Assembly: GCF_040250305.1 (NCBI RefSeq)
Contig: NZ_CP158190.1
Location: 1,458,001 to 1,522,000 of the forward strand
DNA: 64,000 bases
Reading direction: 5' to 3'
DNA from: Peribacillus frigoritolerans
GTDB taxonomy: Bacteria > Bacillota > Bacilli > Bacillales > DSM-1321
A program made the translations under genes and the position numbers. The notes under the pieces were generated by a model. The model ran no database searches. It was given only the letters and a program-made list of their open reading frames with translations, and was not told the DNA's origin. Positions 1 through 64,000 of the stretch are shown piece after piece (the first letter of the stretch is position 1; each line of letters starts with the position of its first letter).

Positions 1-1
1 A

Positions 2-298
2 AAAGGGATAAGCGTCGTCTTGATGGTCCTTCAAATATCAAGTTCAGGAGGCACCTTCCCGATTCAGGTCACACCGCCCTTTTTTCAGCATATTAACCCG
101 TTCTTGCCATTCACCTATGCTGTGGGTTTACTTCGTGAATCTGTTGGGGGAATAACTTGGAGCGTAGCTGGCAAGGATATTTTTATCCTGATTCTCTTTT
201 TAATATTCACACTCATCTTAGGTATCATTTTGAAAAAGCCTCTGCATGCAAGGACACAAAAGATGAAGGATAAATTATATGGAAGCAGGATTTTTTAA
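2..298 (+). CDS. YhgE/Pip-like membrane protein, C-terminal fragment
   Basis: The reading frame is open to the left edge of the window, so only the last ~99 residues are present and the true start lies upstream. The visible part reads VTPPFFQHINPFLPFTYAVG, then a hydrophobic membrane span (about 20 residues rich in I, L and F) and a short basic tail. This resembles the C-terminus of YhgE/Pip (phage infection protein) and ABC-2-type membrane proteins. Those are multi-spanning envelope proteins linked to phage adsorption or type VII secretion in Gram-positives. The family call rests on this short C-terminal pattern only. An internal TTG at 20 is not taken as the start. Confidence 0.6.
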   Translation, partial: KGISVVLMVLQISSSGGTFPIQVTPPFFQHINPFLPFTYAVGLLRESVGGITWSVAGKDIFILILFLIFTLILGIILKKPLHARTQKMKDKLYGSRIF

Positions 299-325
299 GG
301 TCATCGAAAGAGTGTAGGTGAAACA

Positions 326-451
326 ATGAATATTAAAATTAGCCTGAACCCTTACAAAGGGCTCAGGTTTTTATATTTGCTGATTGGGATTTGTTCATTT
401 GTATTATTGTGTAAGTCTGGAATATTTATCAATACATTGACAATTGAATAG
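326..451 (+). CDS. possible 41-aa single-span membrane peptide
   Basis: A short frame starts at ATG 326 with an AGGTG motif five bases upstream. It encodes 41 residues beginning MNIKISLNPYKG with one hydrophobic stretch (LRFLYLLIGICSFVLL). The terminator hairpin at 343-372 lies inside the frame, so most transcripts from the left would stop within it. It could be a genuine small membrane protein or a chance frame. No family is recognised. Confidence 0.22.
   Translation: MNIKISLNPYKGLRFLYLLIGICSFVLLCKSGIFINTLTIE
343..372 (+). terminator. Rho-independent terminator after YhgE-like gene
   Basis: An 11-bp stem (CCTGAACCCTT against AAGGGCTCAGG, one A-C mismatch) with a 3-nt loop is followed by five T residues. 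Confidence 0.75.
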
Positions 452-489
452 AAAGATACCGATAAATTAGAATTTTTGCATTTTTATAG

Positions 490-518
490 TTGACAAAAAC
501 CATTGGATTAATCATTAT
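490..518 (+). promoter_or_regulatory. sigma-A promoter of the SsuABC-like operon
   Basis: A consensus TTGACA (490-495), a 17-bp spacer and CATTAT (513-518, 5 of 6 to TATAAT) lie about 50 bp upstream of the ATP-binding gene. No operator could be assigned with confidence. Confidence 0.6.
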
Positions 519-568
519 TAAGAAATAATGTTTAGTGAATCGATGCGATATAAAAGTGGGGTGACTTT

Positions 569-1411
569 ATGTATTTAACAATAGATGGCATTGAAAAAAG
601 TTTTAAGAATGAAAAGAAAGAAAGCATAAAGGTGCTCGATGAGATAAACATAGAGGTCGAGAAAGGAAGCTTCGTTTCGATCGTCGGCCCTTCAGGATGT
701 GGTAAATCCACACTCCTTTATCTGATTGCAGGCCTTGATAAGGCAGATACAGGTGAAATACGTGTAGCTGGGAAAAAAGTGGTGAAGCCAGGTCCGGAAC
801 GGGTTGTAGTGTTTCAGGAGGCAGGGTTATTTCCTTGGCTGACGGTACTTGAAAATGTTACATACGGATTGAAGTTAAAGAAAATGCCCAATGAAGAGGC
901 AAAAGCCAAGGCATTGGACATTTTAAAGATGGTTCACCTCAGCCGATATGTTGACTCCTATCCACATCAACTCTCAGGAGGAATGAAACAGAGGGTAGCC
1001 ATCGCAAGAGCGTTGGTGATGGAACCGGATATCCTGTTGATGGATGAGCCATTCTCCGCGCTTGATGAGCAAACGAGGATGGTTTTGCATAAAGAGCTGC
1101 TCGAAATCTGGAGAAAAACTAAAGTGACGATCTTTTTCGTTACCCATAATATTCGTGAGGCTGTTCAGCTTTCCGAAAAAATTATCGTCTTTGCTACCCG
1201 TCCCGGGAAAATCAAAGAGACGATTTCCGTCCCTTCCATGAAAGATGGAGTTATGCCGGATAGTGTAACTTTGCATACAGAACAAAGGGTTCTATCGATT
1301 TTGCAGGAGGAAATTGAAAAAGTGCTGAAGGAGGAAATGGGGAATGATTACAGCTTTAAGACGAATCATATTCATCGCGATGATAGCGGGGATATGGGAA
1401 GTCACATCTAG
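569..1411 (+). CDS. ABC transporter ATP-binding protein, SsuB/TauB type
   Basis: Cytoplasmic ATPase that would power import of a sulfonate, nitrate or similar small solute with the permease and binding protein that follow. Walker A is GPSGCGKST (residues 40-48), the signature LSGGMKQR (135-142), Walker B ILLMDE (155-160), and the switch histidine lies in VTHN. VVVFQEAGLFPW is typical of the nitrate/sulfonate/taurine subfamily. The protein is 280 aa, longer than the usual ~255. Its C-terminal tail runs 68 nt into the permease gene and across that gene's ribosome binding site, so translation of the two is probably coupled. The substrate cannot be read from the sequence. Confidence 0.85.
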   Translation: MYLTIDGIEKSFKNEKKESIKVLDEINIEVEKGSFVSIVGPSGCGKSTLLYLIAGLDKADTGEIRVAGKKVVKPGPERVVVFQEAGLFPWLTVLENVTYGLKLKKMPNEEAKAKALDILKMVHLSRYVDSYPHQLSGGMKQRVAIARALVMEPDILLMDEPFSALDEQTRMVLHKELLEIWRKTKVTIFFVTHNIREAVQLSEKIIVFATRPGKIKETISVPSMKDGVMPDSVTLHTEQRVLSILQEEIEKVLKEEMGNDYSFKTNHIHRDDSGDMGSHI

Positions 1412-2096
1412 ACTTTCCAGTCTTCCGGATTTCATGTTTCCAAGCCTGACTCAGGTTTTGGAAACCCTGTTTAAGGGACTGATGAGCGGACAAATAACCG
1501 AAGCCATCGGAAAAAGCCTTGGCCGTATCCTGATCGGCTTTATGATTGCCATTATAGTAGGTCTGATATTGGGATATTTCATTTGGCGCTTTAAATTGGT
1601 CGAAGACACTTTAGGATTCGTCGTGACGGCATTACAGTCCATCCCGAGTATCGTGTGGTTCCCTTTAGCGATCATTTGGTTTGGATTGAATGATTTTTCG
1701 ATCCTCTTCATCGTCACCATCGGAGCAACTTGGACGATGACGGTTAATGCAACGAGTGGATTCCGGAATGTACCACAGTTGTATCAGCGGGTTGCCAAAA
1801 CATATGGATCGACCGGGTTTCATTTTCTTCGCACCGTGATTTTACCAGCATCCGTCCCGCAAATAATATCCGGTCTCCGAATCGCATGGGCCTTTTCTTG
1901 GCGCGCATTGATGGCCGGTGAATTACTTGGCGGGGGAGGCGGTCTTGGACAATTGCTGGAAATGGGCAGATCACTGGGACAAATGGATTTGGTCATCTCC
2001 GTGATGATCATCATCGCAATCATCGGAACAATTGTGGATAATGTTGTCTTCTCCCGTCTTGAACGTAATGTTCAACTGAAATGGGGAGTGAAGTAA
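1344..2096 (+). CDS. ABC transporter permease, SsuC type
   Basis: Inner-membrane permease of the importer, about 250 aa with six predicted spans. The EAA loop is visible as the segment with SGLRIAWAFSWRALMAGELL, the pattern of SsuC/TauC/NrtB permeases. The start at ATG 1344 is fixed by AAGGAGG at 1328-1334, nine bases upstream and inside the preceding ATPase gene, so the two genes overlap by 68 nt. It acts with the ATPase and the lipoprotein encoded on either side. Confidence 0.85.
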   Translation: MITALRRIIFIAMIAGIWEVTSRLSSLPDFMFPSLTQVLETLFKGLMSGQITEAIGKSLGRILIGFMIAIIVGLILGYFIWRFKLVEDTLGFVVTALQSIPSIVWFPLAIIWFGLNDFSILFIVTIGATWTMTVNATSGFRNVPQLYQRVAKTYGSTGFHFLRTVILPASVPQIISGLRIAWAFSWRALMAGELLGGGGGLGQLLEMGRSLGQMDLVISVMIIIAIIGTIVDNVVFSRLERNVQLKWGVK

Positions 2097-2137
2097 CGGT
2101 AGTTTAATAAAATAATAGTTTAAAAGGAGAGAAAAAT

Positions 2138-3154
2138 ATGCTGAAAAAATCATTTTTTGCCCTTATTCTGTCTGTATTGTTAATCGGAATAGTAAGCGGA
2201 TGCACTCAATCCAGCAGTAATGATGAAGAAGGAGAAGGGTCCGGGGGGAAATCCGTGAAAATTGGGTATTTTCCTAACTTAACCCACAGTGCAACGATCA
2301 TTGCACTTGAAAAAGGCTTTTTCGAAGAAGAGTTCGGTAAAGATGTTAAGATTGAAACCAAAACAGTGGCCAATGGCGGATTATTCATGGAAGCAATGGC
2401 TACAAACGCAATTGATGTCGGAACGGTCGGTCCTGGTCCATTGCTTAACTTTTACGTAAAAAACCCTGAATACCACTTGATCTCCGGGGCTGTTAATGGA
2501 GGTGCCGTACTTGTGGCTAGCGAGGGCAGCAAGGTTACGGATTTAAAAGATTTGGGCGGTAAAAAGGTAGCGATTCCCGTCATTGGAAGCACACAGGATG
2601 TCATGCTTAGGAAGGCCCTTCAAGATGTTGACTTAAAACCGACTACAAATGGGGGCACAGTTGAGCTGTATGCGGCAGCACCTGCTGACACAACCGCCCT
2701 TTTTGTCCAAAAATCAGTCGATGCAGCAGCAACCCAGGAACCATGGGGTTATGTATTGGAAAACCAGGCAAAAGGAAAGTTACTGCTTGACTGGGATCAA
2801 TTTGCATGGGGGAAAGATTCACCTAATACGGTAGTGGCTGCAAGCCAGAAGTTCTTGGATAAAAAGGGGCTCGCTGCTTCCTATTTGAAAGCGCATGAAA
2901 AAGCGGTGAAGTTTATACAAGACAACCCTGAAGAAAGCCAAGAACTGGTTATTAAGCATTTGAAGGAACTGACTGGAAAAGAATTAAGTAAAGAAGAAGT
3001 GGCTTCAGCATTTTCACGCCTTGAAGTGACAACCGAAGTTAATGAGCAAGTCATTCAGGAAATGGCCGACATAAGCAAAGAAGCTGGTTATATCCCTAGC
3101 AATGATATAAAAGGCATGATCGATTTATCAATTCTTCAAGAAGTGTCCAAATAA
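2138..3154 (+). CDS. ABC transporter substrate-binding lipoprotein, SsuA type
   Basis: Extracellular solute receptor of the same importer. It has a lipoprotein signal peptide (basic MLKK, hydrophobic core, lipobox VSGC with the lipidated Cys at residue 22), then a Gly/Glu/Ser-rich linker and a binding domain. The domain opens KIGYFPNLTHSATIIALEKG, the characteristic beginning of SsuA/NrtA/TauA proteins. AAAAGGAG lies upstream of ATG 2138. It ends the operon just before a strong terminator. Aliphatic sulfonates or a similar sulfur source are likely, but the specificity is not shown. Confidence 0.85.
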   Translation: MLKKSFFALILSVLLIGIVSGCTQSSSNDEEGEGSGGKSVKIGYFPNLTHSATIIALEKGFFEEEFGKDVKIETKTVANGGLFMEAMATNAIDVGTVGPGPLLNFYVKNPEYHLISGAVNGGAVLVASEGSKVTDLKDLGGKKVAIPVIGSTQDVMLRKALQDVDLKPTTNGGTVELYAAAPADTTALFVQKSVDAAATQEPWGYVLENQAKGKLLLDWDQFAWGKDSPNTVVAASQKFLDKKGLAASYLKAHEKAVKFIQDNPEESQELVIKHLKELTGKELSKEEVASAFSRLEVTTEVNEQVIQEMADISKEAGYIPSNDIKGMIDLSILQEVSK

Positions 3155-3166
3155 ATTGAAACAAGC

Positions 3167-3202
3167 AAGCGCCTCAGCCATCCTGGCTTTGGCGCTTTTT
3201 TT
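3167..3202 (+). terminator. terminator of the SsuABC-like operon
   Basis: AAGCGCC pairs with GGCGCTT and the inner AGCCA with TGGCT. The stem is followed by a run of seven T. Confidence 0.85.
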
Positions 3203-3215
3203 GTAATCAGGTGAA

Positions 3216-3422
3216 GGTTGGATTTAATCCAGTAATGGTCGAATAAATTCCAGTACAGGTTGAATTAATCGAAATTAGGTCGGAATATTACGTTGTAGGT
3301 CGAATTAATTCCAGTAATGGTCGAATAAATTCCAGTATAGGTCGAATAAATCAAAATTAGATCAAATTATTACGTTGTGGGTTGAATTATTTTCCGGTGA
3401 AGGACGAATTCATATAAACATC
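3216..3422. repeat. intergenic array of ten ~20.5-bp units (nested 82-bp repeat)
   Basis: Ten units begin GGTYGAATWA-like at 3216, 3237, 3258, 3278, 3298, 3319, 3340, 3360, 3380 and 3402, so the spacing is 21, 21, 20, 20, 21, 21, 20, 20 and 22. Units 1-4 match units 5-8 better than they match each other, giving an 82-bp higher-order repeat. The best-conserved unit is GGTCGAATAAATTCCAGTA. The period is not a multiple of three and no gene lies here. A related array sits at 15343-15545. Confidence 0.85.
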
Positions 3423-3441
3423 GCAGGTCATGAACTCCCTG

Positions 3442-4380
3442 TTATGGACAGACTTGATCCAATGCTTGGATAACATGATCAACCTCTTCCCAGGAATGGA
3501 TGGTAGCTCCTGAAGCCAGTGAATGTCCTCCTCCATTGAATTGACGTGCGACTGAAGCGATGGGAATATTCCGTGAACGTATCCTGACACGGATTTCAGA
3601 AGGATATTCAATGAAGAAAGCCCAGATTTTATTGCCCCTGACACTTGATAGCGTATTGACTAAATTCGAAGCTTCGAGTCGATCCACACCATACATATTT
3701 AAAAGTTCCTCCGTAATAATGAAGTAAGCTACACCTTTATCAGTTACCTTGAAGCTCATGAGAATGTCTTTTTGAAGTCTCGAAGCGTTTTTTTCCTTTA
3801 CATTAAGACTGTTATGGATTCTTTCTGGCTGAATATTATAAGTTCTTAAGTGCGAAACCATCTTTAATGTCCTCGGAGTGGTATTTCCATTCATGAAATT
3901 CCCTGTATCACTAAGTATTCCTGCATAAAGTGATTTAGCCGATTCTTTATTCATGATAAAGCCCTCTGGAAATTCCAAGAATAAATCAACTAGCATTTCA
4001 CTTGCAGAGCTATAGGAAGGGTCGACCCAAGAAAGATCACCGAATTGTTCATATTCAGGGTGGTGGTCAATTTTGATCAACATGTCCCCTTGATCATAGC
4101 GGGAATCACTGATCCGTGAAATGTTGGCCGTATCACAAACAATCACTAAGGCACCTTTGTATTTGTTATCGGAAATGACATCCATATCACCAATGAATAG
4201 AAGCTTATCCACTTCTTCGCCTACCGCAAAGACTTCTTTAGAAGGGTAGGAATGCTTCAATAGCTTTTTTAAACCGATTTGTGATCCCAATGCATCCGGA
4301 TCCGGATTAACATGGCGATGAATGATGATTGTGTGGTATTTCCTGATCGCTTCGATTATTTCCGTTTTTTTATTGTCCAT
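3442..4380 (-). CDS. nrnA: DHH phosphoesterase NrnA (oligoribonuclease / pAp phosphatase)
   Basis: Cytoplasmic Mn-dependent enzyme that degrades 2-5 nt RNA fragments and dephosphorylates 3'-phosphoadenosine 5'-phosphate (pAp), the by-product of sulfate assimilation. Metal ligands are visible in HVNPDPDA (residues 23-30), CDTAN (82-86) and DHHP (105-108). The DHHA1 substrate loop is FNGGGH (283-286 for GGGH). At 312 aa it has the usual length of Bacillus YtqI/NrnA. The start has AAAAGGGAG just upstream. It converges with the sulfonate-type importer, and the pAp role links it to the sulfur uptake genes in this window. Confidence 0.9.
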   Translation of the reverse strand: MDNKKTEIIEAIRKYHTIIIHRHVNPDPDALGSQIGLKKLLKHSYPSKEVFAVGEEVDKLLFIGDMDVISDNKYKGALVIVCDTANISRISDSRYDQGDMLIKIDHHPEYEQFGDLSWVDPSYSSASEMLVDLFLEFPEGFIMNKESAKSLYAGILSDTGNFMNGNTTPRTLKMVSHLRTYNIQPERIHNSLNVKEKNASRLQKDILMSFKVTDKGVAYFIITEELLNMYGVDRLEASNLVNTLSSVRGNKIWAFFIEYPSEIRVRIRSRNIPIASVARQFNGGGHSLASGATIHSWEEVDHVIQALDQVCP

Positions 4381-4825
4381 ATCGCCATCTCCCTTTTAAG
4401 TTTTCCTTGTCTAGCGAGCGATAATTGATATTATGTATAATTCATATATTGACAGTTATGCATATTCAATCATCACATGGCTCACGAATAAAGGCAATTC
4501 CGATTTACTGGAAGTATTTTTATATTAACGGGAGGTATGCTTCAGAGTATTTCAGAGGAAGTAATAAAAACACCCAAACAAAATTATTGCAAAATTCAAA
4601 AAATGAAACTATACTTAATTTACCAAACCGATGACAACAAGTTACCTTGTTGCATGGCCGGCTTGTCATAAAACTGGAATCCATAAAAATTGACTTGGTT
4701 CACTTGATCTTCCTTTGCAGGAAGACAGTTCGTGGATAAGGGTCAGTGAAACATTCAATGTAATGACATTGTTGGTTTTACTGGCTCTTTTTTGTGTATC
4801 CCGACAGTTTGAAAGGGGTGATGAT
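4381..4825. other. 445-bp intergenic region with a perfect inverted repeat
   Basis: The region lies between divergent genes. The clearest element is CAACAAG-TTAC-CTTGTTG (4635-4652), a perfect 7-bp inverted repeat with a 4-nt centre, about 175 bp before the CoA transferase start. It could be an operator or an RNA hairpin. Short frames here (for example 4425-4634) have no good ribosome binding site and are not called. No convincing consensus promoter was found. Confidence 0.4.
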
Positions 4826-6013
4826 ATGAATGGAGCTTTGGAAGGAGTCAGGATTATCGATGTATCCCGTGTTTTGGCGGGGCCGTTTTGTTCAATGATT
4901 CTCGGTGATTTGGGTGCCGATGTTATTAAAATTGAGCATCATGAATCAGGTGATGAAACGAGAGGGTGGGGTCCGCCATTCGCCCAAGGAGAAAGCGCTT
5001 ACTATTTATGTGCCAATCGAAATAAGCAAAGCATGACCTTGAATTTAAAATCCGAGGAAGGAAAAGAGATTTTCCGGAAGTTGGTGGATTCAGGGGATAT
5101 AGTGATTCAAAATTTCAAGACGGGCACATTGGAAAAACTGGGGTTGGGTTATGAGGATTTAAAGGAAACCAACCCCAAACTGATCATGGCCTCGATTACA
5201 GGATTTGGTTTAACCGGTCCTTATAAAGATTTGCCAGGCTATGATTATATCATTCAAGCGATGAGTGGTTTGATGAGCATCACCGGAGAGAAAGATGGGA
5301 GTCCCGTGAAGGTCGGAGTGGCCATAGCTGACATATTGACTGGCTTGTATACATGCATTGGCATTTTATCCGCTTTACATCATAGGGATAAATTGGGGGA
5401 AGGACAGGAAATTGATATTTCGTTAATGGATTGTCAGGTTTCTTCATTGGTGAATGTCGCCAGCAACTATTTATTCAGTGGCTTGACCCCTGAAAGAATG
5501 GGAAACCAGCATCCCAATATCGTTCCATACCAGACATTCCGGACAAGCGATGGAGAGCTTGTCGTGGCAGTAGGAAATAATGATCAGTTCAGGAGATTTT
5601 CAACCGTTATAGGCAGACCTGATTTAGCCCAGCAGGAACAGTTTAAGCATAATGAAAAACGTTTGCAAAACAAGGAAGTATTAATACCGATAATAGAGGA
5701 TTTGTTGAAAGGAAAGACAAAGAAGGAATGGAAAGGGCTGTTTGATGATGCAGGGATACCCAATGGTCCGATCAATGATATAGCAGAGATGTTCGAGGAT
5801 CCGCAAATCATCGCAAGAGGCATGTTGGTGAGCATGGAGCATCCCACAATAGAAGATCTTAGAGTGACGGGATCGCCCCTGAACCTTTCAAAAACTCCGG
5901 TTACGATGAGAAAGCATCCGCCATTGTATGGTGAGCATACCGGTTCCATTTTGGCTGAAATTGGATATAGTCCAGACCAAATAAGCAAATTCAAGGAAAA
6001 TAAAATTATTTAG
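4826..6013 (+). CDS. class III (CaiB/BaiF) CoA transferase
   Basis: Moves CoA between acyl-CoAs and free carboxylic acids through an aspartyl-CoA anhydride. The protein opens LEGVRIIDVSRVLAGPFCSM, the family hallmark. Its nucleophile is Asp169 in IADILTG, the same number as in formyl-CoA transferase. Start: the frame is open further upstream (to 4715), but ATG 4826 has AAGGGG nine bases ahead and gives the family's usual ~395 aa, so it is preferred. It is 11 bp from an acyl-CoA dehydrogenase gene and forms an operon with it and a DUF3870 gene. The acid that is activated is unknown. Confidence 0.88.
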   Translation: MNGALEGVRIIDVSRVLAGPFCSMILGDLGADVIKIEHHESGDETRGWGPPFAQGESAYYLCANRNKQSMTLNLKSEEGKEIFRKLVDSGDIVIQNFKTGTLEKLGLGYEDLKETNPKLIMASITGFGLTGPYKDLPGYDYIIQAMSGLMSITGEKDGSPVKVGVAIADILTGLYTCIGILSALHHRDKLGEGQEIDISLMDCQVSSLVNVASNYLFSGLTPERMGNQHPNIVPYQTFRTSDGELVVAVGNNDQFRRFSTVIGRPDLAQQEQFKHNEKRLQNKEVLIPIIEDLLKGKTKKEWKGLFDDAGIPNGPINDIAEMFEDPQIIARGMLVSMEHPTIEDLRVTGSPLNLSKTPVTMRKHPPLYGEHTGSILAEIGYSPDQISKFKENKII

Positions 6014-6024
6014 GAGGAATTTTA

Positions 6025-7233
6025 ATGATGAATTTCGAATTAACAGAAGAGCAGCAAAGTGTGAAGAAAGTGGTAAGGAAATTTGTCGATAAGGAAATTA
6101 TCCCATACATTCAAGAGTGGGATAGGCAAGGTCAATTCCAGCCGCACATTTTAAAAAGGTTAGCGGAATTGCAGTTGATGGGCGTTTGTATACCAGAAGA
6201 GTATGGCGGAGTCGGTATGGATTATAATACCCTGGCCATCGTATGTGAAGAGCTGGAGCGAGGCGATACGGCTTACCGTACTGCAGTTTCGGTACATACA
6301 GGGTTGAATAGCATGACCCTGCTGCAATGGGGGACGGAAGAACAAAAACAGAAATATTTAGTACCGCAGGCAAAAGGGATCAAGATAGGTGCTTTTGGTC
6401 TGACTGAACCGAATGCCGGGTCTGATGTTGCGGCAATGAAGTCAACGGCAAAACGTGTTGGGGACCATTATATCTTGAACGGGTCTAAAACATGGATTTC
6501 GCTCTGTGATTATGCAGATCATTTCCTTATCTTCGCCAAGACGGATCATGATGCCGGTTCAAGGGGTATCACTGCTTTTATTGTGGAACGGACTTTCGAG
6601 GGAGTGGAGTCGAAAGCCATTAAAGGGAAATTGGGAATTCGTGCCGGGAATACAGGCGAAATCTTTTTAACGGATGTAAAAGTTCCAGTGGAGAATAGGC
6701 TTGGTGAAGAAGGTGAGGGCTTTAAAATTTCCATGTCGGCATTGGACAGCGGCCGGTTTACAGTGGCCGCAGGTGCTGTAGGGTTAATAGAAGCAAGCCT
6801 GGAAGCAAGCTTGAAGTATTGCCATGAAAGAAGCACATTCGGAAAAGAGATTGGCAGGCATCAGCTCGTTCAACAGATGATTGCCAAGATGACCGCAAAT
6901 TTAGAGATTTCCAGATTGCTCGTCTTTAAAGCGGGTACCTTAAAAAATCAAGGAAAAAGGAATACGAAGGAAACATCGCTTGCCAAGTGGATATCATGTA
7001 ATGCTGCAAACGAAGCTGCCAATGATGCTGTTCAAATTCATGGTGCCTACGGCTACTCGGATGAATATCCAGTGGAACGTTTTCTGCGGAATTCAAAAGC
7101 TCCGGTCATTTACGAAGGAACCCGTGAGATTCATACTGTAATGCAGGGTGAATACGCACTTGGCTACAGACAAGATAAAGAGCTTCGTAAGCAATTGCCT
7201 GCATGGCCCTTCGAGCAGGTTTCCGTACATTAA
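6025..7233 (+). CDS. acyl-CoA dehydrogenase
   Basis: FAD flavoenzyme that introduces an alpha,beta double bond into an acyl-CoA. It is 402 aa in the standard N-helical, beta, C-helical arrangement, with FGLTEPNAGSDV in the middle domain. The catalytic base is Glu364 in YEGTREIH, the position used by short/medium-chain and glutaryl-CoA dehydrogenases. AGGAGG at 6012-6017 supports ATG 6025. It lies directly after the CoA transferase, so its substrate is probably the CoA ester made by that enzyme. The nearest-looking relatives are glutaryl-CoA or short-chain dehydrogenases, but chain length cannot be fixed. Confidence 0.88.
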   Translation: MMNFELTEEQQSVKKVVRKFVDKEIIPYIQEWDRQGQFQPHILKRLAELQLMGVCIPEEYGGVGMDYNTLAIVCEELERGDTAYRTAVSVHTGLNSMTLLQWGTEEQKQKYLVPQAKGIKIGAFGLTEPNAGSDVAAMKSTAKRVGDHYILNGSKTWISLCDYADHFLIFAKTDHDAGSRGITAFIVERTFEGVESKAIKGKLGIRAGNTGEIFLTDVKVPVENRLGEEGEGFKISMSALDSGRFTVAAGAVGLIEASLEASLKYCHERSTFGKEIGRHQLVQQMIAKMTANLEISRLLVFKAGTLKNQGKRNTKETSLAKWISCNAANEAANDAVQIHGAYGYSDEYPVERFLRNSKAPVIYEGTREIHTVMQGEYALGYRQDKELRKQLPAWPFEQVSVH

Positions 7234-7253
7234 CTATAGATAGAGGAGATCAG

Positions 7254-7568
7254 ATGATGAACACATACTTTATTGCAGGGCATGCAAAGCTTCCACAAGG
7301 GATGGCAGCGAGAAATATATATGATTCTATCACCATCACGGTGGAGCTTGACTTTAAATATGGAGTAATAGTCGAGGCTTCCTGTACACTTGCTACAGAA
7401 CATGGAAGGGAATTCATTCGTCAGCTGCTGCGCGGTTATTGCCTGAAAGATGGAATCGAAGAATTGATTGACCGGGTGCAAATGCATTATCGTGGGAAGG
7501 CTGGTCAAGCCATTCAAGCAGGGCTGAAGGATGTGTATGCACAGTTCGAATTGGTCTCCGTTAAATAA
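7254..7568 (+). CDS. DUF3870 family protein
   Basis: Small (~104 aa) cytosolic protein of unknown function, recognised by the pattern AGHAKLPQGMAARN and the Cys in VEASCTLAT. Family members are often encoded beside acyl-CoA metabolism genes, as here, where it is the third gene after the CoA transferase and dehydrogenase. Start: GAGGAG at 7243-7248 precedes tandem ATGs at 7254 and 7257; either may be used, with 7257 having the more usual 8-nt spacing. The operon ends at a terminator 12 bp later. Confidence 0.75.
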   Translation: MMNTYFIAGHAKLPQGMAARNIYDSITITVELDFKYGVIVEASCTLATEHGREFIRQLLRGYCLKDGIEELIDRVQMHYRGKAGQAIQAGLKDVYAQFELVSVK

Positions 7569-7579
7569 GCGAAACTGGG

Positions 7580-7617
7580 AGGATCCTACCGTATGTATGA
7601 GGGTAGGATCCTTTTTA
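7580..7617 (+). terminator. terminator of the CoA transferase operon
   Basis: A perfect 11-bp stem, AGGATCCTACC with GGTAGGATCCT, followed by TTTTT. Confidence 0.9.
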
Positions 7618-7682
7618 ATATGTTCAGGCAGATGATGGAGCTGTTTTTATGAAAATAATAGTGCTGCCGGTAGGGCGAACGA

Positions 7683-7889
7683 AGTAGAAATTTAATAACT
7701 TCTCAAGAAGAACGTGTTAAAGAAGTAACTTTTCTCAGGAACTAATTGATACAATAGATCAGTATATTGTATGGGGTGAATCTGGGATTTTTTTCATGGA
7801 CCCATCAGGAGATTTATCAACAAACTTAAGTGAAGAATGAAGAAGAAGGCATTGCTATAGCAGTCGGTCTTGGTGCCGCTGGTTATTAG
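7683..7889 (+). pseudogene. remnant of a ~65-aa protein, two frameshifts
   Basis: Three consecutive frames carry coherent protein pieces: ITSQEERVKEVT, then ELIDTIDQYIVWGESGIFF and MDPSGDLSTNLSEE, then EEEGIAIAVGLGAAGY and a stop. Joining them needs a frame change near 7730 and a +1 shift near 7840. No start codon with a ribosome binding site is left. It reads as a decayed small gene. The parent family is not recognised. The open window 7618-7999 holds nothing else. Confidence 0.5.
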
Positions 7890-7999
7890 GGACAAATATT
7901 TGTTATGGTGTTGAGCAAGAATCTATAAAAATTTCGTATCATCAAAGATTAGATAACTTCCGACAGGAGTAAAATATCATTCTAAGTAAGGATGGTTTC

Positions 8000-8167
8000 A
8001 TGAAGCGTATTGATGTTGTTTTGCTATTTATGGTTGTATTTATCTCGGTATTACTGTTTATTCTTCTTCAGGGGAAGTTATCCAACAACTATATAGTTTT
8101 AATGATTTTTGGGTTTGGCTTAGTTGTTGGATTGGTTAGGCTTTCCCTGCTAAAAAAATACGCCTAG
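8000..8167 (+). CDS. 55-aa two-span membrane protein, unknown
   Basis: ATG 8000 has TAAGGA seven bases upstream. The 55-aa product starts MKRIDVVLLFMVVFISVLLF and shows two hydrophobic spans separated by QGKLSNN, with a basic C-terminus (LLKKYA). Its size and composition fit the many small integral membrane proteins of Bacillus. No family or function can be given. It stands alone between a decayed gene and a terminator. Confidence 0.5.
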   Translation: MKRIDVVLLFMVVFISVLLFILLQGKLSNNYIVLMIFGFGLVVGLVRLSLLKKYA

Positions 8168-8566
8168 CCTAAGAGAAGAAGTCTTGCATAATTAGATTAA
8201 CCAAGCTATTAACCAAAGTACCTGGGGACTTTTTAAATTACAAAGGAGAGATTTCATAAAAACACTGGGGATTTGCCTAGTATTTAAAAACCAAAAAATA
8301 TAATTTCTCCTTATGCTCTTAATCAACTTCATTGCCTTTTTATCAAGAACGGTGAGATATTTTTGTTATGCTAAATGTTTATTTGACGTTCTCATTCTTT
8401 ATTTACGTTACGAAGCTCTTCATGCTGTTTTTCAACCCGATATAACAGCATATCAACTGTTGGATGGATATAACCGATAAAAACACAAAAACTCGTCAAG
8501 TAGTGGCGAGTTTTGTGTTTTTATATAGGGATTGGCTTTACATTAAAGCTTAATAAACAGTAAAAA
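8168..8566. other. 399-bp intergenic region with a possible gene remnant
   Basis: On the minus strand, 8480-8392 encodes a coherent stretch containing GYIHPTVDMLLYRVEKQHE before a stop, with no usable start. It may be the tail of a lost gene. The remainder is AT-rich with no supported gene. A terminator-type hairpin closes it at 8481-8524. Confidence 0.3.
8481..8524. terminator. bidirectional terminator hairpin
   Basis: AACACAAAAACTCG pairs with CGAGTTTTGTGTT (one extra A bulged) around a short loop. T-runs follow on the plus strand and A-runs precede, so it could serve either direction, including the repeat gene on the minus strand. Confidence 0.6.
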
Positions 8567-9056
8567 TTAAAACGTAACCCTGAAATTAGAAGCAGCATTT
8601 CCGTTTATTGCGAAAGTTATTGCTGCAAAGCCACCTGCAGCGGTTGGAGGAACAACGGTTTCTGCTGGCGCGCCTTTGTCTGCTGCATATAGAACAACGG
8701 TTTCGGCTGGTGTGCCTTTGTGTGCTGCATGTCGATCTCCATTTCCAGCAGGAACCCCTTTGAGTGCCGGAAGTGGATCGTTTCCAGCAAGAGGCCCTTT
8801 GAGTGCCGCAGGTGGATCGTTTCCTGCTCGTGCGCCTTTGCGTGCTGCAAGTTGACCTGCTCGTGCCCCTTTGAGTACCACAAGTGGACCGGTTCCTATT
8901 CCTGCTCGTGCATCGCTTAGTGCTGCAAGCGGAGCATTTGTTGCTTGTACGTGAAGATCGGCCTTTTGAATGTGGGTCCTTAAACATGAAATCGCTTAAT
9001 CCCAAGGAATTGGCTCTATCCACCGCATTCTGTATGTCACGAATGATGTCTGACAT
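8567..9056 (-). pseudogene. frameshifted 13-14-aa repeat protein next to cotH
   Basis: ATG 9056 has an excellent ribosome binding site (AAAGGGGG) and begins MSDIIRDIQNAVDRANSLGL. After DPHSK at an AAAA run the frame changes. As sequenced, the start's frame runs on for 156 aa as a Ser/Arg/Thr/Cys-rich repeat ending at 8586. The other frame gives about seven repeats of NDPLPALKGVPAG type ending at 8567. In that second frame differences between repeats fall mostly at third codon positions and codons end in A/T, so it is probably the selected frame and one extra base (490 nt, 3n+1) has broken the gene. Alternatively the Ser/Arg-rich frame could be real, a CotG-like CotH substrate. It is divergent from cotH, as cotG is in B. 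subtilis. Confidence 0.6.
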
Positions 9057-9203
9057 ATATAATCCCCCTTTCTATACATTAAACTATGTTGCTTGTACGT
9101 GATGTGCTAAAGAAAACCCCTATCTTTTTAAAAATAGTGCTTTTTTTGGTGACATCCTTCGCTTTTTTCCATAATTTAATAGGAAAGTGAAGGGAAGGGT
9201 TAT

Positions 9204-10295
9204 ATGGATTCTGACAAGAAGCTGCCTGTGTACCAGCTTTTTATTTCACCAGTTAATTTAATGGAACTTCGGAGAGATATATGGTGCAATGATCCTTTAC
9301 CGGCAAAGTTAACACTTAACAGAAAAAAACTTGATATTGATATTGTTTACCGTGGCTCACATATCCGCGGTTTTCGCAAAAAATCCTATAATGTAGTCTT
9401 TTATAAACCTAATACTTTTAAGAATGCCAAGGAAGTTCATTTAAATGCCGAATATAAAGATAAATCTTTACTAAGAAATAAATTATCTTTAGACTTTTTT
9501 TCGGATATAGGCACCTTATCACCGAACTCCCAGTTCGTTTTCCTGAATCTGAACGGAAAGGACGAAGGGATATATCTGGAATTGGAATCGGTGGATGAGT
9601 ATTATTTGAAGAAAAGGGGGCTGCCAAAGGGGTCCATTTTCTATGCAGTGGATGGTGATGCCAATTTCTCATTGATGAGCGATTTGGATAAAGGAATCAA
9701 AAAATCATTGGAGATGGGCTATCAAAAAAAATGCGGGACAGCAAAGGATGAATTATATTTACAAGAGCTGATTCTTCAAATCAATACAATTTCAAGAGTG
9801 GATTTTGAAAAGGAAATCGTAAAATATCTCGATGTCGATAAATACCTGCGCTGGCTGGCCGGTGTCATATTCACACAAAACTATGATGGGTTCGTTCATA
9901 ACTATGCCTTGTATCGAAATGGAGAAACTGGACTCTTTGAAATGATTCCATGGGATTATGATGCGACATGGGGCAGGGATGTTAACGGGAAAGTGATGGA
10001 AGAGGATTATGTGGGGATCGAGGGGTTCAATACATTGACTGCCAGAATCCTTGATGTAAGGGGATTTCGTGTCCGATACCAAGAACTTCTTAAGGAGATT
10101 TTGAACAATCATTTTAACGTGGGCTATATGAAACCTATCATTCAGGAAATGCATGATCAAATAAGACCTTATGTTTCAAAAGATCCATATATCAAGGGGA
10201 ATATTGTGAAATTTGATACTGAGCCCGAATTCATCCTGAAATTCATTGAGGCCCGTGCAAAGTATATAATTAGCCGGCTGCATAAATTGGATTAA
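9204..10295 (+). CDS. cotH: CotH-family spore coat protein kinase
   Basis: Atypical protein kinase that phosphorylates serines of coat proteins (CotB, CotG) in B. subtilis and is needed for outer coat assembly. At 363 aa it has the length of CotH. Supporting motifs are YRGSHIRGFRKKSYNVVF in the N-lobe, DGFVHNYALY, and the metal-binding segment IPWDYDATWGRD. GAAGGG precedes ATG 9204. It is monocistronic, ends at a terminator, and is divergent from a repeat-protein gene that may encode or have encoded its substrate. Expression in the mother cell late in sporulation is expected from the family; no sigma-K promoter was identified. Confidence 0.85.
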   Translation: MDSDKKLPVYQLFISPVNLMELRRDIWCNDPLPAKLTLNRKKLDIDIVYRGSHIRGFRKKSYNVVFYKPNTFKNAKEVHLNAEYKDKSLLRNKLSLDFFSDIGTLSPNSQFVFLNLNGKDEGIYLELESVDEYYLKKRGLPKGSIFYAVDGDANFSLMSDLDKGIKKSLEMGYQKKCGTAKDELYLQELILQINTISRVDFEKEIVKYLDVDKYLRWLAGVIFTQNYDGFVHNYALYRNGETGLFEMIPWDYDATWGRDVNGKVMEEDYVGIEGFNTLTARILDVRGFRVRYQELLKEILNNHFNVGYMKPIIQEMHDQIRPYVSKDPYIKGNIVKFDTEPEFILKFIEARAKYIISRLHKLD

Positions 10296-10336
10296 TAATT
10301 CCTATCCGTTAGTGATGGAACAATGAAAAATATAAC

Positions 10337-10373
10337 AGCAGGAGTGTTGAAAGAAAAGCATTCCTGCTTTTTT
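10337..10373 (+). terminator. terminator of cotH
   Basis: AGCAGGAGTG pairs with CATTCCTGCT (one G-T), followed by six T. Confidence 0.8.
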
Positions 10374-10459
10374 CTGCACGATTCCATTTGCTTTTCTCTA
10401 CTATTACAGCTATGTTTGATAGAAAGATATAATTTAAAGTAATGAAGGATGGGAATGGA

Positions 10460-11413
10460 TTGACTAATCATAGCCGCAAACCGGCATATATATATACGTT
10501 TACATGCACCCCTGACGAACGCTCTTTATCTAAAATGGAGATGCGTTCGTTCTTTGGCTTTGAGACTTCAGGGGATATTTTAAAAAGTGATATAGCAATT
10601 GAACCGAGCAGGAGCCCTTTCATTAAAGGGCGGGTCGACGTCATGTTTGAAGGGGAAAGCATATCCGAAATCGTTGAGCAAGTGAAGGGTATTCATTTGC
10701 CTGATTCGACGTTCAAAGTATTATTCGTGAAAATTAACGATTTGAATAAGGAAGCAAAAATAGATTATGATGGACAGCGTGAAATTGAACGGGAGATTGG
10801 CTGGCACATTCAGGGAAATGCCGATGTACGTAATCCTGATCAGGTCTTTGGAATCGTGACCCTTGGCGGACGTTGGTATTTTGGGAAGTATGTCAAACCT
10901 GAAGCGGTTTGGTTAAAACATATGAAAAAGCCCCGTGAATATTCAACAGCGCTTAGCACAAGAGTGGCGAGGGCCATTGCCAACATAGCCGTTCCGCATC
11001 CGGATGGCGTGAAAGCAATTGATCCATGCTGCGGAATTGGAACGGTATTGGTAGAAGCATTGTCGATGGGAATCAATATTGTCGGCCGGGATATCAATCC
11101 GCTTGTTACCGACGGTTCCAGGGAGAACATTGCCTATTTCGGACTCGAAGGTGATGTAACTACAGGTCCGATTTCGGAGGTCACCAGTAAATATGATGTA
11201 GCGATTATCGATATGCCCTACAATTTATATACACATGCGACGCCGGAAGATCAACTATCGATCCTTAAACATGCCAGGGGCTTTGCTGACAAGGTCGTCG
11301 TCGTAACGATCGACACGATGGATCATATGATTGAAGAAGCAGGATTTGAGATCGCCGATCGCTGTGTAGCCAGGAAAGGCATTTTCTCCAGAGAGATTGT
11401 AGTGTGTGTGTGA
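10460..11413 (+). CDS. TRM11-like RNA guanine-N2 methyltransferase
   Basis: SAM-dependent methyltransferase of the TRM11/UPF0020 type, which makes N2-methylguanosine in tRNA or rRNA. The Rossmann domain shows the SAM site DPCCGIGT (residues 188-195) and the catalytic DMPY (251-254), the D/N-P-P-Y type loop. The N-terminal half is the RNA-binding region. Start: TTG 10460 is preferred because AAGGA lies ten bases upstream. ATG 10442 is in frame but has no ribosome binding site and would add six residues. It is monocistronic. The exact target nucleoside is not known from sequence. Confidence 0.72.
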   Translation: MTNHSRKPAYIYTFTCTPDERSLSKMEMRSFFGFETSGDILKSDIAIEPSRSPFIKGRVDVMFEGESISEIVEQVKGIHLPDSTFKVLFVKINDLNKEAKIDYDGQREIEREIGWHIQGNADVRNPDQVFGIVTLGGRWYFGKYVKPEAVWLKHMKKPREYSTALSTRVARAIANIAVPHPDGVKAIDPCCGIGTVLVEALSMGINIVGRDINPLVTDGSRENIAYFGLEGDVTTGPISEVTSKYDVAIIDMPYNLYTHATPEDQLSILKHARGFADKVVVVTIDTMDHMIEEAGFEIADRCVARKGIFSREIVVCV

Positions 11414-11483
11414 GTTTCTTCAGCATGAAAAGGCTGAAATCTTTAATTGGATATGGACTTACCCCTGTCAAATAGACAAATAA

Positions 11484-11537
11484 AAAAGGCTGTGCTGCCA
11501 TCTGGCTTCGATATTCGGTGCCAGATGGCGGAAAAGC
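11484..11537 (-). terminator. terminator of the M14 carboxypeptidase gene
   Basis: A perfect 10-bp stem (GCCATCTGGC with GCCAGATGGC) is flanked by a second pairing of AGCC with GGCT. On the minus strand it is followed by TTTTTTATTT. Confidence 0.7.
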
Positions 11538-11565
11538 CCCCTTTACAATTAAGTTTCAATATTGA

Positions 11566-12768
11566 CTAGATTCCGGGTGTAGATGAACTTTCAGGAATTT
11601 TTTCATAGTCTGATGGATTAAGATTATGAACCGATCCATCTGTTACACCATTGATAATACCCATTAGCCCCGTTTCAACCGTTTTTACGAGCTGGCCATT
11701 CTCTTTTTGCCCAAAGTTTTGTGTTTGACCACTAACTTCAAATAGAACCGTCCCACTTCCGTTTAAAGCAAACGTCCCTAAAGCAGTTCCTGGCAGATCA
11801 ATAGATTGATCGTATAATGAAATATTTGTAAAAACTGAATTTCCTTTTGCTTGCAGTGCATTATACGCAGTAAGTGTCAACTGACGGGAGAAATCATATT
11901 TGAAATTATCTGCATACTCTGCATATTTAGCACCTTCTGGAGTACTTGGGTTAGGAACGAATTTTCCTGATATTGACATAGTTGCACGCTCATCAGTTCC
12001 TTCGATATATGGGAACCCCTGGTGATGAAGATCGATAAAAACATCCACTTTCCCGAATTTTGATTTTAAGCCTTTATATGTGTCGCGTACCGTTTGCGCT
12101 TCGGGGGTAATAAACCAGCCCGGCTTTTCAGATGCCCCCGGGAAGTCTTGAGGCTTTGGTACATAATTTAGGTCAGGATTGAAGTCACGGTTAACATCAA
12201 ATCCCGGTTTGCTAGCATAGTCGTCTCCTGATCTGGGAGTAGTGTAATAGTTCCAAGTAGGTTTCACATTAGAAAGTTGGGGGAATTCACCTACAACTTC
12301 AGACCATGTCATTTCATTTCCACGACGATCAAGCTCTGAGCCGTCTACGTTCATCATTGGAATAGCAACAATTGTTAGTTCATCAAGCACTTTCTTTACC
12401 TCAGGTGAGTTACTTTGACCAAGGTTTTTAAGAATGTTCAATAACGCGACAGTTCCTGTTTTTTCATTTCCATGAATTTCACTTTGAATAAGAACGACTT
12501 TGTCACCATGACCGACAGTCACTTTTTGAATGGAACGACCCTGATTCGTTTTTCCGGCCACTTCTACATTGACTTTCCCTGAACTCGTTTGCTCAAGTTG
12601 ATTTAATTCTTTTACAAGTTCGTCATAATTAAGGAATGCTTCGGTAGAAAGATTCGTTCCGCCTGTCGTATTTGGTCCTCTTTCAGCTAAGCTGACATTT
12701 GGGCCAAGTAATGCTGCGGCTACTACTGTTGAACTTAAAACCTTTAAAAATTTTCTTTTCACATTCAA
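11566..12768 (-). CDS. secreted M14-family zinc carboxypeptidase
   Basis: Extracellular metallopeptidase. It has a Sec signal peptide (MNVKRKFLKV, hydrophobic core, cleavage likely after VSLA near residue 28). The zinc ligands are His99 and Glu102 in EIHGNE, with a third His in FIDLHHQG. The catalytic Glu lies in VLFEVSGQ near residue 345. The size (400 aa) and NVDG/DVNRDFN motifs fit the M14 carboxypeptidase A/gamma-D-glutamyl-peptidase fold. Possible substrates are C-terminal residues of peptides or cell-wall peptides. It is monocistronic with its own terminator. Confidence 0.85.
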   Translation of the reverse strand: MNVKRKFLKVLSSTVVAAALLGPNVSLAERGPNTTGGTNLSTEAFLNYDELVKELNQLEQTSSGKVNVEVAGKTNQGRSIQKVTVGHGDKVVLIQSEIHGNEKTGTVALLNILKNLGQSNSPEVKKVLDELTIVAIPMMNVDGSELDRRGNEMTWSEVVGEFPQLSNVKPTWNYYTTPRSGDDYASKPGFDVNRDFNPDLNYVPKPQDFPGASEKPGWFITPEAQTVRDTYKGLKSKFGKVDVFIDLHHQGFPYIEGTDERATMSISGKFVPNPSTPEGAKYAEYADNFKYDFSRQLTLTAYNALQAKGNSVFTNISLYDQSIDLPGTALGTFALNGSGTVLFEVSGQTQNFGQKENGQLVKTVETGLMGIINGVTDGSVHNLNPSDYEKIPESSSTPGI

Positions 12769-12903
12769 TCCCCTATTCTGAAAATATTTAATATTCAGAT
12801 AATGGATTCTTCACTTTCTAATCATTTTCCTGTTAGATTAATTAAAACACCCAAAAAGGCCTATGTATTTCAGATTCAAGTATTTTGTATATTTTTCCAC
12901 GAA

Positions 12904-12930
12904 AAAAGTAAAATCCCCACTAACTGGGGA
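12904..12930 (-). terminator. terminator of the metallo-hydrolase gene
   Basis: On the minus strand TCCCCA-GTTAG-TGGGGA is followed by TTTTACTTTTTT. Confidence 0.75.
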
Positions 12931-12957
12931 CGATTTCAATTTCAGCATTTTTTGATG

Positions 12958-13923
12958 TCATTTAGCTTGATAATGAACTACATTTTCAACGAGTTGTTTC
13001 GTGACTTTTCCCTGATATTCTAAATAATCCAAATGGCCGATGATTTCTGACATGACGAGCGGGAATTCAGATATATACTTTTGTTTGTAAAACTCCTTTG
13101 CCAGCTCATTGCCGGTAGCAATTCCGGATTCTATCAAGGCAAGGATCTTTTGTGATTTTCTTTCTACGCTGTTGAGTCTTTTTTCAATCGTATGACCGGG
13201 TTGTTCAATGATGTTACCATGACCAGGAAATAGGAGATTCACCTGTAATGCTAAACATCGTTTTAATGAATCGATATGATCTACGAGAGTCAGCATTCTA
13301 TTACCGTTTTCATCAGGTTCAATCAAGGCATTGCTTGATATATGTTCAATCAATAAATCACCGGCAAGAAGCCGTTTTCCTTCTTGGTCAAGGAATGCAA
13401 TTTGATCTGGGGCATGCCCTGGAAATTCGATCACTTCAAAATTCAGCCATTGTTTTTCCGTGATTGCGATGATGTCACCATTCAGTTTTTGATCTTTATT
13501 ATTATCGACCGCGTTGAATAGGTATGCCACTTGTTTATCTCCAAGTTCACCACAGCCCATCTCATGGTAAAGCTGCTTATAAAATTCAATTCTCATACTT
13601 AAGAAGTCAGGGTCCCTTTTTAAACGGGGAATGGATTTAGAATGGGCATAAACGGGAATCGGATGGAGTTCGGTAATCCGGTTGACCAAACCAACATGGT
13701 CTCCATGGTGATGGGTTAATAAAATTTCCGTTATATCTCCAACGGTAAATCCATTTTCGTTTAATGTTTGCTGCAGTGCATTCCAGCAGACGTCATCATT
13801 CATACCTGCATCGACTAATGTTAAAGATTCATCCTGTTTAACTAAGTAAAAGTTTATACTTTTTAAAGATAAAGCGCTTGGGGCTATAATTGGATAAATT
13901 TTAAATGTTGTATTCGTTTTCAT
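12958..13923 (-). CDS. metallo-beta-lactamase-fold hydrolase
   Basis: Cytosolic binuclear metal hydrolase. The metal-binding HHHGDH motif is at residues 71-76, followed by FPGHAPDQ, LLAGDLL and PGHG, giving the ordered ligands of the family. A C-terminal helical segment of ~90 residues, as in glyoxalase II-like and YflN-type MBL proteins, follows the core. It is 321 aa with GGAGGA upstream of ATG 13923. The substrate is unknown; hydrolysis of a thioester or lactone is the usual chemistry. Confidence 0.8.
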   Translation of the reverse strand: MKTNTTFKIYPIIAPSALSLKSINFYLVKQDESLTLVDAGMNDDVCWNALQQTLNENGFTVGDITEILLTHHHGDHVGLVNRITELHPIPVYAHSKSIPRLKRDPDFLSMRIEFYKQLYHEMGCGELGDKQVAYLFNAVDNNKDQKLNGDIIAITEKQWLNFEVIEFPGHAPDQIAFLDQEGKRLLAGDLLIEHISSNALIEPDENGNRMLTLVDHIDSLKRCLALQVNLLFPGHGNIIEQPGHTIEKRLNSVERKSQKILALIESGIATGNELAKEFYKQKYISEFPLVMSEIIGHLDYLEYQGKVTKQLVENVVHYQAK

Positions 13924-14207
13924 GAACGTCCCATATCCTCCTAAATCGAGATAAACTACATCTGGAAAATTGCGAAACTAATGACCGAATAGATTTAAAG
14001 GGTTATTATTCTATGATTAGTTGAATGAACTGAAACTGTCAAGCGGAAGTTTCCAGGCAATCGAGAAATATAATAGTAAGATTGATTGGAAATGAATGGT
14101 CTATTTATCTAGTTTATTTTAAAATTGAATAAACAAGCCAGTAATTTAGCCAATATTCTTTTAATTTTTTTGTGTAATGAAAAACTGCGACAAAAGGTGA
14201 AAAAATG
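13924..14207. other. intergenic region between divergent genes
   Basis: AT-rich region carrying the promoters of the minus-strand metallo-hydrolase and the plus-strand dehydrogenase. No consensus sigma-A pair stands out. No small gene is supported. Confidence 0.4.
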
Positions 14208-14226
14208 CGTTTCATGGAATGAAACG
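14208..14226 (+). promoter_or_regulatory. perfect inverted repeat before 2-hydroxyacid dehydrogenase
   Basis: CGTTTCAT-GGA-ATGAAACG is a perfect 8-bp inverted repeat ending five bases before the AGGAGG ribosome binding site. It could be a repressor operator, or in RNA a small hairpin next to the ribosome binding site. No cognate regulator is recognised. Confidence 0.45.
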
Positions 14227-14244
14227 GTATAGGAGGTTTATGGT

Positions 14245-15222
14245 TTGAAGCAAAAAATTTATATTACAAGGAAATTGCCAGAACAAATCATCGAAGGTCT
14301 TAGTCAAAATTATGATGTCAGGATGTGGGATCAAGAGGATATACCGGTCCCTAGAGAAGTCCTTGAAGAAGAAATGAAAGAAGTCGAGGGGCTGCTTTGC
14401 TTATTGACGGAACAAATCGATGAGTCACTGATTGAACAGGCACCTAATCTGAAAATCATCGCGAATATGGCAGTGGGCCATAATAATATTGATGTTCAAA
14501 GTGCAGCAAAACGGGGCATCATGGTAACGAACACACCAGGGGTTTTAACGGAAACGACAGCTGATTTAACCTTCGGCTTGCTGCTTGCAACGGCGAGAAG
14601 GATGATGGAGGCTGAAGATTATTTAAGGAATGGAAAGTGGGAAACCTGGTCGCCGATGCAGCTGACAGGACAAGATGTACACGGTGCAACGCTGGGTATC
14701 ATCGGGTTAGGCAGGATTGGGGAAGCCCTTGCCAAAAGAGCTAAGGGATTCGACATGAACATAGTTTATTTTAATCGAAGCCGTAAATATGGACAGGAAA
14801 AAGAATTAGGAATCGAATATCAGCCTCTTGAAAAATTGCTCCAAGTCTCGGATTTCGTTTGTGTCATGCTGCCGCTCACACCGGAAACCACTTATATGAT
14901 TGGCAAGGAGCAGCTTGAATTAATGAAAGGAACGGCTGTGCTCATAAATACCGCAAGAGGCGGGATTATCGATGAAAAAGCGTTGTACCAGGCGCTAAAA
15001 AGTCGAGGAATTTGGGCGGCTGGATTGGATGTATTCGAAGAAGAGCCCGTCCCTGTGGACCACCCGCTGCTAACATTGCCCAATGTGGTTACATTGCCGC
15101 ATATCGGGAGTGCCAGCATTGCCACAAGATTGAAAATGGCAGCTCTGGCTGTACAAAACTTGATGGAGGGGTTATCTGGTGATACTCCCCGTAATTTAGT
15201 AATTTTGAATAAATCAAAATGA
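14245..15222 (+). CDS. D-2-hydroxyacid dehydrogenase (glyoxylate/hydroxypyruvate reductase type)
   Basis: NAD(P)-dependent reductase of 2-keto acids such as glyoxylate. The 325-aa protein has the nucleotide-binding GLGRIG (residues 154-159), the substrate Arg in INTARGG and the catalytic His in LPHIGSAS, with the Glu in EEEPVP. It starts at TTG 14245: AGGAGG at 14231-14236 is correctly spaced, and the ATG at 14240 is out of frame. It resembles B. subtilis YvcT and bacterial glyoxylate reductases. It appears monocistronic. Confidence 0.85.
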   Translation: MKQKIYITRKLPEQIIEGLSQNYDVRMWDQEDIPVPREVLEEEMKEVEGLLCLLTEQIDESLIEQAPNLKIIANMAVGHNNIDVQSAAKRGIMVTNTPGVLTETTADLTFGLLLATARRMMEAEDYLRNGKWETWSPMQLTGQDVHGATLGIIGLGRIGEALAKRAKGFDMNIVYFNRSRKYGQEKELGIEYQPLEKLLQVSDFVCVMLPLTPETTYMIGKEQLELMKGTAVLINTARGGIIDEKALYQALKSRGIWAAGLDVFEEEPVPVDHPLLTLPNVVTLPHIGSASIATRLKMAALAVQNLMEGLSGDTPRNLVILNKSK

Positions 15223-15252
15223 CCCTGAAATGGGTTTGGAATGGCCACATCC

Positions 15253-15275
15253 CGAATCGCTTTCACGATTTTTTG
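15253..15275 (+). terminator. weak terminator after the dehydrogenase
   Basis: A five- to six-bp stem (GAATCG with CGATTT) and a six-nt loop run into TTTTTTG. Confidence 0.45.
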
Positions 15276-15342
15276 TTATACTCCATGAGTTTTTACTGTT
15301 TTATATAGGTTAAAACATCACTAGATTGAAGAACTTGGCCGC

Positions 15343-15545
15343 GGTCGGCGGAAAGGGAGCGGATTTAATCCGTGGATCTTAAAATAAATGCTTCGGAGTG
15401 AGGTAAAGGTCGAAAAAAATCGTGAATGGCCGAAAAGTGCGGTGTAGGTCGGATAAAATACGAGAACGGCCGAGGAAAAGCTTTGGATAACAAAAAACGT
15501 CCGGTATAGGTGGTAAAAAGTGTTCCGGCTGAAATCAACTGCAAC
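15343..15545. repeat. second intergenic array of ~20-bp GG(T/C)CGA units
   Basis: Degenerate units starting GGTCG/GGCCGA occur at 15343, 15408, 15428, 15447, 15468, 15509 and 15527 (mostly 18-21 bp apart, with a degenerate unit near 15489). The unit head and period match the array at 3216-3422, but the tails are more GC-rich. No gene is supported in the 15223-15859 gap, which otherwise holds two terminator-like hairpins. Confidence 0.65.
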
Positions 15546-15607
15546 GTTTTTCAAATAAAATACGGCAGGGAAACTGACTTTACTTCGAGTTTGTCTACAG
15601 TATATAG

Positions 15608-15634
15608 TGACTCCAAAATGGGGTCATTTTTTAT
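15608..15634 (+). terminator. terminator-like hairpin in the intergenic region
   Basis: TGACTCC pairs with GGGGTCA (one G-T) across a 5-nt loop and is followed by six T. No gene ends immediately upstream, so it may end a transcript of the repeat array. Confidence 0.6.
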
Positions 15635-15859
15635 TGAATTTTTTTAGCCGAAGCTGAAAATAATGCTCAAATGGAGATGCATACGAAGGTTGAATCGAAG
15701 TTTTCCTTTATCCTCACATTAATGCTTAATTGAGTGCTGAATGGAAGAAACGAATTCAAGTGAAGCATACTTATCGTAAAATGTGCCGATCTTTTGTAAA
15801 ATAAAGAAAGTCGAGTTTTATTTAGGAAGAACAATTAGTTGAAAGGGATAGGGGTAATA

Positions 15860-17092
15860 ATGATTGAAATGAAGGAAACGATATCATCAGGCAACGAAAT
15901 GACTAAATCCAAAAGGCTGTTGTTGGCTCTTATGCTGGGATCTTTTGCAGCGATTGGACCACTGTCACTTGATATGTATTTACCGGGTCTCCCTACACTG
16001 GCAGAGGATCTGAATAGCAGTACGTCTTTAGCGCAGCTGAGCTTGACGGCCTGCTTGTTAGGATTGGCTTTGGGCCAAATTTATTTAGGGCCTCTAAGTG
16101 ATGCAAAAGGAAGGCGGACACCGTTAATCATATCTTTATCCATTTATTGCATTTCATCTCTGTTATGCGCTTTTGCTCCAACCATTGAATTGCTTTTATT
16201 ATTACGTTTTATCCAAGGTATTGCCGGCGCGGGAGGCATTGTCATTTCAAGGGCAATAGTTCGTGACCTTTTTTCAGGAACGGATTTGACCAAGTTCTTC
16301 TCCATGTTAATGCTGGTGAATGGGGCGGCACCGATATTGGCTCCGGTTTTTGGCGGTCAACTTTTGCAGTTCACTTCTTGGCGGGGAGTTTTCATTGTCA
16401 TTTCAGTATTAGGTATCATTATGGTTGCGGCTGCATTTTTGGGGATAAAGGAAACTTTATCGTCTAATCTCAGGAGTGCCGGTGGGTTAAATGATACAAT
16501 CAGGACTTTTGGGAACTTATTGAAGGATCGTGTGTTTATGGGCTATGCTTTTTCACAAGGATTCATAAGTGCCGCTATGTTCGCTTATATTTCTGGATCG
16601 CCATTTGTTCTCCAGAACATTTATGGGGTTTCCCCACAGACCTTTAGCCTGATTTTTGCAATTAACGGAATTGGGATCATCATCGCTTCACAAGTTGCCG
16701 GAAAGCTTGCAGGGAAGGTTAAAGAAGAAAAATTGCTTCAAATGGGATTATGTCTAGCTTTGTTTGGGGGGATATTACTTCTTGCCTCAGTCCTTCTTGA
16801 AATGGGGTTGGCAGGAATCTTGGTCGCTTTATTCCTCTCCGTCTCCAGCGTCGGTATTGTCGGAACAACAAGTTTTTCTTTAGCGATGCAAAATCAGAAA
16901 AAAACTGCAGGCAGTGCTTCGGCTTTAATAGGCCTGCTTCCCTTCATTTTAGGATCACTAATGGCTCCCCTGGTGGGATTAGGTTCAGGTGAGTCACCCT
17001 TGCCGATGGGAATTGTGATGGTAAGCTGTCATGTCATCGCCATGTTCGCTTATTTACTCCTTGCCCGTCGCGGATTAAGGCGAGTTGCTTAA
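15860..17092 (+). CDS. Bcr/CflA-family multidrug efflux MFS transporter
   Basis: Twelve-span major facilitator exporting drugs such as bicyclomycin by proton antiport. After a cytoplasmic N-terminus it begins LMLGSFAAIGPLSLDMYLPG, the diagnostic DMYLP motif of Bcr/CflA drug:H+ antiporters. Loop 2-3 has GPLSDAKGRR. The start is placed at ATG 15860 behind AGGGGT. A TTG at 15839 would add seven residues. The gene stands alone with a strong terminator. No regulator gene is adjacent. Confidence 0.85.
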   Translation: MIEMKETISSGNEMTKSKRLLLALMLGSFAAIGPLSLDMYLPGLPTLAEDLNSSTSLAQLSLTACLLGLALGQIYLGPLSDAKGRRTPLIISLSIYCISSLLCAFAPTIELLLLLRFIQGIAGAGGIVISRAIVRDLFSGTDLTKFFSMLMLVNGAAPILAPVFGGQLLQFTSWRGVFIVISVLGIIMVAAAFLGIKETLSSNLRSAGGLNDTIRTFGNLLKDRVFMGYAFSQGFISAAMFAYISGSPFVLQNIYGVSPQTFSLIFAINGIGIIIASQVAGKLAGKVKEEKLLQMGLCLALFGGILLLASVLLEMGLAGILVALFLSVSSVGIVGTTSFSLAMQNQKKTAGSASALIGLLPFILGSLMAPLVGLGSGESPLPMGIVMVSCHVIAMFAYLLLARRGLRRVA

Positions 17093-17100
17093 AAAGGAAA

Positions 17101-17137
17101 AAAGCTGAAATCCTGATGTGGATTTCAGCTTTTTCTT
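17101..17137. terminator. bidirectional terminator between convergent genes
   Basis: AAAGCTGAAATCC pairs with GGATTTCAGCTTT, 13 bp, followed by T-runs on the plus strand and mirrored by the A-run on the left. Confidence 0.85.
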
Positions 17138-17156
17138 TTAAGGGGTTAAGTATGAA

Positions 17157-17942
17157 TCATAATAGTGATTCTGCTCCATCGATATAAACTTCCGTGCCCG
17201 TAACATGGGAAGACATATCTGATGCTAGAAACAATACGAGATCACCAGCTTGTTCGGTAGTCCCTGCTTTCCTCGCAAGGGGCTGGGAGCCTTGCGGATA
17301 TTCAATGGGAATCGTGATTTTTTTTAAGTTTTCATCTTCCGGGAATGTGTTATCGTGAATGTTCGTATCAATCGAGCCGGGACAAATGGTATTTACCCTG
17401 ATTTTATATCTTGCCAATTCGAGTGCAGCCATTTTACCGAAAGCGACTTGACCTGCCTTGGATGAACTATAAGCGGAAAAACCAAAATTCTTGAAATATC
17501 GGTTTCCATTGATGGAGCTGTTGATTACGATGCTGCCACCCGTTTCCTTCATATAGGGAATGGCGTATTTGATGGTGAGAAAGGTGCCTTTGAGGTTGAT
17601 GGTATGTGTCTGATCCCAATCTTCTGGCTTTATGTCTTCTATAGGGGCAATCACTCCGTTGATGCCTGCGTTTGCAAATACAAAATCAATTTTCCCAAAA
17701 TGTTCATAGGCGGTCTTGTAGGCATGTTCAACTTGCTCGGCCTTGGATACATCCGTTTTAATGATTAAAGCCTCTCGACCAAGGTTCTCCACTTCTTCCT
17801 TCACCTTTTCGGCATTTTCGACTGTACGGTCAAAAAAGATGATGTTCGCGCCGTTTTCAGCTAGTTTCAGTGCAGCGCCCCGGCCAATTCCCGATCCTCC
17901 ACCGGTAATGATGGCAACTTTGTTTTTCATTAATTCTGTCAT
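17157..17942 (-). CDS. short-chain dehydrogenase/reductase
   Basis: Classical SDR using NAD(P)H. It has the cofactor motif TGGGSGIG (residues 13-20), NAG (91-93), the catalytic Ser in INSS (~142), Tyr158 and Lys162 in YSSSK, and C-terminal VTGTEVYIDG. It is 261 aa from ATG 17942. A GTG at 17951 sits only three bases from AAGGAG and is judged too close. Acidic Asp37 after the second strand (FFDRT) suggests NAD(H) preference. The substrate is unknown. It is divergent from the Gfo/Idh/MocA gene. Confidence 0.82.
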   Translation of the reverse strand: MTELMKNKVAIITGGGSGIGRGAALKLAENGANIIFFDRTVENAEKVKEEVENLGREALIIKTDVSKAEQVEHAYKTAYEHFGKIDFVFANAGINGVIAPIEDIKPEDWDQTHTINLKGTFLTIKYAIPYMKETGGSIVINSSINGNRYFKNFGFSAYSSSKAGQVAFGKMAALELARYKIRVNTICPGSIDTNIHDNTFPEDENLKKITIPIEYPQGSQPLARKAGTTEQAGDLVLFLASDMSSHVTGTEVYIDGAESLL

Positions 17943-18146
17943 AAACTTCACACGCTCCTTTTAAGTCTTCTATTCCCAATTTGGGAGTATGTAGAAACAT
18001 CATGGCAGTGGTAATATAGAAAAATTATAAACGAATATTACCTAAAAAATCCAATTTAAACAATTGCGAGTGTTCATTATACTTTGTTTTTCAGTAAAAT
18101 GTCTGTATATTGAGGACATAATTAAGTTAGCTTGAAAGGGGATAGG

Positions 18147-19148
18147 ATGTTGATAAGATTAGGGGTAATAGGTACAAACTGGATCACGGAACGATTTTTG
18201 GAGGCTGCGAAGCATGTAGAGGATTTATCTTTAACCGCCGTGTATTCACGTACAGAAGAGAAAGCAAAGGAATTTGCCAATAAATACGAAGTACATACGA
18301 CTTTTACGAATTTAGAAGAAATGGCTGCCAGCGATGAAATCGACGCTGTATATATAGCAAGCCCTAACTCTCATCATTGCAGGCAAGCCGTGTTGTTTTT
18401 ACAAAATAAAAAACATGTATTATGTGAAAAACCAATGGCCTCGAATGCGGCAGAAGTAAGGGAAATGATTGAGGCAGCAAAACAAAATGATGTGCTATTG
18501 ATGGAAGCGATGAAATCGACCATCATGCCGAATTTTGAAAGTATAAAAGGGAATCTGGATAAAATCGGGAAGATTAGGCGTTTCTCGGGAAGCTTTTGCC
18601 AATATTCATCACGCTATGATTCATATAAACAAGGAACTGTGCTGAATGCATTCAATCCGGAATTCTCCAGTGGCTCTTTAATGGATTTAGGCATTTACGT
18701 CCTCTATCCACTTGCTGTACTGTTCGGTAAACCGAATAAGGTGCAGGCATCAGGAACGATGCTTGAATCAGGAGTTGATGGGCAGGGGACGATTCTGCTT
18801 TCTTATGATGAAATGGAGGCAGTCGTCATGTTTTCCAAGATTACTGAATCCAATTTGCCATCGGAAATTCAAGGTGAACTTGGGAGCATCATCATTCAGA
18901 AAATTTCAGGACCGCAAGCGGTGGATATTCAGTATCGGGATGGAACCACTGAAAATATTTCTGTTAAACAGGATATGCCTTCCATGTATTATGAAGCGAA
19001 AGAATTTGTTGATTTGATACAGCAGGGGAAAATGGAATCCGATATAAATTCATATTCGAATTCACTGTTGACCATGGAAATCATGGATGAAGCAAGAAAG
19101 CAAATCGGCATCGTCTTTCCTTCAGACCGAGGACATGGTCAATCATGA
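18147..19148 (+). CDS. Gfo/Idh/MocA-family oxidoreductase
   Basis: NAD(P)-dependent dehydrogenase of sugars, inositols or related polyols. It begins MLIRLGVIGTNWITERFLEA with the Rossmann turn, has the conserved EKPMASN (catalytic Lys in EKP) near residue 95, and a C-terminal alpha/beta substrate domain. Start: AAAGGGG precedes ATG 18147; a TTG at 18132 would overlap the ribosome binding site. It is 333 aa. It is followed by an IscA-like protein and an old yellow enzyme on the same strand, so they may be cotranscribed. Confidence 0.82.
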   Translation: MLIRLGVIGTNWITERFLEAAKHVEDLSLTAVYSRTEEKAKEFANKYEVHTTFTNLEEMAASDEIDAVYIASPNSHHCRQAVLFLQNKKHVLCEKPMASNAAEVREMIEAAKQNDVLLMEAMKSTIMPNFESIKGNLDKIGKIRRFSGSFCQYSSRYDSYKQGTVLNAFNPEFSSGSLMDLGIYVLYPLAVLFGKPNKVQASGTMLESGVDGQGTILLSYDEMEAVVMFSKITESNLPSEIQGELGSIIIQKISGPQAVDIQYRDGTTENISVKQDMPSMYYEAKEFVDLIQQGKMESDINSYSNSLLTMEIMDEARKQIGIVFPSDRGHGQS

Positions 19149-19229
19149 AGGGGAAAAATGGATGTTACTGATAACCCTTAATTGGGTAGAATTCAGTACA
19201 GGGATAATTTTATTGTTGGGGGAATGGAC

Positions 19230-19538
19230 ATGAATTGCAAAATAAATCGCAATGCAGCAAAAGTCTTACAAAAAATGCTGAGCACTGAAGAAGCCGAAGG
19301 GAAAATGATTCGTGTATATATCACCCATATGCATGGCGATCATGCCCATTATGACATGAAGCTGGATACACCGGCAGAGCATGATGAAATCGTCAAAACA
19401 GATAAAGAAATCGATATTTTGCTTGATTCACGTGAAGAATTTCTTGATGGTGTCTGGATTAAATATTTTTATGTACCTGAAGAAGGCTTTGAAATCACTA
19501 ATCCTTCTAAAGAACCGCACGGACATCATCACCACTAA
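19230..19538 (+). CDS. HesB/IscA-like fold protein with His-rich tail
   Basis: A 102-aa cytosolic protein. Its arrangement (NRNAAKVLQKML..., KMIRVYITHMHGDHAHYDMKL, ...DSREEFLDGVWIKYFYVPEEGFEI) follows the HesB/IscA beta fold, but the conserved cluster-binding cysteines are missing. It ends in EPHGHHHH and carries a second His cluster (THMHGDHAH), so it may bind a metal other than an Fe-S cluster. ATG 19230 is chosen because GGGGGA lies seven bases before it; two upstream ATGs are poorly placed. The family call is moderate. Confidence 0.6.
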   Translation: MNCKINRNAAKVLQKMLSTEEAEGKMIRVYITHMHGDHAHYDMKLDTPAEHDEIVKTDKEIDILLDSREEFLDGVWIKYFYVPEEGFEITNPSKEPHGHHHH

Positions 19539-19559
19539 GAGTAAAGGGGGAGGATTGGC

Positions 19560-20681
19560 ATGAATCAAAAATACGAAAAGATTTTTCAACCATATATATT
19601 TCCATCAGGGGTCGAAGTGAAAAATCGTATCATGATGGCTCCTATGACCACTTATTCTTCGGATGATAAAGGCGTTGTAACCGATGATGAACTGGCCTAT
19701 TACGCTGAACGATCAGCTGGTGTAGGTGCGGTGGTCACGGCATGTGCCTATGTATCTGCTGGAGGCAAGGGATTCCAAGGCCAACTTAGTGCAGATGACG
19801 ATTTCTTTATCCCATCCTTGAGAAAACTAGCCGAAACGATTCAGTCCAACGGCTCAAAAGCGATCCTGCAAATATATCATGGAGGCCGGCAAAGTCCGCC
19901 GGAATTATTGCCTGATAACCAACCTGTTTCTGCAAGTGCCATTGCTTCCAGCGAGGAAGCATCTGTACCGCGGGAAATGAGTGAAGATGAAATACAAGAC
20001 ATTATTAAAGCATTTGGAGAAGCAACAAGAAGGGCAATCGAAGCAGGATTCGATGGTGTGGAAATCCATGGTGCCAATACGTACTTGCTGCAGCAATTCT
20101 TCTCGCCACACTCGAACCGTCGTACGGATAACTGGGGTGGAACACTGGGAAAACGATTGATTTTCCCGCTTACCATTGTGAATGAAGTTGAGAAAACGGT
20201 TGCTGAGCATGCGAAAAAGCCGTTTATCATTGGCTACCGCCTTTCTCCTGAAGAAGGCAGCAATCCTGGAATCACCTTAGATGATACGATTCAATTCGTT
20301 GATAGATTAGCGAATCAAAACCTGGATTATCTACATATATCGGTAGGCCACTTCTGGAATGGCTCATTCCGCGAGAGTGATAGGACAAAGTCGCGCATCG
20401 TTAAAATTTACGATAAAGTAGGTAATCGTATCCCTGTTGTCGGTGTAGGCTCACTGCATACACCCGATGAAGTTGCAGAAGCTATGGAAACGGGTGTCCC
20501 TTTTATCGCCCTTGGCCGCGAACTTCTTATGGAACCGCATTGGATTGAAAAAATCAGGTCTGGAAAAGAAGCGGAAATACGGACCACCCTTTCAAAAAAA
20601 GATCAGGATGAACTGGTCATTCCAGATCCTCTTTGGGAAAAGTTGATTGGGATAAAAGGTTGGCTCCCGGTTGTGGAGTGA
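19560..20681 (+). CDS. NADH:flavin oxidoreductase (old yellow enzyme)
   Basis: FMN enzyme reducing activated C=C bonds. It is a 373-aa TIM barrel with KNRIMMAPMTT at the start of the first strand, active-site HGANTYLLQQFFSPHSNRR (His and Asn pair), and the phosphate site VGVGSLHTPDE...ALGRELL. It resembles Bacillus YqiG/YqjM-type enzymes. GGGGGAGG precedes ATG 19560. A strong terminator follows. The physiological substrate is not defined by sequence. Confidence 0.85.
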   Translation: MNQKYEKIFQPYIFPSGVEVKNRIMMAPMTTYSSDDKGVVTDDELAYYAERSAGVGAVVTACAYVSAGGKGFQGQLSADDDFFIPSLRKLAETIQSNGSKAILQIYHGGRQSPPELLPDNQPVSASAIASSEEASVPREMSEDEIQDIIKAFGEATRRAIEAGFDGVEIHGANTYLLQQFFSPHSNRRTDNWGGTLGKRLIFPLTIVNEVEKTVAEHAKKPFIIGYRLSPEEGSNPGITLDDTIQFVDRLANQNLDYLHISVGHFWNGSFRESDRTKSRIVKIYDKVGNRIPVVGVGSLHTPDEVAEAMETGVPFIALGRELLMEPHWIEKIRSGKEAEIRTTLSKKDQDELVIPDPLWEKLIGIKGWLPVVE

Positions 20682-20706
20682 TTAGCAACATCTTGAATAT
20701 ATGTGT

Positions 20707-20736
20707 AACCCGTCCTCCAAAGGTGGACGGGTTTTT
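20707..20736 (+). terminator. terminator of the old yellow enzyme gene
   Basis: AACCCGTCC pairs with GGACGGGTT, followed by TTTTT. Confidence 0.9.
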
Positions 20737-20944
20737 GCATGTTTTCATATGAAACTAAAAATCAATCATCTTCAGCTAGAAAAATAGAGGTTGATTCAGC
20801 AGAATTCTGGATTTAATCATTCCCTGATAGTAAATACTATCTTTAAGACTTATGTTTTACGTGAATTAAAAATTAATATTTGTGCCAATGAATAAAATAT
20901 ATTATTATAAATTTAATAAGAGGGTATGAAATGGAGGGTTATAA

Positions 20945-22354
20945 TTGAAGTTTCCACACGATTTTTTATTCGGAGCAGCTTCCGCTTCTTTTCAAATAGA
21001 AGGAGCATGGGATGAAGATGGTAAAGGTATAACGAATTGGGATGTCTTCTCGAAGATACCGGGGAAAACATATGAAGGTACAAACGGGGATGTAGCGATA
21101 GACCATTATCATCGTTACAAAGAAGATATTAAATTAATGGCAGAGATGGGACTTGAATCATATCGGTTTTCCATTTCATGGGCACGTATTTTGCCAACCG
21201 GTGACGGGGAAATCAATGAAAAAGGTTTGGAATTTTATAATAATGTTATTAATGAATGCTTAAAATATGGGATTGTTCCATTTGTTACGCTGTATCATTG
21301 GGATTTGCCTTTGACGCTTGAACAAGATGGGGGATGGACGAATAAGCGAACAGCTGAAGCATTCGTCAAGTATGCGGAGATTTGTTTTCTCGCATTCGGA
21401 GACCGCGTCAAACATTGGATCACGTTTAATGAAACGGTTATGTTTTGCGGTTTGGGGTATTTAAAAGGAGCGCACCCGCCTGGAATCCAAAACGATGAAA
21501 ATAAATACTTTCAAGCGACACATTACGTTTTTTATGCACATGCCAAAGCGGTAGAGGTATATAAGGCACTGAATCATTACGGTGAAATTGGGATTACCCA
21601 TGTCTTCCTGCCAGCTTATAGTATTGATGACAAACATGAGAATGTATTAGCTGCTAAGCATGCCAATGAATATGAAACTTTTTGGTATTATGACCCAATT
21701 TTAAAAGGTGAATATCCAGCTTATGTGGTTGAGCAATTAAAGGAGAAAGGCTGGACACCAAGTTGGACCGAAGAAGAACTGGATACGCTAAAAAGAAATG
21801 CGGGGAAAAATGATTTTATTGGACTCAATTATTACCAGCCCATTCGTGTGGAAAAAAATCGGGGAGCCACCTCAAACATGGAGCATTCAAGAGAAACATC
21901 TACTCTAGCTCCAGGAAACCCGTCTTTTGATGGCTTTTATCGGACCGTAAAAATGGAAGATAAAACATATACTAAATGGGGCTGGGAAATCTCACCTCAA
22001 GGATTCTTAGATGGGCTGCATATGTTAAAAGAGCGTTATGGTGATATTAAAATGTATGTTACAGAAAACGGACTTGGTGATGAGGATCCGATAATCGATG
22101 GTGAAATAGTGGATGTTCCCCGTATTAAATATATTGAGGAACACTTAAAAGTGATTAAGCGGGCAATCAAAGAAGGCATCCATTTAAAAGGATATTACGC
22201 ATGGTCTGTTATTGATCTATTAAGTTGGTTAAACGGGTATAAGAAGCAATACGGATTTATTTACGTGGATCATCATGATCAGTTAAACCGGAAAAAGAAG
22301 CTGTCGTTTCATTGGTATAAGCATATTATCGAGACGAGAGGAGAAGAGCTGTAA
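20945..22354 (+). CDS. GH1 6-phospho-beta-glycosidase
   Basis: Glycoside hydrolase family 1 retaining enzyme of 469 aa. The acid/base is Glu163 in TFNE and the nucleophile Glu374 in YVTENG. The segment LLSWLNGYKKQYG places Ser427, Lys434 and Tyr436 where LacG has its phosphate-binding Ser428, Lys435 and Tyr437, so phosphorylated disaccharides (6-P-beta-galactosides or glucosides) are predicted. It starts at TTG 20945 with GGAGGG six bases upstream. No PTS gene lies next to it, so the transporter must be elsewhere. It is monocistronic. Confidence 0.85.
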   Translation: MKFPHDFLFGAASASFQIEGAWDEDGKGITNWDVFSKIPGKTYEGTNGDVAIDHYHRYKEDIKLMAEMGLESYRFSISWARILPTGDGEINEKGLEFYNNVINECLKYGIVPFVTLYHWDLPLTLEQDGGWTNKRTAEAFVKYAEICFLAFGDRVKHWITFNETVMFCGLGYLKGAHPPGIQNDENKYFQATHYVFYAHAKAVEVYKALNHYGEIGITHVFLPAYSIDDKHENVLAAKHANEYETFWYYDPILKGEYPAYVVEQLKEKGWTPSWTEEELDTLKRNAGKNDFIGLNYYQPIRVEKNRGATSNMEHSRETSTLAPGNPSFDGFYRTVKMEDKTYTKWGWEISPQGFLDGLHMLKERYGDIKMYVTENGLGDEDPIIDGEIVDVPRIKYIEEHLKVIKRAIKEGIHLKGYYAWSVIDLLSWLNGYKKQYGFIYVDHHDQLNRKKKLSFHWYKHIIETRGEEL

Positions 22355-22393
22355 ACTGAAAGAAAACGTATATAGAGCCTTGAGTTTTTATAG

Positions 22394-22432
22394 AGCATGT
22401 ATTGAGCAATCTTTCTCAAAACATGCTTTTTT
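22394..22432 (+). terminator. terminator of the GH1 gene
   Basis: AGCATGT pairs with ACATGCT and inner TTGAG with CTCAA, then six T. Confidence 0.8.
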
Positions 22433-22603
22433 CTATTGGTCATTAATCAAGTTTTCTGATATGGGGAATTAGTCCAAAGTTCAAACCTCCTGATTCGTAG
22501 TCTGAATCTCCGGCTTCAAATTAACTAGACTGGAAATATGGTCCCGGATTGTAATGCAAATGTAAAAATATGCAAGAAGTTGTAAACAAATGTTAACGTT
22601 ACT

Positions 22604-22639
22604 AACAATGTACAGTATTACGTTTTACTGTATAATGTT
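22604..22639 (+). promoter_or_regulatory. large dyad overlapping the -10 upstream of the SulP gene
   Basis: AACAATGTACAGTA (22604-22617) and TACTGTATAATGTT (22626-22639) form a 14-bp inverted repeat (12 matches) with an 8-bp centre. TATAAT at 22631-22636 is inside the right arm, so a protein bound here would cover the promoter. The regulator is unknown. Confidence 0.55.
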
Positions 22640-22688
22640 GAAGCGTGGTCGAGACCATGTCAAATAACTTAACATAAGGAGATTACAT

Positions 22689-22706
22689 ATGACGATTATT
22701 TCTTAG
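22689..22706 (+). CDS. possible 5-codon leader peptide (MTIIS)
   Basis: ATG ACG ATT ATT TCT TAG follows AAGGAG with ideal 7-nt spacing, about 50 nt after the putative promoter and 160 nt before the SulP gene. The ribosome binding site is far better than that of the SulP gene. It may be a regulatory leader or the relic of a lost first gene. The rest of the gap 22433-22850 contains no supported gene. Confidence 0.35.
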   Translation: MTIIS

Positions 22707-22865
22707 CTTTGAAAAGTCCCCCCGCATGGTTTGTCCCGTTGAAAAAACCTACAATAGTTAGATTAATTTCGATCAAGCACTCCCTCTAAAATGAAAGAAT
22801 GTCATTTTTCCTGATGAAGGTAGATTCCAACTAAAAAAACGACTAAGGATGTGAGTTTTAAAAAG

Positions 22866-24506
22866 ATGATAAAAGATTCTAGATTTCAAGGATATAATAT
22901 GAAGGGTTTTCAAAAGGATGTAACGGCAGGATTGGTCGTAGGTGTTGTAGCCATCCCTTTAGGATTGGCTTTTGCAATTGCTTCAGGCGTCGAACCGATA
23001 TACGGGTTATATACGACCATCATCGCTGGAATCCTCATATCGATTTTGGGTGGCTCCAAGTATCAAATTGGAGGGCCAACCGGGGCGTTTGTTCCTTTAT
23101 TATTTGGAATCGTTATGCAATATGGGTATGAAAGCCTGCTTATTGCCGGGTTTTTAGCCGGAATAATGTTAGTCCTGATGGGTCTGCTTAAGGTAGGCAA
23201 TTTGATGAAGTTCATTCCCCGTCCCGTCATCATTGGATTTACAACAGGAATTGCGATAATAATCTTTTCAGGCCAAATTGCCAACTTCTTTGGTATGAAA
23301 GTGGAAAAACATGAAGCGTTCATGGATAACATGAAGGAACTGGTGATTAAAGCAGGCACGATCAATCTATATAGTGTGATTGTTGCGATTATATGTTTTG
23401 TCGTCATACTGCTCGCACCTAGACTTTTGCCACGAGTGCCAGGACCGCTTCTGGGTTTGCTGATTTCCACAATTGCAGCTTACTTTTTATTTCCCGATAA
23501 GGTGGCTACGATTGGTTCCACGTATGGAGCGATTCCGAAAGGTTTTCCGGAATTCCAAGTGCCGGAACTATCAGTGGAAGTCATTATCACACTCCTTCCC
23601 GTTGCTTTTACGATTGCCTTGTTAGGCGGTGTCGAGTCATTGTTATCCGCTACCGTGGCCGATAACATGGGGGGAACCAAGCATGATAGTAATAAGGAAT
23701 TGGTTGGGCAAGGAATCGCGAACATCGCGACCCCGTTCTTCGGCGGGATACCTGCAACAGGTGCCATTGCCAGGACAGCTACCAATATAAAAAGCGGGGC
23801 AGCCTCCCCGATGTCCGGAGTCATTCACGGAATTGTCGTTTTACTGGTTTTGCTGGTACTTTCTCCATATGCAGCGCATATACCTTTGGCAAGCATGGCG
23901 CCCATATTGATGTTTGTTGCCTGGAATATGAGTGAAAGAAAGGAATTCGCTCATGTATTGAAAACGAAGACGGCGGATTCTGCGGTTTTGCTAGTCACCT
24001 TCCTCGTCACAGTCTTCACTGATTTAATCATGGGAGTGGGAATCGGCTTATTGATTGCATTCATCACCTTCATTGCAAAAATGAGCCACACGTTAAAAGT
24101 CAGGGAAAGAAGTCATGAGATTACCGAGATTATTCCAATTGATAATTCGGATTCAAAGATCAATGTGTATAACTTGGAAGGTCCCCTCTTCTTTGGTTCG
24201 ATAGACGTCTTGGAGTCATCGATATTGGAGAACTTGGATAATAAGACGAAAGTGTTGGTATTAAGCATGCGCCGGGTAACATATATGGACACTTCAGCAG
24301 AGGCTGCACTATTGGCGATTGTTAATCGCATCGGAAAATATAAGGGGAAATTAATCATTTCAGGAATCCAGCAGCAACCCAAGGAATTGTTACTCAGCAC
24401 TGGGTTGTATCATAAAATAGATAAACAGCACTTTTTTAAATCGAAGGAAGATGCCCTGTATTTTGCCAAGAAGCAGTTGAAGGGCAATTCGGATAAAGTA
24501 GTCTAA
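22866..24506 (+). CDS. SulP-family anion transporter with STAS domain
   Basis: Inner-membrane anion transporter (sulfate, bicarbonate or dicarboxylate class), about 546 aa. The membrane domain starts KDVTAGLVVGVVAIPLGLAF, with the SulP signature near IYGLYTTIIAGIL and GGPTGAF. A C-terminal STAS domain (from ~residue 430) contains LRRV-type MRRVTYMDTSAEAA. Start is uncertain: GTG 22851 is one base from AAGGA, ATG 22866 is 16 bases away, and ATG 22899 has good spacing but removes the family's RFxGYN segment. ATG 22866 is reported. A second sulfur-type uptake gene in the window, but the ion is not proven. Confidence 0.85.
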   Translation: MIKDSRFQGYNMKGFQKDVTAGLVVGVVAIPLGLAFAIASGVEPIYGLYTTIIAGILISILGGSKYQIGGPTGAFVPLLFGIVMQYGYESLLIAGFLAGIMLVLMGLLKVGNLMKFIPRPVIIGFTTGIAIIIFSGQIANFFGMKVEKHEAFMDNMKELVIKAGTINLYSVIVAIICFVVILLAPRLLPRVPGPLLGLLISTIAAYFLFPDKVATIGSTYGAIPKGFPEFQVPELSVEVIITLLPVAFTIALLGGVESLLSATVADNMGGTKHDSNKELVGQGIANIATPFFGGIPATGAIARTATNIKSGAASPMSGVIHGIVVLLVLLVLSPYAAHIPLASMAPILMFVAWNMSERKEFAHVLKTKTADSAVLLVTFLVTVFTDLIMGVGIGLLIAFITFIAKMSHTLKVRERSHEITEIIPIDNSDSKINVYNLEGPLFFGSIDVLESSILENLDNKTKVLVLSMRRVTYMDTSAEAALLAIVNRIGKYKGKLIISGIQQQPKELLLSTGLYHKIDKQHFFKSKEDALYFAKKQLKGNSDKVV

Positions 24507-24522
24507 TAGTTTCATCCTCGAA

Positions 24523-24584
24523 GTCACCTTTTTGGATAGTTATGTTATAGTATCGTTAACAGTAGATTTTTAAAAGAAGGTGAC
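24523..24584 (+). promoter_or_regulatory. inverted repeat flanking the MerR-gene promoter region
   Basis: GTCACCTT (24523-24530) and AAGGTGAC (24577-24584) are a perfect inverted repeat; the right copy contains the ribosome binding site of the MerR gene. If transcription starts before 24523 the two could pair and hide the ribosome binding site. The likely promoter lies between them, so the role is uncertain. Confidence 0.3.
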
Positions 24585-24591
24585 TATCTGG

Positions 24592-25005
24592 GTGAATGTA
24601 TATCGGATTGGCCAGCTTGCTGAACTAGCGAATGTTTCGAGAAGAACCATTGACTATTACACACAATTAGGAATGCTGAACTATGAAAAAACTGGGTCAA
24701 GATATCGGTATTACACAGAAGATGCTTTAAATCGTCTTCAAATGATTAATCGGTATAAAGAACAGAATATGCCTTTGACCGAAATCAAGGAACGGTTACA
24801 AGTCTGGTCGGAAACCACTGTTGATTCCGAGCAAGTGCTCTTGATGGTGGACAAGCTATCTACAGACCTTAAAGGACTGGAGAATGAATTGCTGGAATTA
24901 AAGCCTTTATTGGAACAGCTCGATGAACAGCAATTAACATATGCTGCACAACAGTTTTCCGTTCGGGGCAGCTCTTTATTGAGTATCCTTGCCATGCTCG
25001 CCTAA
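24592..25005 (+). CDS. MerR-family transcriptional regulator
   Basis: DNA-binding regulator of 137 aa. The winged helix-turn-helix is NVYRIGQLAELANVSRRTID followed by YYTQLGML and RYRYYTED. Then comes a long dimerisation helix and a short C-terminus (QQFSVRGSSLLSILAMLA). It lacks the cysteine pairs of metal-sensing MerR proteins and a large ligand domain, so the signal is unknown. GTG 24592 is chosen: AGAAGGTGA lies eight bases before it and MerR proteins begin at this point; GTG 24580 overlaps the ribosome binding site. The neighbouring SulP or esterase genes are possible targets. Confidence 0.8.
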   Translation: MNVYRIGQLAELANVSRRTIDYYTQLGMLNYEKTGSRYRYYTEDALNRLQMINRYKEQNMPLTEIKERLQVWSETTVDSEQVLLMVDKLSTDLKGLENELLELKPLLEQLDEQQLTYAAQQFSVRGSSLLSILAMLA

Positions 25006-25021
25006 GCTTTTTGCCAAGTTC

Positions 25022-25055
25022 AACAAAAAAAGACCTGATTGGGTCTTTTTTTGTT
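25022..25055 (+). terminator. terminator of the MerR gene
   Basis: AACAAAAAAAGACC pairs with GGGTCTTTTTTTGTT; a U-rich tract is part of the stem and tail. Confidence 0.8.
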
Positions 25056-25229
25056 AACTGGACATTTAATGAAAACTACAAACTCAAAAGGATAACCTGA
25101 CTTTATATACGATAGCGGTACTTTATTTTAACGGAGTCTATAGATCTTTTTTCAATGAAGATGAAGGATATAAGGGATTGGAAAAAGAAGAACTTAAGTA
25201 TCTACTACTATATGAAGAGGTGAAAGGGA

Positions 25230-26744
25230 ATGATTGGATCGATAGTTACGACGGTAAAAGGACATCTTCAAGGTACTATGGAAAACGATATATGCGTTTG
25301 GCGTGGAGTCAGGTATGCGAAAGCGCCGATTGAGGGCCTGCGTTTCCTCTCGCCGGAGCCAGTAGATAAGTGGAGCGGTGTCCTGGATGCAGTGGATTTT
25401 GGTCCGATTCCCCCGCAGCCGATGGATCGGGCGGTAAGGACGGGAATGACCGGAAATGAAAAAATGGATGAGGATTGCTTGTTCCTGAATATTTGGTCGC
25501 CTAGGGCTGATGATAAAAAACGCCCGGTCATGGTGTGGATTCCTGGAGGAGCATACATAACGGGAGCTGGATCCCTTGATATGTACAATGGACATTTACT
25601 GGCTAAGAATGGGGATGTAGTCGTAGTAAGCATCAACTATAGGCTGGGGGCACTGGGATATCTGGATTTTTCCGAGTTGGCAGGTGATGGGGAAATATTT
25701 GAAACCAATTTAGGTTTACGTGATCAAGTTGCGTCTCTGAAATGGGTTAAAGAAAATATAGAAGCGTTTGGCGGCGACCCTGATAATGTTACGATATTTG
25801 GTGAATCAGCTGGTGGCAATGCGGTGACGACTTTACTTACTGTTCCTTCAGCGAGAGGACTTTTTAAACAGGCCATTGCGGAAAGTCCCGCTCCGACATC
25901 TGTTTACGGAAAAGGATTTGCGCGCCAATTCAGTGAAAGGTTCCTTGAAATATTGGGAATAGGAAAGGATGAAATCCACCGCTTAAAGACACTTCCAGTT
26001 CAAGAGATTGTCGGGGCCTCCTACCAACTCTTGCAGGAAAATTCACAGGCCATGCCGGGCTCACTATCATTTGGACCTGTCGTAGATGGTGACTTCCTGC
26101 CCGATTATCCACTAGATTCGATTCGATCCGGAAAAGCAAAGGGAATACCCTTGCTTATAGGAACAAATAGGGACGAAGCAACATTATTCGACCAGATGGA
26201 TCCCCCGTTAATCCCAACTAATGCGGCGATGATTCAGAAAATGTTCGATAACACTGATCCAGAGGCGAAAGAGCGAATTACGAATGCTTATATAAACTAC
26301 CCAGAAAAGGAAGCTGCACTTGGCATTGGCCGTGATGCGACTTTCCATATTCCCTCGGTTTGGTATGCAGAGGCATACAGCCGCTTTGAAAAAACATGGA
26401 TGTACCGTTTTGATTATAAAACGGCCGCAATGCGCATAAGTAAATTAGGGGCGACACATGGTATGGAAATTCCTTTTGCCTTCCAGACTTTCGACTCGGC
26501 ATTTGGGAAACGGATTACTTCATATGGTTCAAGGTCAGCTGCCCTAAAGGTTTCCCATAGAATGCAGGGCCATTGGATCAACTTTGCGAAACATGGAAAC
26601 CCCAATCCCCCGGAAGGCGAAATCTGGCCGAAATATGATGAAAGAAATCACTACACAATGATTTTTGATAAAAAGGATTATATTGAAAAAGATCCTGACA
26701 GAATGATAAGGTTGGCATGGGAAGGGGTAGGGATTTACAAGTGA
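25230..26744 (+). CDS. type-B carboxylesterase (PnbA-like), first gene of the kyn operon
   Basis: Alpha/beta-hydrolase of 504 aa. The triad is Ser193 (GESAGG), Glu316 (TNRDEAT) and His410 (ATHGME), with oxyanion PGGAY near residue 106. It resembles B. subtilis PnbA. Its stop lies 32 bp before the kynU start, and a GTG in the kynU frame overlaps it, so it is the first gene of the kynurenine operon. The operon's own kynB (arylformamidase) is dead, and eukaryotic arylformamidases are alpha/beta-hydrolases, so this enzyme might hydrolyse N-formylkynurenine. That is inference. A start-less coding-like stretch precedes it (about 25080-25229). Confidence 0.85.
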
Positions 26745-26776
26745 AAAATAGTGGCTTGGAAGAAAGCGGGGAGAAC

Positions 26777-28063
26777 ATGGATATCAATAATTTCATGTCA
26801 ACGAAAGAGTATGCGAAAACTTTGGATCAGGAAGATCCATTAGTTTCTTACAGAGAGGAGTTCTACTTGAACCCCGGAATGATTTATATGGATGGCAACT
26901 CATTGGGACTTTTATCAAAGCGGGCTGAGAAAAGTTTAATGAAGTCATTGGAAGATTGGAAAAGGTTTGGAATCGATGGGTGGACGGAAGGCACCGAGCC
27001 CTGGTTTTACTTTTCTGAGAGATTGGGTGAATTGAGTGCTCCGCTGGTAGGTGCTTTAGAGGATGAAGTGATAATGGGAGGGTCGACTACAGCTAATCTG
27101 CATCAGCTTGCGGCCACTTTTTTTGAACCGAGAGCTGGCAGGAATAAGATTTTGGCGGATGAACTAACCTTCCCGAGTGATATCTATGCACTTCAAAGCC
27201 AGCTCCGATTGCATGGGCTTGATCATTCGGCACACTTGGTTCAGGTGAAAAGCCGAGATGGTAAATTCCTTGAAGAAGAAGACATCATTGCAGAAATGAA
27301 CGAGGAAATAGCATTGATTGTACTTCCGACGGTTTTATATCGAAGCGGTCAGGTCCTTGATATGGAGAGGTTAACAAAGGAAGCGCATGCGCGTGGAATC
27401 ATGATAGGATTCGATGCCTGTCATTCCGTGGGAGCCATCCCGCATTTGTTTGACAACTGGGAAGTGGATTTCGCGTTTTGGTGTAATTATAAGCATTTGA
27501 ATGGCGGACCAGGATGTGTAGCGGGGTTATATGTGAACCGTAAGCATTTTGCAAGGCTGCCCGGGTTGGCTGGATGGTTTGGCTCACGGAAAGATAAGCA
27601 GTTCGATATGGAACATACCTTTACCCAGGCAAATTCGGCAGGTGCCTTTCAAATTGGAACTCCCCATATATTAAGCATGGCTCCCCTTTTAGGCTCACTT
27701 GAAATATTTGCGGAAGCGGGGATAGAGCAAGTCCGGAAGAAATCCTTGAAGCTGACTCAATATCTTATGGATTTAATACAATCGGAATTGACGGGATATG
27801 GATTTGAGATTGGGAGCCCAAGGCATGAAGCAAAAAGGGGCGGTCATATCATCCTTGAACATCCAGAAGCTGCAAGAATATGTAAAGCATTGAAACAAGA
27901 GGCCATCATACCCGATTATCGTGAACCGAATATGATTCGTTTAGCACCTGTTGCTCTTTATACCTCTTTTCAGGAAGTCTATGAAACTGTACAGGTGCTT
28001 AAGAAGATCATGGACGGCAGATTATATGAAAACTATGAAAATAAAAGGGGAATCATTGCCTAG
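26777..28063 (+). CDS. kynU: kynureninase
   Basis: PLP enzyme cleaving kynurenine to anthranilate and alanine. The sequence is closely like Bacillus cereus-group KynU throughout: [18 protein letters not shown] near the start, [21 protein letters not shown], and the PLP Lys239 in [10 protein letters not shown]. It is 428 aa from ATG 26777 behind GGGGAG. A GTG at 26741, overlapping the esterase stop, would add 12 residues and has a better-spaced AGGGA. It is followed after 14 bp by a permease gene. Confidence 0.93.
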
Positions 28064-28077
28064 AATGGGAGCAACAT

Positions 28078-29427
28078 ATGGAGAAAAATAAACTGCATCG
28101 TGAATTATCATCGAATCAAATCACCATGATAGCCATGGGATGTGCAATTGGCACCGGGTTATTTTTGGGAAGCGGCCTTGCGATTTCAACGGCAGGTCCA
28201 AGTGTACTTATCAGCTATGCAATAGGTGCATTCATTGTCCTTCTGCTGATGGGCTGTTTGGCGGAAATGACTGTAGCCTATCCAACATCGGGATCCTTTG
28301 GAACCATTGCTGAAAAATATATAAGTCCATTTGCGGGTTTTGTTGTGAGGTATTCCTATTGGATAGCGAATGTTCTTGCCATTGGTGTCGAAGTGAGTGC
28401 CATCGCTGTTTATATGAAATATTGGTTCCCTGCTGTACCTGGAAGTGTTTGGATTTTCCTTTTTGCCGCACTGCTAATCTATGTAAATGCGACGAGTGTC
28501 AATACATTCGGGAATTTTGAGTATGTATTTTCAATGATCAAGATAAGCGCCATTGTCATATTCATTCTACTGGGCGCCTATGTGGTGATTGGCGCTGGAC
28601 CTTCAAGCGGGATCGGTGTAGAGAACTATGCCAATGATGGAGGTTTTATGCCTTTCGGATTTTGGGGGCTTTGGGTCGCCATATTCATTTCGCTCTTCAG
28701 CTTTTTAGGAACTGAGTTGATTGCGGTGACGGCGGGCGAAGCAAAGGACCCGGATATAGCCGTCCCTAAAGCTTTGAAGGCAACTGTCTTCAGGCTTGCC
28801 ACTTTTTATGTACTGACTATCGGGATCATGTTAATGATTGTTCCCTGGCAATCTGCCGGTATTGATAAAAGCCCATTCGTTAAGGTAATGGAAATCCTGA
28901 ATGTTCCCGGGGCATCGGGGATAATGAATTTCATTATTTTAACTGCTGCTTTATCTGCAATGAATAGTCAATTATATGCCTCCACCAGAATGATATTTTC
29001 GTTATCCGAGCAAAAGCAGGCTCCAGCCCTATTTCAAAAAGTGAGCAGGAAAGGTGTCCCGGTAAGGGCACTTCTCATATCCACTTTAGGAATATTTCTT
29101 GCTGCAGGAGTAAAGGTTCTGCTTCCGGATACTTCATATGCATTCATGATGGGGATATCGATGTTCGGGGCCATTTTAACCTGGTTCATGGTTTTCATTT
29201 CCCATTTATATTTCAGGAAGAGGTGGGAGAAATCAGGGGGCCGCAAATTACCGGTTAAAATGTATGGATTTCCATATCTAACGATTCTTGGTGCATTTCT
29301 TTTGTTTGCTTTGACGGTATCTACCTGGTTCACTGGCCCATTTAAAATCGTGCTCCAGTTCGGGGTTCCTTGGCTGATCTTTCTTTGCATCGTTTATTTA
29401 TTGATGACGAAATTCAAAAGAAAGTAA
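28078..29427 (+). CDS. APC-family amino acid permease, probably for tryptophan
   Basis: Twelve-span amino acid:proton symporter of the AAT/APC type (449 aa), beginning HRELSSNQITMIAMGCAIGT with the family's TM1 pattern and GTELIAVTAGEAKDP after TM6. It lies between kynureninase and tryptophan dioxygenase with 14- and 17-bp gaps. Tryptophan or kynurenine uptake is therefore the most likely role, though the sequence itself does not fix the substrate. Confidence 0.85.
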   Translation: MEKNKLHRELSSNQITMIAMGCAIGTGLFLGSGLAISTAGPSVLISYAIGAFIVLLLMGCLAEMTVAYPTSGSFGTIAEKYISPFAGFVVRYSYWIANVLAIGVEVSAIAVYMKYWFPAVPGSVWIFLFAALLIYVNATSVNTFGNFEYVFSMIKISAIVIFILLGAYVVIGAGPSSGIGVENYANDGGFMPFGFWGLWVAIFISLFSFLGTELIAVTAGEAKDPDIAVPKALKATVFRLATFYVLTIGIMLMIVPWQSAGIDKSPFVKVMEILNVPGASGIMNFIILTAALSAMNSQLYASTRMIFSLSEQKQAPALFQKVSRKGVPVRALLISTLGIFLAAGVKVLLPDTSYAFMMGISMFGAILTWFMVFISHLYFRKRWEKSGGRKLPVKMYGFPYLTILGAFLLFALTVSTWFTGPFKIVLQFGVPWLIFLCIVYLLMTKFKRK

Positions 29428-29444
29428 AGGGAAAGAGGGATAGT

Positions 29445-30290
29445 ATGGATAAGGGTCCAAGAGATGAACATCGTTTGGAAGAAAGTATGGTAACTGATTT
29501 TGATAAAGATATGTCCTATGGGGACTATCTGCATTTAAATCAAATTTTATCAAGTCAGCATCGACTTTCTGGCCATCACGATGAAATGCTGTTCATCATC
29601 ATTCACCAAACAAGTGAATTGTGGATGAAATTGATCATCCATGAATTGACTGCGGCAACTGATCATATTGAGGCAGGACATTTGGAGCCTTCCTTTAAGA
29701 TGCTATCCAGGGTGGCCAGGATCCAACAGCAACTAGTTCAATCTTGGAATGTGCTTTCGACCTTAACGCCATCCGATTATATGGAATTCCGGGAGAAACT
29801 AGGAAACTCTTCAGGGTTTCAATCATTTCAGAACAGGTTGATAGAATTTGCGATGGGGCAAAAGAATTCGCAAATATTGGCCGTTTTCCGTCATCAGCCC
29901 GAGCTTTATGAGTCGATGATGGCAGCCTTGAATAAACCAAGTATTTATGATGCGGCTATAGGGGCTTTGGCTGCAAGAGGGCTTCCCATTGATCAATCGG
30001 TCCTGAAGAGGGATTGGTCTTTAATTTATCAGGAAAATGCAAGTGTTGAAAAAGCATGGCTGACCGTTTACCGTGATGTGCATAACTACTGGGATTTGTA
30101 TGAGCTGGCCGAAAAACTCGTTGATATTGGAAGTCAACAACAATTCTGGAGATTCAATCATATGAGCACCGTAGAACGGATCATCGGTAATAAAAAGGGA
30201 ACTGGCGGATCGTCCGGTGTAAGTTATCTGAAAAAAGTGGTCGAACAGCCATTTTTTCCTGAGCTTTGGACATTAAGGACCAAACTGTAA
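29445..30290 (+). CDS. kynA: tryptophan 2,3-dioxygenase
   Basis: Heme dioxygenase opening the indole ring of tryptophan to N-formylkynurenine. The 281-aa protein has MSYGDYLHLNQIL, the active-site base His54 in IIHQTSELWMKL, the proximal heme ligand His239 in RFNHMSTVERIIG, and the GTGGSSG loop. ATG 29445 is chosen with GAGGGA upstream, giving the usual family length. It is the fourth gene of the operon and is followed by the ruined kynB. Confidence 0.95.
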   Translation: MDKGPRDEHRLEESMVTDFDKDMSYGDYLHLNQILSSQHRLSGHHDEMLFIIIHQTSELWMKLIIHELTAATDHIEAGHLEPSFKMLSRVARIQQQLVQSWNVLSTLTPSDYMEFREKLGNSSGFQSFQNRLIEFAMGQKNSQILAVFRHQPELYESMMAALNKPSIYDAAIGALAARGLPIDQSVLKRDWSLIYQENASVEKAWLTVYRDVHNYWDLYELAEKLVDIGSQQQFWRFNHMSTVERIIGNKKGTGGSSGVSYLKKVVEQPFFPELWTLRTKL

Positions 30291-30311
30291 GCTTTGACTG
30301 GGGGGGATTTC

Positions 30312-30574
30312 ATGAATCAATGGTTAGATATCCCAGCGCCTTAATGAAAATACGCCATATTGGCTAGGAGATAGCAATATTCATATATGCTGAATTCACA
30401 ATGGCTGAAGGGTCATCTGTCAATGTAGCGGAAATCAGACTGACTCTTTAAGAATTCAATTGATTCTCCCTATCATTTTGATGGAAATGGAAAAAATCAT
30501 CGAACATGATCTCGATTTATGAAACCGGGCACGGGAGCCCGGTCAGGGCCGTGGTGAAAAAGGAAGACTGGTGA
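30312..30574 (+). pseudogene. kynB: kynB (arylformamidase) remnant
   Basis: After a G-rich ribosome binding site, ATG 30312 begins MNQWLDIPAP, as in Bacillus KynB. Further KynB pieces follow in shifting frames: LNENTPYWLGDSNIHI, FTMAEGSSVNVAEIRLT, IDSPYHFDGNGKK and IIEHDLDL. The last piece, GSPVRAVVKKEDW plus a stop, corresponds to the KynB C-terminus. The remnant is 263 nt against ~630 for an intact gene, so the middle is deleted, and there are at least three frameshifts and in-frame stops. The metal-binding HTGTHID segment is partly lost. It cannot make an active formamidase. Confidence 0.85.
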
Positions 30575-30587
30575 GGGGGATATAAGG

Positions 30588-31241
30588 ATGGGCAAAATTG
30601 GAGTTTATGGATCTTCCTTCGATCCGGTCACGAATGTGCATTTATGGACAGCATCCACCATTGCGCATCGTGCTAAGCTTGACAAGGTGATTTTTTTACC
30701 TTGCTCAAATGGCCGGATCGATAAACAGATGAAAACGAGCAATGAACACCGTTGGGAAATGCTCAAGCTGGCAATAGGGGGCAACCCGTTATTTGAAGTC
30801 AGTGATTATGAAATTAATGAACGTGCCGGAACGAGTAAACAATATACTTGGTATACGATGGAATATTTTAAATCACGATTTCCAAAGGACGAAGTTTACT
30901 TCATAATGGGTGCAGATTTACTTGAAGATATTGATAATCAGGAGTTGCCGGTACACTTACGATGGAAATTCAGGGAAAAACTGATTGCAAATCATAAATT
31001 CATCGTCATGGCACGGGATGGGATCGATATGCTGAAAATCATATCCAAAAGTCCATTGCTAAGGAATTATGATGATGGCAATACATTTCACCTTATTGAT
31101 AAAGGCCTTTCCATGGAAATCAGTTCTACATATATAAGGGATGAATTCGCGATGGGCGGGGAACCAAGATATTTACTGCCTGATCAGTGTTATCAGTATA
31201 TCTTGGACAATAAGCTATATCAAAAAGCATCAAATTCATAA
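30588..31241 (+). CDS. nicotinate-nucleotide adenylyltransferase-like protein
   Basis: Nucleotidyltransferase of the NadD/CoaD fold, 217 aa. It begins GKIGVYGSSFDPVTNVHLW, where the usual HxGH is TNVH (only the final His kept), and has EISSTYIRD near the C-terminus, the ISSTxIR motif. NadD adds AMP to nicotinate mononucleotide in NAD synthesis. It starts 14 bp after the kynB remnant with GGGGGATATAAGG upstream, and closes the kyn operon. The altered motif and longer length (NadD is ~190) suggest a paralogue with its own substrate. Confidence 0.75.
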   Translation: MGKIGVYGSSFDPVTNVHLWTASTIAHRAKLDKVIFLPCSNGRIDKQMKTSNEHRWEMLKLAIGGNPLFEVSDYEINERAGTSKQYTWYTMEYFKSRFPKDEVYFIMGADLLEDIDNQELPVHLRWKFREKLIANHKFIVMARDGIDMLKIISKSPLLRNYDDGNTFHLIDKGLSMEISSTYIRDEFAMGGEPRYLLPDQCYQYILDNKLYQKASNS

Positions 31242-31251
31242 TAGGTATTAA

Positions 31252-31289
31252 AAAAAGGGCTCGATCTCCCCGTTGGATCGAGCCCTTTC
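31252..31289 (+). terminator. terminator of the kyn operon
   Basis: GGGCTCGATC pairs with GATCGAGCCC, followed by TTTCGTTT; a run of A precedes it. Confidence 0.85.
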
Positions 31290-31355
31290 GTTTGGTGGAA
31301 TTCTTAAACTTTCAAAACGTGAATGAATTTAAATAAAAGGACATGCAATACCTAG

Positions 31356-31385
31356 TTGACAACTGGGTTAACTTTGCTTTATGGT
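31356..31385 (+). promoter_or_regulatory. promoter of the sulfate transporter operon
   Basis: TTGACA (31356-31361), an 18-bp spacer and TATGGT (31380-31385) lie about 110 bp before the binding-protein start. The -10 is weak, which would suit activation or repression by a sulfur regulator; no site was identified. Confidence 0.45.
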
Positions 31386-31423
31386 AATGATATACAAAAA
31401 AATACTTGCTGATCAGAGAACTG

Positions 31424-31473
31424 AAGGCATACTATCTCCTGAATGATTGAAAGGGAAATAGCATGCCTTTTTT
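31424..31473 (+). terminator. terminator in the 5' leader of the sulfate operon (possible attenuator)
   Basis: AAGGCAT and CTAT pair with ATAG and ATGCCTT around a 22-nt loop, followed by TTTTTT, ending about 25 nt before the first start codon. It lies downstream of the promoter, so most transcripts could end here unless an alternative structure forms. T-box and S-box signatures are absent. Confidence 0.6.
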
Positions 31474-31496
31474 GTTGTAAAAAAAGGGGGAAGCTC

Positions 31497-32528
31497 ATGA
31501 AAAAGGTAATGTTATTGATAAGTTTGATTTTAGCATTCGGTGTACTTGCGGGATGCAACTCGGAAAAAACGGAAGGCGACGGGACATCAAAGTCAGTCGA
31601 GCTTTTGAATGTGTCATATGATCCGACAAGGGAATTGTACCAGGAATTCAATGAAGCGTTCGTGAAGCACTGGAAAGAAGAATCCGGTCAGGATGTAACG
31701 ATTCAGCAATCACATGGCGGATCTGGTAAACAGGGCAGGGCAGTCATTGATGGATTGGAGGCGGATGTCGTTACATTGGCATTGGCTTATGATATTGATG
31801 CCATTTATGAAGCTAGTAATTTGTTAGCGAAGGATTGGCAAAAACGTTTACCGGAGAACTCGACACCATACACATCAACCATTGTGTTTTTGGTGAAAAA
31901 AGATAACCCTAAAGGCATTAAAGATTGGGATGATCTGATTAAAAAGGATGTATCCGTCATTACCCCAAATCCAAAGACAAGCGGAGGGGCAAGGTGGAAT
32001 TACTTGGCTGCCTGGGCTTATGCGGAGAAAAATTTCGATAATGACGAAACAAAAGTGAAGGATTTCATGAAAAAACTTTATCAGAATGTTGAAGTCCTGG
32101 ATTCAGGGGCCCGCGGTGCAACGACCACTTTTGTGGAAAGGGGAATTGGTGACGTACTAATCGCTTGGGAGAATGAAGCCTATTTAACACTGGAAGAATT
32201 CGGTGATGACAAATATGAAATCGTCAATCCTTCAATCAGTATATTAGCAGAGCCACCGGTAGCTGTTGTCGATGAAGTGGTCGAGAAAAAAGGAACAAAG
32301 GAAGTGGCTGAAGCCTACCTGGAATACCTCTATACGGATGCCGGTCAGGAAATTGCCGCGAAAAACTTCTATCGTCCAAGGGATGAGAAGGTTCTCGCTG
32401 AATATGAAGACCAATTTGCCAATATCGATATGGTGACTGTTGATGATACGTTTGGCGGTTGGAAAAAAGCCCAGGAAACACATTTTAATGATGGTGGCAC
32501 ATTTGACGAGATTTATCAACAGCAATAA
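31497..32528 (+). CDS. sulfate ABC transporter substrate-binding lipoprotein
   Basis: Extracellular sulfate/thiosulfate receptor of the CysP/SbpA family. The lipobox is VLAGC with Cys20. The mature domain starts [17 protein letters not shown], and [18 protein letters not shown] and [15 protein letters not shown] are the anion-binding family motifs. The protein is 343 aa. AAAGGGGG lies before ATG 31497. The two permeases and the ATPase follow. A hairpin without a U-tract separates it from the permease, which may raise its level relative to the rest. Confidence 0.92.
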
Positions 32529-32530
32529 GC

Positions 32531-32567
32531 ATGAAGGAGAAGATGACTTTAACATCTTCTCCTTCAT
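32531..32567 (+). other. intercistronic 15-bp RNA hairpin
   Basis: ATGAAGGAGAAGATG pairs perfectly with CATCTTCTCCTTCAT across 7 nt. No T-run follows, so it is more likely a barrier to 3' exonucleases or a processing signal than a terminator. Confidence 0.6.
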
Positions 32568-32595
32568 AAATCAGAAAAAGGGTTGAGGCGAAGCG

Positions 32596-33435
32596 ATGAA
32601 TATAGTCACTGAAGGTAAACAGACGAAAAAGAGGACCATACCCGGTTTTGGATTGACGATGGGTTTTACGCTGCTGTATCTCTCCATCATCGTATTGATC
32701 CCGTTATCGATGATTTTTCTAAACACATTTTCAATGGGATTCCAGGATTTTTGGGCGACCATCACTGAACCAAGGGTTCTCGCTTCTTATAAATTGAGTT
32801 TCATGACAGCGTTAACTGCGGCCTTTGTGAACGCAGTTTTTGGTGTGTTAATTGCCTGGGTGCTTACTCGTTATGAGTTTCCCGGCAAACGGATCATCGA
32901 TGGACTGGTTGATTTGCCTTTTGCCCTCCCGACTGCCGTGGCAGGGATTACGTTGACCACCTTGTATTCACCGAACGGATGGATCGGGCAATTTTTCAGT
33001 TTTAAAGTCGCTTTCACTCCCGCAGGGATCATCATCGCCCTAATATTTATCGGTCTTCCATTCGTGGTGCGGATGGTTCAACCGGTGCTTGAAAATATCG
33101 AAAAAGGGATGGAAGAAGCATCTGCCTCTTTAGGGGCGAATCGAATGCAGACATTCATTAAAATTATCTTCCCGGAATTGATTCCAGCGATATTGACGGG
33201 TTTTGCACTTTCTTTTGCGAGGGCACTTGGAGAGTATGGATCAGTTGTCTTCATTGCCGGAAATATGCCGTTTAAAACGGAGATTTCCCCGCTGATCATC
33301 ATGACAAAGCTTGAACAGTATGATTATGAAGGTGCTACAGCGGTTGCAGCTGTCATGCTCATTATTACATTTATAATCTTATTCACCATCAATATCTTAC
33401 AATGGTGGACCGGCAAAAGATATTCAGGGAAGTAG
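32596..33435 (+). CDS. cysT: sulfate ABC transporter permease CysT
   Basis: First membrane subunit of the sulfate importer, 279 aa with six spans. The EAA loop is EEASASLGANRMQTFIKIIF, and SFARALGEYGSVVFIAGN matches the CysT/CysU family. GAGG lies seven bases before ATG 32596. It pairs with the next gene's product. Confidence 0.92.
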   Translation: MNIVTEGKQTKKRTIPGFGLTMGFTLLYLSIIVLIPLSMIFLNTFSMGFQDFWATITEPRVLASYKLSFMTALTAAFVNAVFGVLIAWVLTRYEFPGKRIIDGLVDLPFALPTAVAGITLTTLYSPNGWIGQFFSFKVAFTPAGIIIALIFIGLPFVVRMVQPVLENIEKGMEEASASLGANRMQTFIKIIFPELIPAILTGFALSFARALGEYGSVVFIAGNMPFKTEISPLIIMTKLEQYDYEGATAVAAVMLIITFIILFTINILQWWTGKRYSGK

Positions 33436-33445
33436 GAGGGATATG

Positions 33446-34330
33446 ATGGAACATGATAATTCAGTTGTTGTAAATGCGAATCACCCAGTCATTAATACGA
33501 GAAACGCAACTAAAGAGCCTAAATCCATACAGTGGATCCTCATTTCCATTGTATTGCTATTTCTCACTTTGTTTTTAGTTGTCCCATTAATCGCGATCTT
33601 TGTAAAAGCCTTTGAAAAAGGTGCCGAAGCTTATTTTGCGGCCATTGTCCACCCTGATGCCGTGGCTGCGATTAAGTTAACATTGATCGTTGTCCTCATC
33701 ACCTTGCCACTCAATGCCATATTTGGAGTGGTTGCCGCGTGGACCATAACAAAATATGATTTCAAGGGAAAAAACTTCTTAATAACATTGATAGATTTGC
33801 CTTTTTCCGTTTCGCCCGTCATTGCCGGGTTGATTTTTGTCCTTCTGTTCGGCTTGCATGGAACACTTGGTCCCCTGCTGCAATCTCTTGACATTAAAGT
33901 GATCTTTTCAATACCAGGGATTGTCATCGCCTCCATTTTCATCACCTTCCCATTCATTGCGCGCGAATTGATCCCGCTCATGCAAAGCCAGGGGACGTCT
34001 GAAGAAGAGGCCTCACTCACGCTGGGTGCAGGAGGGTTTAAGACATTTTGGTATGTGACGCTTCCCAATATAAAATGGGGACTTCTATATGGAGTCATCC
34101 TTTGCAATGCAAGGATAATCGGGGAATTTGGAGCTGTATCGGTCGTATCGGGCCATATACGGGGCATGACCAATACGATGCCGCTTCATATTGAAATCTT
34201 ATACAATGAATATCAATTTTCGGCCGCATTTGCCGTTGCATCCCTGATGTCCATTTTTGCAATCATAACCTTGATCATTAAAAGCTTCATAGAGTGGAAA
34301 ACAGACTTTAAATCAACCAAAGCGAGGTAG
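33446..34330 (+). CDS. cysW: sulfate ABC transporter permease CysW
   Basis: Second membrane subunit, ~294 aa. Its EAA loop is [20 protein letters not shown], with [20 protein letters not shown], the CysW pattern, and a ~25-residue polar N-terminal extension. AGGAGGG precedes two adjacent ATGs (33443 and 33446); the second has better spacing. It begins ten bases after cysT and ends ten bases before the ATPase gene. Confidence 0.92.
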
Positions 34331-34340
34331 GAGGAATGAA

Positions 34341-35405
34341 ATGAGTATCATCATTGAAAATGTTACAAAATATTACGGGTCCTATCAAGCACTTCGGAAC
34401 ATCGATTTGGAAATAAAAAGCGGTGAACTTGTAGCCCTACTTGGCCCTTCAGGATCAGGAAAAACGTCATTACTGCGTATCATCGCCGGTCTTGAACAAG
34501 CTGAGAACGGAAAGATCCTCTTTAATGAAGAGAATTACACGCATAAACATGTAAAAGATCGAAATGTGGGTTTCGTCTTTCAGCATTATGCCCTTTTTCG
34601 CAATATGACCATTTTTGATAATATTGCCTATGGATTAAAGGTCCGACCTAGAAAAATAAGGCCCAGTAAAGAAGTTATTGCACAAAAGGTTACCGAATTG
34701 CTTCAACTCGTCAAGCTGGAAGGATATAAAGATCGTTATCCATCGCAATTATCAGGCGGCCAGCGCCAGCGTGTCGCATTGGCAAGGGCACTTGCAGTTG
34801 AACCGAATATCCTCTTGCTTGATGAACCATTCGGGGCATTGGATGCCAAGGTTCGCAAAGAACTTCGGCGTTGGCTAAGAAGACTTCATGATGAATTCAA
34901 TGTTACAAGTGTGTTCGTGACGCATGATCAGGAAGAGGCGATGGATGTTGCTGATCGGGTCGTAATCATGAATGAAGGGAAAATTGAACAGATTGGAACT
35001 CCGGAAGAAGTATATGATCACCCGGAAAATCCATTCGTTTATGATTTTCTCGGCAGTGTCAATCTTTTCAAGGGCAACGTTCACCAAGGGAAATTGGTAA
35101 CTGGGAATGTGGAAATGAATGCCCCGGGCAGTGAAGATGGAGCGGGCACTGGTTATGTAAGGGCTCATAACTTTATCATAGAAAGAGAACCAACAGAAAA
35201 GGATTCGATCGCATCCATAATTGAGCACATTCATACAATTGGCCCCATCGTCCGGATAGAAGTCATTCGTCAGGATACAAACGAACCGCTGGAAATCGAA
35301 CTGACGAAAGAACAATATTTGAATCTGGAAATAAGCAAAGGAGAAAGGGTATTCGTCCGACCAAAAGAATTGAAAGTTTTTGTCGACTTTATGGCTGGAA
35401 TTTAA
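34341..35405 (+). CDS. cysA: sulfate/thiosulfate ABC transporter ATP-binding protein CysA
   Basis: ATPase of the importer, 354 aa. It has Walker A GPSGSGKT (35-42), signature LSGGQRQR (137-144), Walker B LLLDE (158-162), switch VTHDQEEA, and a C-terminal regulatory domain from ~residue 240 as in CysA/MalK-type proteins. [13 protein letters not shown] is typical of CysA. AGGAGG lies before ATG 34341. It ends the operon. Confidence 0.93.
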
Positions 35406-35426
35406 GGATGGGTCGAATATTGACGG

Positions 35427-35453
35427 AAAAACCGCTGATGAGCGGTTTTTTTT
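35427..35453 (+). terminator. terminator of the sulfate operon
   Basis: AAAACCGCT, GATG loop, AGCGGTTTT, then a long T-run. Confidence 0.9.
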
Positions 35454-35918
35454 ATGGGAATGCTAACGGACTTTCCGTATGAAGGGTAAATGAGCTGCAA
35501 TCTGTTACAAATGGGCCTCCATGCATTCGAAAGTGGTGAGTTTTTACCTGCCAATAGTCCATGGTCCCTTGGTGCTAAACACTAGATAGAAAGTCTTGCA
35601 TCAAAATACGAAGGTGATTATGTAAGATATTGGATGTTTTATCACGTGGAAACGTCGAATTTTTATGTTTAATGTTAAAATTGAAATATAATTGTAATAT
35701 TGTTATTACGTATTTGACAAAATCTGATGATATACTACGACTTAGATGAAAACATAGTAGAGTTTAAGAAATGTATTTAATATTATCTCAACCTTAGAAG
35801 ATTACATAAAGAGTAAAAAAAATAGAGAAGAGTTCCCAGCAATTTATTTTGACTAAGTATTTTTCATAGAGAAAAAGAAGTGGGTCGATGGAAATGCAAG
35901 GGGAGGAAAGCAGGGGAA
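35454..35918. other. 465-bp intergenic region before the NlpC/P60 gene
   Basis: The region carries the promoter of the hydrolase. TTGACA at about 35714 has no good -10 at 17 bp. TGTAAT and TGTTAT half-sites occur near 35695 but not with the spacing of a WalR box. A 36-codon minus-strand frame (35455-35562) is not supported by other evidence. Confidence 0.35.
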
Positions 35919-37295
35919 ATGAGTTTGAAGAAAAAACTTATCGTATTGAACACGACAATTATGCTTGGATTAGGAAGCGCTTTTGCCATACCGTCTGTAA
36001 AAGCTGAATCTATCACGGATATTCAATCACAACGTACAGGAATACAATCAGATATTTCAGAGGCAGAACAAGTTATTCAGCAATTGAAAAAAGAACAATC
36101 GAAAATGAATGCCCAAATTGCCCAGATCGAATCGGCAATGAAAGAAAATGACCAAAAAATCAAAGATACTAAACAAGAAATTAAAGACACCGAAAAAGAC
36201 ATAGATTCTTTAAAGAAAGAAATTAAAGCGTTGGAAGAAAGAATCGCAAAACGCGAGGAAGTCTTGAAAGAGCGCGCACTTTCTTTCCAAGAGAGCGGCG
36301 GGGACGTTGAGTACCTAGAAGTTGTTTTAGGTTCTAAAAGCTTTGGTGAATTCGTTAATCGTGTTGGAGCGGTAGCCACTATCGTGGAAGCTGACCAACA
36401 GATTCTTAGCGAGCAGGAAGCGGATAAAGCTGACTTAGAAAAAAAACAAGCGACCGTTGAGAAAAAATTGCAAAGCCTTAAGGATATGGAAGTAGAGCTT
36501 AAAGGCATGCAATCGCAAATTAAAGATCAAAAAGCTGAAACTGTTAACATGAAGGCTAAGATTGAAAAGAAGGAATCGGAAACAGAAGCACTAAAACAAT
36601 CTTTAGAGAATAAAGATGCCGGTTTAGAAGCACAAATTGCATCCATCCGTGAAAATATCAAAAAAGAGGAAGAACGTAAAGCAGCAGAGAAAGCAGATCT
36701 TGACCGTGCTGCTGAAGAAGTGAGTACTTCAAATTCTTCCAGTGAAGAATCATCAAGCTCTTCTAACGAAGAATCATCAAGTTCTTCTAAAGGCGAAGCT
36801 TCGGCAAAAAGCTCATCTAAAGGTGAATCATCTTCAAATTCATCTAAAAACAGTTCTGCTGCTAAACCTGCAGCCAGTAAAACTGAAACATCAAGCAAGC
36901 CAAGCAGTGCAAATACAGGCTCTGCCATTACAGCAGGTTATAAATATATCGGTAACTCCACATATAAATTTGGTGGCGGAAGAACGGCATCCGATATTGC
37001 TAACGGTCTTTTCGATTGTTCAGGATTCGTTGCATGGGCTTATAAACAAGCTGGTGTTAACCTTCCAGCAAGTACGGATGCATTGAAAAATGCAGGACGT
37101 CAAGTATCTAAGAGCCAAATACAACCTGGAGATTTAGTGTTCTTCAATACCTATAAAACTGATGGGCATGTCGGTATTTATGTCGGCGGCGGCAAATTTA
37201 TCGGTTCCCAAAGTTCAACAGGTGTTGCAATCGCCAATATGGAAAGCGGATATTGGGCAGGTGTATTCAACGGCCGTGTCGTTCGTGTAAACTAA
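35919..37295 (+). CDS. CwlO-like NlpC/P60 peptidoglycan DL-endopeptidase
   Basis: Secreted cell-wall hydrolase cutting D-Glu to diamino acid bonds in stem peptides, needed for growth in CwlO-type systems. It is 458 aa: signal peptide (MSLKKKLIVLN... cleaved after VKA), a long coiled-coil domain (residues ~30-265), a Ser/Lys-rich low-complexity linker (~270-330), and an NlpC/P60 domain with Cys367 (FDCSGF) and His417 (DGHVGIYVG). ATG 35919 is chosen because it gives an N-terminal signal peptide; the open frame upstream has none. It is monocistronic. FtsEX-type partners expected for CwlO are not nearby. Confidence 0.85.
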   Translation: MSLKKKLIVLNTTIMLGLGSAFAIPSVKAESITDIQSQRTGIQSDISEAEQVIQQLKKEQSKMNAQIAQIESAMKENDQKIKDTKQEIKDTEKDIDSLKKEIKALEERIAKREEVLKERALSFQESGGDVEYLEVVLGSKSFGEFVNRVGAVATIVEADQQILSEQEADKADLEKKQATVEKKLQSLKDMEVELKGMQSQIKDQKAETVNMKAKIEKKESETEALKQSLENKDAGLEAQIASIRENIKKEEERKAAEKADLDRAAEEVSTSNSSSEESSSSSNEESSSSSKGEASAKSSSKGESSSNSSKNSSAAKPAASKTETSSKPSSANTGSAITAGYKYIGNSTYKFGGGRTASDIANGLFDCSGFVAWAYKQAGVNLPASTDALKNAGRQVSKSQIQPGDLVFFNTYKTDGHVGIYVGGGKFIGSQSSTGVAIANMESGYWAGVFNGRVVRVN

Positions 37296-37304
37296 TAGTT
37301 CAAT

Positions 37305-37342
37305 AATAAGCAGGGGAGAAAATGCCCCTGCTTATTTTTTTG
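37305..37342 (+). terminator. terminator of the NlpC/P60 gene
   Basis: AATAAGCAGGGG pairs with CCCCTGCTTATT, followed by a T-run. Confidence 0.9.
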
Positions 37343-37488
37343 AAAAAAAATCGAAAAAAATGAAACTTATTTTGAATTTCAACGTAAATACTATAAGATA
37401 AAACAAGGATAGGTGATGTGGACTTCAGTAACTCTGGGAAAACATATAAAGAAACATCATTCCATACTATAAACGGAGGCAAAAAAAC

Positions 37489-37926
37489 ATGATGAAAAAA
37501 TTTATGGCTGCATTACTTACAATTACACTAGCATTCTCGCCAGTCGGCACTTACGTATTCCAGGATCATGCGGAATCAGTCGATGCAAGGGGTTACAAGT
37601 CAGGCAAAAGAAGCTTTAACAGCAACAACAATAATAATTCGAATTTCCAAAATAAAGAAACGAAGAAGTCCGATGCTACTACTGCCAATAAAGCTAAGAG
37701 TGGAAACACATTCGCAAAAGGCGGCTTAATGAAAGGAATTATGCTAGGTGGACTGGCTGGTTTACTTTTTGGAAGCCTATTCGCCAATATGGGAATGCTT
37801 GGTTCTATACTTGGTCTATTAATCAACGTGTTGGCGGTTGTGGTATTAATCGTTGTAATCCGTAAGATATTCACATATTTCAAAGATAAGAAGAAGAAAG
37901 AGGATACAAACCCATGGAGAGGCTAA
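37489..37926 (+). CDS. secreted/membrane protein, Tim44-like N-terminal type
   Basis: A 145-aa protein with an N-terminal signal-like segment (MMKKFMAALLTITLAF), an Asn/Lys/Ser-rich linker with a run of five Asn, a Gly-rich segment (KGGLMKGIMLGGLAGLLFG), one or two membrane spans and a Lys-rich tail. Such small Gly/Ala-rich proteins are often annotated as Tim44-like in Bacillus. Function is unknown. GGAGG lies nine bases upstream of ATG 37489. The last 13 nt overlap the YxcD-like gene, so they are translated together. Confidence 0.65.
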   Translation: MMKKFMAALLTITLAFSPVGTYVFQDHAESVDARGYKSGKRSFNSNNNNNSNFQNKETKKSDATTANKAKSGNTFAKGGLMKGIMLGGLAGLLFGSLFANMGMLGSILGLLINVLAVVVLIVVIRKIFTYFKDKKKKEDTNPWRG

Positions 37927-38213
37927 AGATATCCGAACAAGATATCATCAATGCGGTTTGTGTTTACATTGCCCGTAAAAAGCAGGTACAGCCCAATGAG
38001 GTGGAAGTCGAGTTAATGTATGATGATGATTATGGCTTTTCGGCGGAAGCGTTTGTCGATGGCCGGAAACAAGTGTTAATTACCATCAACTTGATAGAAG
38101 CGCTTCGCTTATGGCTAGATGAATATATGAATAAAGATCCATACTCGGGTATTGAACTTGTTTTGGATGATGAAGAAGGCATAGTGGCTTTAGTAAGTGA
38201 AAGTAATAGATAA
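37914..38213 (+). CDS. YxcD-like DUF2653 protein
   Basis: A 99-aa acidic cytosolic protein beginning MERLKISEQDIINAVCVYIA and containing EVEVELMYDDDYGFSAEAFV, the pattern of the Bacillus YxcD/DUF2653 family. Function is unknown. Its ATG lies inside the preceding gene and its ribosome binding site AAGAGG is also inside it. A strong terminator follows directly. Confidence 0.75.
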   Translation: MERLKISEQDIINAVCVYIARKKQVQPNEVEVELMYDDDYGFSAEAFVDGRKQVLITINLIEALRLWLDEYMNKDPYSGIELVLDDEEGIVALVSESNR

Positions 38214-38215
38214 GT

Positions 38216-38247
38216 AAAAAGGATGCCGTAACGGCATCCTTTTTTTA
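38216..38247 (+). terminator. terminator after the YxcD-like gene
   Basis: GGATGCCG-TAA-CGGCATCC with flanking A and T runs. Confidence 0.92.
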
Positions 38248-38450
38248 TTTAATGAGGTACAACTTGATCGGGCGAAGGAAAAAGATAAAAGAGAAATAGA
38301 AAAATAGTAAAGCAAACAAAGCAAAATGCTAGATTACCAACACATTTGTTAAATACAGATAGATTATAACGAATTATATTTTCCATTTGTTGCAAAAAAT
38401 GGTCTGCGGAAGTAGGATGGATATATGTTCAAGTCAAAGGAGGAGAATAA

Positions 38451-39425
38451 GTGACAGGTTACATAGAAGATATCACTTTTTTAAATGAAAAGGCCATAAA
38501 GTTCGGCAATGAAAAAGTGGAAGCGATACTTGCGCCATCTTTAGGAAGCAATCTGCTTTCGCTTAAGTACAAGCATAAGGATATTGAGGTGCTGCGAACT
38601 CCGGTTAGTCTGGAAGAGTATAAAAAAGCTCCCATTTTATACGGAATGCCTATCCTGTTTCCTCCTAATCGGATTGAAGGTGGTCAATTTACATATAAGG
38701 GGACTGAGTATAGGTTTCCGGTCAATGAAAGGGGAAAATTCAATCATATACATGGTTTTTTACATGACAAGCCTTGGCAAGTCTGCAAAAAGGAAGTGAA
38801 CGGGAAAGAAATCGTCATTAATACTGAATTTTCAAGCAGTGAATTTGATCTAAAAGATAGCTTTCCACAAGATATCACTGTGAATATGTCTTTATCTTTA
38901 AGGGCTGAAACATTGGATATAAAATTGGAAATCACCAACAAGGGCATTGAACCCTTTCCGTGGGGGGCAGGCTATCATACTGTATTCAATTTTCCATTTG
39001 GACCAGGGGGGAAATTGGAGGATTGCAGAATATCTCTTCCCGTCAATAAACATTGGGAGTTGAATGAAAGGTCATTGCCCACTGGTGCAATTCATGAAAC
39101 GGCCGATACAATGGAAATCCAAAACGGCTTTAGCTTGGAGGGCCGGCTGTTTGATGACCTATTTGGCTATGATGAGGAAAGAGCCCTCGAAAACGAGTGC
39201 ATTCTCACTGACCAAGAGGCTGGCATACATGTCATCTATCATGCCGATCAACATTTTATGTTTTGGGTATTATTCAACCAGGAGGGGTTCGTCTGTCCTG
39301 AACCATATACATGGGTAACGAATGCTCCTAATTTGGATTTGTCAGCAAAATTGACCGGATTGAGGGAGTTAAGATCTGGTGAAACTGTTCAGCTGAGAAC
39401 TAGATTGGCAATAAAGGATATATAA
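38451..39425 (+). CDS. aldose 1-epimerase family protein
   Basis: Galactose-mutarotase-like enzyme interconverting sugar anomers. The 324-aa beta-sandwich protein has FNHIHGFLHDKPW (first active-site His), GYHTVF (second His) and CPEPYTW (catalytic Glu). The start is GTG 38451, with AAAGGAGG six bases upstream. No sugar operon surrounds it, so the sugar is not known. Confidence 0.82.
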   Translation: MTGYIEDITFLNEKAIKFGNEKVEAILAPSLGSNLLSLKYKHKDIEVLRTPVSLEEYKKAPILYGMPILFPPNRIEGGQFTYKGTEYRFPVNERGKFNHIHGFLHDKPWQVCKKEVNGKEIVINTEFSSSEFDLKDSFPQDITVNMSLSLRAETLDIKLEITNKGIEPFPWGAGYHTVFNFPFGPGGKLEDCRISLPVNKHWELNERSLPTGAIHETADTMEIQNGFSLEGRLFDDLFGYDEERALENECILTDQEAGIHVIYHADQHFMFWVLFNQEGFVCPEPYTWVTNAPNLDLSAKLTGLRELRSGETVQLRTRLAIKDI

Positions 39426-39463
39426 AAAAACACCTTGGCACTTATTTGTGCCAAGGTGTTTAA
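39426..39463. terminator. bidirectional terminator between convergent genes
   Basis: AACACCTTGGCAC pairs with GTGCCAAGGTGTT. The T-run is longer on the minus strand (seven), serving the permease gene. Confidence 0.88.
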
Positions 39464-39465
39464 GG

Positions 39466-40854
39466 TTATGCTTTTTTTCTCATCCAGAGTGGGTATAGGA
39501 CGATTCCGAATACATATAAGGCAATGCCAAGTATGAATGTATTCATATCGGCTGTACCTGTCTTGATGACCCAGATCGAGTAGATTAACGCCAGGATGGT
39601 GATAATTCCATCACGTACCCTTGAGCCTTTCATGATGTCATAGGTTTCCCCAGTCATGACCAGTTTCAATTGATACAGAACGGATGCAAGATACGGAATC
39701 AAGTAAGCGAGTGTAGCGACGATCATCGAAAATTTATAAGCCTCTAAAATCGTACCCGAAATAGTGGAGAATAAGAATATCTGTGTCATGATATTTGTTA
39801 TTGTCATAGAACGGACGGGTGTGCCATTTTTGTTTGCTTTCGCAAAATAGGCCGGAAACAAATCCGATTTCGCTGCCTGGTAAGGAACTTCTGAGGCAAC
39901 GACAATCCATCCGATTGTCGATCCCAATAAGGAAATGACGGCAAGAGCAGCCATTATATAAGTGCCGCTTGAACCAACTACCGCTTGTAGTGCGTCAACA
40001 AGCGGTTTTTGTGATATTTTCAACTCGTCTTGTGATATGGCACCCATCGTCAATAAAGTAATGCCGATATAAATGGCAACAGCGATAAGTAAACCAAAAA
40101 TCGTCGCTTTCTTTACATCATTTTGTGACTTGGCACGGTTTGAAAGCATGACGGCAGCTTCGATACCGATGAAGGCCCATAATGTTGAAATTGCAGCTGC
40201 ATTCACTTGATCACCTAAAGAGACGGCTGAACCCGCCTTATCATAAAATTCAGCTCCGTTTCCTAGATTGGAAGTGTCGAAGATGAATATTGTGATAATG
40301 ATGAAAAATAAGAATCCAAGCACTTTGGTAACTGTAGCAAAAAGATTCATTTTCCCAGCACTGTTAAAACTTCTTACCAAGATTGCCTGAATCCCCCAAA
40401 GGGCAATGGAACATACCGCAAACGTTAATGCTTTACCTAGTTCAAGTTGAAACGAACCCGCTGTATAAATCACTTTCGTACTATGCATCACCGGGAAAAA
40501 CGTTGATAGGTAACCAGCAAATGAGATGATGACAGAAGCTGTCGCAGCCCAATTCGCAGCCCAATAGCCCCAAGCCATGCTATACCCTGAAACCCTTCCT
40601 TTAGCAGGAGATTTAAATAATGATTGGGCATAACTTTGCGGTCCAGCCTTCAAATCCGGTTTCCGGACTGCCAGGTTACCAAACACTAAAGCTATTAGAA
40701 AAACTCCCAGTCCAGTAACAATCCATGCCAATGTCGCCCCTAATGGACTGGATACCTGTGCTAATTGAGCAGGGAGCATAAAAATTCCGCCGCCGACCAT
40801 ATTTCCAATTACGAATGTGGTCAAAATCAATAAACCCCATTTTTTATTTACCAT
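39466..40854 (-). CDS. basic amino acid/polyamine antiporter-type permease
   Basis: Twelve- to thirteen-span APC transporter of the ArcD/YvsH/LysP-antiporter group (462 aa). It begins WGLLILTTFVIGNMVGGGIF, the substrate-binding GxG in TM1, with WAANWAATASVI and IGIEAAVMLSNRAKSQNDV. Arginine/ornithine or lysine exchange is likely by family, not proven. It is monocistronic; the ~145 bp upstream hold its promoter. Confidence 0.82.
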   Translation of the reverse strand: MVNKKWGLLILTTFVIGNMVGGGIFMLPAQLAQVSSPLGATLAWIVTGLGVFLIALVFGNLAVRKPDLKAGPQSYAQSLFKSPAKGRVSGYSMAWGYWAANWAATASVIISFAGYLSTFFPVMHSTKVIYTAGSFQLELGKALTFAVCSIALWGIQAILVRSFNSAGKMNLFATVTKVLGFLFFIIITIFIFDTSNLGNGAEFYDKAGSAVSLGDQVNAAAISTLWAFIGIEAAVMLSNRAKSQNDVKKATIFGLLIAVAIYIGITLLTMGAISQDELKISQKPLVDALQAVVGSSGTYIMAALAVISLLGSTIGWIVVASEVPYQAAKSDLFPAYFAKANKNGTPVRSMTITNIMTQIFLFSTISGTILEAYKFSMIVATLAYLIPYLASVLYQLKLVMTGETYDIMKGSRVRDGIITILALIYSIWVIKTGTADMNTFILGIALYVFGIVLYPLWMRKKA

Positions 40855-40999
40855 TTATATCGAACCTTTCTTATATACAATATGTGTGTTTATACCGACA
40901 ACTTATACTAAAATAGTATATCTCAAATAGTTTAGTTTGGTAAAGTGGTAAATAAGTAAAATGTAAAACGCAGACTAATCAGAAAATTTAAACGCAATA

Positions 41000-41028
41000 T
41001 TGACAATGGGAGAAAAATGGATTATATT
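41000..41028 (+). promoter_or_regulatory. strong sigma-A promoter in an intergenic region
   Basis: TTGACA (41000-41005), 17-bp spacer, TATATT (41023-41028), close to consensus. No start codon with a good ribosome binding site follows before the terminator at 41172. Confidence 0.65.
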
Positions 41029-41034
41029 AGTAAA

Positions 41035-41172
41035 TACCAAGTTAGTTGGTAAGAATAATATGGTTTGTTGCTTGAATCGTATTTTTCTATAAGATAAGCA
41101 TCCCGAATATTGCCGATTAGTCAACTAAAGGCACCCTTACATCTAATCTAATTAGATGGCGGGTGCCTTTTA
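41035..41172 (+). ncRNA. candidate ~140-nt small RNA or leader RNA
   Basis: The span runs from the expected start of the promoter at 41000-41028 to a strong terminator: AAAGGCACCC pairs with GGGTGCCTTTT (41127-41172), and an inner ATCTAAT/ATTAGAT helix makes a branched stem. Near the 5' end ACCAAGTTAGTTGGT forms a small hairpin. No known riboswitch signature was recognised. It could also be an attenuated leader of yezD, 200 nt downstream. Confidence 0.5.
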
Positions 41173-41374
41173 TTTATAGTGAGGGGAGGGGAATATGGAG
41201 TTCCTATTAACTGGTTATTCTTATTCGGAAAGTAAAGTGATGAGGATATGATAGGTAAACCAAGTTCCTCAAGAAAACATTGAAAGTGGGAAGCACCTGC
41301 GCTTTTCATGAGATCACTTTTAACATTAGGCATGAAACGAAGCTTTATTACCAGTAGTGAAGGGGAGAGATATT

Positions 41375-41542
41375 ATGGAAAAGAAAGAAGAATTGAAAAT
41401 CATGCATATCATTTCAAGCTTGGAAGATCTGCAATATGGATCAGTTTTAATAACCGTACATGATGGTAAAATCACACAGGTGGATACAACCGAGAAGAAA
41501 CGATTCCCATTAGCGAAGAGCCGGGCAGTTAATGCCAGATGA
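41375..41542 (+). CDS. YezD-family small protein (DUF2292)
   Basis: A 55-aa protein beginning MEKKEELKIMHIISSLEDLQ with YGSVLITVHDGKITQVDTTE, the YezD/DUF2292 pattern. Family members are small and often found with sulfur-assimilation genes; here it is alone. GGGGAG lies seven bases before ATG 41375. The predicted strand-helix pattern suggests a nucleic-acid or protein-binding module, unproven. Confidence 0.75.
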   Translation: MEKKEELKIMHIISSLEDLQYGSVLITVHDGKITQVDTTEKKRFPLAKSRAVNAR

Positions 41543-41557
41543 ATAATAGTTATTGAG

Positions 41558-41581
41558 GGAGCTTTCGATATGAAGGCTCTT
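41558..41581 (+). repeat. left copy of 24-bp direct repeat (yezD terminator stem)
   Basis: A 24-bp stretch beginning GGAGCTTTCGATAT matches 41823-41846 with one mismatch. Here it is followed by TAAACTG rather than a T-run. Confidence 0.75.
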
Positions 41582-41650
41582 AAACTGTAGACAAAATCGA
41601 TAATAATTAAGATTGCCTACGTTTTTTTTGAGGGAGTGTAAAATATGATC

Positions 41651-41780
41651 GTTGATTTCCTCTCCAGGCACTCGCTTTCCGCGGGCGGTCCGGGAGCCTC
41701 CTCGGCGCTCTTGGCGCCTGTGGGGTCTCCCTTGGACGCGCTTTTCCCGCAGGAGTCTCACACCCTCCGTTCCAATCAAC
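41651..41780. repeat. GC-rich palindromic dispersed Bacillus repeat
   Basis: A ~130-bp GC-rich block in AT-rich DNA, bounded by GTTGATT and AATCAAC. Inside are CACTCGCTTTCCGCGGGC, GAGCCTCCTCGGCGC, and CTTTTCCCGCAGGAGTCTC. This is the recognisable layout of a multicopy, non-coding palindromic repeat seen in many Bacillus genomes. It encodes no transposase. Copy number here cannot be checked from one window. Confidence 0.7.
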
Positions 41781-41822
41781 TAGTTTAAAAATCCAGACGG
41801 ACCCCCTTTTGTAAATAAACTC

Positions 41823-41853
41823 GGAGCTTTCGATATAAAGGCTCTTTTTTTTA
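41823..41853 (+). terminator. right copy of 24-bp repeat, acting as terminator
   Basis: The same 24-bp sequence as 41558-41581. GAGC and TTT pair with AAAG and GCTC, and here a run of eight T follows. It was probably the original yezD terminator. The rest of the 41543-41980 gap holds a second weak hairpin with T-run near 41588-41631 and no gene. Confidence 0.65.
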
Positions 41854-41980
41854 TACAATAATTTATTCAATTTGGAATTTATAAGAAGATTGTACTGCTT
41901 TTAACATGGTAGAATAAGTTAGGGTATAAGGTATTTTTTTTAAGGGATTAAATGATATATAAGGGAGGAACAGGGGATAG

Positions 41981-42766
41981 ATGACCTTACAGACTATAGA
42001 ACATGATATCTTGGCATTAGTTGAAACATTTAATGGGAGAATCGCATATAAAATTGAAAATGGTCTTGGGGACACGATTGGATATCACGAGAATGAATCC
42101 TTTCAATCAGCGAGTTTAATCAAAATACCAATGATCATCGAAGGTTATCGTCAAAGTGAACAAAAGAAAATCTATTTGAACCAACCAGTGACCATCCCGC
42201 CTAATGAAGTGACTGGGGGTTCCGGGGTCCTGCATGTCTTATCGAACAAGGTATTTTTAACCGTAGAGGATTTATTGACATTGATGATAACCGTTTCCGA
42301 CAATACATCCACGAATATGATGATGAACCTGCTGGGCTTTGAGGAAATCAATCAATGCATCAAGGAACTTGGTTTGAAAAATACTGTCCTTGAACGAAAA
42401 ATGCAGGATTTTAAGGCACTAAAAGAAGGGCGCGACAATACCATATCGGCGGAAGATACGATTACCTGCTTAAAAGCCATACATACAGGCAACTTTTTAA
42501 CGAAAGAAAGCCAGGAAAGAATCTTGCGTGTATTTGACAATCAGCAATTAAGGGATAAACTTCCATCACTGATGGGCAGAGGGGTCAAGGTCGCAAGCAA
42601 AACGGGCGGAATTCGGGGAGTTGCCCATGATTGTGCAATCATTCGGTCAGAAACACAAACTGTTTATGCTGCAGTTCTTACTGAAGATATGAAATCAGAG
42701 GAAGAAAGCCGTCAAGTAATCAGTAAAATTGGAAAACTGATATATGATGATATGGTTGCAGAATAA
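41981..42766 (+). CDS. class A beta-lactamase-like serine hydrolase, cytoplasmic
   Basis: Penicillin-binding-fold serine hydrolase of 261 aa. It has SLIK (Ser-x-x-Lys), SDN and KTG motifs in the right order. The omega-loop region (RKMQDFKALKEGRDN) lacks the Glu166 and Asn170 equivalents needed for beta-lactam deacylation, and there is no signal peptide. A typical penicillinase is therefore unlikely; a D-Ala peptidase or esterase-type activity is possible. GGGAGGA lies upstream of ATG 41981. It is monocistronic. Confidence 0.78.
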   Translation: MTLQTIEHDILALVETFNGRIAYKIENGLGDTIGYHENESFQSASLIKIPMIIEGYRQSEQKKIYLNQPVTIPPNEVTGGSGVLHVLSNKVFLTVEDLLTLMITVSDNTSTNMMMNLLGFEEINQCIKELGLKNTVLERKMQDFKALKEGRDNTISAEDTITCLKAIHTGNFLTKESQERILRVFDNQQLRDKLPSLMGRGVKVASKTGGIRGVAHDCAIIRSETQTVYAAVLTEDMKSEEESRQVISKIGKLIYDDMVAE

Positions 42767-42790
42767 GCTGTTGAATTCAATATTTTTGGA

Positions 42791-42822
42791 AGAGCGGGAA
42801 GTCCTTCATGATTTCCCGCTCT
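42791..42822 (+). terminator. hairpin after the serine hydrolase gene
   Basis: AGAGCGGGAA pairs with TTCCCGCTCT; the T-run is short, so termination may be partial. Confidence 0.6.
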
Positions 42823-42856
42823 TCGATCTTAGTTATGAGGGAGTTAGTGGGAAAGC

Positions 42857-43465
42857 ATGTTATATAAGGAAAAGAAAAAGAAGCGGGGGAAAACTTTAAA
42901 GAAATTTTGTGTAATTAGCGTTATTGCAGTACTGGGGTATTTTGGTTTTTTGCACATGAAAATTCAAGAAACCATTCACCAGCAAATTCCGGAACATGCC
43001 GATTATCTCATTATTCCTGGAGCAAGGGTCAAAGGTTCGGTGCCATCATTATCCTTACAATACAGGATAGATAAAGCTGCAGAATATTTATCGGCTAATA
43101 AACAGACAGTGGCCATTGTATCTGGCGGCAAAGGACCGGGAGAAGAAATATCGGAAGCAAAAGCAATGCAACAGGGACTAATCGCCCATGGAATTGAAGA
43201 GGCACGCATCATGATGGAAGACAAATCTACAACAACTCAGGAAAATATTGTTTTCTCAAAAGAACTCATTCCTGATACAGCAGCTCCAGGATTGATCGTT
43301 AGTAATGACTTTCATATCTACCGGGCAGTCGAAATAGCAAAAAGAGAAGGCTTGGACATAAAAGGAATGCCGGCAAAGACACCAAAAGTGTCACTATTGA
43401 AATCATATACCCGTGAATATCTGGCAATTACCAAATACTATTTGACCGAGTTGATTGGGAGGTAA
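42857..43465 (+). CDS. YdcF-like DUF218 membrane-anchored protein
   Basis: A 202-aa protein with a Lys-rich N-terminus, one membrane span (FCVISVIAVLGYFGFL) and an extracellular DUF218 domain: DYLIIPGARVKG, AIVSGGKGPGEEISEA, EDKSTTTQENIVFS and VSNDFHIYRA. DUF218 proteins (YdcF, SanA, ElyC) affect envelope integrity; the reaction is not known. GGGAAAGC lies before ATG 42857, a modest ribosome binding site. Confidence 0.8.
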   Translation: MLYKEKKKKRGKTLKKFCVISVIAVLGYFGFLHMKIQETIHQQIPEHADYLIIPGARVKGSVPSLSLQYRIDKAAEYLSANKQTVAIVSGGKGPGEEISEAKAMQQGLIAHGIEEARIMMEDKSTTTQENIVFSKELIPDTAAPGLIVSNDFHIYRAVEIAKREGLDIKGMPAKTPKVSLLKSYTREYLAITKYYLTELIGR

Positions 43466-43499
43466 ATTGGAATTCTTTTAAAGATGTGTGGTGCTTTCA

Positions 43500-43760
43500 T
43501 TATTCGACTTCCACGACAACATTAGGAACTTCCCAAAAATCTTTCTCTTGATATAGCTCCTTTAGTGTTTTATAAACGGGATACCCGGTATGGGAAATCT
43601 CGACTCGTTCATCAGCATCCACTTCTTCCACATCTATATCATCAACAAAACCAAGTTGATCATCGATTTCCATTAAATAATACCCGAGTGCCTCATACCC
43701 GCTATAGGCTACAATAACCTTACTGTCAAAACCGCTATTAGAAACTTTGTAATATTTCAT
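43500..43760 (-). CDS. 86-aa acidic protein, unknown
   Basis: AAGGAGG lies just upstream of ATG 43760 on the minus strand, so the start is placed there and not at the far upstream end of the open frame. The product begins MKYYKVSNSGFDSKVIVAYS and contains DDIDVEEVDADERVEIS, with an Asp/Glu-rich composition. No family is recognised. It is monocistronic, divergent from the cold-shock gene. Confidence 0.65.
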   Translation of the reverse strand: MKYYKVSNSGFDSKVIVAYSGYEALGYYLMEIDDQLGFVDDIDVEEVDADERVEISHTGYPVYKTLKELYQEKDFWEVPNVVVEVE

Positions 43761-44050
43761 TGAGTGGCCTCCTTGTTGATCATTCTTAAAAATGAAAATC
43801 GTACGGTTTCTTATTACTCTGATATACCCATTAATTACTATCTGAATCATTAAATTGGATAAATAAAGAAAATAGCAAGTCAAAAAGAATGTGAAGCCAA
43901 CTTAAAATATCACTCGAAAATTTGCTATCTGCATCAATTCATGTTAATCTAATAAAGAATTGTTTTTGGTTGTGGAAGAGGATACTCGTTATTTTCCAAA
44001 TGATTAAAAATAGTAATACAATGTGTGTTATGCACTAGGAGGCAACAACA

Positions 44051-44251
44051 ATGGAACAAGGTACAGTTAAATGGTTTAATGCAGAAAAAGGTTTTGGATT
44101 TATCGAACGCGAAAACGGAGACGATGTATTCGTACATTTCTCAGCTATCCAAAGCGAAGGCTTCAAATCTTTAGACGAAGGTCAAAAAGTAACTTTCGAA
44201 GTTGAGCAAGGTGCACGTGGAGCTCAAGCTGCTAACGTTCAAAAAGCTTAA
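44051..44251 (+). CDS. cold shock protein (CspA/CspB family)
   Basis: A 66-aa single OB-fold RNA/DNA chaperone. It has RNP1 KGFGFIER and RNP2 DVFVHFSAI, with the usual start [25 protein letters not shown] lies upstream of ATG 44051. The ~290-bp upstream region may include a cold-shock leader, but no standard cold box could be assigned. A terminator follows. Confidence 0.95.
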
Positions 44252-44279
44252 TTTTAAAATTAAATCGTAACCTATATGA

Positions 44280-44306
44280 ACAGGCTTCCTCGGGAGTCTG
44301 TTTTTT
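44280..44306 (+). terminator. terminator of the csp gene
   Basis: ACAGGCTTC pairs with GGAGTCTGT (two G-T pairs), then six T. Confidence 0.75.
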
Positions 44307-44372
44307 ATTGTGCTAAAAAATGAAAGCAAAAAAAATCCCACTCTGACTGAGTAGGTTTTTAGTGACTTGTCA

Positions 44373-44540
44373 TTAAGCTTTTTTTAATTCTTCCTCAAAG
44401 AAAAAAGTAGTCGGATGTTCTTTAACAGTATAAGAATATCTTTTCATGTTTTTTACATATGCCCATTTATTAATGGTTACTGATTCATTAGTATCCTGAA
44501 TAGTTACTGTTTCACCAGTATTATACTTATTGCTTTTCAA
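44373..44540 (-). CDS. 55-aa small protein, unknown
   Basis: Minus-strand TTG 44540 has GAGGGTGG five bases upstream, so the frame is read from there and not from 44633. The product begins MKSNKYNTGETVTIQDTNES and contains WAYVKNMKRYSYTVKEHP. The beta-rich, SH3-like pattern (GETVTIQ) is only suggestive. No function is known. Confidence 0.55.
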   Translation of the reverse strand: MKSNKYNTGETVTIQDTNESVTINKWAYVKNMKRYSYTVKEHPTTFFFEEELKKA

Positions 44541-44688
44541 TTTAGCCACCCTCTTTAATAATAGTATAACATATTTGGCAGTGAAAGATGTGTTCAAGAT
44601 ATTCCAATGATAAAAAGGGGCATGCCATGTCATTCAGTTTGCTGGACAAAAGCTAAAAGCCTAATGGTGATTGTTTAACTGTGAATGA

Positions 44689-44732
44689 AAAAACAGCCAC
44701 ATGTTCCCTAATATTACAGGATTCACGTGGCT
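44689..44732 (-). terminator. probable original terminator of the aminopeptidase gene
   Basis: On the minus strand AGCCACGTG pairs with CATGTGGCT and is followed by GTTTTTTC. It lies 50 bp beyond attL, that is, directly downstream of where the aminopeptidase gene ended before the island inserted. Confidence 0.65.
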
Positions 44733-44782
44733 ATGATCAGAAGGTTTTCAAGTGATGACGCTTAATGCCGATTAATTAAAAA

Positions 44783-44843
44783 GCCCAATCCCCATTACGG
44801 AAAACAGGTTCTGAAGTGCCGTCCTGTTTGATGCCGTCGATGT
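44783..44843. repeat. attL, 61-bp copy of the aminopeptidase 3' end
   Basis: Matches 55002-55062 except for one base (AAAAC against AAGAC). Read on the minus strand it still encodes the aminopeptidase C-terminus and runs into GDWAF and a stop, so this side carries the ancestral gene end. Confidence 0.9.
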
Positions 44844-44923
44844 AGGCTGGAAACGTTGATATATAAGGGTTTTGTAGTTTTTGAATAAAAGGATAAAAAT
44901 GGATTGTAAAAAAACTACTTTTC

Positions 44924-44952
44924 TGTGACCACATGTGACCACTGCGTGACCA
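44924..44952 (+). repeat. integrase arm-type site candidates, left end
   Basis: Three direct copies of GTGACCA: TGTGACCAC at 44924 and 44934, and CGTGACCA at 44945, spaced 10-11 bp, about one helical turn. Confidence 0.65.
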
Positions 44953-45373
44953 GAGAAAGTACAGTTATAATCAGCCTAAACAGTTAATAAAGTTCCCTTA
45001 CAAATAAGCCTCTCCCAAACTTAGAGAGAGGCTTATTTGTATTCCTTATTAATTTGGAATACAAATAAATAGTATGGAATCATTGTGTTTCTTGATCGGG
45101 GGTGATTTTCACCAAAACCATGGTCTCATTTTTATATTTAATGAGTAGCACTTCCACTCCCACACTCAAAGTGCTATTTGTGATGATAAGCGTATTAGAG
45201 TTCTGTTCTCTAGCCTCTGAAACTTCGTTGCTCCGCTCCTTACATTCAAAAGTGGAACATCAAAACACCTTTTGCATTTAAGAAAGGGTTTTGATACTAT
45301 TTACCTCCAGCACTTTATGACAATGAAAAGCCCCATGCTACCTTAATTGATAACATGGGTAAATGATTATGTA

Positions 45374-45520
45374 TTATGCTAGTTTTTCTTCTCCTTCAAC
45401 ATCTTGAATTATTTTAAGTGCTTCTATATAACTTGATGCATATGTATGATTAAGTTTTTCTGTAACTGTATTACAAATCAATTCTTCATCAATAACATCA
45501 ATTCCATCAAATGCTGTCAT
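45374..45520 (-). CDS. possible 48-aa acidic protein
   Basis: ATG 45520 starts a 48-residue frame, MTAFDGIDVIDEELICNTVT..., ending EGEEKLA. Codons and composition look protein-like, but the ribosome binding site (GTGAAG) is weak and the surroundings are decayed. Unknown function. Confidence 0.35.
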   Translation of the reverse strand: MTAFDGIDVIDEELICNTVTEKLNHTYASSYIEALKIIQDVEGEEKLA

Positions 45521-45669
45521 ACTTCACATTCATGTCTTCTCAATGGATTCCTTACCTGTACAAGTTATAGTTACTGTAACCAATTAATTGTAATGGGTTC
45601 TCAGGAGATTGTTGTTTTTGGAATTTTGATGTAATTTTAACAGGCAATTGACGAGCTGTGCTTGGTACC

Positions 45670-46578
45670 TCATTCTAATTTGGAGATATGTAATTTTATG
45701 CATTTTAAAAACTCTCTGGTTGCAAAAGAAAAATGTTTTTTCTTTGATCGTACCCATCCGAAGGATCGGCGGTTGGAATCGAAATTTTTTAAAGGTATTG
45801 GGATAATTTCTCCACTTTTAACATAATGATCATCTTTTAGTGCTATATCCATCAAAAAGCTAATCGCCAATTCTTCTGAAACGGCTTTTTTGATGACTTC
45901 AGTATTGTTTGAAGTAAATAAAATATTCATGGGGCCGTATCTATTCATAAATAGAGAAATGGAATCTTTCCATCTTCCCCCATCATACATAACTACTGTT
46001 TCGTTGATTAATTCCTCAGGAGTTAAATAGTCACTGAATGCCAATGGAGAATGCTTATTAACACATACCATTATTTCCCCTTCTAATAGTGTTTCGAAAA
46101 CTAACTCTTCATGAGCATCCCAATCAATTTCATCGATCATCGCTAATCCAAAGTCAATCTTACCTTTTAAAACATCTTCAATAATTTTTGGTGATTTTTT
46201 TTCCGTCATGACAATACGGAAGTTGGGATAGTCTTTTTTGAAGTTTGATAATGATTTGAGTAAAATTGGCGTGAAGAAGCTGGCGCTGGCAGATAGATGT
46301 ATTTCTCCATTTATTAAGGATGTTTGCGCTTGCGATTCTTCTTGTATTTCATGTAGTTTAACTACAATTTCATACGCTTTTTTTATGATGTTTTTGCCTT
46401 CAGCTGTCGGTATAGCGCCTAACCGTGAACGTGTAAACAAATTAATTCCTAATTCTTGTTCTAAATTGGTAATAGCCTTACTAATTGTAGACTGAGAAAC
46501 ATGAAGATTTTGTGCAGCGATGGAAATAGAACGTGTTTTAGTCACTTCAACAATATATTTTAATTGTTCAATATGCAT
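45670..46578 (-). CDS. LysR-family transcriptional regulator of the island operon
   Basis: A 302-aa regulator: N-terminal winged HTH (MHIEQLKYIVEVTKTRSISI, AAQNLHVSQSTISKAITNLE) and a C-terminal inducer-binding domain (from ~residue 90). It is transcribed divergently from the acyl-CoA dehydrogenase operon, the classic arrangement for a LysR activator responding to a pathway intermediate. It therefore probably controls the island's catabolic genes. No clear T-N11-A site was settled on in the AT-rich intergenic region. Confidence 0.88.
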   Translation of the reverse strand: MHIEQLKYIVEVTKTRSISIAAQNLHVSQSTISKAITNLEQELGINLFTRSRLGAIPTAEGKNIIKKAYEIVVKLHEIQEESQAQTSLINGEIHLSASASFFTPILLKSLSNFKKDYPNFRIVMTEKKSPKIIEDVLKGKIDFGLAMIDEIDWDAHEELVFETLLEGEIMVCVNKHSPLAFSDYLTPEELINETVVMYDGGRWKDSISLFMNRYGPMNILFTSNNTEVIKKAVSEELAISFLMDIALKDDHYVKSGEIIPIPLKNFDSNRRSFGWVRSKKKHFSFATREFLKCIKLHISKLE

Positions 46579-46716
46579 AAATTTTTACTCCTTTATATGA
46601 ATTTCCTTCAAGTAAATATGATATATAGCCATTTTACATTATTTATAACCATATATAAAATAGATTTAGAATATTAAAATTATTCAATCTATAATTGGGA
46701 TCGGTTAAAAAAACAG

Positions 46717-46732
46717 TTGAAAGCGTTTTCGG
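46717..46732 (+). promoter_or_regulatory. cre-like CcpA site before the island operon
   Basis: TTGAAAGCGTTTTCGG fits the consensus TGWAANCGNTNWCA except for the last A. It lies about 20 bp beyond a TATAAT (46690-46695) and 36 bp before the start codon, a position suited to roadblock repression. Confidence 0.6.
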
Positions 46733-46767
46733 TTCCTCTGAAACTTAAGAATGAAAGGAGTAAAAGT

Positions 46768-47940
46768 ATGCAGGATGTACAAAGCGAGAATGAAGAGAGT
46801 TTACGAGATAAGCTGCTTTATTTCATTTACAACGAGTTGTTGCCGTTTGAGAGAGAAAACGAAATTGACTCAGAAAAAGAAATTCCGATGGAACATATCC
46901 AGTGGGTAAGAAAGAGATCTAAGGAGTTAGGGTTTTACGGAATCAGCCTTCCTAAAGAATTAGGAGGACAATTACTTAATCTGAAAGGGCTATGTGTCTT
47001 GAAGGAGGAATTGACAAAATCCGGTGCGGTTCTTTGGGGGCACATATTAGGTGAAATTGGAGGACCTTTGCGAATCGGTAAAATGTTAAAGGTATTTTCC
47101 CCGGAACAAAGAGAAAAGTATGTAATGCCTGTTATCAATGCAGAAGCGGGATGTTGTTTTGCGTTGTCTGAACCCGAGGCGGGATCAGATGCTAAAGCAA
47201 TTCAAACGACGGCAGTACGAGACGGTGATGACTACATTTTACAGGGTAAAAAGCATTTTATTAGCGCAGCCCCTTATGCAGATTGGGCCATTGTGATTGC
47301 CAAAGAGATCGTTGAGGAAGGCGGTGAAAGAGTTACCGCGTTTATTGTGGAGAAAAAATTGCAGGGAAAGTCAGGTTTTGAATTAGGGGAAATTCAAGTA
47401 CCGATTTCCGGAGAACGGAGTACAGCGGAGCTTATCTTTAATCATTGTCGAGTCCCATCTTCCAATATTCTCGGTGAACCGGGCAAGGGTTTGTTGCTGG
47501 GACTCAGCAGGATAAATGAAAACCGAGCCTCGTGGGGGGCTACCTACCTCGGCGTGGCTCAGCGGCTTCTAAACTTATCCATTGAGCATGCCAAGCATCG
47601 GGTTCAGTTCGGTCGACCGATTGGGGAATTTCAAGCAATTCAACATATGTTAGCGGAGATGGCGACTGAAATTTACGCCGCACGTAGCATGCTCTACGAT
47701 GTAATCGAAAAGATTGATAACGGTGAAGATGTGAAAGGGGCTTCATCCATGGTTAAAGTTTTTTCCTCAGAGGTCGCCAATCGAGTTGCAGATAAAGCCG
47801 TTCAAATCTTTGGCGGGCAAGGGTTAATGAAAGGGCACCCAGTCGAGAAAATGTATAGAGACGTACGGATGTTTAGGATTCTAACTGGTACATCCGAAAT
47901 TCAGAAAAACACTATTGCCAAAGAATTGCTGAAGAAATAA
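46768..47940 (+). CDS. acyl-CoA dehydrogenase family protein (island)
   Basis: FAD flavoprotein of 390 aa with the ACAD fold: CFALSEPEAGSDAK, RVQFGRPIGEFQAI and the C-terminal FGGQGLMKGHPVEKMYRD. The Glu of the usual YEGT is Thr (ILTGTSEIQ), and the alternative position used by isovaleryl-CoA dehydrogenases (DxER) reads INENR. The catalytic base is therefore unusual. A reductase role, as for CaiA, is possible. AAAGGAG lies seven bases before ATG 46768, which is preferred over the frame's earlier starts. First gene of the island operon; the CoA transferase follows. Confidence 0.82.
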   Translation: MQDVQSENEESLRDKLLYFIYNELLPFERENEIDSEKEIPMEHIQWVRKRSKELGFYGISLPKELGGQLLNLKGLCVLKEELTKSGAVLWGHILGEIGGPLRIGKMLKVFSPEQREKYVMPVINAEAGCCFALSEPEAGSDAKAIQTTAVRDGDDYILQGKKHFISAAPYADWAIVIAKEIVEEGGERVTAFIVEKKLQGKSGFELGEIQVPISGERSTAELIFNHCRVPSSNILGEPGKGLLLGLSRINENRASWGATYLGVAQRLLNLSIEHAKHRVQFGRPIGEFQAIQHMLAEMATEIYAARSMLYDVIEKIDNGEDVKGASSMVKVFSSEVANRVADKAVQIFGGQGLMKGHPVEKMYRDVRMFRILTGTSEIQKNTIAKELLKK

Positions 47941-47960
47941 GAGAAGAAGGTGTGAGTATT

Positions 47961-49142
47961 TTGTCTGAATATCAAAAAAAAATTAAAGTGCTAGATTTAA
48001 CTCGTTTATTACCTGGACCTTATTGCACGATGCTGCTAGGCGATTTGGGAATGGATGTGATTAAAATTGAAGACACGGAACATGGCGATGCAACTAGAAA
48101 ATCAGCCTCATTGTTCAACATCCTTAATCGAAATAAGAAATCGGTTGCCCTTGATTTAAAACACCCGAAGGGAAGAGAACTATTTCTTACACTTTCTCAA
48201 GAAGCGGATGTCATCGTAGAAGGATTCCGCCCGGGGGTGATGAATCGTTTGGGGCTTGGCTATAAAGACATTAAAGCGGTAAATCCGCGTATCATCTATT
48301 GCTCGTTATCTGGTTTTGGGCAAACGGGACCGTATAAAGATCGTCCGGGACATGATTTGAACTATTTAGCCATGGCCGGAATGGTTGGTATTCCATCCCA
48401 AATGGAGTTCCCTACGGGGAGACCTGCGACCCGGGTTTCTGACTTTGCAGGCGGTCTTATGGCTGCTCTTTCTATTCTTAGTGCACTACATGAATTACAA
48501 AGTTCGAAGGTAGGTCGGTATATAGATGTGGCTATGACTGATGTCATGGCTTCATGGGTCGGAATGTTCCTTCCTTACTTGGTAAAGGATGGGGCTGTGC
48601 TATCCAAAGAAGAGTTTCATTTGGTGATGCCAGGAAATGATATGTATGAAACGAAGGACAAGCAATGGCTAACTCTTGGGATGAATGAAGATAAATTTTG
48701 GAGAAACCTGATAGAATCCCTTCAGGAAGAGTTTCCAAGTATAGCCATTGACCAATGGAAAAATCCAATAATAAGAATGAAAAAAAAGGTGGAACTCCAT
48801 TTTCTCTTGAAAGGGATCTTTCTATCAAAACCATTACATTACTGGGAAAGTCTCTTAACTGTAAACGATATTCCTTGGGCGCCCGTCCAAAATGCGAATG
48901 ATGTGTTCAATAACAGGCATTTCAGAGAACGGGGTATTATCGGGGAGATGGTCAACCCTGAAACGGGCGATTTAGAATACCAAGTGGGGTTTCCCGCACT
49001 TTTCTCAACCAGGCTTGACGTGTATCGTAACACTGCCCCGCAGTTGGGACAGCATACTGAGGAAATACTCGGGAATTTAGGCTACCAAAAAGAATTTATA
49101 CATGATTTAGTCGCTAAAAATATTACGAAAATCAAAAGTTAA
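47961..49142 (+). CDS. class III (CaiB/BaiF) CoA transferase (island)
   Basis: CoA transferase beginning KIKVLDLTRLLPGPYCTMLL; the catalytic Asp (~161) lies in RVSDFAGGL. About 393 aa. GAAGGTG lies eight bases before TTG 47961, which is preferred; GTG 47952 adjoins the ribosome binding site and would add three residues. Only ~20 bp follow the dehydrogenase gene, so they form an operon. It is a distant paralogue of the CoA transferase at 4826, which is paired with a dehydrogenase in the same order reversed. Confidence 0.86.
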   Translation: MSEYQKKIKVLDLTRLLPGPYCTMLLGDLGMDVIKIEDTEHGDATRKSASLFNILNRNKKSVALDLKHPKGRELFLTLSQEADVIVEGFRPGVMNRLGLGYKDIKAVNPRIIYCSLSGFGQTGPYKDRPGHDLNYLAMAGMVGIPSQMEFPTGRPATRVSDFAGGLMAALSILSALHELQSSKVGRYIDVAMTDVMASWVGMFLPYLVKDGAVLSKEEFHLVMPGNDMYETKDKQWLTLGMNEDKFWRNLIESLQEEFPSIAIDQWKNPIIRMKKKVELHFLLKGIFLSKPLHYWESLLTVNDIPWAPVQNANDVFNNRHFRERGIIGEMVNPETGDLEYQVGFPALFSTRLDVYRNTAPQLGQHTEEILGNLGYQKEFIHDLVAKNITKIKS

Positions 49143-49187
49143 TTTCAATTTATCATTTTCGAATTTTAATAGGAAGGGGTATTTTAT

Positions 49188-50765
49188 ATGGATAATTTAA
49201 CTTATCAGGCTTTTCTGTTCAATGGAATAAACAAATTTGATTACCAGCCTGCACTTACTTGCATAGAAACAAACGAGACCATCACTTATAAGGAATTGCG
49301 GGATAGAGTAGATACGGTAGCCAACCAGTTGATTCGGCTAGGCGTGAAAATTGGAACCCATGTTGCTGTTATAGTCCCAAATAGCATTGAAAATGTCATA
49401 TATAATCTTGGTGTAAGTCGATGTGGGGCAACCGTAATTCCTTTAAATGATAAGCTGGGGGTTAGAGAGAGCGAGTTTATCTTGAGAAATGCCGAGCCCC
49501 AAGTGGTAATTATGGCAACCCAGAAACATGTAGAGACTGTGCATGACTATCTTAAAGAGGCAGATAAAAACAGCGTGACTGTTATTGGTCTTTCGGGTTT
49601 CGGTGTCGAATATCCCGATGAGTTCCATTCTGTTGATTTGGGTGATACAAAAGGCAATATGGAATTTCCCGTCGCCTCGTTGGATGATTTAGCAACAATA
49701 TCATATACTGGTGGCACAACAGGCACACCTAAAGGAGTCATGCATTCACAACAGGGTTTTGGAGCCTCGATCATGGCTTCGTGCATGGAATATCCGTACG
49801 ATGATCAAGACAAGGTTTTGTTTTGTACACCGCTTATTCATTCGGCAGGTGTGCTGCTTCAGAGGTCATTGGTATCCGGCTGTCATGTCTACATCATGCG
49901 GTCTTTTAATCCCGAGGTTTTTTTACAGACTGTACAAAAAGCACGTATTACCAGTACTTTTATTGTTCCGACAATTATTTACCGATTGATTGAAGAGGCT
50001 AAGAAAAAAGCCTACGAGGTGAGCTCGTTGCGAAACATCAATTATGGTTCATCCCCTATCTCTACAGAACGTCTAAAAGAAGCGTTTGAAATCTTTGGAC
50101 CTATTTTTAGGCAGCAGTATGGGATGACAGAATGCAGTATCTTGATTGCAAGACTTACAAAAAGCGATCATATCTGGGCGTACGAAAACAACCCTGAAGT
50201 GTTAAAAAGCTGCGGAAAGCCGTGTATGTTTACCCAAGTTCGCCTGATTGACAACAATGGAAATGACGTGAAGCCTCTTCAGCCAGGGGAAATTGCTGTC
50301 AAAATCCCTTCTGTCTCAGTCGGCTATTACAAAAGACCCGATCTTACCCAAGAGGCATTCCGTGATGGTTGGTTCTATACGGGAGATATCGGAAAACTAG
50401 ATAAATACGGTTTTCTTCATATAATTGAACGAAAAAAAGATATGATCATTTCTGGTGGTTTAAATGTATATCCCGCTGAAGTGGAAAGGATTATTAACCA
50501 GCACCCTGCTGTATCAATGAGTGCATGTATTGGCATACCACATGCTGATTGGGGAGAAGCGGTCTGTATATTTGCAGTGCTTCGTAAAGGGGAAACGTGT
50601 TCCAAGGAAGAGTTAATTCAGTTCTGCAAAGAACGTACTTCTAACTATATGGTTCCTAAAGAAATATATATTGAGACATCATTACCACTAACATCAGTAG
50701 GTAAGATAGATAAAAAAGAGTTGAAAAAACCTTTTTGGGAAGGTACGACACGCGTTGTAAATTAG
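49188..50765 (+). CDS. acyl-CoA ligase (Cai C-like AMP-binding enzyme, island)
   Basis: Adenylate-forming enzyme joining a carboxylic acid to CoA with ATP. The 525-aa protein has P-loop YTGGTTGTPKGVMH (~residue 175), YGMTE, the hinge KKDMIISGGLNVYP and the catalytic C-terminal Lys in TSVGKIDKKEL. AAGGGG lies upstream of ATG 49188. Together with the CoA transferase it gives two ways to activate the substrate, as caiB and caiC do in the carnitine system. The acid is not known. Confidence 0.88.
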   Translation: MDNLTYQAFLFNGINKFDYQPALTCIETNETITYKELRDRVDTVANQLIRLGVKIGTHVAVIVPNSIENVIYNLGVSRCGATVIPLNDKLGVRESEFILRNAEPQVVIMATQKHVETVHDYLKEADKNSVTVIGLSGFGVEYPDEFHSVDLGDTKGNMEFPVASLDDLATISYTGGTTGTPKGVMHSQQGFGASIMASCMEYPYDDQDKVLFCTPLIHSAGVLLQRSLVSGCHVYIMRSFNPEVFLQTVQKARITSTFIVPTIIYRLIEEAKKKAYEVSSLRNINYGSSPISTERLKEAFEIFGPIFRQQYGMTECSILIARLTKSDHIWAYENNPEVLKSCGKPCMFTQVRLIDNNGNDVKPLQPGEIAVKIPSVSVGYYKRPDLTQEAFRDGWFYTGDIGKLDKYGFLHIIERKKDMIISGGLNVYPAEVERIINQHPAVSMSACIGIPHADWGEAVCIFAVLRKGETCSKEELIQFCKERTSNYMVPKEIYIETSLPLTSVGKIDKKELKKPFWEGTTRVVN

Positions 50766-50812
50766 AAGGCTTCAATTGTTAGAGGATAAGTTATATGTTC
50801 TCTAACAAGAAT

Positions 50813-50827
50813 TAGAAAGCGCTTTCA
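50813..50827 (+). promoter_or_regulatory. cre-like CcpA site before the transporter gene
   Basis: TAGAAAGCGCTTTCA contains the perfect palindrome GAAAGCGCTTTC and matches the cre consensus apart from the first base. It lies in the 220-bp gap before the MFS gene, which otherwise shows no gene. Confidence 0.65.
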
Positions 50828-50987
50828 ATATATTATTTACTTTACAATGAAATGAAAGCTTTTCCACCGCCTGTTTTTGAATCGGATAAGTATAGTAATA
50901 ATTACTGCTTAACCTATATTTATTGTAATGAGATTTGTAACACAAATGGGGAGGATTATGTCGATACTTCAAAAAGGAGCGAATTGA

Positions 50988-52223
50988 ATGAAAGCTTATG
51001 CGACCGATAAAAAGCGTAAAACCATCATTATCATTCTTCTATTTATAGTAGCGACAATAAGTTTCATTGATAAAGCGGCGATTAACGTAGCAATTATTCC
51101 AATTCAGAAGGACCTGCAGCTTAACTCTTTTGAATCAGGTTTGATATTAAGTGTTTTTTTTATCGGCTACGCCCTTATGCATCCATTAGGAGGATGGCTT
51201 ACAGATAAATACGGATCACGAAAAATATTAATTCTTTCAATCTTAGGTTTCTCGGTTTTTACTGCTTTTACGAGTTTTGCTTGGTCATTTGCATCACTAT
51301 TTTTGTTTCGTTTCCTGTTTGGTATTGGGGAAGGTGGTATTTTTCCTGCCAGCATACGATCTATTTCCGAAAACTTTCCCGATAAAGAAAGGGGGAGAGC
51401 AACTTCTTTTTATCTATCTGCACAAACGTTCGGTGGTGCGCTAGGTTCAGTCGTTATAGGGGCTTTGGTAGTTTCCCTCGGGTGGAGATGGATGTTTGTC
51501 AGCATTGGTATAATAGGTGTTTTGATAGCATGGGTAGTTTGGGTTTATCTAAAATCTCCGGTAGATATACAAATAAATAACGAGAAGCAAAGTCAAAAGA
51601 AAGTTTCTTATAAAAAGGTATTTAATACAAAAAATTTTTGGAAGATATTCTGTACTAAATTTTTTTCAAATATAGTGAACTGGGGTATAGTTTCCTGGAT
51701 GCCTTCTTATTGGGTAAGTAAAGGTTTAGACTTGGTGTCAGCAAGTGCCTTGATGGCCATACCGTTCCTTACCTCCTTTCTTATGTTTAATGTTAGTGGC
51801 TGGATTTTAGATAAATATATGGCTGGAAGAGAAAAATACCTGACAGCAGCAGGATCAATATTTTCTGCCCTCTTTCTTTATTTGATGTTTAATGCAACGT
51901 CTGTTTCACTTGGGATTGTTTATATGACCCTAAATGCTATTTCAATCGCGTTTATCGGAACGTCACTATACACAATGGTCATTAAATACTCAGCAAAGGA
52001 ATTAACTGGTTCTGTGACAGGGTTAGTCAGTTTTGGCGGACAAATTTCCGGTGGTATCTCTCCAGCCGTAATTGGGTTCGTTCTTACTGTATTCAACGGT
52101 TCTTACAATGCTGCATCCTGGTTTTTAATCGCTGCTGCATTGACAGGGGCATTTACGTCACTAACGATTAAAAACAACGTTATAGAAACAACAGAAAATG
52201 AGCTTAAAGAGCATTCTTTTTAA
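50988..52223 (+). CDS. MFS transporter, anion:cation symporter type (island)
   Basis: Twelve-span major facilitator of 411 aa. It has SFIDKAAINVAIIPIQKDLQ at TM1, GGWLTDKYGSRK in loop 2-3 and FGIGEGGIFPAS in TM4, the pattern of the ACS family that imports organic anions such as hexuronates, galactonate or aromatic acids. AAAAAGGAG precedes ATG 50988. It likely brings the island's substrate into the cell. The serine hydrolase gene follows after 28 bp. Confidence 0.85.
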   Translation: MKAYATDKKRKTIIIILLFIVATISFIDKAAINVAIIPIQKDLQLNSFESGLILSVFFIGYALMHPLGGWLTDKYGSRKILILSILGFSVFTAFTSFAWSFASLFLFRFLFGIGEGGIFPASIRSISENFPDKERGRATSFYLSAQTFGGALGSVVIGALVVSLGWRWMFVSIGIIGVLIAWVVWVYLKSPVDIQINNEKQSQKKVSYKKVFNTKNFWKIFCTKFFSNIVNWGIVSWMPSYWVSKGLDLVSASALMAIPFLTSFLMFNVSGWILDKYMAGREKYLTAAGSIFSALFLYLMFNATSVSLGIVYMTLNAISIAFIGTSLYTMVIKYSAKELTGSVTGLVSFGGQISGGISPAVIGFVLTVFNGSYNAASWFLIAAALTGAFTSLTIKNNVIETTENELKEHSF

Positions 52224-52251
52224 CTTAAATAGAAAAGCAGGAGGGATTGTA

Positions 52252-53436
52252 ATGAAGTCCATTACAAAGAATGAAATCAAAGTTTTTCCACCACTTACAG
52301 AGGATATCGTTACGAAGGATAATTGGTTTACTTCAAAAAAAAATTTGCAACGGTATTGTCATAGTGGTGAACTGAGTCCCGGTCGTATTATATGGAGAGG
52401 AAACCAAAAGCCCACCCAATTATCATATGCTAAAGACCAATTAAATCTAGAAAAAATAAACAATAAGAATGGGGAAAGTGTTTTAGCCGATCTTGAGAGA
52501 ACTGACACAGATGCTTTTTTAGTGATGCATAATGGAAAAGTTTTGTATGAGAACTATTTTAACGGATATAAATCTTATCAGCTTCATGCAATGAACTCTG
52601 CTACAAAATCTTTTGTAGGCTTGATTGTTAGTTTGCTTGCTGATGAAGGATTACTAGATACAAATAAAAAATCTTCCTTCTATATACCTGAGTTAGACGG
52701 AACAGGACTTGGTGATGGAACAGTTCAGCAATTGCTTGATATGCAAGTTCCTGTGAGATATTTGGAAGCCGACCCGCCATTGGGAATAGGCCGTAGGACA
52801 CCGATTTTTATGGCAACAGGTTCAATTCCCAAACCTGATAACTACGATGGACCCGAAAACCTATACGAATTTATGTTGTCGAGCAAAAAAGATAAAATAC
52901 CCGGTACTGCATTTTATTATGAAAGTGGACAAACAGAAGCATTGGGATGGATTGTCAAACGCTTGACAGGGAAAAACTTGGCAGAATTAATTCAAGAAAT
53001 AATCTGGTCTAAACTGGGGGCAGAAGAAAACGCATTAATGCAATTGGATCTAATCGGTACGGATATTGCCAGCGGCGGTATGCGGGCTACATTGCGTGAT
53101 TTGGCACGATTTGGTGAAATGATGCTTAACGATGGTTACTACAATGGCCAACAAATCATTCCGGAACATATTATAAGGGAAATTAAAAATGGTGGTAACC
53201 GAAAATATCTTGCGGAAAGTAATCATAGTCATCTTTCAGGATTCTCTTATCATAATCAATGGTGGGTTAGTCATGATCAATTCGGTGGATATTCAGCCCG
53301 TGGGAAGTTTGACCAGCGAATATACATTGCACCAAAAGCTGATACAGTGATTGTAAAATTATCTTCTTATCTGTCTCCTAGTTCAAAAGAGACAAATGCT
53401 TTTCAAGCGATAATAGAGTATTTAGAAAAACAATAA
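52252..53436 (+). CDS. beta-lactamase-fold serine hydrolase, NylB/esterase-like (island)
   Basis: Class C-type serine hydrolase of 394 aa. It has the nucleophile motif SATKS (~residue 120) and the Tyr motif YYESGQTEALG (~residue 220); the last motif is probably in GGYSARG. The layout resembles 6-aminohexanoate-dimer hydrolase and EstB-type esterases. There is no signal peptide, so it would act inside the cell, perhaps splitting an ester or amide after import. GGAGG lies before ATG 52252; the frame's open extension upstream overlaps the MFS gene and is not used. Confidence 0.82.
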   Translation: MKSITKNEIKVFPPLTEDIVTKDNWFTSKKNLQRYCHSGELSPGRIIWRGNQKPTQLSYAKDQLNLEKINNKNGESVLADLERTDTDAFLVMHNGKVLYENYFNGYKSYQLHAMNSATKSFVGLIVSLLADEGLLDTNKKSSFYIPELDGTGLGDGTVQQLLDMQVPVRYLEADPPLGIGRRTPIFMATGSIPKPDNYDGPENLYEFMLSSKKDKIPGTAFYYESGQTEALGWIVKRLTGKNLAELIQEIIWSKLGAEENALMQLDLIGTDIASGGMRATLRDLARFGEMMLNDGYYNGQQIIPEHIIREIKNGGNRKYLAESNHSHLSGFSYHNQWWVSHDQFGGYSARGKFDQRIYIAPKADTVIVKLSSYLSPSSKETNAFQAIIEYLEKQ

Positions 53437-53658
53437 AAATAAAAGAAGTCGGGCGTGATGTTTTGAAGAATATGATAGCAGAGGGAACATTCAGATCTTT
53501 TATGAACTACAAAGAATGAAAATTTGATTTATCAGAAGTGTCATTATACAACTTATTTGAAGAGTTCTACTAAATGGGAGAACAAGAATAATAAACCTCA
53601 TTTAGATAAAATACGAGGAATACGACCCAAAATCGTGTTCCTCAATAAATATTAGAAG
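53437..53658. other. intergenic remnant between hydrolase and integrase
   Basis: No intact gene. Short coding-like pieces (NMIAEGTFRSFMNYKE, then DLSEVSLYNLFEEFY) suggest a decayed gene. A hairpin at about 53611-53642 (GAGGAATACGA with TCGTGTTCCTC) lies before the terminator. Confidence 0.35.
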
Positions 53659-53688
53659 GAAACGCTTTTATATGAGCGTTTCTTTTTT
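53659..53688 (+). terminator. terminator upstream of the integrase remnant
   Basis: GAAACGCT pairs with AGCGTTTC, followed by six T. Confidence 0.8.
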
Positions 53689-53809
53689 GAGTTTTAACTT
53701 GTTTGTGTAGAGAAATACATAAAGCTTGAAATAGTAGCACTTCTTAATATTTGATAAAATGTATATAAGGGACTTATTTTCTGTTGGGAAATCTAGGAGG
53801 TTCTTAACA

Positions 53810-54935
53810 GTGAAAGGCAGTATCATGAAAGACAAGAAAACAGGTAAGTATTTTTATGTAATCGATATGGGGATTGACCCATTAACAGGGAAACGAACAA
53901 AAAAAAAGAAGAGGGGAATAATAAGAAGGAAGCGGAGCATGCTCTTAGTGAGTTTCTAAATGATGTTAGACTGGGTAACTATGTTGAACCAGATAATATG
54001 ACTCTAGGTGATTTCATTCAAGACTAGTTGAAGGAAATGAAATTGAATGTAGCGGTAAGTACTTATCAAAACTATATTAGTTTTAATAAGTGTCATATTA
54101 ATCCCAGACTAGGTTATTTTTAAATGCAAAAAATTGAACCTTTGATAGTCCAAAGATTTATTTATGATTTGGTAGAAGAAACTGCTTTAAGTTCTAATAC
54201 GTTAAGAAAATTATTGATATGTTGAAGGTTGTTTTTAGAAAGGCTGTTAGTTTAAAGGTAGTAAATGAAAATCCAGTTTTAAATGTAACGTTACCAAAGA
54301 GAAACAATCTTGAAATGACCGCTTGGGATACTGCACAGGTGGAATACTTCATACAGCACTCAAAGAAGCATCGATTTTATACGGTCTATTTAATTGCGTT
54401 ATTAACTGGTATGAGAAAAGGTGAAATAACTGGATTGCGTTGGAAGGATATTGATTTTGAACAAAAAATCATCTATATCAGACAAATCTATGATATAAAC
54501 GCAAAGCAGTTCAAAGTTGGGGCTAAAACAAATGCTGGTGTCCGTTCGATTCATATTCCTGACGTGTTGATAGAACAACTGAAAAGGGAGAGACTCGTTG
54601 TTGTCGGACATAAGTTGAAGCAAGGTCAAAACTTCAATGATTATGATTTAGTTGTTTGTACACGTTACGGTAATCCGCTCGATTCTGCAACGCTTTCCAA
54701 ACGACTTAAAGCCCAAGCGATAAAGCTAGGGTTACCTTCAATCGGTTTTCATGATTTAAGACATACACATGTGACGATGCTAAACAAACAAAATGAGAAT
54801 GTAAAGGTCATTTCAGAGCGAGTTGGGCATACATCCATTCAAATTACGCTAGACAAGTATAGCCACGTGCTTCCCAGTATGCAGAAACACGTGGCTGAGG
54901 AACTTGATAATTTGTTTAAAGTTAAAGAAATGTGA
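53810..54935 (+). pseudogene. tyrosine-recombinase integrase, disrupted
   Basis: The gene starts at GTG 53810 behind AGGAGG. The N-terminal arm-binding part (YFYVIDMGIDPLTGKRTKKKK) is lost to a frameshift at an A-rich tract near 53900. The next frame (EAEHALSEFLNDVRLGNYVE) is cut by TAG at about 54025 and TAA at about 54121. After another shift near 54219 the catalytic domain is intact: Arg in GMRKGEITGLRW, HDLRHTHVT, RVGHTSIQ and Tyr in LDKYSHV. Repaired length would be ~374 aa, normal for Tn916/phage-type integrases. The 54219-54935 part might still be translated but lacks DNA-arm recognition. Confidence 0.9.
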
Positions 54936-54951
54936 CCATTTTCGTGACCAC
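54931..54951 (+). repeat. integrase arm-type site candidates, right end
   Basis: TGTGACCA (54931-54938) and CGTGACCAC (54943-54951), the same motif and orientation as at the left end, overlapping the integrase stop codon. Confidence 0.6.
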
Positions 54952-54994
54952 TTAAGGTTTAACCCTTCAAAACCCTTCTAAATCAATGCTCTTC

Positions 54995-56230
54995 TTAAAA
55001 CGCCCAATCCCCATTACGGAAGACAGGTTCTGAAGTGCCGTCCTGTTTGATGCCGTCGATGTTCATTTTATCCGATCCAATCATGAAATCGACATGTGTA
55101 AGGCTTTCATTCAGTCCATTTTCTGCAAGCTCTTCTGGACTCATGTTTTTTCCGCCTTCAATACAGAAAGCATAGGAGCTGCCGATAGCGAGATGGTTTG
55201 ATGCATTTTCATCGAATAGTGTATTGAAGAATAAAACATTCGATTGGGAAATTGGTGAGTTGAATGGAACAAGTGCCACTTCCCCAAGATAGTGAGAACC
55301 TTCATCCGTTTCAACCAATTGTTTTAGGATTTCTTCCCCTTCTTCAGCTTTTACTTCAATGATCCGTCCTTCCTTAAAGGTCACGGAAAAATTATTGATG
55401 ATGTTGCCGCCGTAACTAAGTGGTTTCGTACTGGAAACCGTACCGTTAACGCCTGTTTTCAATGGAACTGTAAACACTTCTTCGGTTGGCATGTTAGCCA
55501 TGAATTCATGACCCTGTACGTTAACGCTTCCTGCTCCGACCCAAAGATGTTTGTCGGGTAACTCGATTGTCAAGTCGGTTCCAGGAGCCGTGTAATGCAA
55601 TTTTTGGTAATGCTTATCATTTAAATAATCAACCTTTTCATGCAGGGTATCATCGTGTTTTTTCCAGGCCTCTACAGGATCCTTCACATCAACACGAACT
55701 GCTTTGAAAATGGCTTCCCACAGCAGATCAACGCGTTTACCTTCTGCTTCTTCAGGGAATACTTTATCAGCCCAAGCCTTTGAAGGGACGGCAACTATGG
55801 ACCAGCTCACTTTATCGGATTGCATATACTGACGCCACTTCTTCAGAGCAGTCCCGGATGCTTTTTGGAAGTTGGCAATCCTTTCAGGTTTTACACCTTT
55901 TAATAAGTCAGGGCTGGAGGAGATGACGGATAGATAGGCAGCTCCGTTTTCTGCAAGTTCGATCGTTTCTTCTGCGCGCCATTTTGGATATTCGTGGAAC
56001 ACCTCGTCCGGAGCCAGTTCATATTTGGTACGTGAAACGATATCGTCATTCCAGTTAACGATGACATTGCGCGCACCGTTTTCATATGCCTTTTTTACAA
56101 TGAGACGCACAAGGTCAGCGCCCTCTAATGTTGTGTTTACGACCAGTGTTTGGTCTTGTTGGATGTTTACGCCGACTTTTACGGCAAGTTCCGCATATTT
56201 TTCTAAATTCGTTTGAAAATCACTCATCAT
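54995..56230 (-). CDS. M29-family (AmpS-type) aminopeptidase
   Basis: Metallo-aminopeptidase releasing N-terminal residues from peptides in the cytosol; 411 aa as in AmpS/AmpT. It starts YAELAVKVGVNIQQDQTLVV, and the metal-site region contains LGEVALVP, NASNHLAIG and THVDFMIGS (Glu, His, His and Asp ligands). AAGGAG lies upstream of ATG 56230 (a second ATG follows directly). Its last ~60 bp are the attachment site of the island (attR), so the C-terminus now comes from a recombined copy yet still ends GDWAF. Its own terminator was moved 10 kb away. Confidence 0.9.
   Translation of the reverse strand: MMSDFQTNLEKYAELAVKVGVNIQQDQTLVVNTTLEGADLVRLIVKKAYENGARNVIVNWNDDIVSRTKYELAPDEVFHEYPKWRAEETIELAENGAAYLSVISSSPDLLKGVKPERIANFQKASGTALKKWRQYMQSDKVSWSIVAVPSKAWADKVFPEEAEGKRVDLLWEAIFKAVRVDVKDPVEAWKKHDDTLHEKVDYLNDKHYQKLHYTAPGTDLTIELPDKHLWVGAGSVNVQGHEFMANMPTEEVFTVPLKTGVNGTVSSTKPLSYGGNIINNFSVTFKEGRIIEVKAEEGEEILKQLVETDEGSHYLGEVALVPFNSPISQSNVLFFNTLFDENASNHLAIGSSYAFCIEGGKNMSPEELAENGLNESLTHVDFMIGSDKMNIDGIKQDGTSEPVFRNGDWAF
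55002..55062. repeat. attR, 61-bp repeat inside the aminopeptidase gene
   Basis: The partner of attL (44783-44843), one mismatch. It spans the last codons of the aminopeptidase gene and keeps the reading frame to the stop. Confidence 0.9.
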
Positions 56231-56473
56231 TTTAAAACTCCTTTTCCATTTTCTACATTTTTAATTGTACTTATTGTGATATAAAAAAGAAACTTTTTAC
56301 ACCGATGTGAAATTAATAGTATACGAAGGAGTTCATTTGCAACTTAAGTTCGCTCAGGCTCCAGCAGCTATTTTGTCTATCTTGCATTTTACCAAAACTA
56401 AAGAAGGAAAGACTATTGAAAAGGTTTGAATAGTTGAATAATTCAATGAATCTGTACAGTGAATCAATGGACT

Positions 56474-56510
56474 GAAAGAAAGAGGGCCTCTTTGAGACCC
56501 TCTTTCTTAT
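56474..56510. terminator. terminator of dhaS-like gene
   Basis: AAGAAAGAGGG pairs with CCCTCTTTCTT; T-rich on both strands. It serves the minus-strand aldehyde dehydrogenase. Confidence 0.8.
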
Positions 56511-56521
56511 TAATCAAAAAA

Positions 56522-58009
56522 TCACTTGCCCAAATTAATCCAGACGCTTTTCACTTCAGAATAGTTGTCCAGTGCATAAGATCCCATTTCACGTCCAATT
56601 CCGGATTGTTTGTAGCCGCCGAACGGGGAAGCTGCGTCGAACGCGTTATAACAATTCACCCATACTGTACCGGCACGAAGTTTTCCTGCAACATAATGGG
56701 CATTGGCTATATCGCTTGTCCATAAGCCGGCAGCCAATCCATATTCACTGGCATTTGCACGGTTAATGACATCATCTAAATCCTCGAATGGCATTGCCGC
56801 TATGACCGGTCCGAAAATCTCTTCTTTGGCAATCGTCATATCCTCTTCAACACCAGCGAATATAGTAGGAGAAACAAAGTAGCCTTGTTCACCCGGTTTA
56901 TTTCCGCCGACAAGAACTTCCGCACCCTCGTTTTTCCCTTTTTCAATATAACCCATTACCCGATTTTGCTGCTCCTCGGAAACAAGCGGTCCAATTTGTG
57001 TACTTGGATCCAGACCTATCCCTTGTTTGATGTTTTTTGCATGGCTGGCCATATCGGCAACAACATTATCATACTGTTTCTTTTGAATATAAACCCTTGA
57101 ACCGGCACAGCATACCTGACCTTGGTTAAACATGACTCCATTCAAAGCTCCAGGGATGGCTTTTGAGAAATCAGCATCAGGCAGGATGATGTTTGGCGAT
57201 TTCCCTCCAAGTTCCAATGTGACCCGTTTCAATGAATATGAAGCGGAGCGCATGATCAATTTTCCAACTTCGGTCGAACCGGTAAATGCAATTTTATTTA
57301 CTTGCGGATGGTCGACAAGTGCTTGTCCGGCGGTTTCACCAAAACCGGGAACGATATTGACGACCCCATCAGGGAAACCGGCTTCAGCCAATAATTCAGC
57401 CAGGTAAAGAGCGGAAAGCGGTGTTTGCTCAGCAGGCTTTAATATGACTGTACAACCTGTAGCGAGTGCCGCTCCCAGTTTCCACATCGCCATAAGAAGC
57501 GGAAAGTTCCATGGGATGATTTGGCCGACAACACCAACAGCCTCGTGTTTTGTGTAGTTAAAATAATTTCCGCTTACCGGAATGGTCTGCCCGACAATCT
57601 TGGTGGACCAGCCAGCAAAATATCTCATATGTTCTATCGCTAAAGGAATGTCGGCATTGGTCGTTTCATTGATTGGTTTCCCATTATCCAACGTTTCCAA
57701 TTGAGCTAGTTCAGTTTTATTTTCTTCCATTAAATCGGCTAGTTTATACATAAGTCTACTGCGTCCAGCTGCGCTCATCCTTGACCAAGGACCTTCATCG
57801 AATGCTTTGCGTGCAGCTTTGACGGCTAAGTCGATATCTTCTTTATCAGCTTCATAAACATCGGCAAGCTTTTGTCCTGTAGCAGGATTAGGAGTGGAGA
57901 AGGTTTTTTTTGAAGCACTTTCTACAAACTGGCCATTAATATAGAGCTTTTTTGGTCCTGTTAAAAATTTTTGCAGCTTTCCACTTACTTCTAACGTTAG
58001 ATTTGTCAT
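56522..58009 (-). CDS. NAD(P)-dependent aldehyde dehydrogenase (DhaS-like)
   Basis: Oxidises aldehydes to acids; 495 aa, the same size as B. subtilis DhaS. IIPWNFPLLM is in the cofactor site (with Asn168), GSTEVGK in the Rossmann turn, general base Glu266 in LELGGKSP, and nucleophile Cys300 in GQVCCAG. GGAGGG lies upstream of ATG 58009. It is monocistronic; the aldehyde is not defined. Confidence 0.88.
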   Translation of the reverse strand: MTNLTLEVSGKLQKFLTGPKKLYINGQFVESASKKTFSTPNPATGQKLADVYEADKEDIDLAVKAARKAFDEGPWSRMSAAGRSRLMYKLADLMEENKTELAQLETLDNGKPINETTNADIPLAIEHMRYFAGWSTKIVGQTIPVSGNYFNYTKHEAVGVVGQIIPWNFPLLMAMWKLGAALATGCTVILKPAEQTPLSALYLAELLAEAGFPDGVVNIVPGFGETAGQALVDHPQVNKIAFTGSTEVGKLIMRSASYSLKRVTLELGGKSPNIILPDADFSKAIPGALNGVMFNQGQVCCAGSRVYIQKKQYDNVVADMASHAKNIKQGIGLDPSTQIGPLVSEEQQNRVMGYIEKGKNEGAEVLVGGNKPGEQGYFVSPTIFAGVEEDMTIAKEEIFGPVIAAMPFEDLDDVINRANASEYGLAAGLWTSDIANAHYVAGKLRAGTVWVNCYNAFDAASPFGGYKQSGIGREMGSYALDNYSEVKSVWINLGK

Positions 58010-58184
58010 TAATTACCCTCCTGAATAAAATAAATGGTTATCTTGGGCAAAACATGATGACTTATTGTTAACGCTATGATCTATGCCAATTTTTATGATA
58101 AATGAAAAAAAGGGAATATTCAATCTATAACATTCGACAGAATATCCAAGGTTTCTTCATCATTTTAAAAATGAAGTATTTTTT

Positions 58185-58194
58185 TGTCATGACA
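58185..58194 (+). promoter_or_regulatory. palindrome TGTCATGACA upstream of niaP
   Basis: A perfect 10-bp palindrome about 90 bp before the niacin transporter start, beside a CTTCAT/ATGAAG repeat. niaP is usually repressed by NiaR, so this is a candidate operator. The match to a NiaR consensus was not verified. Confidence 0.35.
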
Positions 58195-58285
58195 TGTGTA
58201 TTTACTATAGCAAAAATGAAAGTTAATAGTTAAAATGAATAAGGATAAAATAACAAGAAGGTCTAAAGTTCTTCAGGAGGAATAT

Positions 58286-59491
58286 ATGGGAAATGATGCG
58301 AAAATGATATCGCAGCGTAAGTTACTTGGTGTTGCGGGTCTTGGATGGATGTTCGATGCACTTGATGTCGGTATGCTTTCTTTCATTATAGTAGCTTTAA
58401 GACAGGACTGGAACTTAACCAGTGAGCAGGTTGGCTGGATTGGGAGCATAAACTCCATAGGAATGGCTGTTGGAGCGGTATTCTTTGGTGCGATGGCCGA
58501 CAGGGTCGGACGGAAGAATGTCTTTATCATTACATTATTATTGTTTTCAATCGCAAGTGGCCTGTCTGCGGCAGTCAATACACTCAGCTTGTTCTTGATA
58601 TTGCGATTTTTGATTGGAATGGGACTTGGAGGAGAACTTCCGGTTGCCTCGACATTGGTCTCTGAAAGTGTTGAAGCGAGTAAAAGGGGAAGGGTCGTCG
58701 TCCTTCTTGAAAGTTTTTGGGCGGTTGGCTGGATTTTGGCAGCACTCATATCCTATTTCATCATACCGGCTTATGGTTGGCGGGTTGCATTGTTATTGAG
58801 CGCCGTACCCGCTTTATATGCGCTGTATCTGCGCTTGAAACTGCCGGATTCACCGAAGTATACGGAACTTGAAAAAAAGCAGAGGCCATCTGTATTAAGC
58901 AATATGAAAAGTGTCTGGAAAAAGGAATACTCCCGTCAGACCCTTGTGTTGTGGGTTTTATGGTTTTGCGTGGTCTTTTCTTATTATGGGATGTTTTTAT
59001 GGCTTCCAAGTGTGATGGTCCTAAAAGGGTTCAGCATGATTCAAAGCTTTGAATATGTATTGATCATGACGCTTGCACAGCTTCCGGGTTATTTTTCAGC
59101 TGCATGGCTGATAGAGAAGTTGGGACGTAAATTCGTTTTGATCACATACTTAATTGGAACGGCAGTCAGTGCCTTTTTCTTTGGATCGGCAGAGGGGCTG
59201 GCACTGCTGATAGTTTCCGGAATGTTCCTATCTTTCTTCAACCTAGGGGCATGGGGTGCGCTTTATGCGTATACTCCTGAGCAGTATCCAACAGCAGTTC
59301 GCGGTACAGGTGCTGGTTTAGCCGCAGGGATCGGCAGGATCGGCGGTGTCCTGGGACCGTTGCTTGTAGGGTATTTAGTTGCGGCAGGCACCCCGATTTC
59401 ATCGATTTTCACCATTTTTACAATTGCTATTTTAGTGGGGGCAGTTGCCGTAGCTTTTGGGAAGGAAACAAAGAATACCGTTTTGACATAA
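58286..59491 (+). CDS. niaP: niacin transporter NiaP
   Basis: MFS importer of nicotinate, 401 aa, very like B. subtilis NiaP (YceI) along its whole length: SQRKLLGVAGLGWMFDALDV at the start, IGMGLGGELPVASTLVSE in TM4, SFWAVGW, and YGMFLWLPSVMVLKGFSMIQ. AGGAGG lies five bases before ATG 58286. The frame's earlier starts have no ribosome binding site. It converges with the thiamin operon. Nicotinate taken up would feed NAD synthesis, as the NadD-like gene at 30588 might. Confidence 0.88.
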   Translation: MGNDAKMISQRKLLGVAGLGWMFDALDVGMLSFIIVALRQDWNLTSEQVGWIGSINSIGMAVGAVFFGAMADRVGRKNVFIITLLLFSIASGLSAAVNTLSLFLILRFLIGMGLGGELPVASTLVSESVEASKRGRVVVLLESFWAVGWILAALISYFIIPAYGWRVALLLSAVPALYALYLRLKLPDSPKYTELEKKQRPSVLSNMKSVWKKEYSRQTLVLWVLWFCVVFSYYGMFLWLPSVMVLKGFSMIQSFEYVLIMTLAQLPGYFSAAWLIEKLGRKFVLITYLIGTAVSAFFFGSAEGLALLIVSGMFLSFFNLGAWGALYAYTPEQYPTAVRGTGAGLAAGIGRIGGVLGPLLVGYLVAAGTPISSIFTIFTIAILVGAVAVAFGKETKNTVLT

Positions 59492-59535
59492 ACAAAAGGA
59501 TGGGGACTGTAATCAGTCCCCATCCTTTTGTTATT
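59491..59535. terminator. bidirectional terminator between niaP and thiE
   Basis: A 19-bp perfect stem (AACAAAAGGATGGGGACTG and its complement) with a TAAT loop, T-rich on both sides. Confidence 0.93.
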
Positions 59536-60163
59536 TAAAGTTTTTTATGATTTTTAAAAGGGATTCGGAGGCAGTCTTTGGACTTTCTGCATTCATGATG
59601 GCCGATACGACTGCGGTACCGGACAGCCCGCTAGCAGAAAGGGCGGAAATGTTATCGGCCGTGATACCCCCGATGGCTACGGCGGGAATTGATACGCTGC
59701 GGCAAATTTCCTCCAGATCCCCAATTGCCATTAAGGTTGCATCTTGTTTGGTCTTTGTTGGGAAAACGGAACCGACTCCGATATAATCTGCTCCATTTCG
59801 TTCGGCTTCTAGAGCCTCTTCAAGAGTGGAGACAGATACACCGACAATCATATCTTCAGGAACCATTTTTTTGACGACAGGCAATGGAAGGTCATCTTGC
59901 CCAATATGAATTCCATCCGCTGCAACAGCAAGTGCTATATCCACCCGGTCATTGATGATAAGGGGAATGGACAGCTCGTTCAATAACTGTTTTAATGCAG
60001 AAGCTTTATTATAAAAGGAGAGGGAGGAATTGTTTTTCTCTCTAAGCTGTACGATCGAGACACCTCCTGAAACAGATTCTGCAATGATTTTGGTCAATTC
60101 TTCTATTCCTATGGACTCTTCCGTAACTAAATACAGGCTTAAATCAATTTGGGACTTCTTCAT
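59531..60163 (-). CDS. thiE: thiamin-phosphate synthase
   Basis: Joins HMP-PP and thiazole phosphate to thiamin phosphate. The 210-aa TIM barrel has VQLREKN (near residue 40), INDRVDIALAVAADGIHIGQ, GVGSVFPTKTK and AIGGITADN, all family motifs for pyrophosphate and thiazole binding. It overlaps the end of thiM by 20 nt, with GAGGTG inside that gene. Last gene of the operon. Confidence 0.95.
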   Translation of the reverse strand: MKKSQIDLSLYLVTEESIGIEELTKIIAESVSGGVSIVQLREKNNSSLSFYNKASALKQLLNELSIPLIINDRVDIALAVAADGIHIGQDDLPLPVVKKMVPEDMIVGVSVSTLEEALEAERNGADYIGVGSVFPTKTKQDATLMAIGDLEEICRSVSIPAVAIGGITADNISALSASGLSGTAVVSAIMNAESPKTASESLLKIIKNFK

Positions 60164-60959
60164 TCATTTTCACCTCATGCATCCAGATTTCCTTATCCAT
60201 TCTTGATATTGCATCGATTAATCGCACACGAAACGTTCCTGTTCCTTCATCCTTTTGAAGGTTTTTGGCAGCTAGTTCCCCTGAAATGCTCATGGTTGAG
60301 ATACCGGCAATCGCCGCAGAATAGAAATCATCGGTGACTCCGGAAAAAGTGCCGATAAGAGCAGTGGACATACAACCGGTACCTGTAACATTAGTTAATA
60401 GGAGGTTCCCGTTATCGATGATGGACGTACGTTTTCCATCGCTGACAGCATCCTTCGCTCCGCTGACCACGACGATGCAATTCAATTTATTTGCCGCTCG
60501 AGCAGCCAGCTCTGCATTGCTGACCGCAAGCTCCTCCGAATCCACCCCGCGAGTAACGGTATCCCCACCAATCAATGAAAGGATCTCACTTGCATTGCCG
60601 CGAATGATTTGGAAAGTAACCTTACTTAGGAGCTCTTTCACTTGCTCTGTTCGATAGGCGGTGGCACCAACTCCCACCGGGTCCAAAATGACCGGGATAT
60701 CCAGGTCATTTGCCGTCTTACCGGCAATCTCCATTGCTTCCAAGGCTTTATCATCGATCGTACCGAAATTCAGGACCAATGCATCCGCTAATTTGACCAT
60801 ATCCGCCACTTCTCTTGGGCTCGATGTCATCACTGGTGAACCACCGATGGCAAGGGTGGCATTTGCACAGTCGTTGACCGTAACAAAGTTGGTGATTTGG
60901 TGAACGAGTGGTTTTCTTTCTTTTACCTTTACGAATAAATCAGCTGCGGAAACCTTCAT
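60144..60959 (-). CDS. thiM: hydroxyethylthiazole kinase
   Basis: Phosphorylates salvaged 5-(2-hydroxyethyl)-4-methylthiazole. The 271-aa ribokinase-fold protein has VHQITNFVTVNDCANATLAI at the N-terminus, ILDPVGVGATAYRT, IRGNASEI and the catalytic NVTGTGCMSTALIG (Cys rather than Asp-type base). It begins seven bases after thiD and overlaps thiE. Confidence 0.95.
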   Translation of the reverse strand: MKVSAADLFVKVKERKPLVHQITNFVTVNDCANATLAIGGSPVMTSSPREVADMVKLADALVLNFGTIDDKALEAMEIAGKTANDLDIPVILDPVGVGATAYRTEQVKELLSKVTFQIIRGNASEILSLIGGDTVTRGVDSEELAVSNAELAARAANKLNCIVVVSGAKDAVSDGKRTSIIDNGNLLLTNVTGTGCMSTALIGTFSGVTDDFYSAAIAGISTMSISGELAAKNLQKDEGTGTFRVRLIDAISRMDKEIWMHEVKMNEEVPN

Positions 60960-60965
60960 ATTAAG

Positions 60966-61763
60966 TCACTCCGTTCTTTTTTTTGAATATGAATGAAAAT
61001 GATGGACAGGTCCATGACCTTTACCGATTGAAAAACTATTGCGTATCGCTTCAGAAATATAAGTCTTGGCCTGTTCAATCGACTCTTGCAATGGCAGTCC
61101 ATTAGCCAGGTTTGATGTAATGGCGGATGATAGGGTACAGCCCGTACCATGAGTGTTTTTTGTATGTATGCGCTCTCCCTTGATCCAGTGGAAGTCAGTT
61201 CCATCATAAAAAAGATCATTTGGATTTCCCGCTGCATGGCCCCCTTTAAGTAAAACGGCTTTGGGACCCATTTCTTGTATTGAAATGCATGCCCTGTAGA
61301 AATCTTGTTTCGTCCGAATCGACAAGCCAGTAAGTACTTCCGCTTCCGGTACATTTGGTGTTACAAGTGTTGCAAGCGGAAGCAAATCCATTTTTAAGGC
61401 GGAGACAGCCTTTTCGTCGAGCAAATGGTGGCCGCTTTTGGAAATCATGACAGGGTCAAGGATAACGATGGCAGGCATGAAGGTTTTAAGGGACGCAGCG
61501 ACTGTTTCCACGATTTCTTTTGATCCAAGCATGCCTATTTTTACTGCATCGACAGGAATATCTTCAAAGATAGCTGCAATTTGGTCCGATATGATAGCTG
61601 TTTCAATTGGCTGTACTGAACGGACTTCCATTGTATTTTGTGCGGTTACGGCTGTTATTGCAGACATTCCAAAGACCCCATGTGCAGAAAATGTTTTTAA
61701 ATCCGCTTGTATTCCAGCACCGCCCCCTGAATCAGAGCCGGCGATGGTTAATGCTGTTTTCAT
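60966..61763 (-). CDS. thiD: hydroxymethylpyrimidine (phosphate) kinase
   Basis: Phosphorylates HMP and HMP-P. It is 265 aa with LTIAGSDSGGGAGIQADLKT at the N-terminus, VKIGMLGS, LDPVMISKSGHHLL and the catalytic THGTGCTLSSAI. AAGGGG lies before ATG 61763, inside the end of thiW, which it overlaps by 32 nt. The end of the protein is near the thiM ribosome binding site. Confidence 0.94.
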   Translation of the reverse strand: MKTALTIAGSDSGGGAGIQADLKTFSAHGVFGMSAITAVTAQNTMEVRSVQPIETAIISDQIAAIFEDIPVDAVKIGMLGSKEIVETVAASLKTFMPAIVILDPVMISKSGHHLLDEKAVSALKMDLLPLATLVTPNVPEAEVLTGLSIRTKQDFYRACISIQEMGPKAVLLKGGHAAGNPNDLFYDGTDFHWIKGERIHTKNTHGTGCTLSSAITSNLANGLPLQESIEQAKTYISEAIRNSFSIGKGHGPVHHFHSYSKKRTE

Positions 61764-62259
61764 AAAAAAACCCCTTCATATAATTATTTTTTAGAAGTAT
61801 TTTAAGTAATATGAAAGCTAAAATCGCACCTGCGAATGAACTGAGCATAAAAGCCGGTAAAAAACCAAAAAGAGCCGCTTTTTCTCCTATTAGGAGGATG
61901 GCAAGTGGATAACAGGCCAGGGAACCGAGAATGCCGGTCCCGATTACTTCACCTAAACAAGCGAATTTTAAGCTTTGTGTTTTTCGATAAAGGATGGCAG
62001 CCAAAAGTGCACCGATCATGCTGCCGGGAAAGGCGAATATTGAACCGGTACCAGACATGTTTCTAATGATGGAAACTAAGAAAGCTTGTGTCACAGCATA
62101 AGCAGGCCCCAATAGAACGGCCGTGAGGACATTTGCCAGATGCTGAATAGGAAAGACCTTTGCAAATCCTGCAGGGATGAAAATAAATGAACTGGTCAGC
62201 GTCGTTATAGCCGTGATCATGGCAGTTAACGTCAGTTTCTTGATGGGATTCATCATCAT
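61732..62259 (-). CDS. thiW: ThiW-type energy-coupling S component (thiazole uptake)
   Basis: Membrane substrate-binding subunit of an ECF transporter, predicted for the thiazole precursor. It is 175 aa with about five spans and the sequence KVFPIQHLANVLTAVLLGP, typical of ThiW. It lies ten bases after tenA and overlaps thiD by 32 nt. Three ATGs stand in tandem at the start with only a weak ribosome binding site, so translation may depend on tenA. The shared ECF ATPase/T genes are not in the window. Confidence 0.88.
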   Translation of the reverse strand: MMMNPIKKLTLTAMITAITTLTSSFIFIPAGFAKVFPIQHLANVLTAVLLGPAYAVTQAFLVSIIRNMSGTGSIFAFPGSMIGALLAAILYRKTQSLKFACLGEVIGTGILGSLACYPLAILLIGEKAALFGFLPAFMLSSFAGAILAFILLKILLKNNYMKGFFYENSINHRRL

Positions 62260-62268
62260 GTCTGCGAC

Positions 62269-62958
62269 CTACAGCGGCCAATCCTGCTCATTTTGAACCA
62301 TATCCCAGAATAAATATTCATATCGGGAAGTAACCAAAAAGTGCTTTTCTAATCTAAGAAGTTCCTTTTCTGGCATGCCTTCCGTCAATTCTTCCAACAA
62401 TGCGATCAGCCACTTGTGTGCTTCCCCGAATTCAGGTGATGAATAGGACCTTATCCAATCTGCGTAGCGATTGTTTTCCAATGCTGCTCCATTTTGTTCT
62501 TTTAGTAGCAAACCGATTTCATAATAATCCCAAGCGCAGGGCAGGAGACAGGCGATCAAGTCTGCCAAAGTCCCATGCTGAGCTGTATTTAGCATGTAAC
62601 CTGTATAGGCTAGAGTGGTGGGAGTAGGTTCTGTTTCTTCCAATTCCTTGGCACTGATCCCGAATTCGGAAGCATATTGCCGATGGATATCCATTTCCAC
62701 TTGAAGGGTTTCATTTAAAATGCTCGCAAACTTTGCCATGGTTTCGATGTTATGAGCTTTGATGACACCTAAAGCAAAGAGCTTGGAATAATCCATGAGA
62801 TAGATATAGTCCTGCTTCAGGTAATAGGCAAATTTCTTTTCAGGAAGCGTGCCGTTTCCAATTGCCTGGACAAAGGGATGTGAATGGTTCCTTTTCCAAA
62901 TCTCTTTTGCCCGTGCATGAAGTCTATCACTGAATGTTTCTGTTTTAATATTCTCCAT
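62269..62958 (-). CDS. tenA: aminopyrimidine aminohydrolase TenA
   Basis: Thiaminase II-family enzyme; in bacilli it salvages the pyrimidine of degraded thiamin by hydrolysing aminomethyl-HMP. The 229-aa all-helical protein has the catalytic Cys141 in LPCAWDYYEIG, a Tyr in DYIYLMDYSKLF, and the C-terminal Glu in SRYEYLFWDM. AGGAGG lies upstream of ATG 62958. First gene of the operon, directly after the riboswitch terminator. Confidence 0.94.
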   Translation of the reverse strand: MENIKTETFSDRLHARAKEIWKRNHSHPFVQAIGNGTLPEKKFAYYLKQDYIYLMDYSKLFALGVIKAHNIETMAKFASILNETLQVEMDIHRQYASEFGISAKELEETEPTPTTLAYTGYMLNTAQHGTLADLIACLLPCAWDYYEIGLLLKEQNGAALENNRYADWIRSYSSPEFGEAHKWLIALLEELTEGMPEKELLRLEKHFLVTSRYEYLFWDMVQNEQDWPL

Positions 62959-62994
62959 TGTTCATCCTCCTTTAGAATGGTTCCCGTTGATAAT

Positions 62995-63026
62995 GAAAAA
63001 CCCCGTTCCTGAATACGGAACGGGGT
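62995..63026 (-). terminator. riboswitch-controlled terminator before tenA
   Basis: On the minus strand CCCCGTTCC pairs with GGAACGGGG, followed by TTTTTC. It lies 30 nt beyond the TPP aptamer and should form when TPP is bound. Confidence 0.9.
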
Positions 63027-63055
63027 AGATGGATATAGTCTGTAAATGGACGATA

Positions 63056-63146
63056 TCATCCACTTCCCTCCGCCGGTATGAGCCGGTTCAGGTTCAAAGG
63101 GTCCGGAACTATTTCCATCTCAGTCTTAAAAAAGACTCCCCTAGTG
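63056..63146 (-). promoter_or_regulatory. TPP riboswitch (THI element)
   Basis: The minus strand shows the conserved core: GGGG near the start, CTGAGA, GGACCCTTTGAACCTGA, then CGGCTCATACCGGCG and AGGGAAGTGGA. TPP binding terminates transcription of tenA-thiW-thiD-thiM-thiE. Upstream TTGTCT and TAATTA, 17 bp apart, could be its promoter. Confidence 0.97.
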
Positions 63147-63254
63147 GTGTGAATTGTATGTAATTACTGACATCATATCAGAAAGACAAGAAAATGCAAC
63201 CCGTATTTGAAGAGAGAGCACATTATGTCCAGGAAAAAAGGGAGAACCAGGTAA

Positions 63255-63283
63255 TTGACTTTTGATGATTATTAGGATAGAAT
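63255..63283 (+). promoter_or_regulatory. promoter of the SAM riboswitch
   Basis: TTGACT (63255-63260), 17-bp spacer, TAGAAT (63278-63283), about 25 bp before the aptamer. Confidence 0.65.
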
Positions 63284-63309
63284 CATTTCTACATCATTTA
63301 TATATCGAA

Positions 63310-63414
63310 TTCTTATCCAGAGAGGTGGAGGGACTTGGCCCAAAGAAACCTCGGCAGCGGACCCGTTTTGGGAACTGTGCTAAATCCAACAAGCATATGC
63401 TTGGAAGATAAGAA
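63310..63414 (+). promoter_or_regulatory. SAM-I riboswitch (S-box)
   Basis: It shows the P1 strand TTCTTATC, AGAGAGGTGGAGGGACTTGG, CCCAAAGAAACCTCGGCAGC, and the closing strand GATAAGAA. All are S-box landmarks. Binding of S-adenosylmethionine should favour the terminator at 63435-63468. The only gene downstream is a small FbpA-like protein with its own likely promoter. Confidence 0.95.
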
Positions 63415-63434
63415 GAGCCGTACGGACACTGTCA

Positions 63435-63468
63435 GCCTCTTCTTGAATTAGAAGGGGCTTTTATTTTT
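63435..63468 (+). terminator. S-box terminator
   Basis: GCCTCTTCT pairs with AGAAGGGGC (one G-T), followed by TTTTATTTTT. Confidence 0.88.
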
Positions 63469-63482
63469 GGAAATAACGTTTA

Positions 63483-63510
63483 GTGACATAATAGAAAAGG
63501 TATATATAAT
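63483..63510 (+). promoter_or_regulatory. possible second promoter before the FbpA-like gene
   Basis: GTGACA (5 of 6 to consensus), 16-bp spacer, TATAAT (63505-63510). It lies downstream of the S-box terminator, so the gene may be expressed independently of SAM. Confidence 0.5.
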
Positions 63511-63588
63511 TTGGTGAAAATCAAACAAGTTGATAAAGTTAGCTAACTAGAAGCAGGCTCTAGGATGACTAGGAAAGGAGCCATTTAC

Positions 63589-63777
63589 ATGGCAGAATTA
63601 TTTAAGAGGATTGAACAGAGGAAGGCAAAGCTCATTGAAGAGCTATTGGCCAATGGAGTATACAAAACCTCTGATGAAAGGCACCTTTATGATGCCCCAT
63701 TAAAAGTGCTCGAAGATGAATATAGGATAGTTATAAATAGACCTAATAACGAGTCACCTTCTGAATGGATGACATAG
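63589..63777 (+). CDS. FbpA-like small protein
   Basis: A 62-aa protein, MAELFKRIEQRKAKLIEELL, then ANGVYKTSDERHLYDAPLKV, resembling Fur-regulated basic protein A of Bacillus (helix, GxYK, HLY, short helix). AAAGGAG lies eight bases before ATG 63589; the ATG at 63565 has no ribosome binding site. FbpA helps the FsrA small RNA in the iron-sparing response in B. subtilis. No Fur box was found upstream here. Confidence 0.65.
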   Translation: MAELFKRIEQRKAKLIEELLANGVYKTSDERHLYDAPLKVLEDEYRIVINRPNNESPSEWMT

Positions 63778-63822
63778 TAAGCGATGGACTATATTTTGGG
63801 TTCTGGGATAAGGTATATGATG

Positions 63823-63858
63823 TAAGCATTCACAGTCTACACTAGTGGATGCTTTTTT
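63823..63858 (+). terminator. terminator of the FbpA-like gene
   Basis: AAGCATTCAC pairs with GTGGATGCTT (one G-T) and is followed by TTTTTT. Nothing further is supported between here and the window end. Confidence 0.8.
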
Positions 63859-64000
63859 GGGTTTAATAGAAAATGACATAAAATATACATAATTAAAGAA
63901 TAAAGTAGGTGTTTTGTCACATTTGACCTATAAAATAACACATTTTATTTCTGGAAAATAGTTGATTTTAACTAGTAGTTTCATTATGATGAAAGTGTAA

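Follow-up and report, generated by a model that had tools for sequence, protein, structure and literature searches.

The stretch of Peribacillus frigoritolerans DNA analysed here (64,000 nucleotides, hereafter called the window, from a genome assembled as a single contig) contains a 10.2-kb segment bracketed by two direct repeats of 68 nt, which are 66/68 identical and lie 10,219 bp apart from start to start (Table 1). In the same 13-kb repeat search, the runner-up two-copy direct repeat family measured only 28 nt, at 79%. The repeat corresponds to the final 68 bp of an M29 aminopeptidase gene, which we take to be ampS, and GDWAF-stop is read from both copies. Because these 68 bp are duplicated, ampS was left intact. 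The 61-bp repeats with one mismatch described in the original prediction (44783-44843 and 55002-55062) are thus confirmed as part of a longer repeat, and the preserved reading frame holds true. The same is true of the proposed target, the 3′ end of a protein gene and not a tRNA: the aminopeptidase tail is duplicated, and no tRNA was found within the 64-kb window. In addition, the arm-like repeats are real. With both strands counted, the 64 kb holds seven copies of the GTGACCA motif, and five of these copies form two tight clusters at the element ends; in other genomes, sister elements have similar clusters at their ends. A search of positions 42000-58500 against Rfam at the gathering score gave no match.

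Table 1. Features of the island and of its target gene (positions in the window)
Feature	Position	Strand	Basis or remark
Left attachment copy (displaced ampS 3′ tail, 68 bp)	44776..44843		66/68 to 54995-55062
Element left end, common to other ampS-site elements; hairpins 44999-45041 and 45033-45068	44847..45068		genome comparison
Left inner inverted repeat, with 86% complementarity to 54965-54986; sister elements have a similar sequence	44856..44877		repeat search
Three GTGACCA arm-type sites (44925, 44935, 44946)	44925..44952	+	motif count
LysR-type regulator, 302 aa	45670..46578	-	domain match
Putative cre-like (CcpA) site TGAAAGCGTTTTCG, LysR-dehydrogenase interval	46718..46731	+	motif scan
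Acyl-CoA dehydrogenase homologue, 390 aa, without catalytic Glu (RILTGTSEIQ)	46768..47940	+	domain match; start inferred
Family III CoA enzyme (PF02515), racemase-type His134, Asp164, Glu246	47952..49142	+	domain match and alignment
Acyl-CoA ligase (AMP-binding), 525 aa	49188..50765	+	domain match
Putative cre-like palindrome AGAAAGCGCTTTCA ahead of MFS gene	50814..50827		motif scan
MFS transporter (MFS_1); closest solved relative, D-galactonate transporter	50988..52223	+	domain and structure-database match
Serine hydrolase, beta-lactamase family, closest to 6-aminohexanoate-dimer hydrolase	52198..53436	+	S134xxK137
Broken tyrosine integrase: remnants of the Arm-DNA-bind and middle parts, then the catalytic-domain ORF (54219-54935)	53810..54935	+	PF00589 (catalytic part)
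Two GTGACCA arm-type sites (54932, 54944)	54932..54950	+	motif count
Right inner inverted repeat	54965..54986		repeat search
Right attachment copy (3′ end of intact ampS)	54995..55062		repeat comparison
ampS, M29 aminopeptidase, intact, 411 aa, target gene	54995..56230	-	ORF and domain match, 599 bits

The tyrosine integrase assigned to the element is recognizable by its catalytic domain; its broken state had been missed. The gene is split into three separate pieces with stops, and the part upstream of the catalytic domain is broken. An intact sister integrase has the domain order Arm-DNA-bind_4, Phage_int_SAM_3 and Phage_integrase. Phage-type integrases share this order; the best among the phage matches listed are from phages of Paenibacillus larvae (37.6%). 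A DNA search of phages with the integrase stretch returned one 64-bp match only. Seven ORFs of the element reach 100 aa or more, and these were also compared with Pfam. They include no phage structural or packaging genes, which speaks against a prophage, and no relaxase, coupling protein or T4SS genes, which speaks against an ICE. Since its own integrase gene is broken, the island is probably fixed and unable to move by itself; this defect bears on its self-mobility and not on its origin.

How often is the 3′ end of ampS used in this manner? Among 36 genomes of the genus, including this one, 15 carry an integrase or its remnant at ampS, a count limited to integrase pieces no more than 2.5 kb away from the gene. 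In nine others ampS is joined to the conserved flank with a gap of 174-474 bp and no integrase, the empty aminopeptidase locus that the original prediction had proposed as a check, and the remaining 12 show neither an integrase nor a recognizable flank. The one conspecific genome compared (G061) carries a 1.8-kb remnant at ampS without the cargo, and its site is therefore not strictly empty. Full-length integrase frames with a distant second att copy were found at ampS in G009 and G012, where the elements span about 20.5 and 28.7 kb, respectively. Moreover, in other families of the order, two related integrases (60% in G224 and 54% in G053) have their ends some 80 bp away from the 3′ end of ampS; for three integrases at 44-46%, there was no ampS within the 1.5 kb examined. 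The ampS 3′ end is thus a recurrent integration site and a genus-wide hotspot, a feature of which the original prediction made no mention. The element at this locus has a phage-type tyrosine recombinase belonging to a family that recurs beside ampS.

The cargo has a different distribution. The six-gene cluster with its divergent LysR gene is also carried by four Priestia megaterium plasmids, at 90.5% DNA identity and 83-96% for the proteins. In diverged form, it is present as one cluster on a Burkholderia ambifaria plasmid (ligase 31%, dehydrogenase 47%, family III protein 41%, hydrolase 33%, together with LysR and MFS genes). The gene set therefore does recur on other replicons, as had been suggested, but the plasmid stretches contain no integrative element. 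Judged by the family III protein at E 1e-100, the cargo is absent from all 35 other genomes of the genus, where the best-scoring match reaches 41%. In the order-wide sample, at the same E 1e-100 and with at most four candidates scored per genome, the only positive among 397 genomes is this one, and a scan of the contigs of the named genomes yielded three distant loci only (28-35%). The chromosome itself carries a sister module, MFS-LysR-dehydrogenase-ligase, at 52/48/70/58% to the cargo. A metallo-beta-lactamase-fold gene beside this module was considered as a clue to the substrate and was dropped because G008 matches only two fragments.

These data bear on two alternatives concerning the history of the island. 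The operon might be an old resident and the ampS tail duplicated by ordinary recombination or by an assembly error; in favour of this, a related dehydrogenase occurs in 12 of the 36 genomes, within a sister module in both of those that were read. The empty sites in relatives refute this explanation, and the integrase, the arm sites, the single-contig assembly and the genus-wide absence of the family III protein likewise speak against it, which leaves it a negligible chance. The island might instead still move, using the integrase remnant or, in trans, the intact integrase of a sister element, as its att copies, inner inverted repeats and arm-type sites resemble those of elements with full-length integrases. 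We consider such mobility improbable: its own integrase is in three pieces, and the other integrase matches in this genome are weak, the best being 46% over 99 residues, with stops. That a tyrosine recombinase inserted horizontally acquired DNA at the 3′ end of ampS is well supported by the nine empty junctions, the integrase and the repeats, and the insertion is of a familiar type.

The cargo genes had been named correctly at the family level, except for the labels "CaiB-type transferase" and "cai-like route", which fail. For the dehydrogenase, ATG 46768 (390 aa) is a more likely start than TTG 46717. The hydrolase contains the SxxK nucleophile motif (S134-A-T-K137), which it shares with the 6-aminohexanoate-dimer hydrolases of the same family (4gb7, NylB); it scores 272 bits to 4gb7 and, lower, about 176 bits to the NylB entries. 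The cre-like sites were called with what we take to be the CcpA consensus. A promoter scan found 33 candidates as compared to 33.6 expected, and was therefore given no weight.

The family III protein matches PF02515 with 325 bits (gathering score 23.3). In PMC12682127, the catalytic set of alpha-methylacyl-CoA racemase is given as His126/Asp156/Glu241, and the equivalents of these MCR (1x74) residues are His134, Asp164 and Glu246. The set is present in MCR and absent from YfdE. It is also kept in all 120 of the best 120 of 2739 relatives, our own record counted. A racemase step acting on a 2-substituted substrate is our leading guess, at roughly even odds. The protein is, however, longer than MCR, and its overall score is nearer to the CoA-transferases, as its fold also appears to be; they give its best scores in both sequence and structure. 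It could accordingly be a true CoA-transferase, resembling SUGCT or formyl-CoA transferase, in an operon for a dicarboxylic acid with a dehydrogenase of the glutaryl-CoA type; the best-scoring NCBIfam models include some of dicarboxylate type, yet far below their cut-off. This alternative is possible but the less probable one: the catalytic columns read H/D/E as in MCR, conserved throughout those 120 relatives, whereas the aligned transferases have Y/D/N, and the operon already has an acyl-CoA ligase. A far smaller chance attaches to the originally proposed carnitine or crotonobetaine route without CaiD. The cai operon combines a dehydrogenase, a family III protein and a ligase, as does the cargo. 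In contrast, the cargo transporter belongs to MFS_1 and there is no CaiT-type BCCT transporter; the CaiA and CaiB models reach only 175 of 540 and 120 of 413 bits of their curated cut-offs; and, of the relatives of the family III protein with a solved structure, E. coli CaiB ranks with the weakest (79 bits over 20-206). For the NylB-like hydrolase, moreover, we know of no cai counterpart. The cai-like route is largely refuted, also by the racemase residues.

The dehydrogenase homologue has both the Pfam domains and the fold of acyl-CoA dehydrogenases, and a Thr replaces the catalytic Glu of the JK loop, which is present in caffeyl-CoA reductase CarC (6fah) and butyryl-CoA dehydrogenase (5ol2). 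The original prediction did not mention this missing glutamate. Among the best 120 of 1919 relatives, the position is Thr, Ser or Val in all 120. Three of the dehydrogenase's relatives are nearly the same protein (96-99% identity), and just one of these carries the name Peribacillus. The alternative Glu, at what is presumably its position in isovaleryl-CoA dehydrogenase, is likewise absent, with Asn252 in at least 97% of the same relatives, while an acidic residue at 96 and Arg102 are conserved; the base may lie at some other place. By a rule quoted in PMC11659651, the Leu that precedes the absent Glu is in keeping with alpha-substituted substrates. We tentatively suggest, as a minority possibility, that a widespread dehydrogenase subfamily without the alpha-carbon base runs another reaction, and that its partner in a mobile catabolic operon common to Bacillota and Proteobacteria is the racemase-type family III enzyme. 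That reaction may be an elimination, desulfination or decarboxylation, or an oxidation for which a displaced acidic residue, for instance the conserved E/D at 96, supplies the base.

Taken together, we read the locus, with a probability of about 0.8, as a decayed genomic island carrying a horizontally shared operon that would serve to break down an organic acid in a CoA-dependent manner; the acid, which may be 2-substituted, would derive from an ester or amide. The predicted operon would work as follows. The NylB-like hydrolase, acting before or after import, would release the acid from its ester or amide, the MFS transporter would bring the anion into the cell, and the acyl-CoA ligase would form the acyl-CoA. 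The racemase-like family III enzyme may then equilibrate the alpha-carbon, the dehydrogenase homologue without the usual Glu base may oxidise or otherwise transform the acyl-CoA, and general beta-oxidation, encoded elsewhere, would complete the breakdown. The originally observed island with its repeats and arm sites at the aminopeptidase 3′ end thus stands overall, as do its horizontal insertion and the recurrence of its gene set elsewhere; its cai-like interpretation does not.

The findings point to an operon that crosses phyla and has at its centre a flavoenzyme without the textbook base; the substrate, once found, would assign a function to many proteins named only "acyl-CoA dehydrogenase family". 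The island also provides a clean example of a soil Bacillus relative gaining a metabolic operon at the 3′ end of a protein gene, and it adds ampS, which we did not meet in the literature searched, to the recurrent integration targets in Bacillales. Intact and decayed ICEs with tyrosine integrases use the 3′ ends of the protein genes rplL, guaA and rpmG (PMC4701971). The Peribacillus island differs from them in its broken integrase and in the absence of conjugation genes among those seen, in its target, ampS, and in its direct repeats, which measure 68 bp as compared to 12-54 bp in those ICEs.

The direct repeats that bracket the island are real and longer than the 61 bp of the original prediction: within the window, 66 of their 68 bases are identical. 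The repeat is the 3′-terminal 68 bp of a gene for an M29 aminopeptidase, which we take to be ampS, and both copies keep the reading frame to GDWAF-stop, as had been proposed. A tRNA scan of the window found none. An inner inverted repeat adjoins each att copy, and the arm-like repeats noted earlier correspond to clusters of GTGACCA, three at the left end and two at the right, which make up five of the seven occurrences on both strands of the window. The predicted tyrosine integrase is borne out in its catalytic domain but not in the upstream part of its gene, which lies in pieces, interrupted by stops; the island is likely no longer mobile through its own integrase. Seven ORFs of the element reach 100 aa, and among them there is no conjugation gene and no phage structural gene. 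That this is a site-specific island at ampS is certain enough, with a probability of about 0.97.

Features of the island and of the related module on the same chromosome
Feature	Coordinates	Strand	Basis
Direct repeats (att copies)	44776-44843 and 54995-55062		repeat comparison
Inner inverted repeats, one adjoining each att copy	44856-44877 and 54965-54986		86% complementary
Integrase catalytic domain, directed toward ampS	54219-54935		Pfam
ampS, M29 aminopeptidase	54995-56230	minus	ORF + Pfam
Sister module	L104:5076-10280 (own genome C1, ~2361.1-2366.3 kb)		

The window's genome is a single contig of 5.6 Mb. We inspected the 3′ side of ampS in 36/36 genus genomes of the comparison set (G-numbers), our own included. 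The island-free aminopeptidase locus expected in relatives is present in nine of the 36 (G001, G008, G011, G021, G023, G025, G026, G031 and G034), where ampS is followed by the island's far flank within 174–474 bp, without an integrase piece. In 15 genomes, our own included, an integrase or remnant lies within about 1.2 kb of ampS (G000, G004, G006, G007, G009, G010, G012, G013, G014, G017, G018, G027, G029, G033 and G061); those of G006, G007 and G014 are short remnants of 29–50 residues. The other 12 are uninformative, with no integrase piece and no recognisable flank. A 1.8-kb remnant, which lacks the cargo and has a single repeat-like end, occupies the site in G061, the only conspecific genome compared; strictly, this site is not empty. 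An uninterrupted 376-aa integrase frame adjoins ampS in G009 and G012, with the far att copy about 20.5 and 28.7 kb away, respectively; the G009 protein, the one tested of the two, has Arm, SAM-like and catalytic domains by Pfam. Moreover, the left 160–450 bp of the element matches elements in G004, G009, G012, G027, G033 and G061 at 78–89%.

There are signs of tandem elements at ampS: G004 (L035) has two further att-like copies, and the far att copy of G009 (L064:3130-3440) is preceded by the apparent integrase-side end of another element. In G025, an 87% complete genome, ampS is split into two matches (G025:C1:2434923-2436156), possibly by a sequencing error.

Among 397 genomes sampled across the order, with at most four candidates scored per genome, 18 (our own included) encode an integrase with an E-value no higher than 1e-90, and we examined the neighbourhoods of five besides our own. 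The integrases of G224 (60%) and G053 (54%) stop about 80 bp away from the 3′ end of ampS, while three at 44–46% have no ampS inside the 1.5 kb of neighbouring sequence available. One integrase branch therefore appears to be specific for ampS.

The cargo at this site varies. G013 carries isopropylmalate-dehydrogenase-like, glycerate kinase and GntR genes (Pfam); this further metabolic cargo, with a dehydrogenase of the isocitrate/isopropylmalate type and a transporter-like ORF seen by eye, lies beside integrase remnants in the first 9 kb downstream of its ampS (L039). The G012 cargo includes a NO VEIN-domain protein. On the large G012 and G009 elements (L051, L054, L065) there are genes that by eye resemble nucleases, together with NO VEIN-domain genes, only one of all these having been checked by Pfam; they might serve in defence.

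A search for the gene set in other integrative elements, as originally suggested, found it on plasmids; two Priestia megaterium plasmid stretches that we read have no integrase annotation, in an incomplete gene table. Window positions 45667-53459 match four such plasmids at about 90.5% DNA identity, with query coverage of 75% in three and 53% in one. The same six genes occur there in identical order, with two additions between the ligase and MFS genes, an MFS fragment and a DUF202 gene, and the cargo proteins are 83–96% identical to those of the one plasmid compared. These additions (L082:17320-18770) correspond to 50834-50997 of the window, where a short repeat from the start of the MFS gene survives (50846 and 50982) and may mark a deletion. 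At E 1e-100, the family III CoA enzyme was found in 1/43 family genomes and 1/397 of the order sample, both times our own, and its best-scoring match elsewhere in the genus is 41% identical. A conjugative plasmid of Burkholderia ambifaria groups LysR, ligase, dehydrogenase homologue, family III protein, MFS, porin, BON protein and serine hydrolase genes in a single cluster; the four comparable enzymes are 31–47% identical to those of the island and the MFS 22% over part of its length, and the two LysR proteins gave no BLAST match. The dehydrogenase homologue also occurs on three other plasmids in partial or different neighbourhoods, and a fourth such stretch carries no annotation. Our own chromosome holds a sister module, MFS-LysR-dehydrogenase-ligase, at 52/48/70/58% to the island genes. 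Its dehydrogenase is present in 12/36 genus genomes, our own included, and the surrounding module was read in two (G000 and G008). The module adjoins an AgcS amino acid carrier gene and the gene of a metallo-beta-lactamase-fold protein, presumably sulfatase-like.

The element itself is of a familiar kind. In its operon, the LysR gene is divergent from the others, and the only cre-like sites in the window, at 46718 and 50814, both lie within the island; over both strands there are three matches against 0.38 expected, a number reached in 2/100 shuffles. The Priestia copy has one cre-like site with one mismatch between ligase and MFS, and, spotted by eye, AGAAAGCGTTTTCT, with two mismatches, ahead of the dehydrogenase gene; no such site turned up in the stretches from B. 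ambifaria and the sister module. LysR and these sites weakly fit a catabolic operon under carbon catabolite control. The annotated TTG start of the dehydrogenase ORF (46717) overlaps the first cre-like site, and translation more likely begins at ATG 46768, which has GAAAGGAG ahead of it. The nearest solved relative of the ligase is FadD8, the MFS matches a D-galactonate transporter at 121 bits, and the hydrolase, in which SxxK was found, scores 272 bits to 4gb7 (named 6-aminohexanoate-dimer hydrolase). The operon likely serves to break down an organic acid; our guess, at even odds, is a 2-substituted acid that undergoes epimerisation.

The dehydrogenase homologue has every ACAD domain (Pfam), a predicted structure with pLDDT 92 and a 97% identical relative that carries the Peribacillus name. 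Its motif reads LTGTSE, versus YEGTSE in close solved relatives, and none of the best 120 of 1919 relatives (own record included) has Glu there, but Thr, Ser or Val. At the alternative base position, which we take to be that of isovaleryl-CoA dehydrogenase, at least 97% of these 120 have Asn; position 96 is acidic (94 E, 24 D), and Arg102 is kept in 118/120. The absent Glu by itself does not prove new chemistry. According to excerpts of one study, Gly or Ala takes the place of the Glu in long-chain, isovaleryl- and benzylmalonyl-CoA dehydrogenases, and Leu, Val or Phe just before the Glu goes with alpha-substituted substrates (PMC11659651). The island protein, which has Leu at that preceding residue, may therefore well have a displaced base.

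We predict from its residues that the family III protein (PF02515, 325 bits) is of the racemase type, although CoA-transferases are nearest to it among solved proteins, in both sequence and fold, which counts against this assignment. His134, Asp164 and Glu246 align with His126, Asp156 and Glu241 of the M. tuberculosis alpha-methylacyl-CoA racemase, described as catalytic in excerpts of a study that also describes Rv3272, a family III relative, as lacking the bases required for racemase activity (PMC12682127). His/Asp/Glu is kept in 120/120 of the best 120 of 2739 relatives at E 1e-60, own record included. We read 11 more family III sequences from Peribacillus; eight have His/Asp/Glu and three Tyr/Asp/Asn, so these residue sets divide the family. 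YfdE has Tyr, Asp and Asn at these columns, whereas the island protein has His, Asp and Glu.
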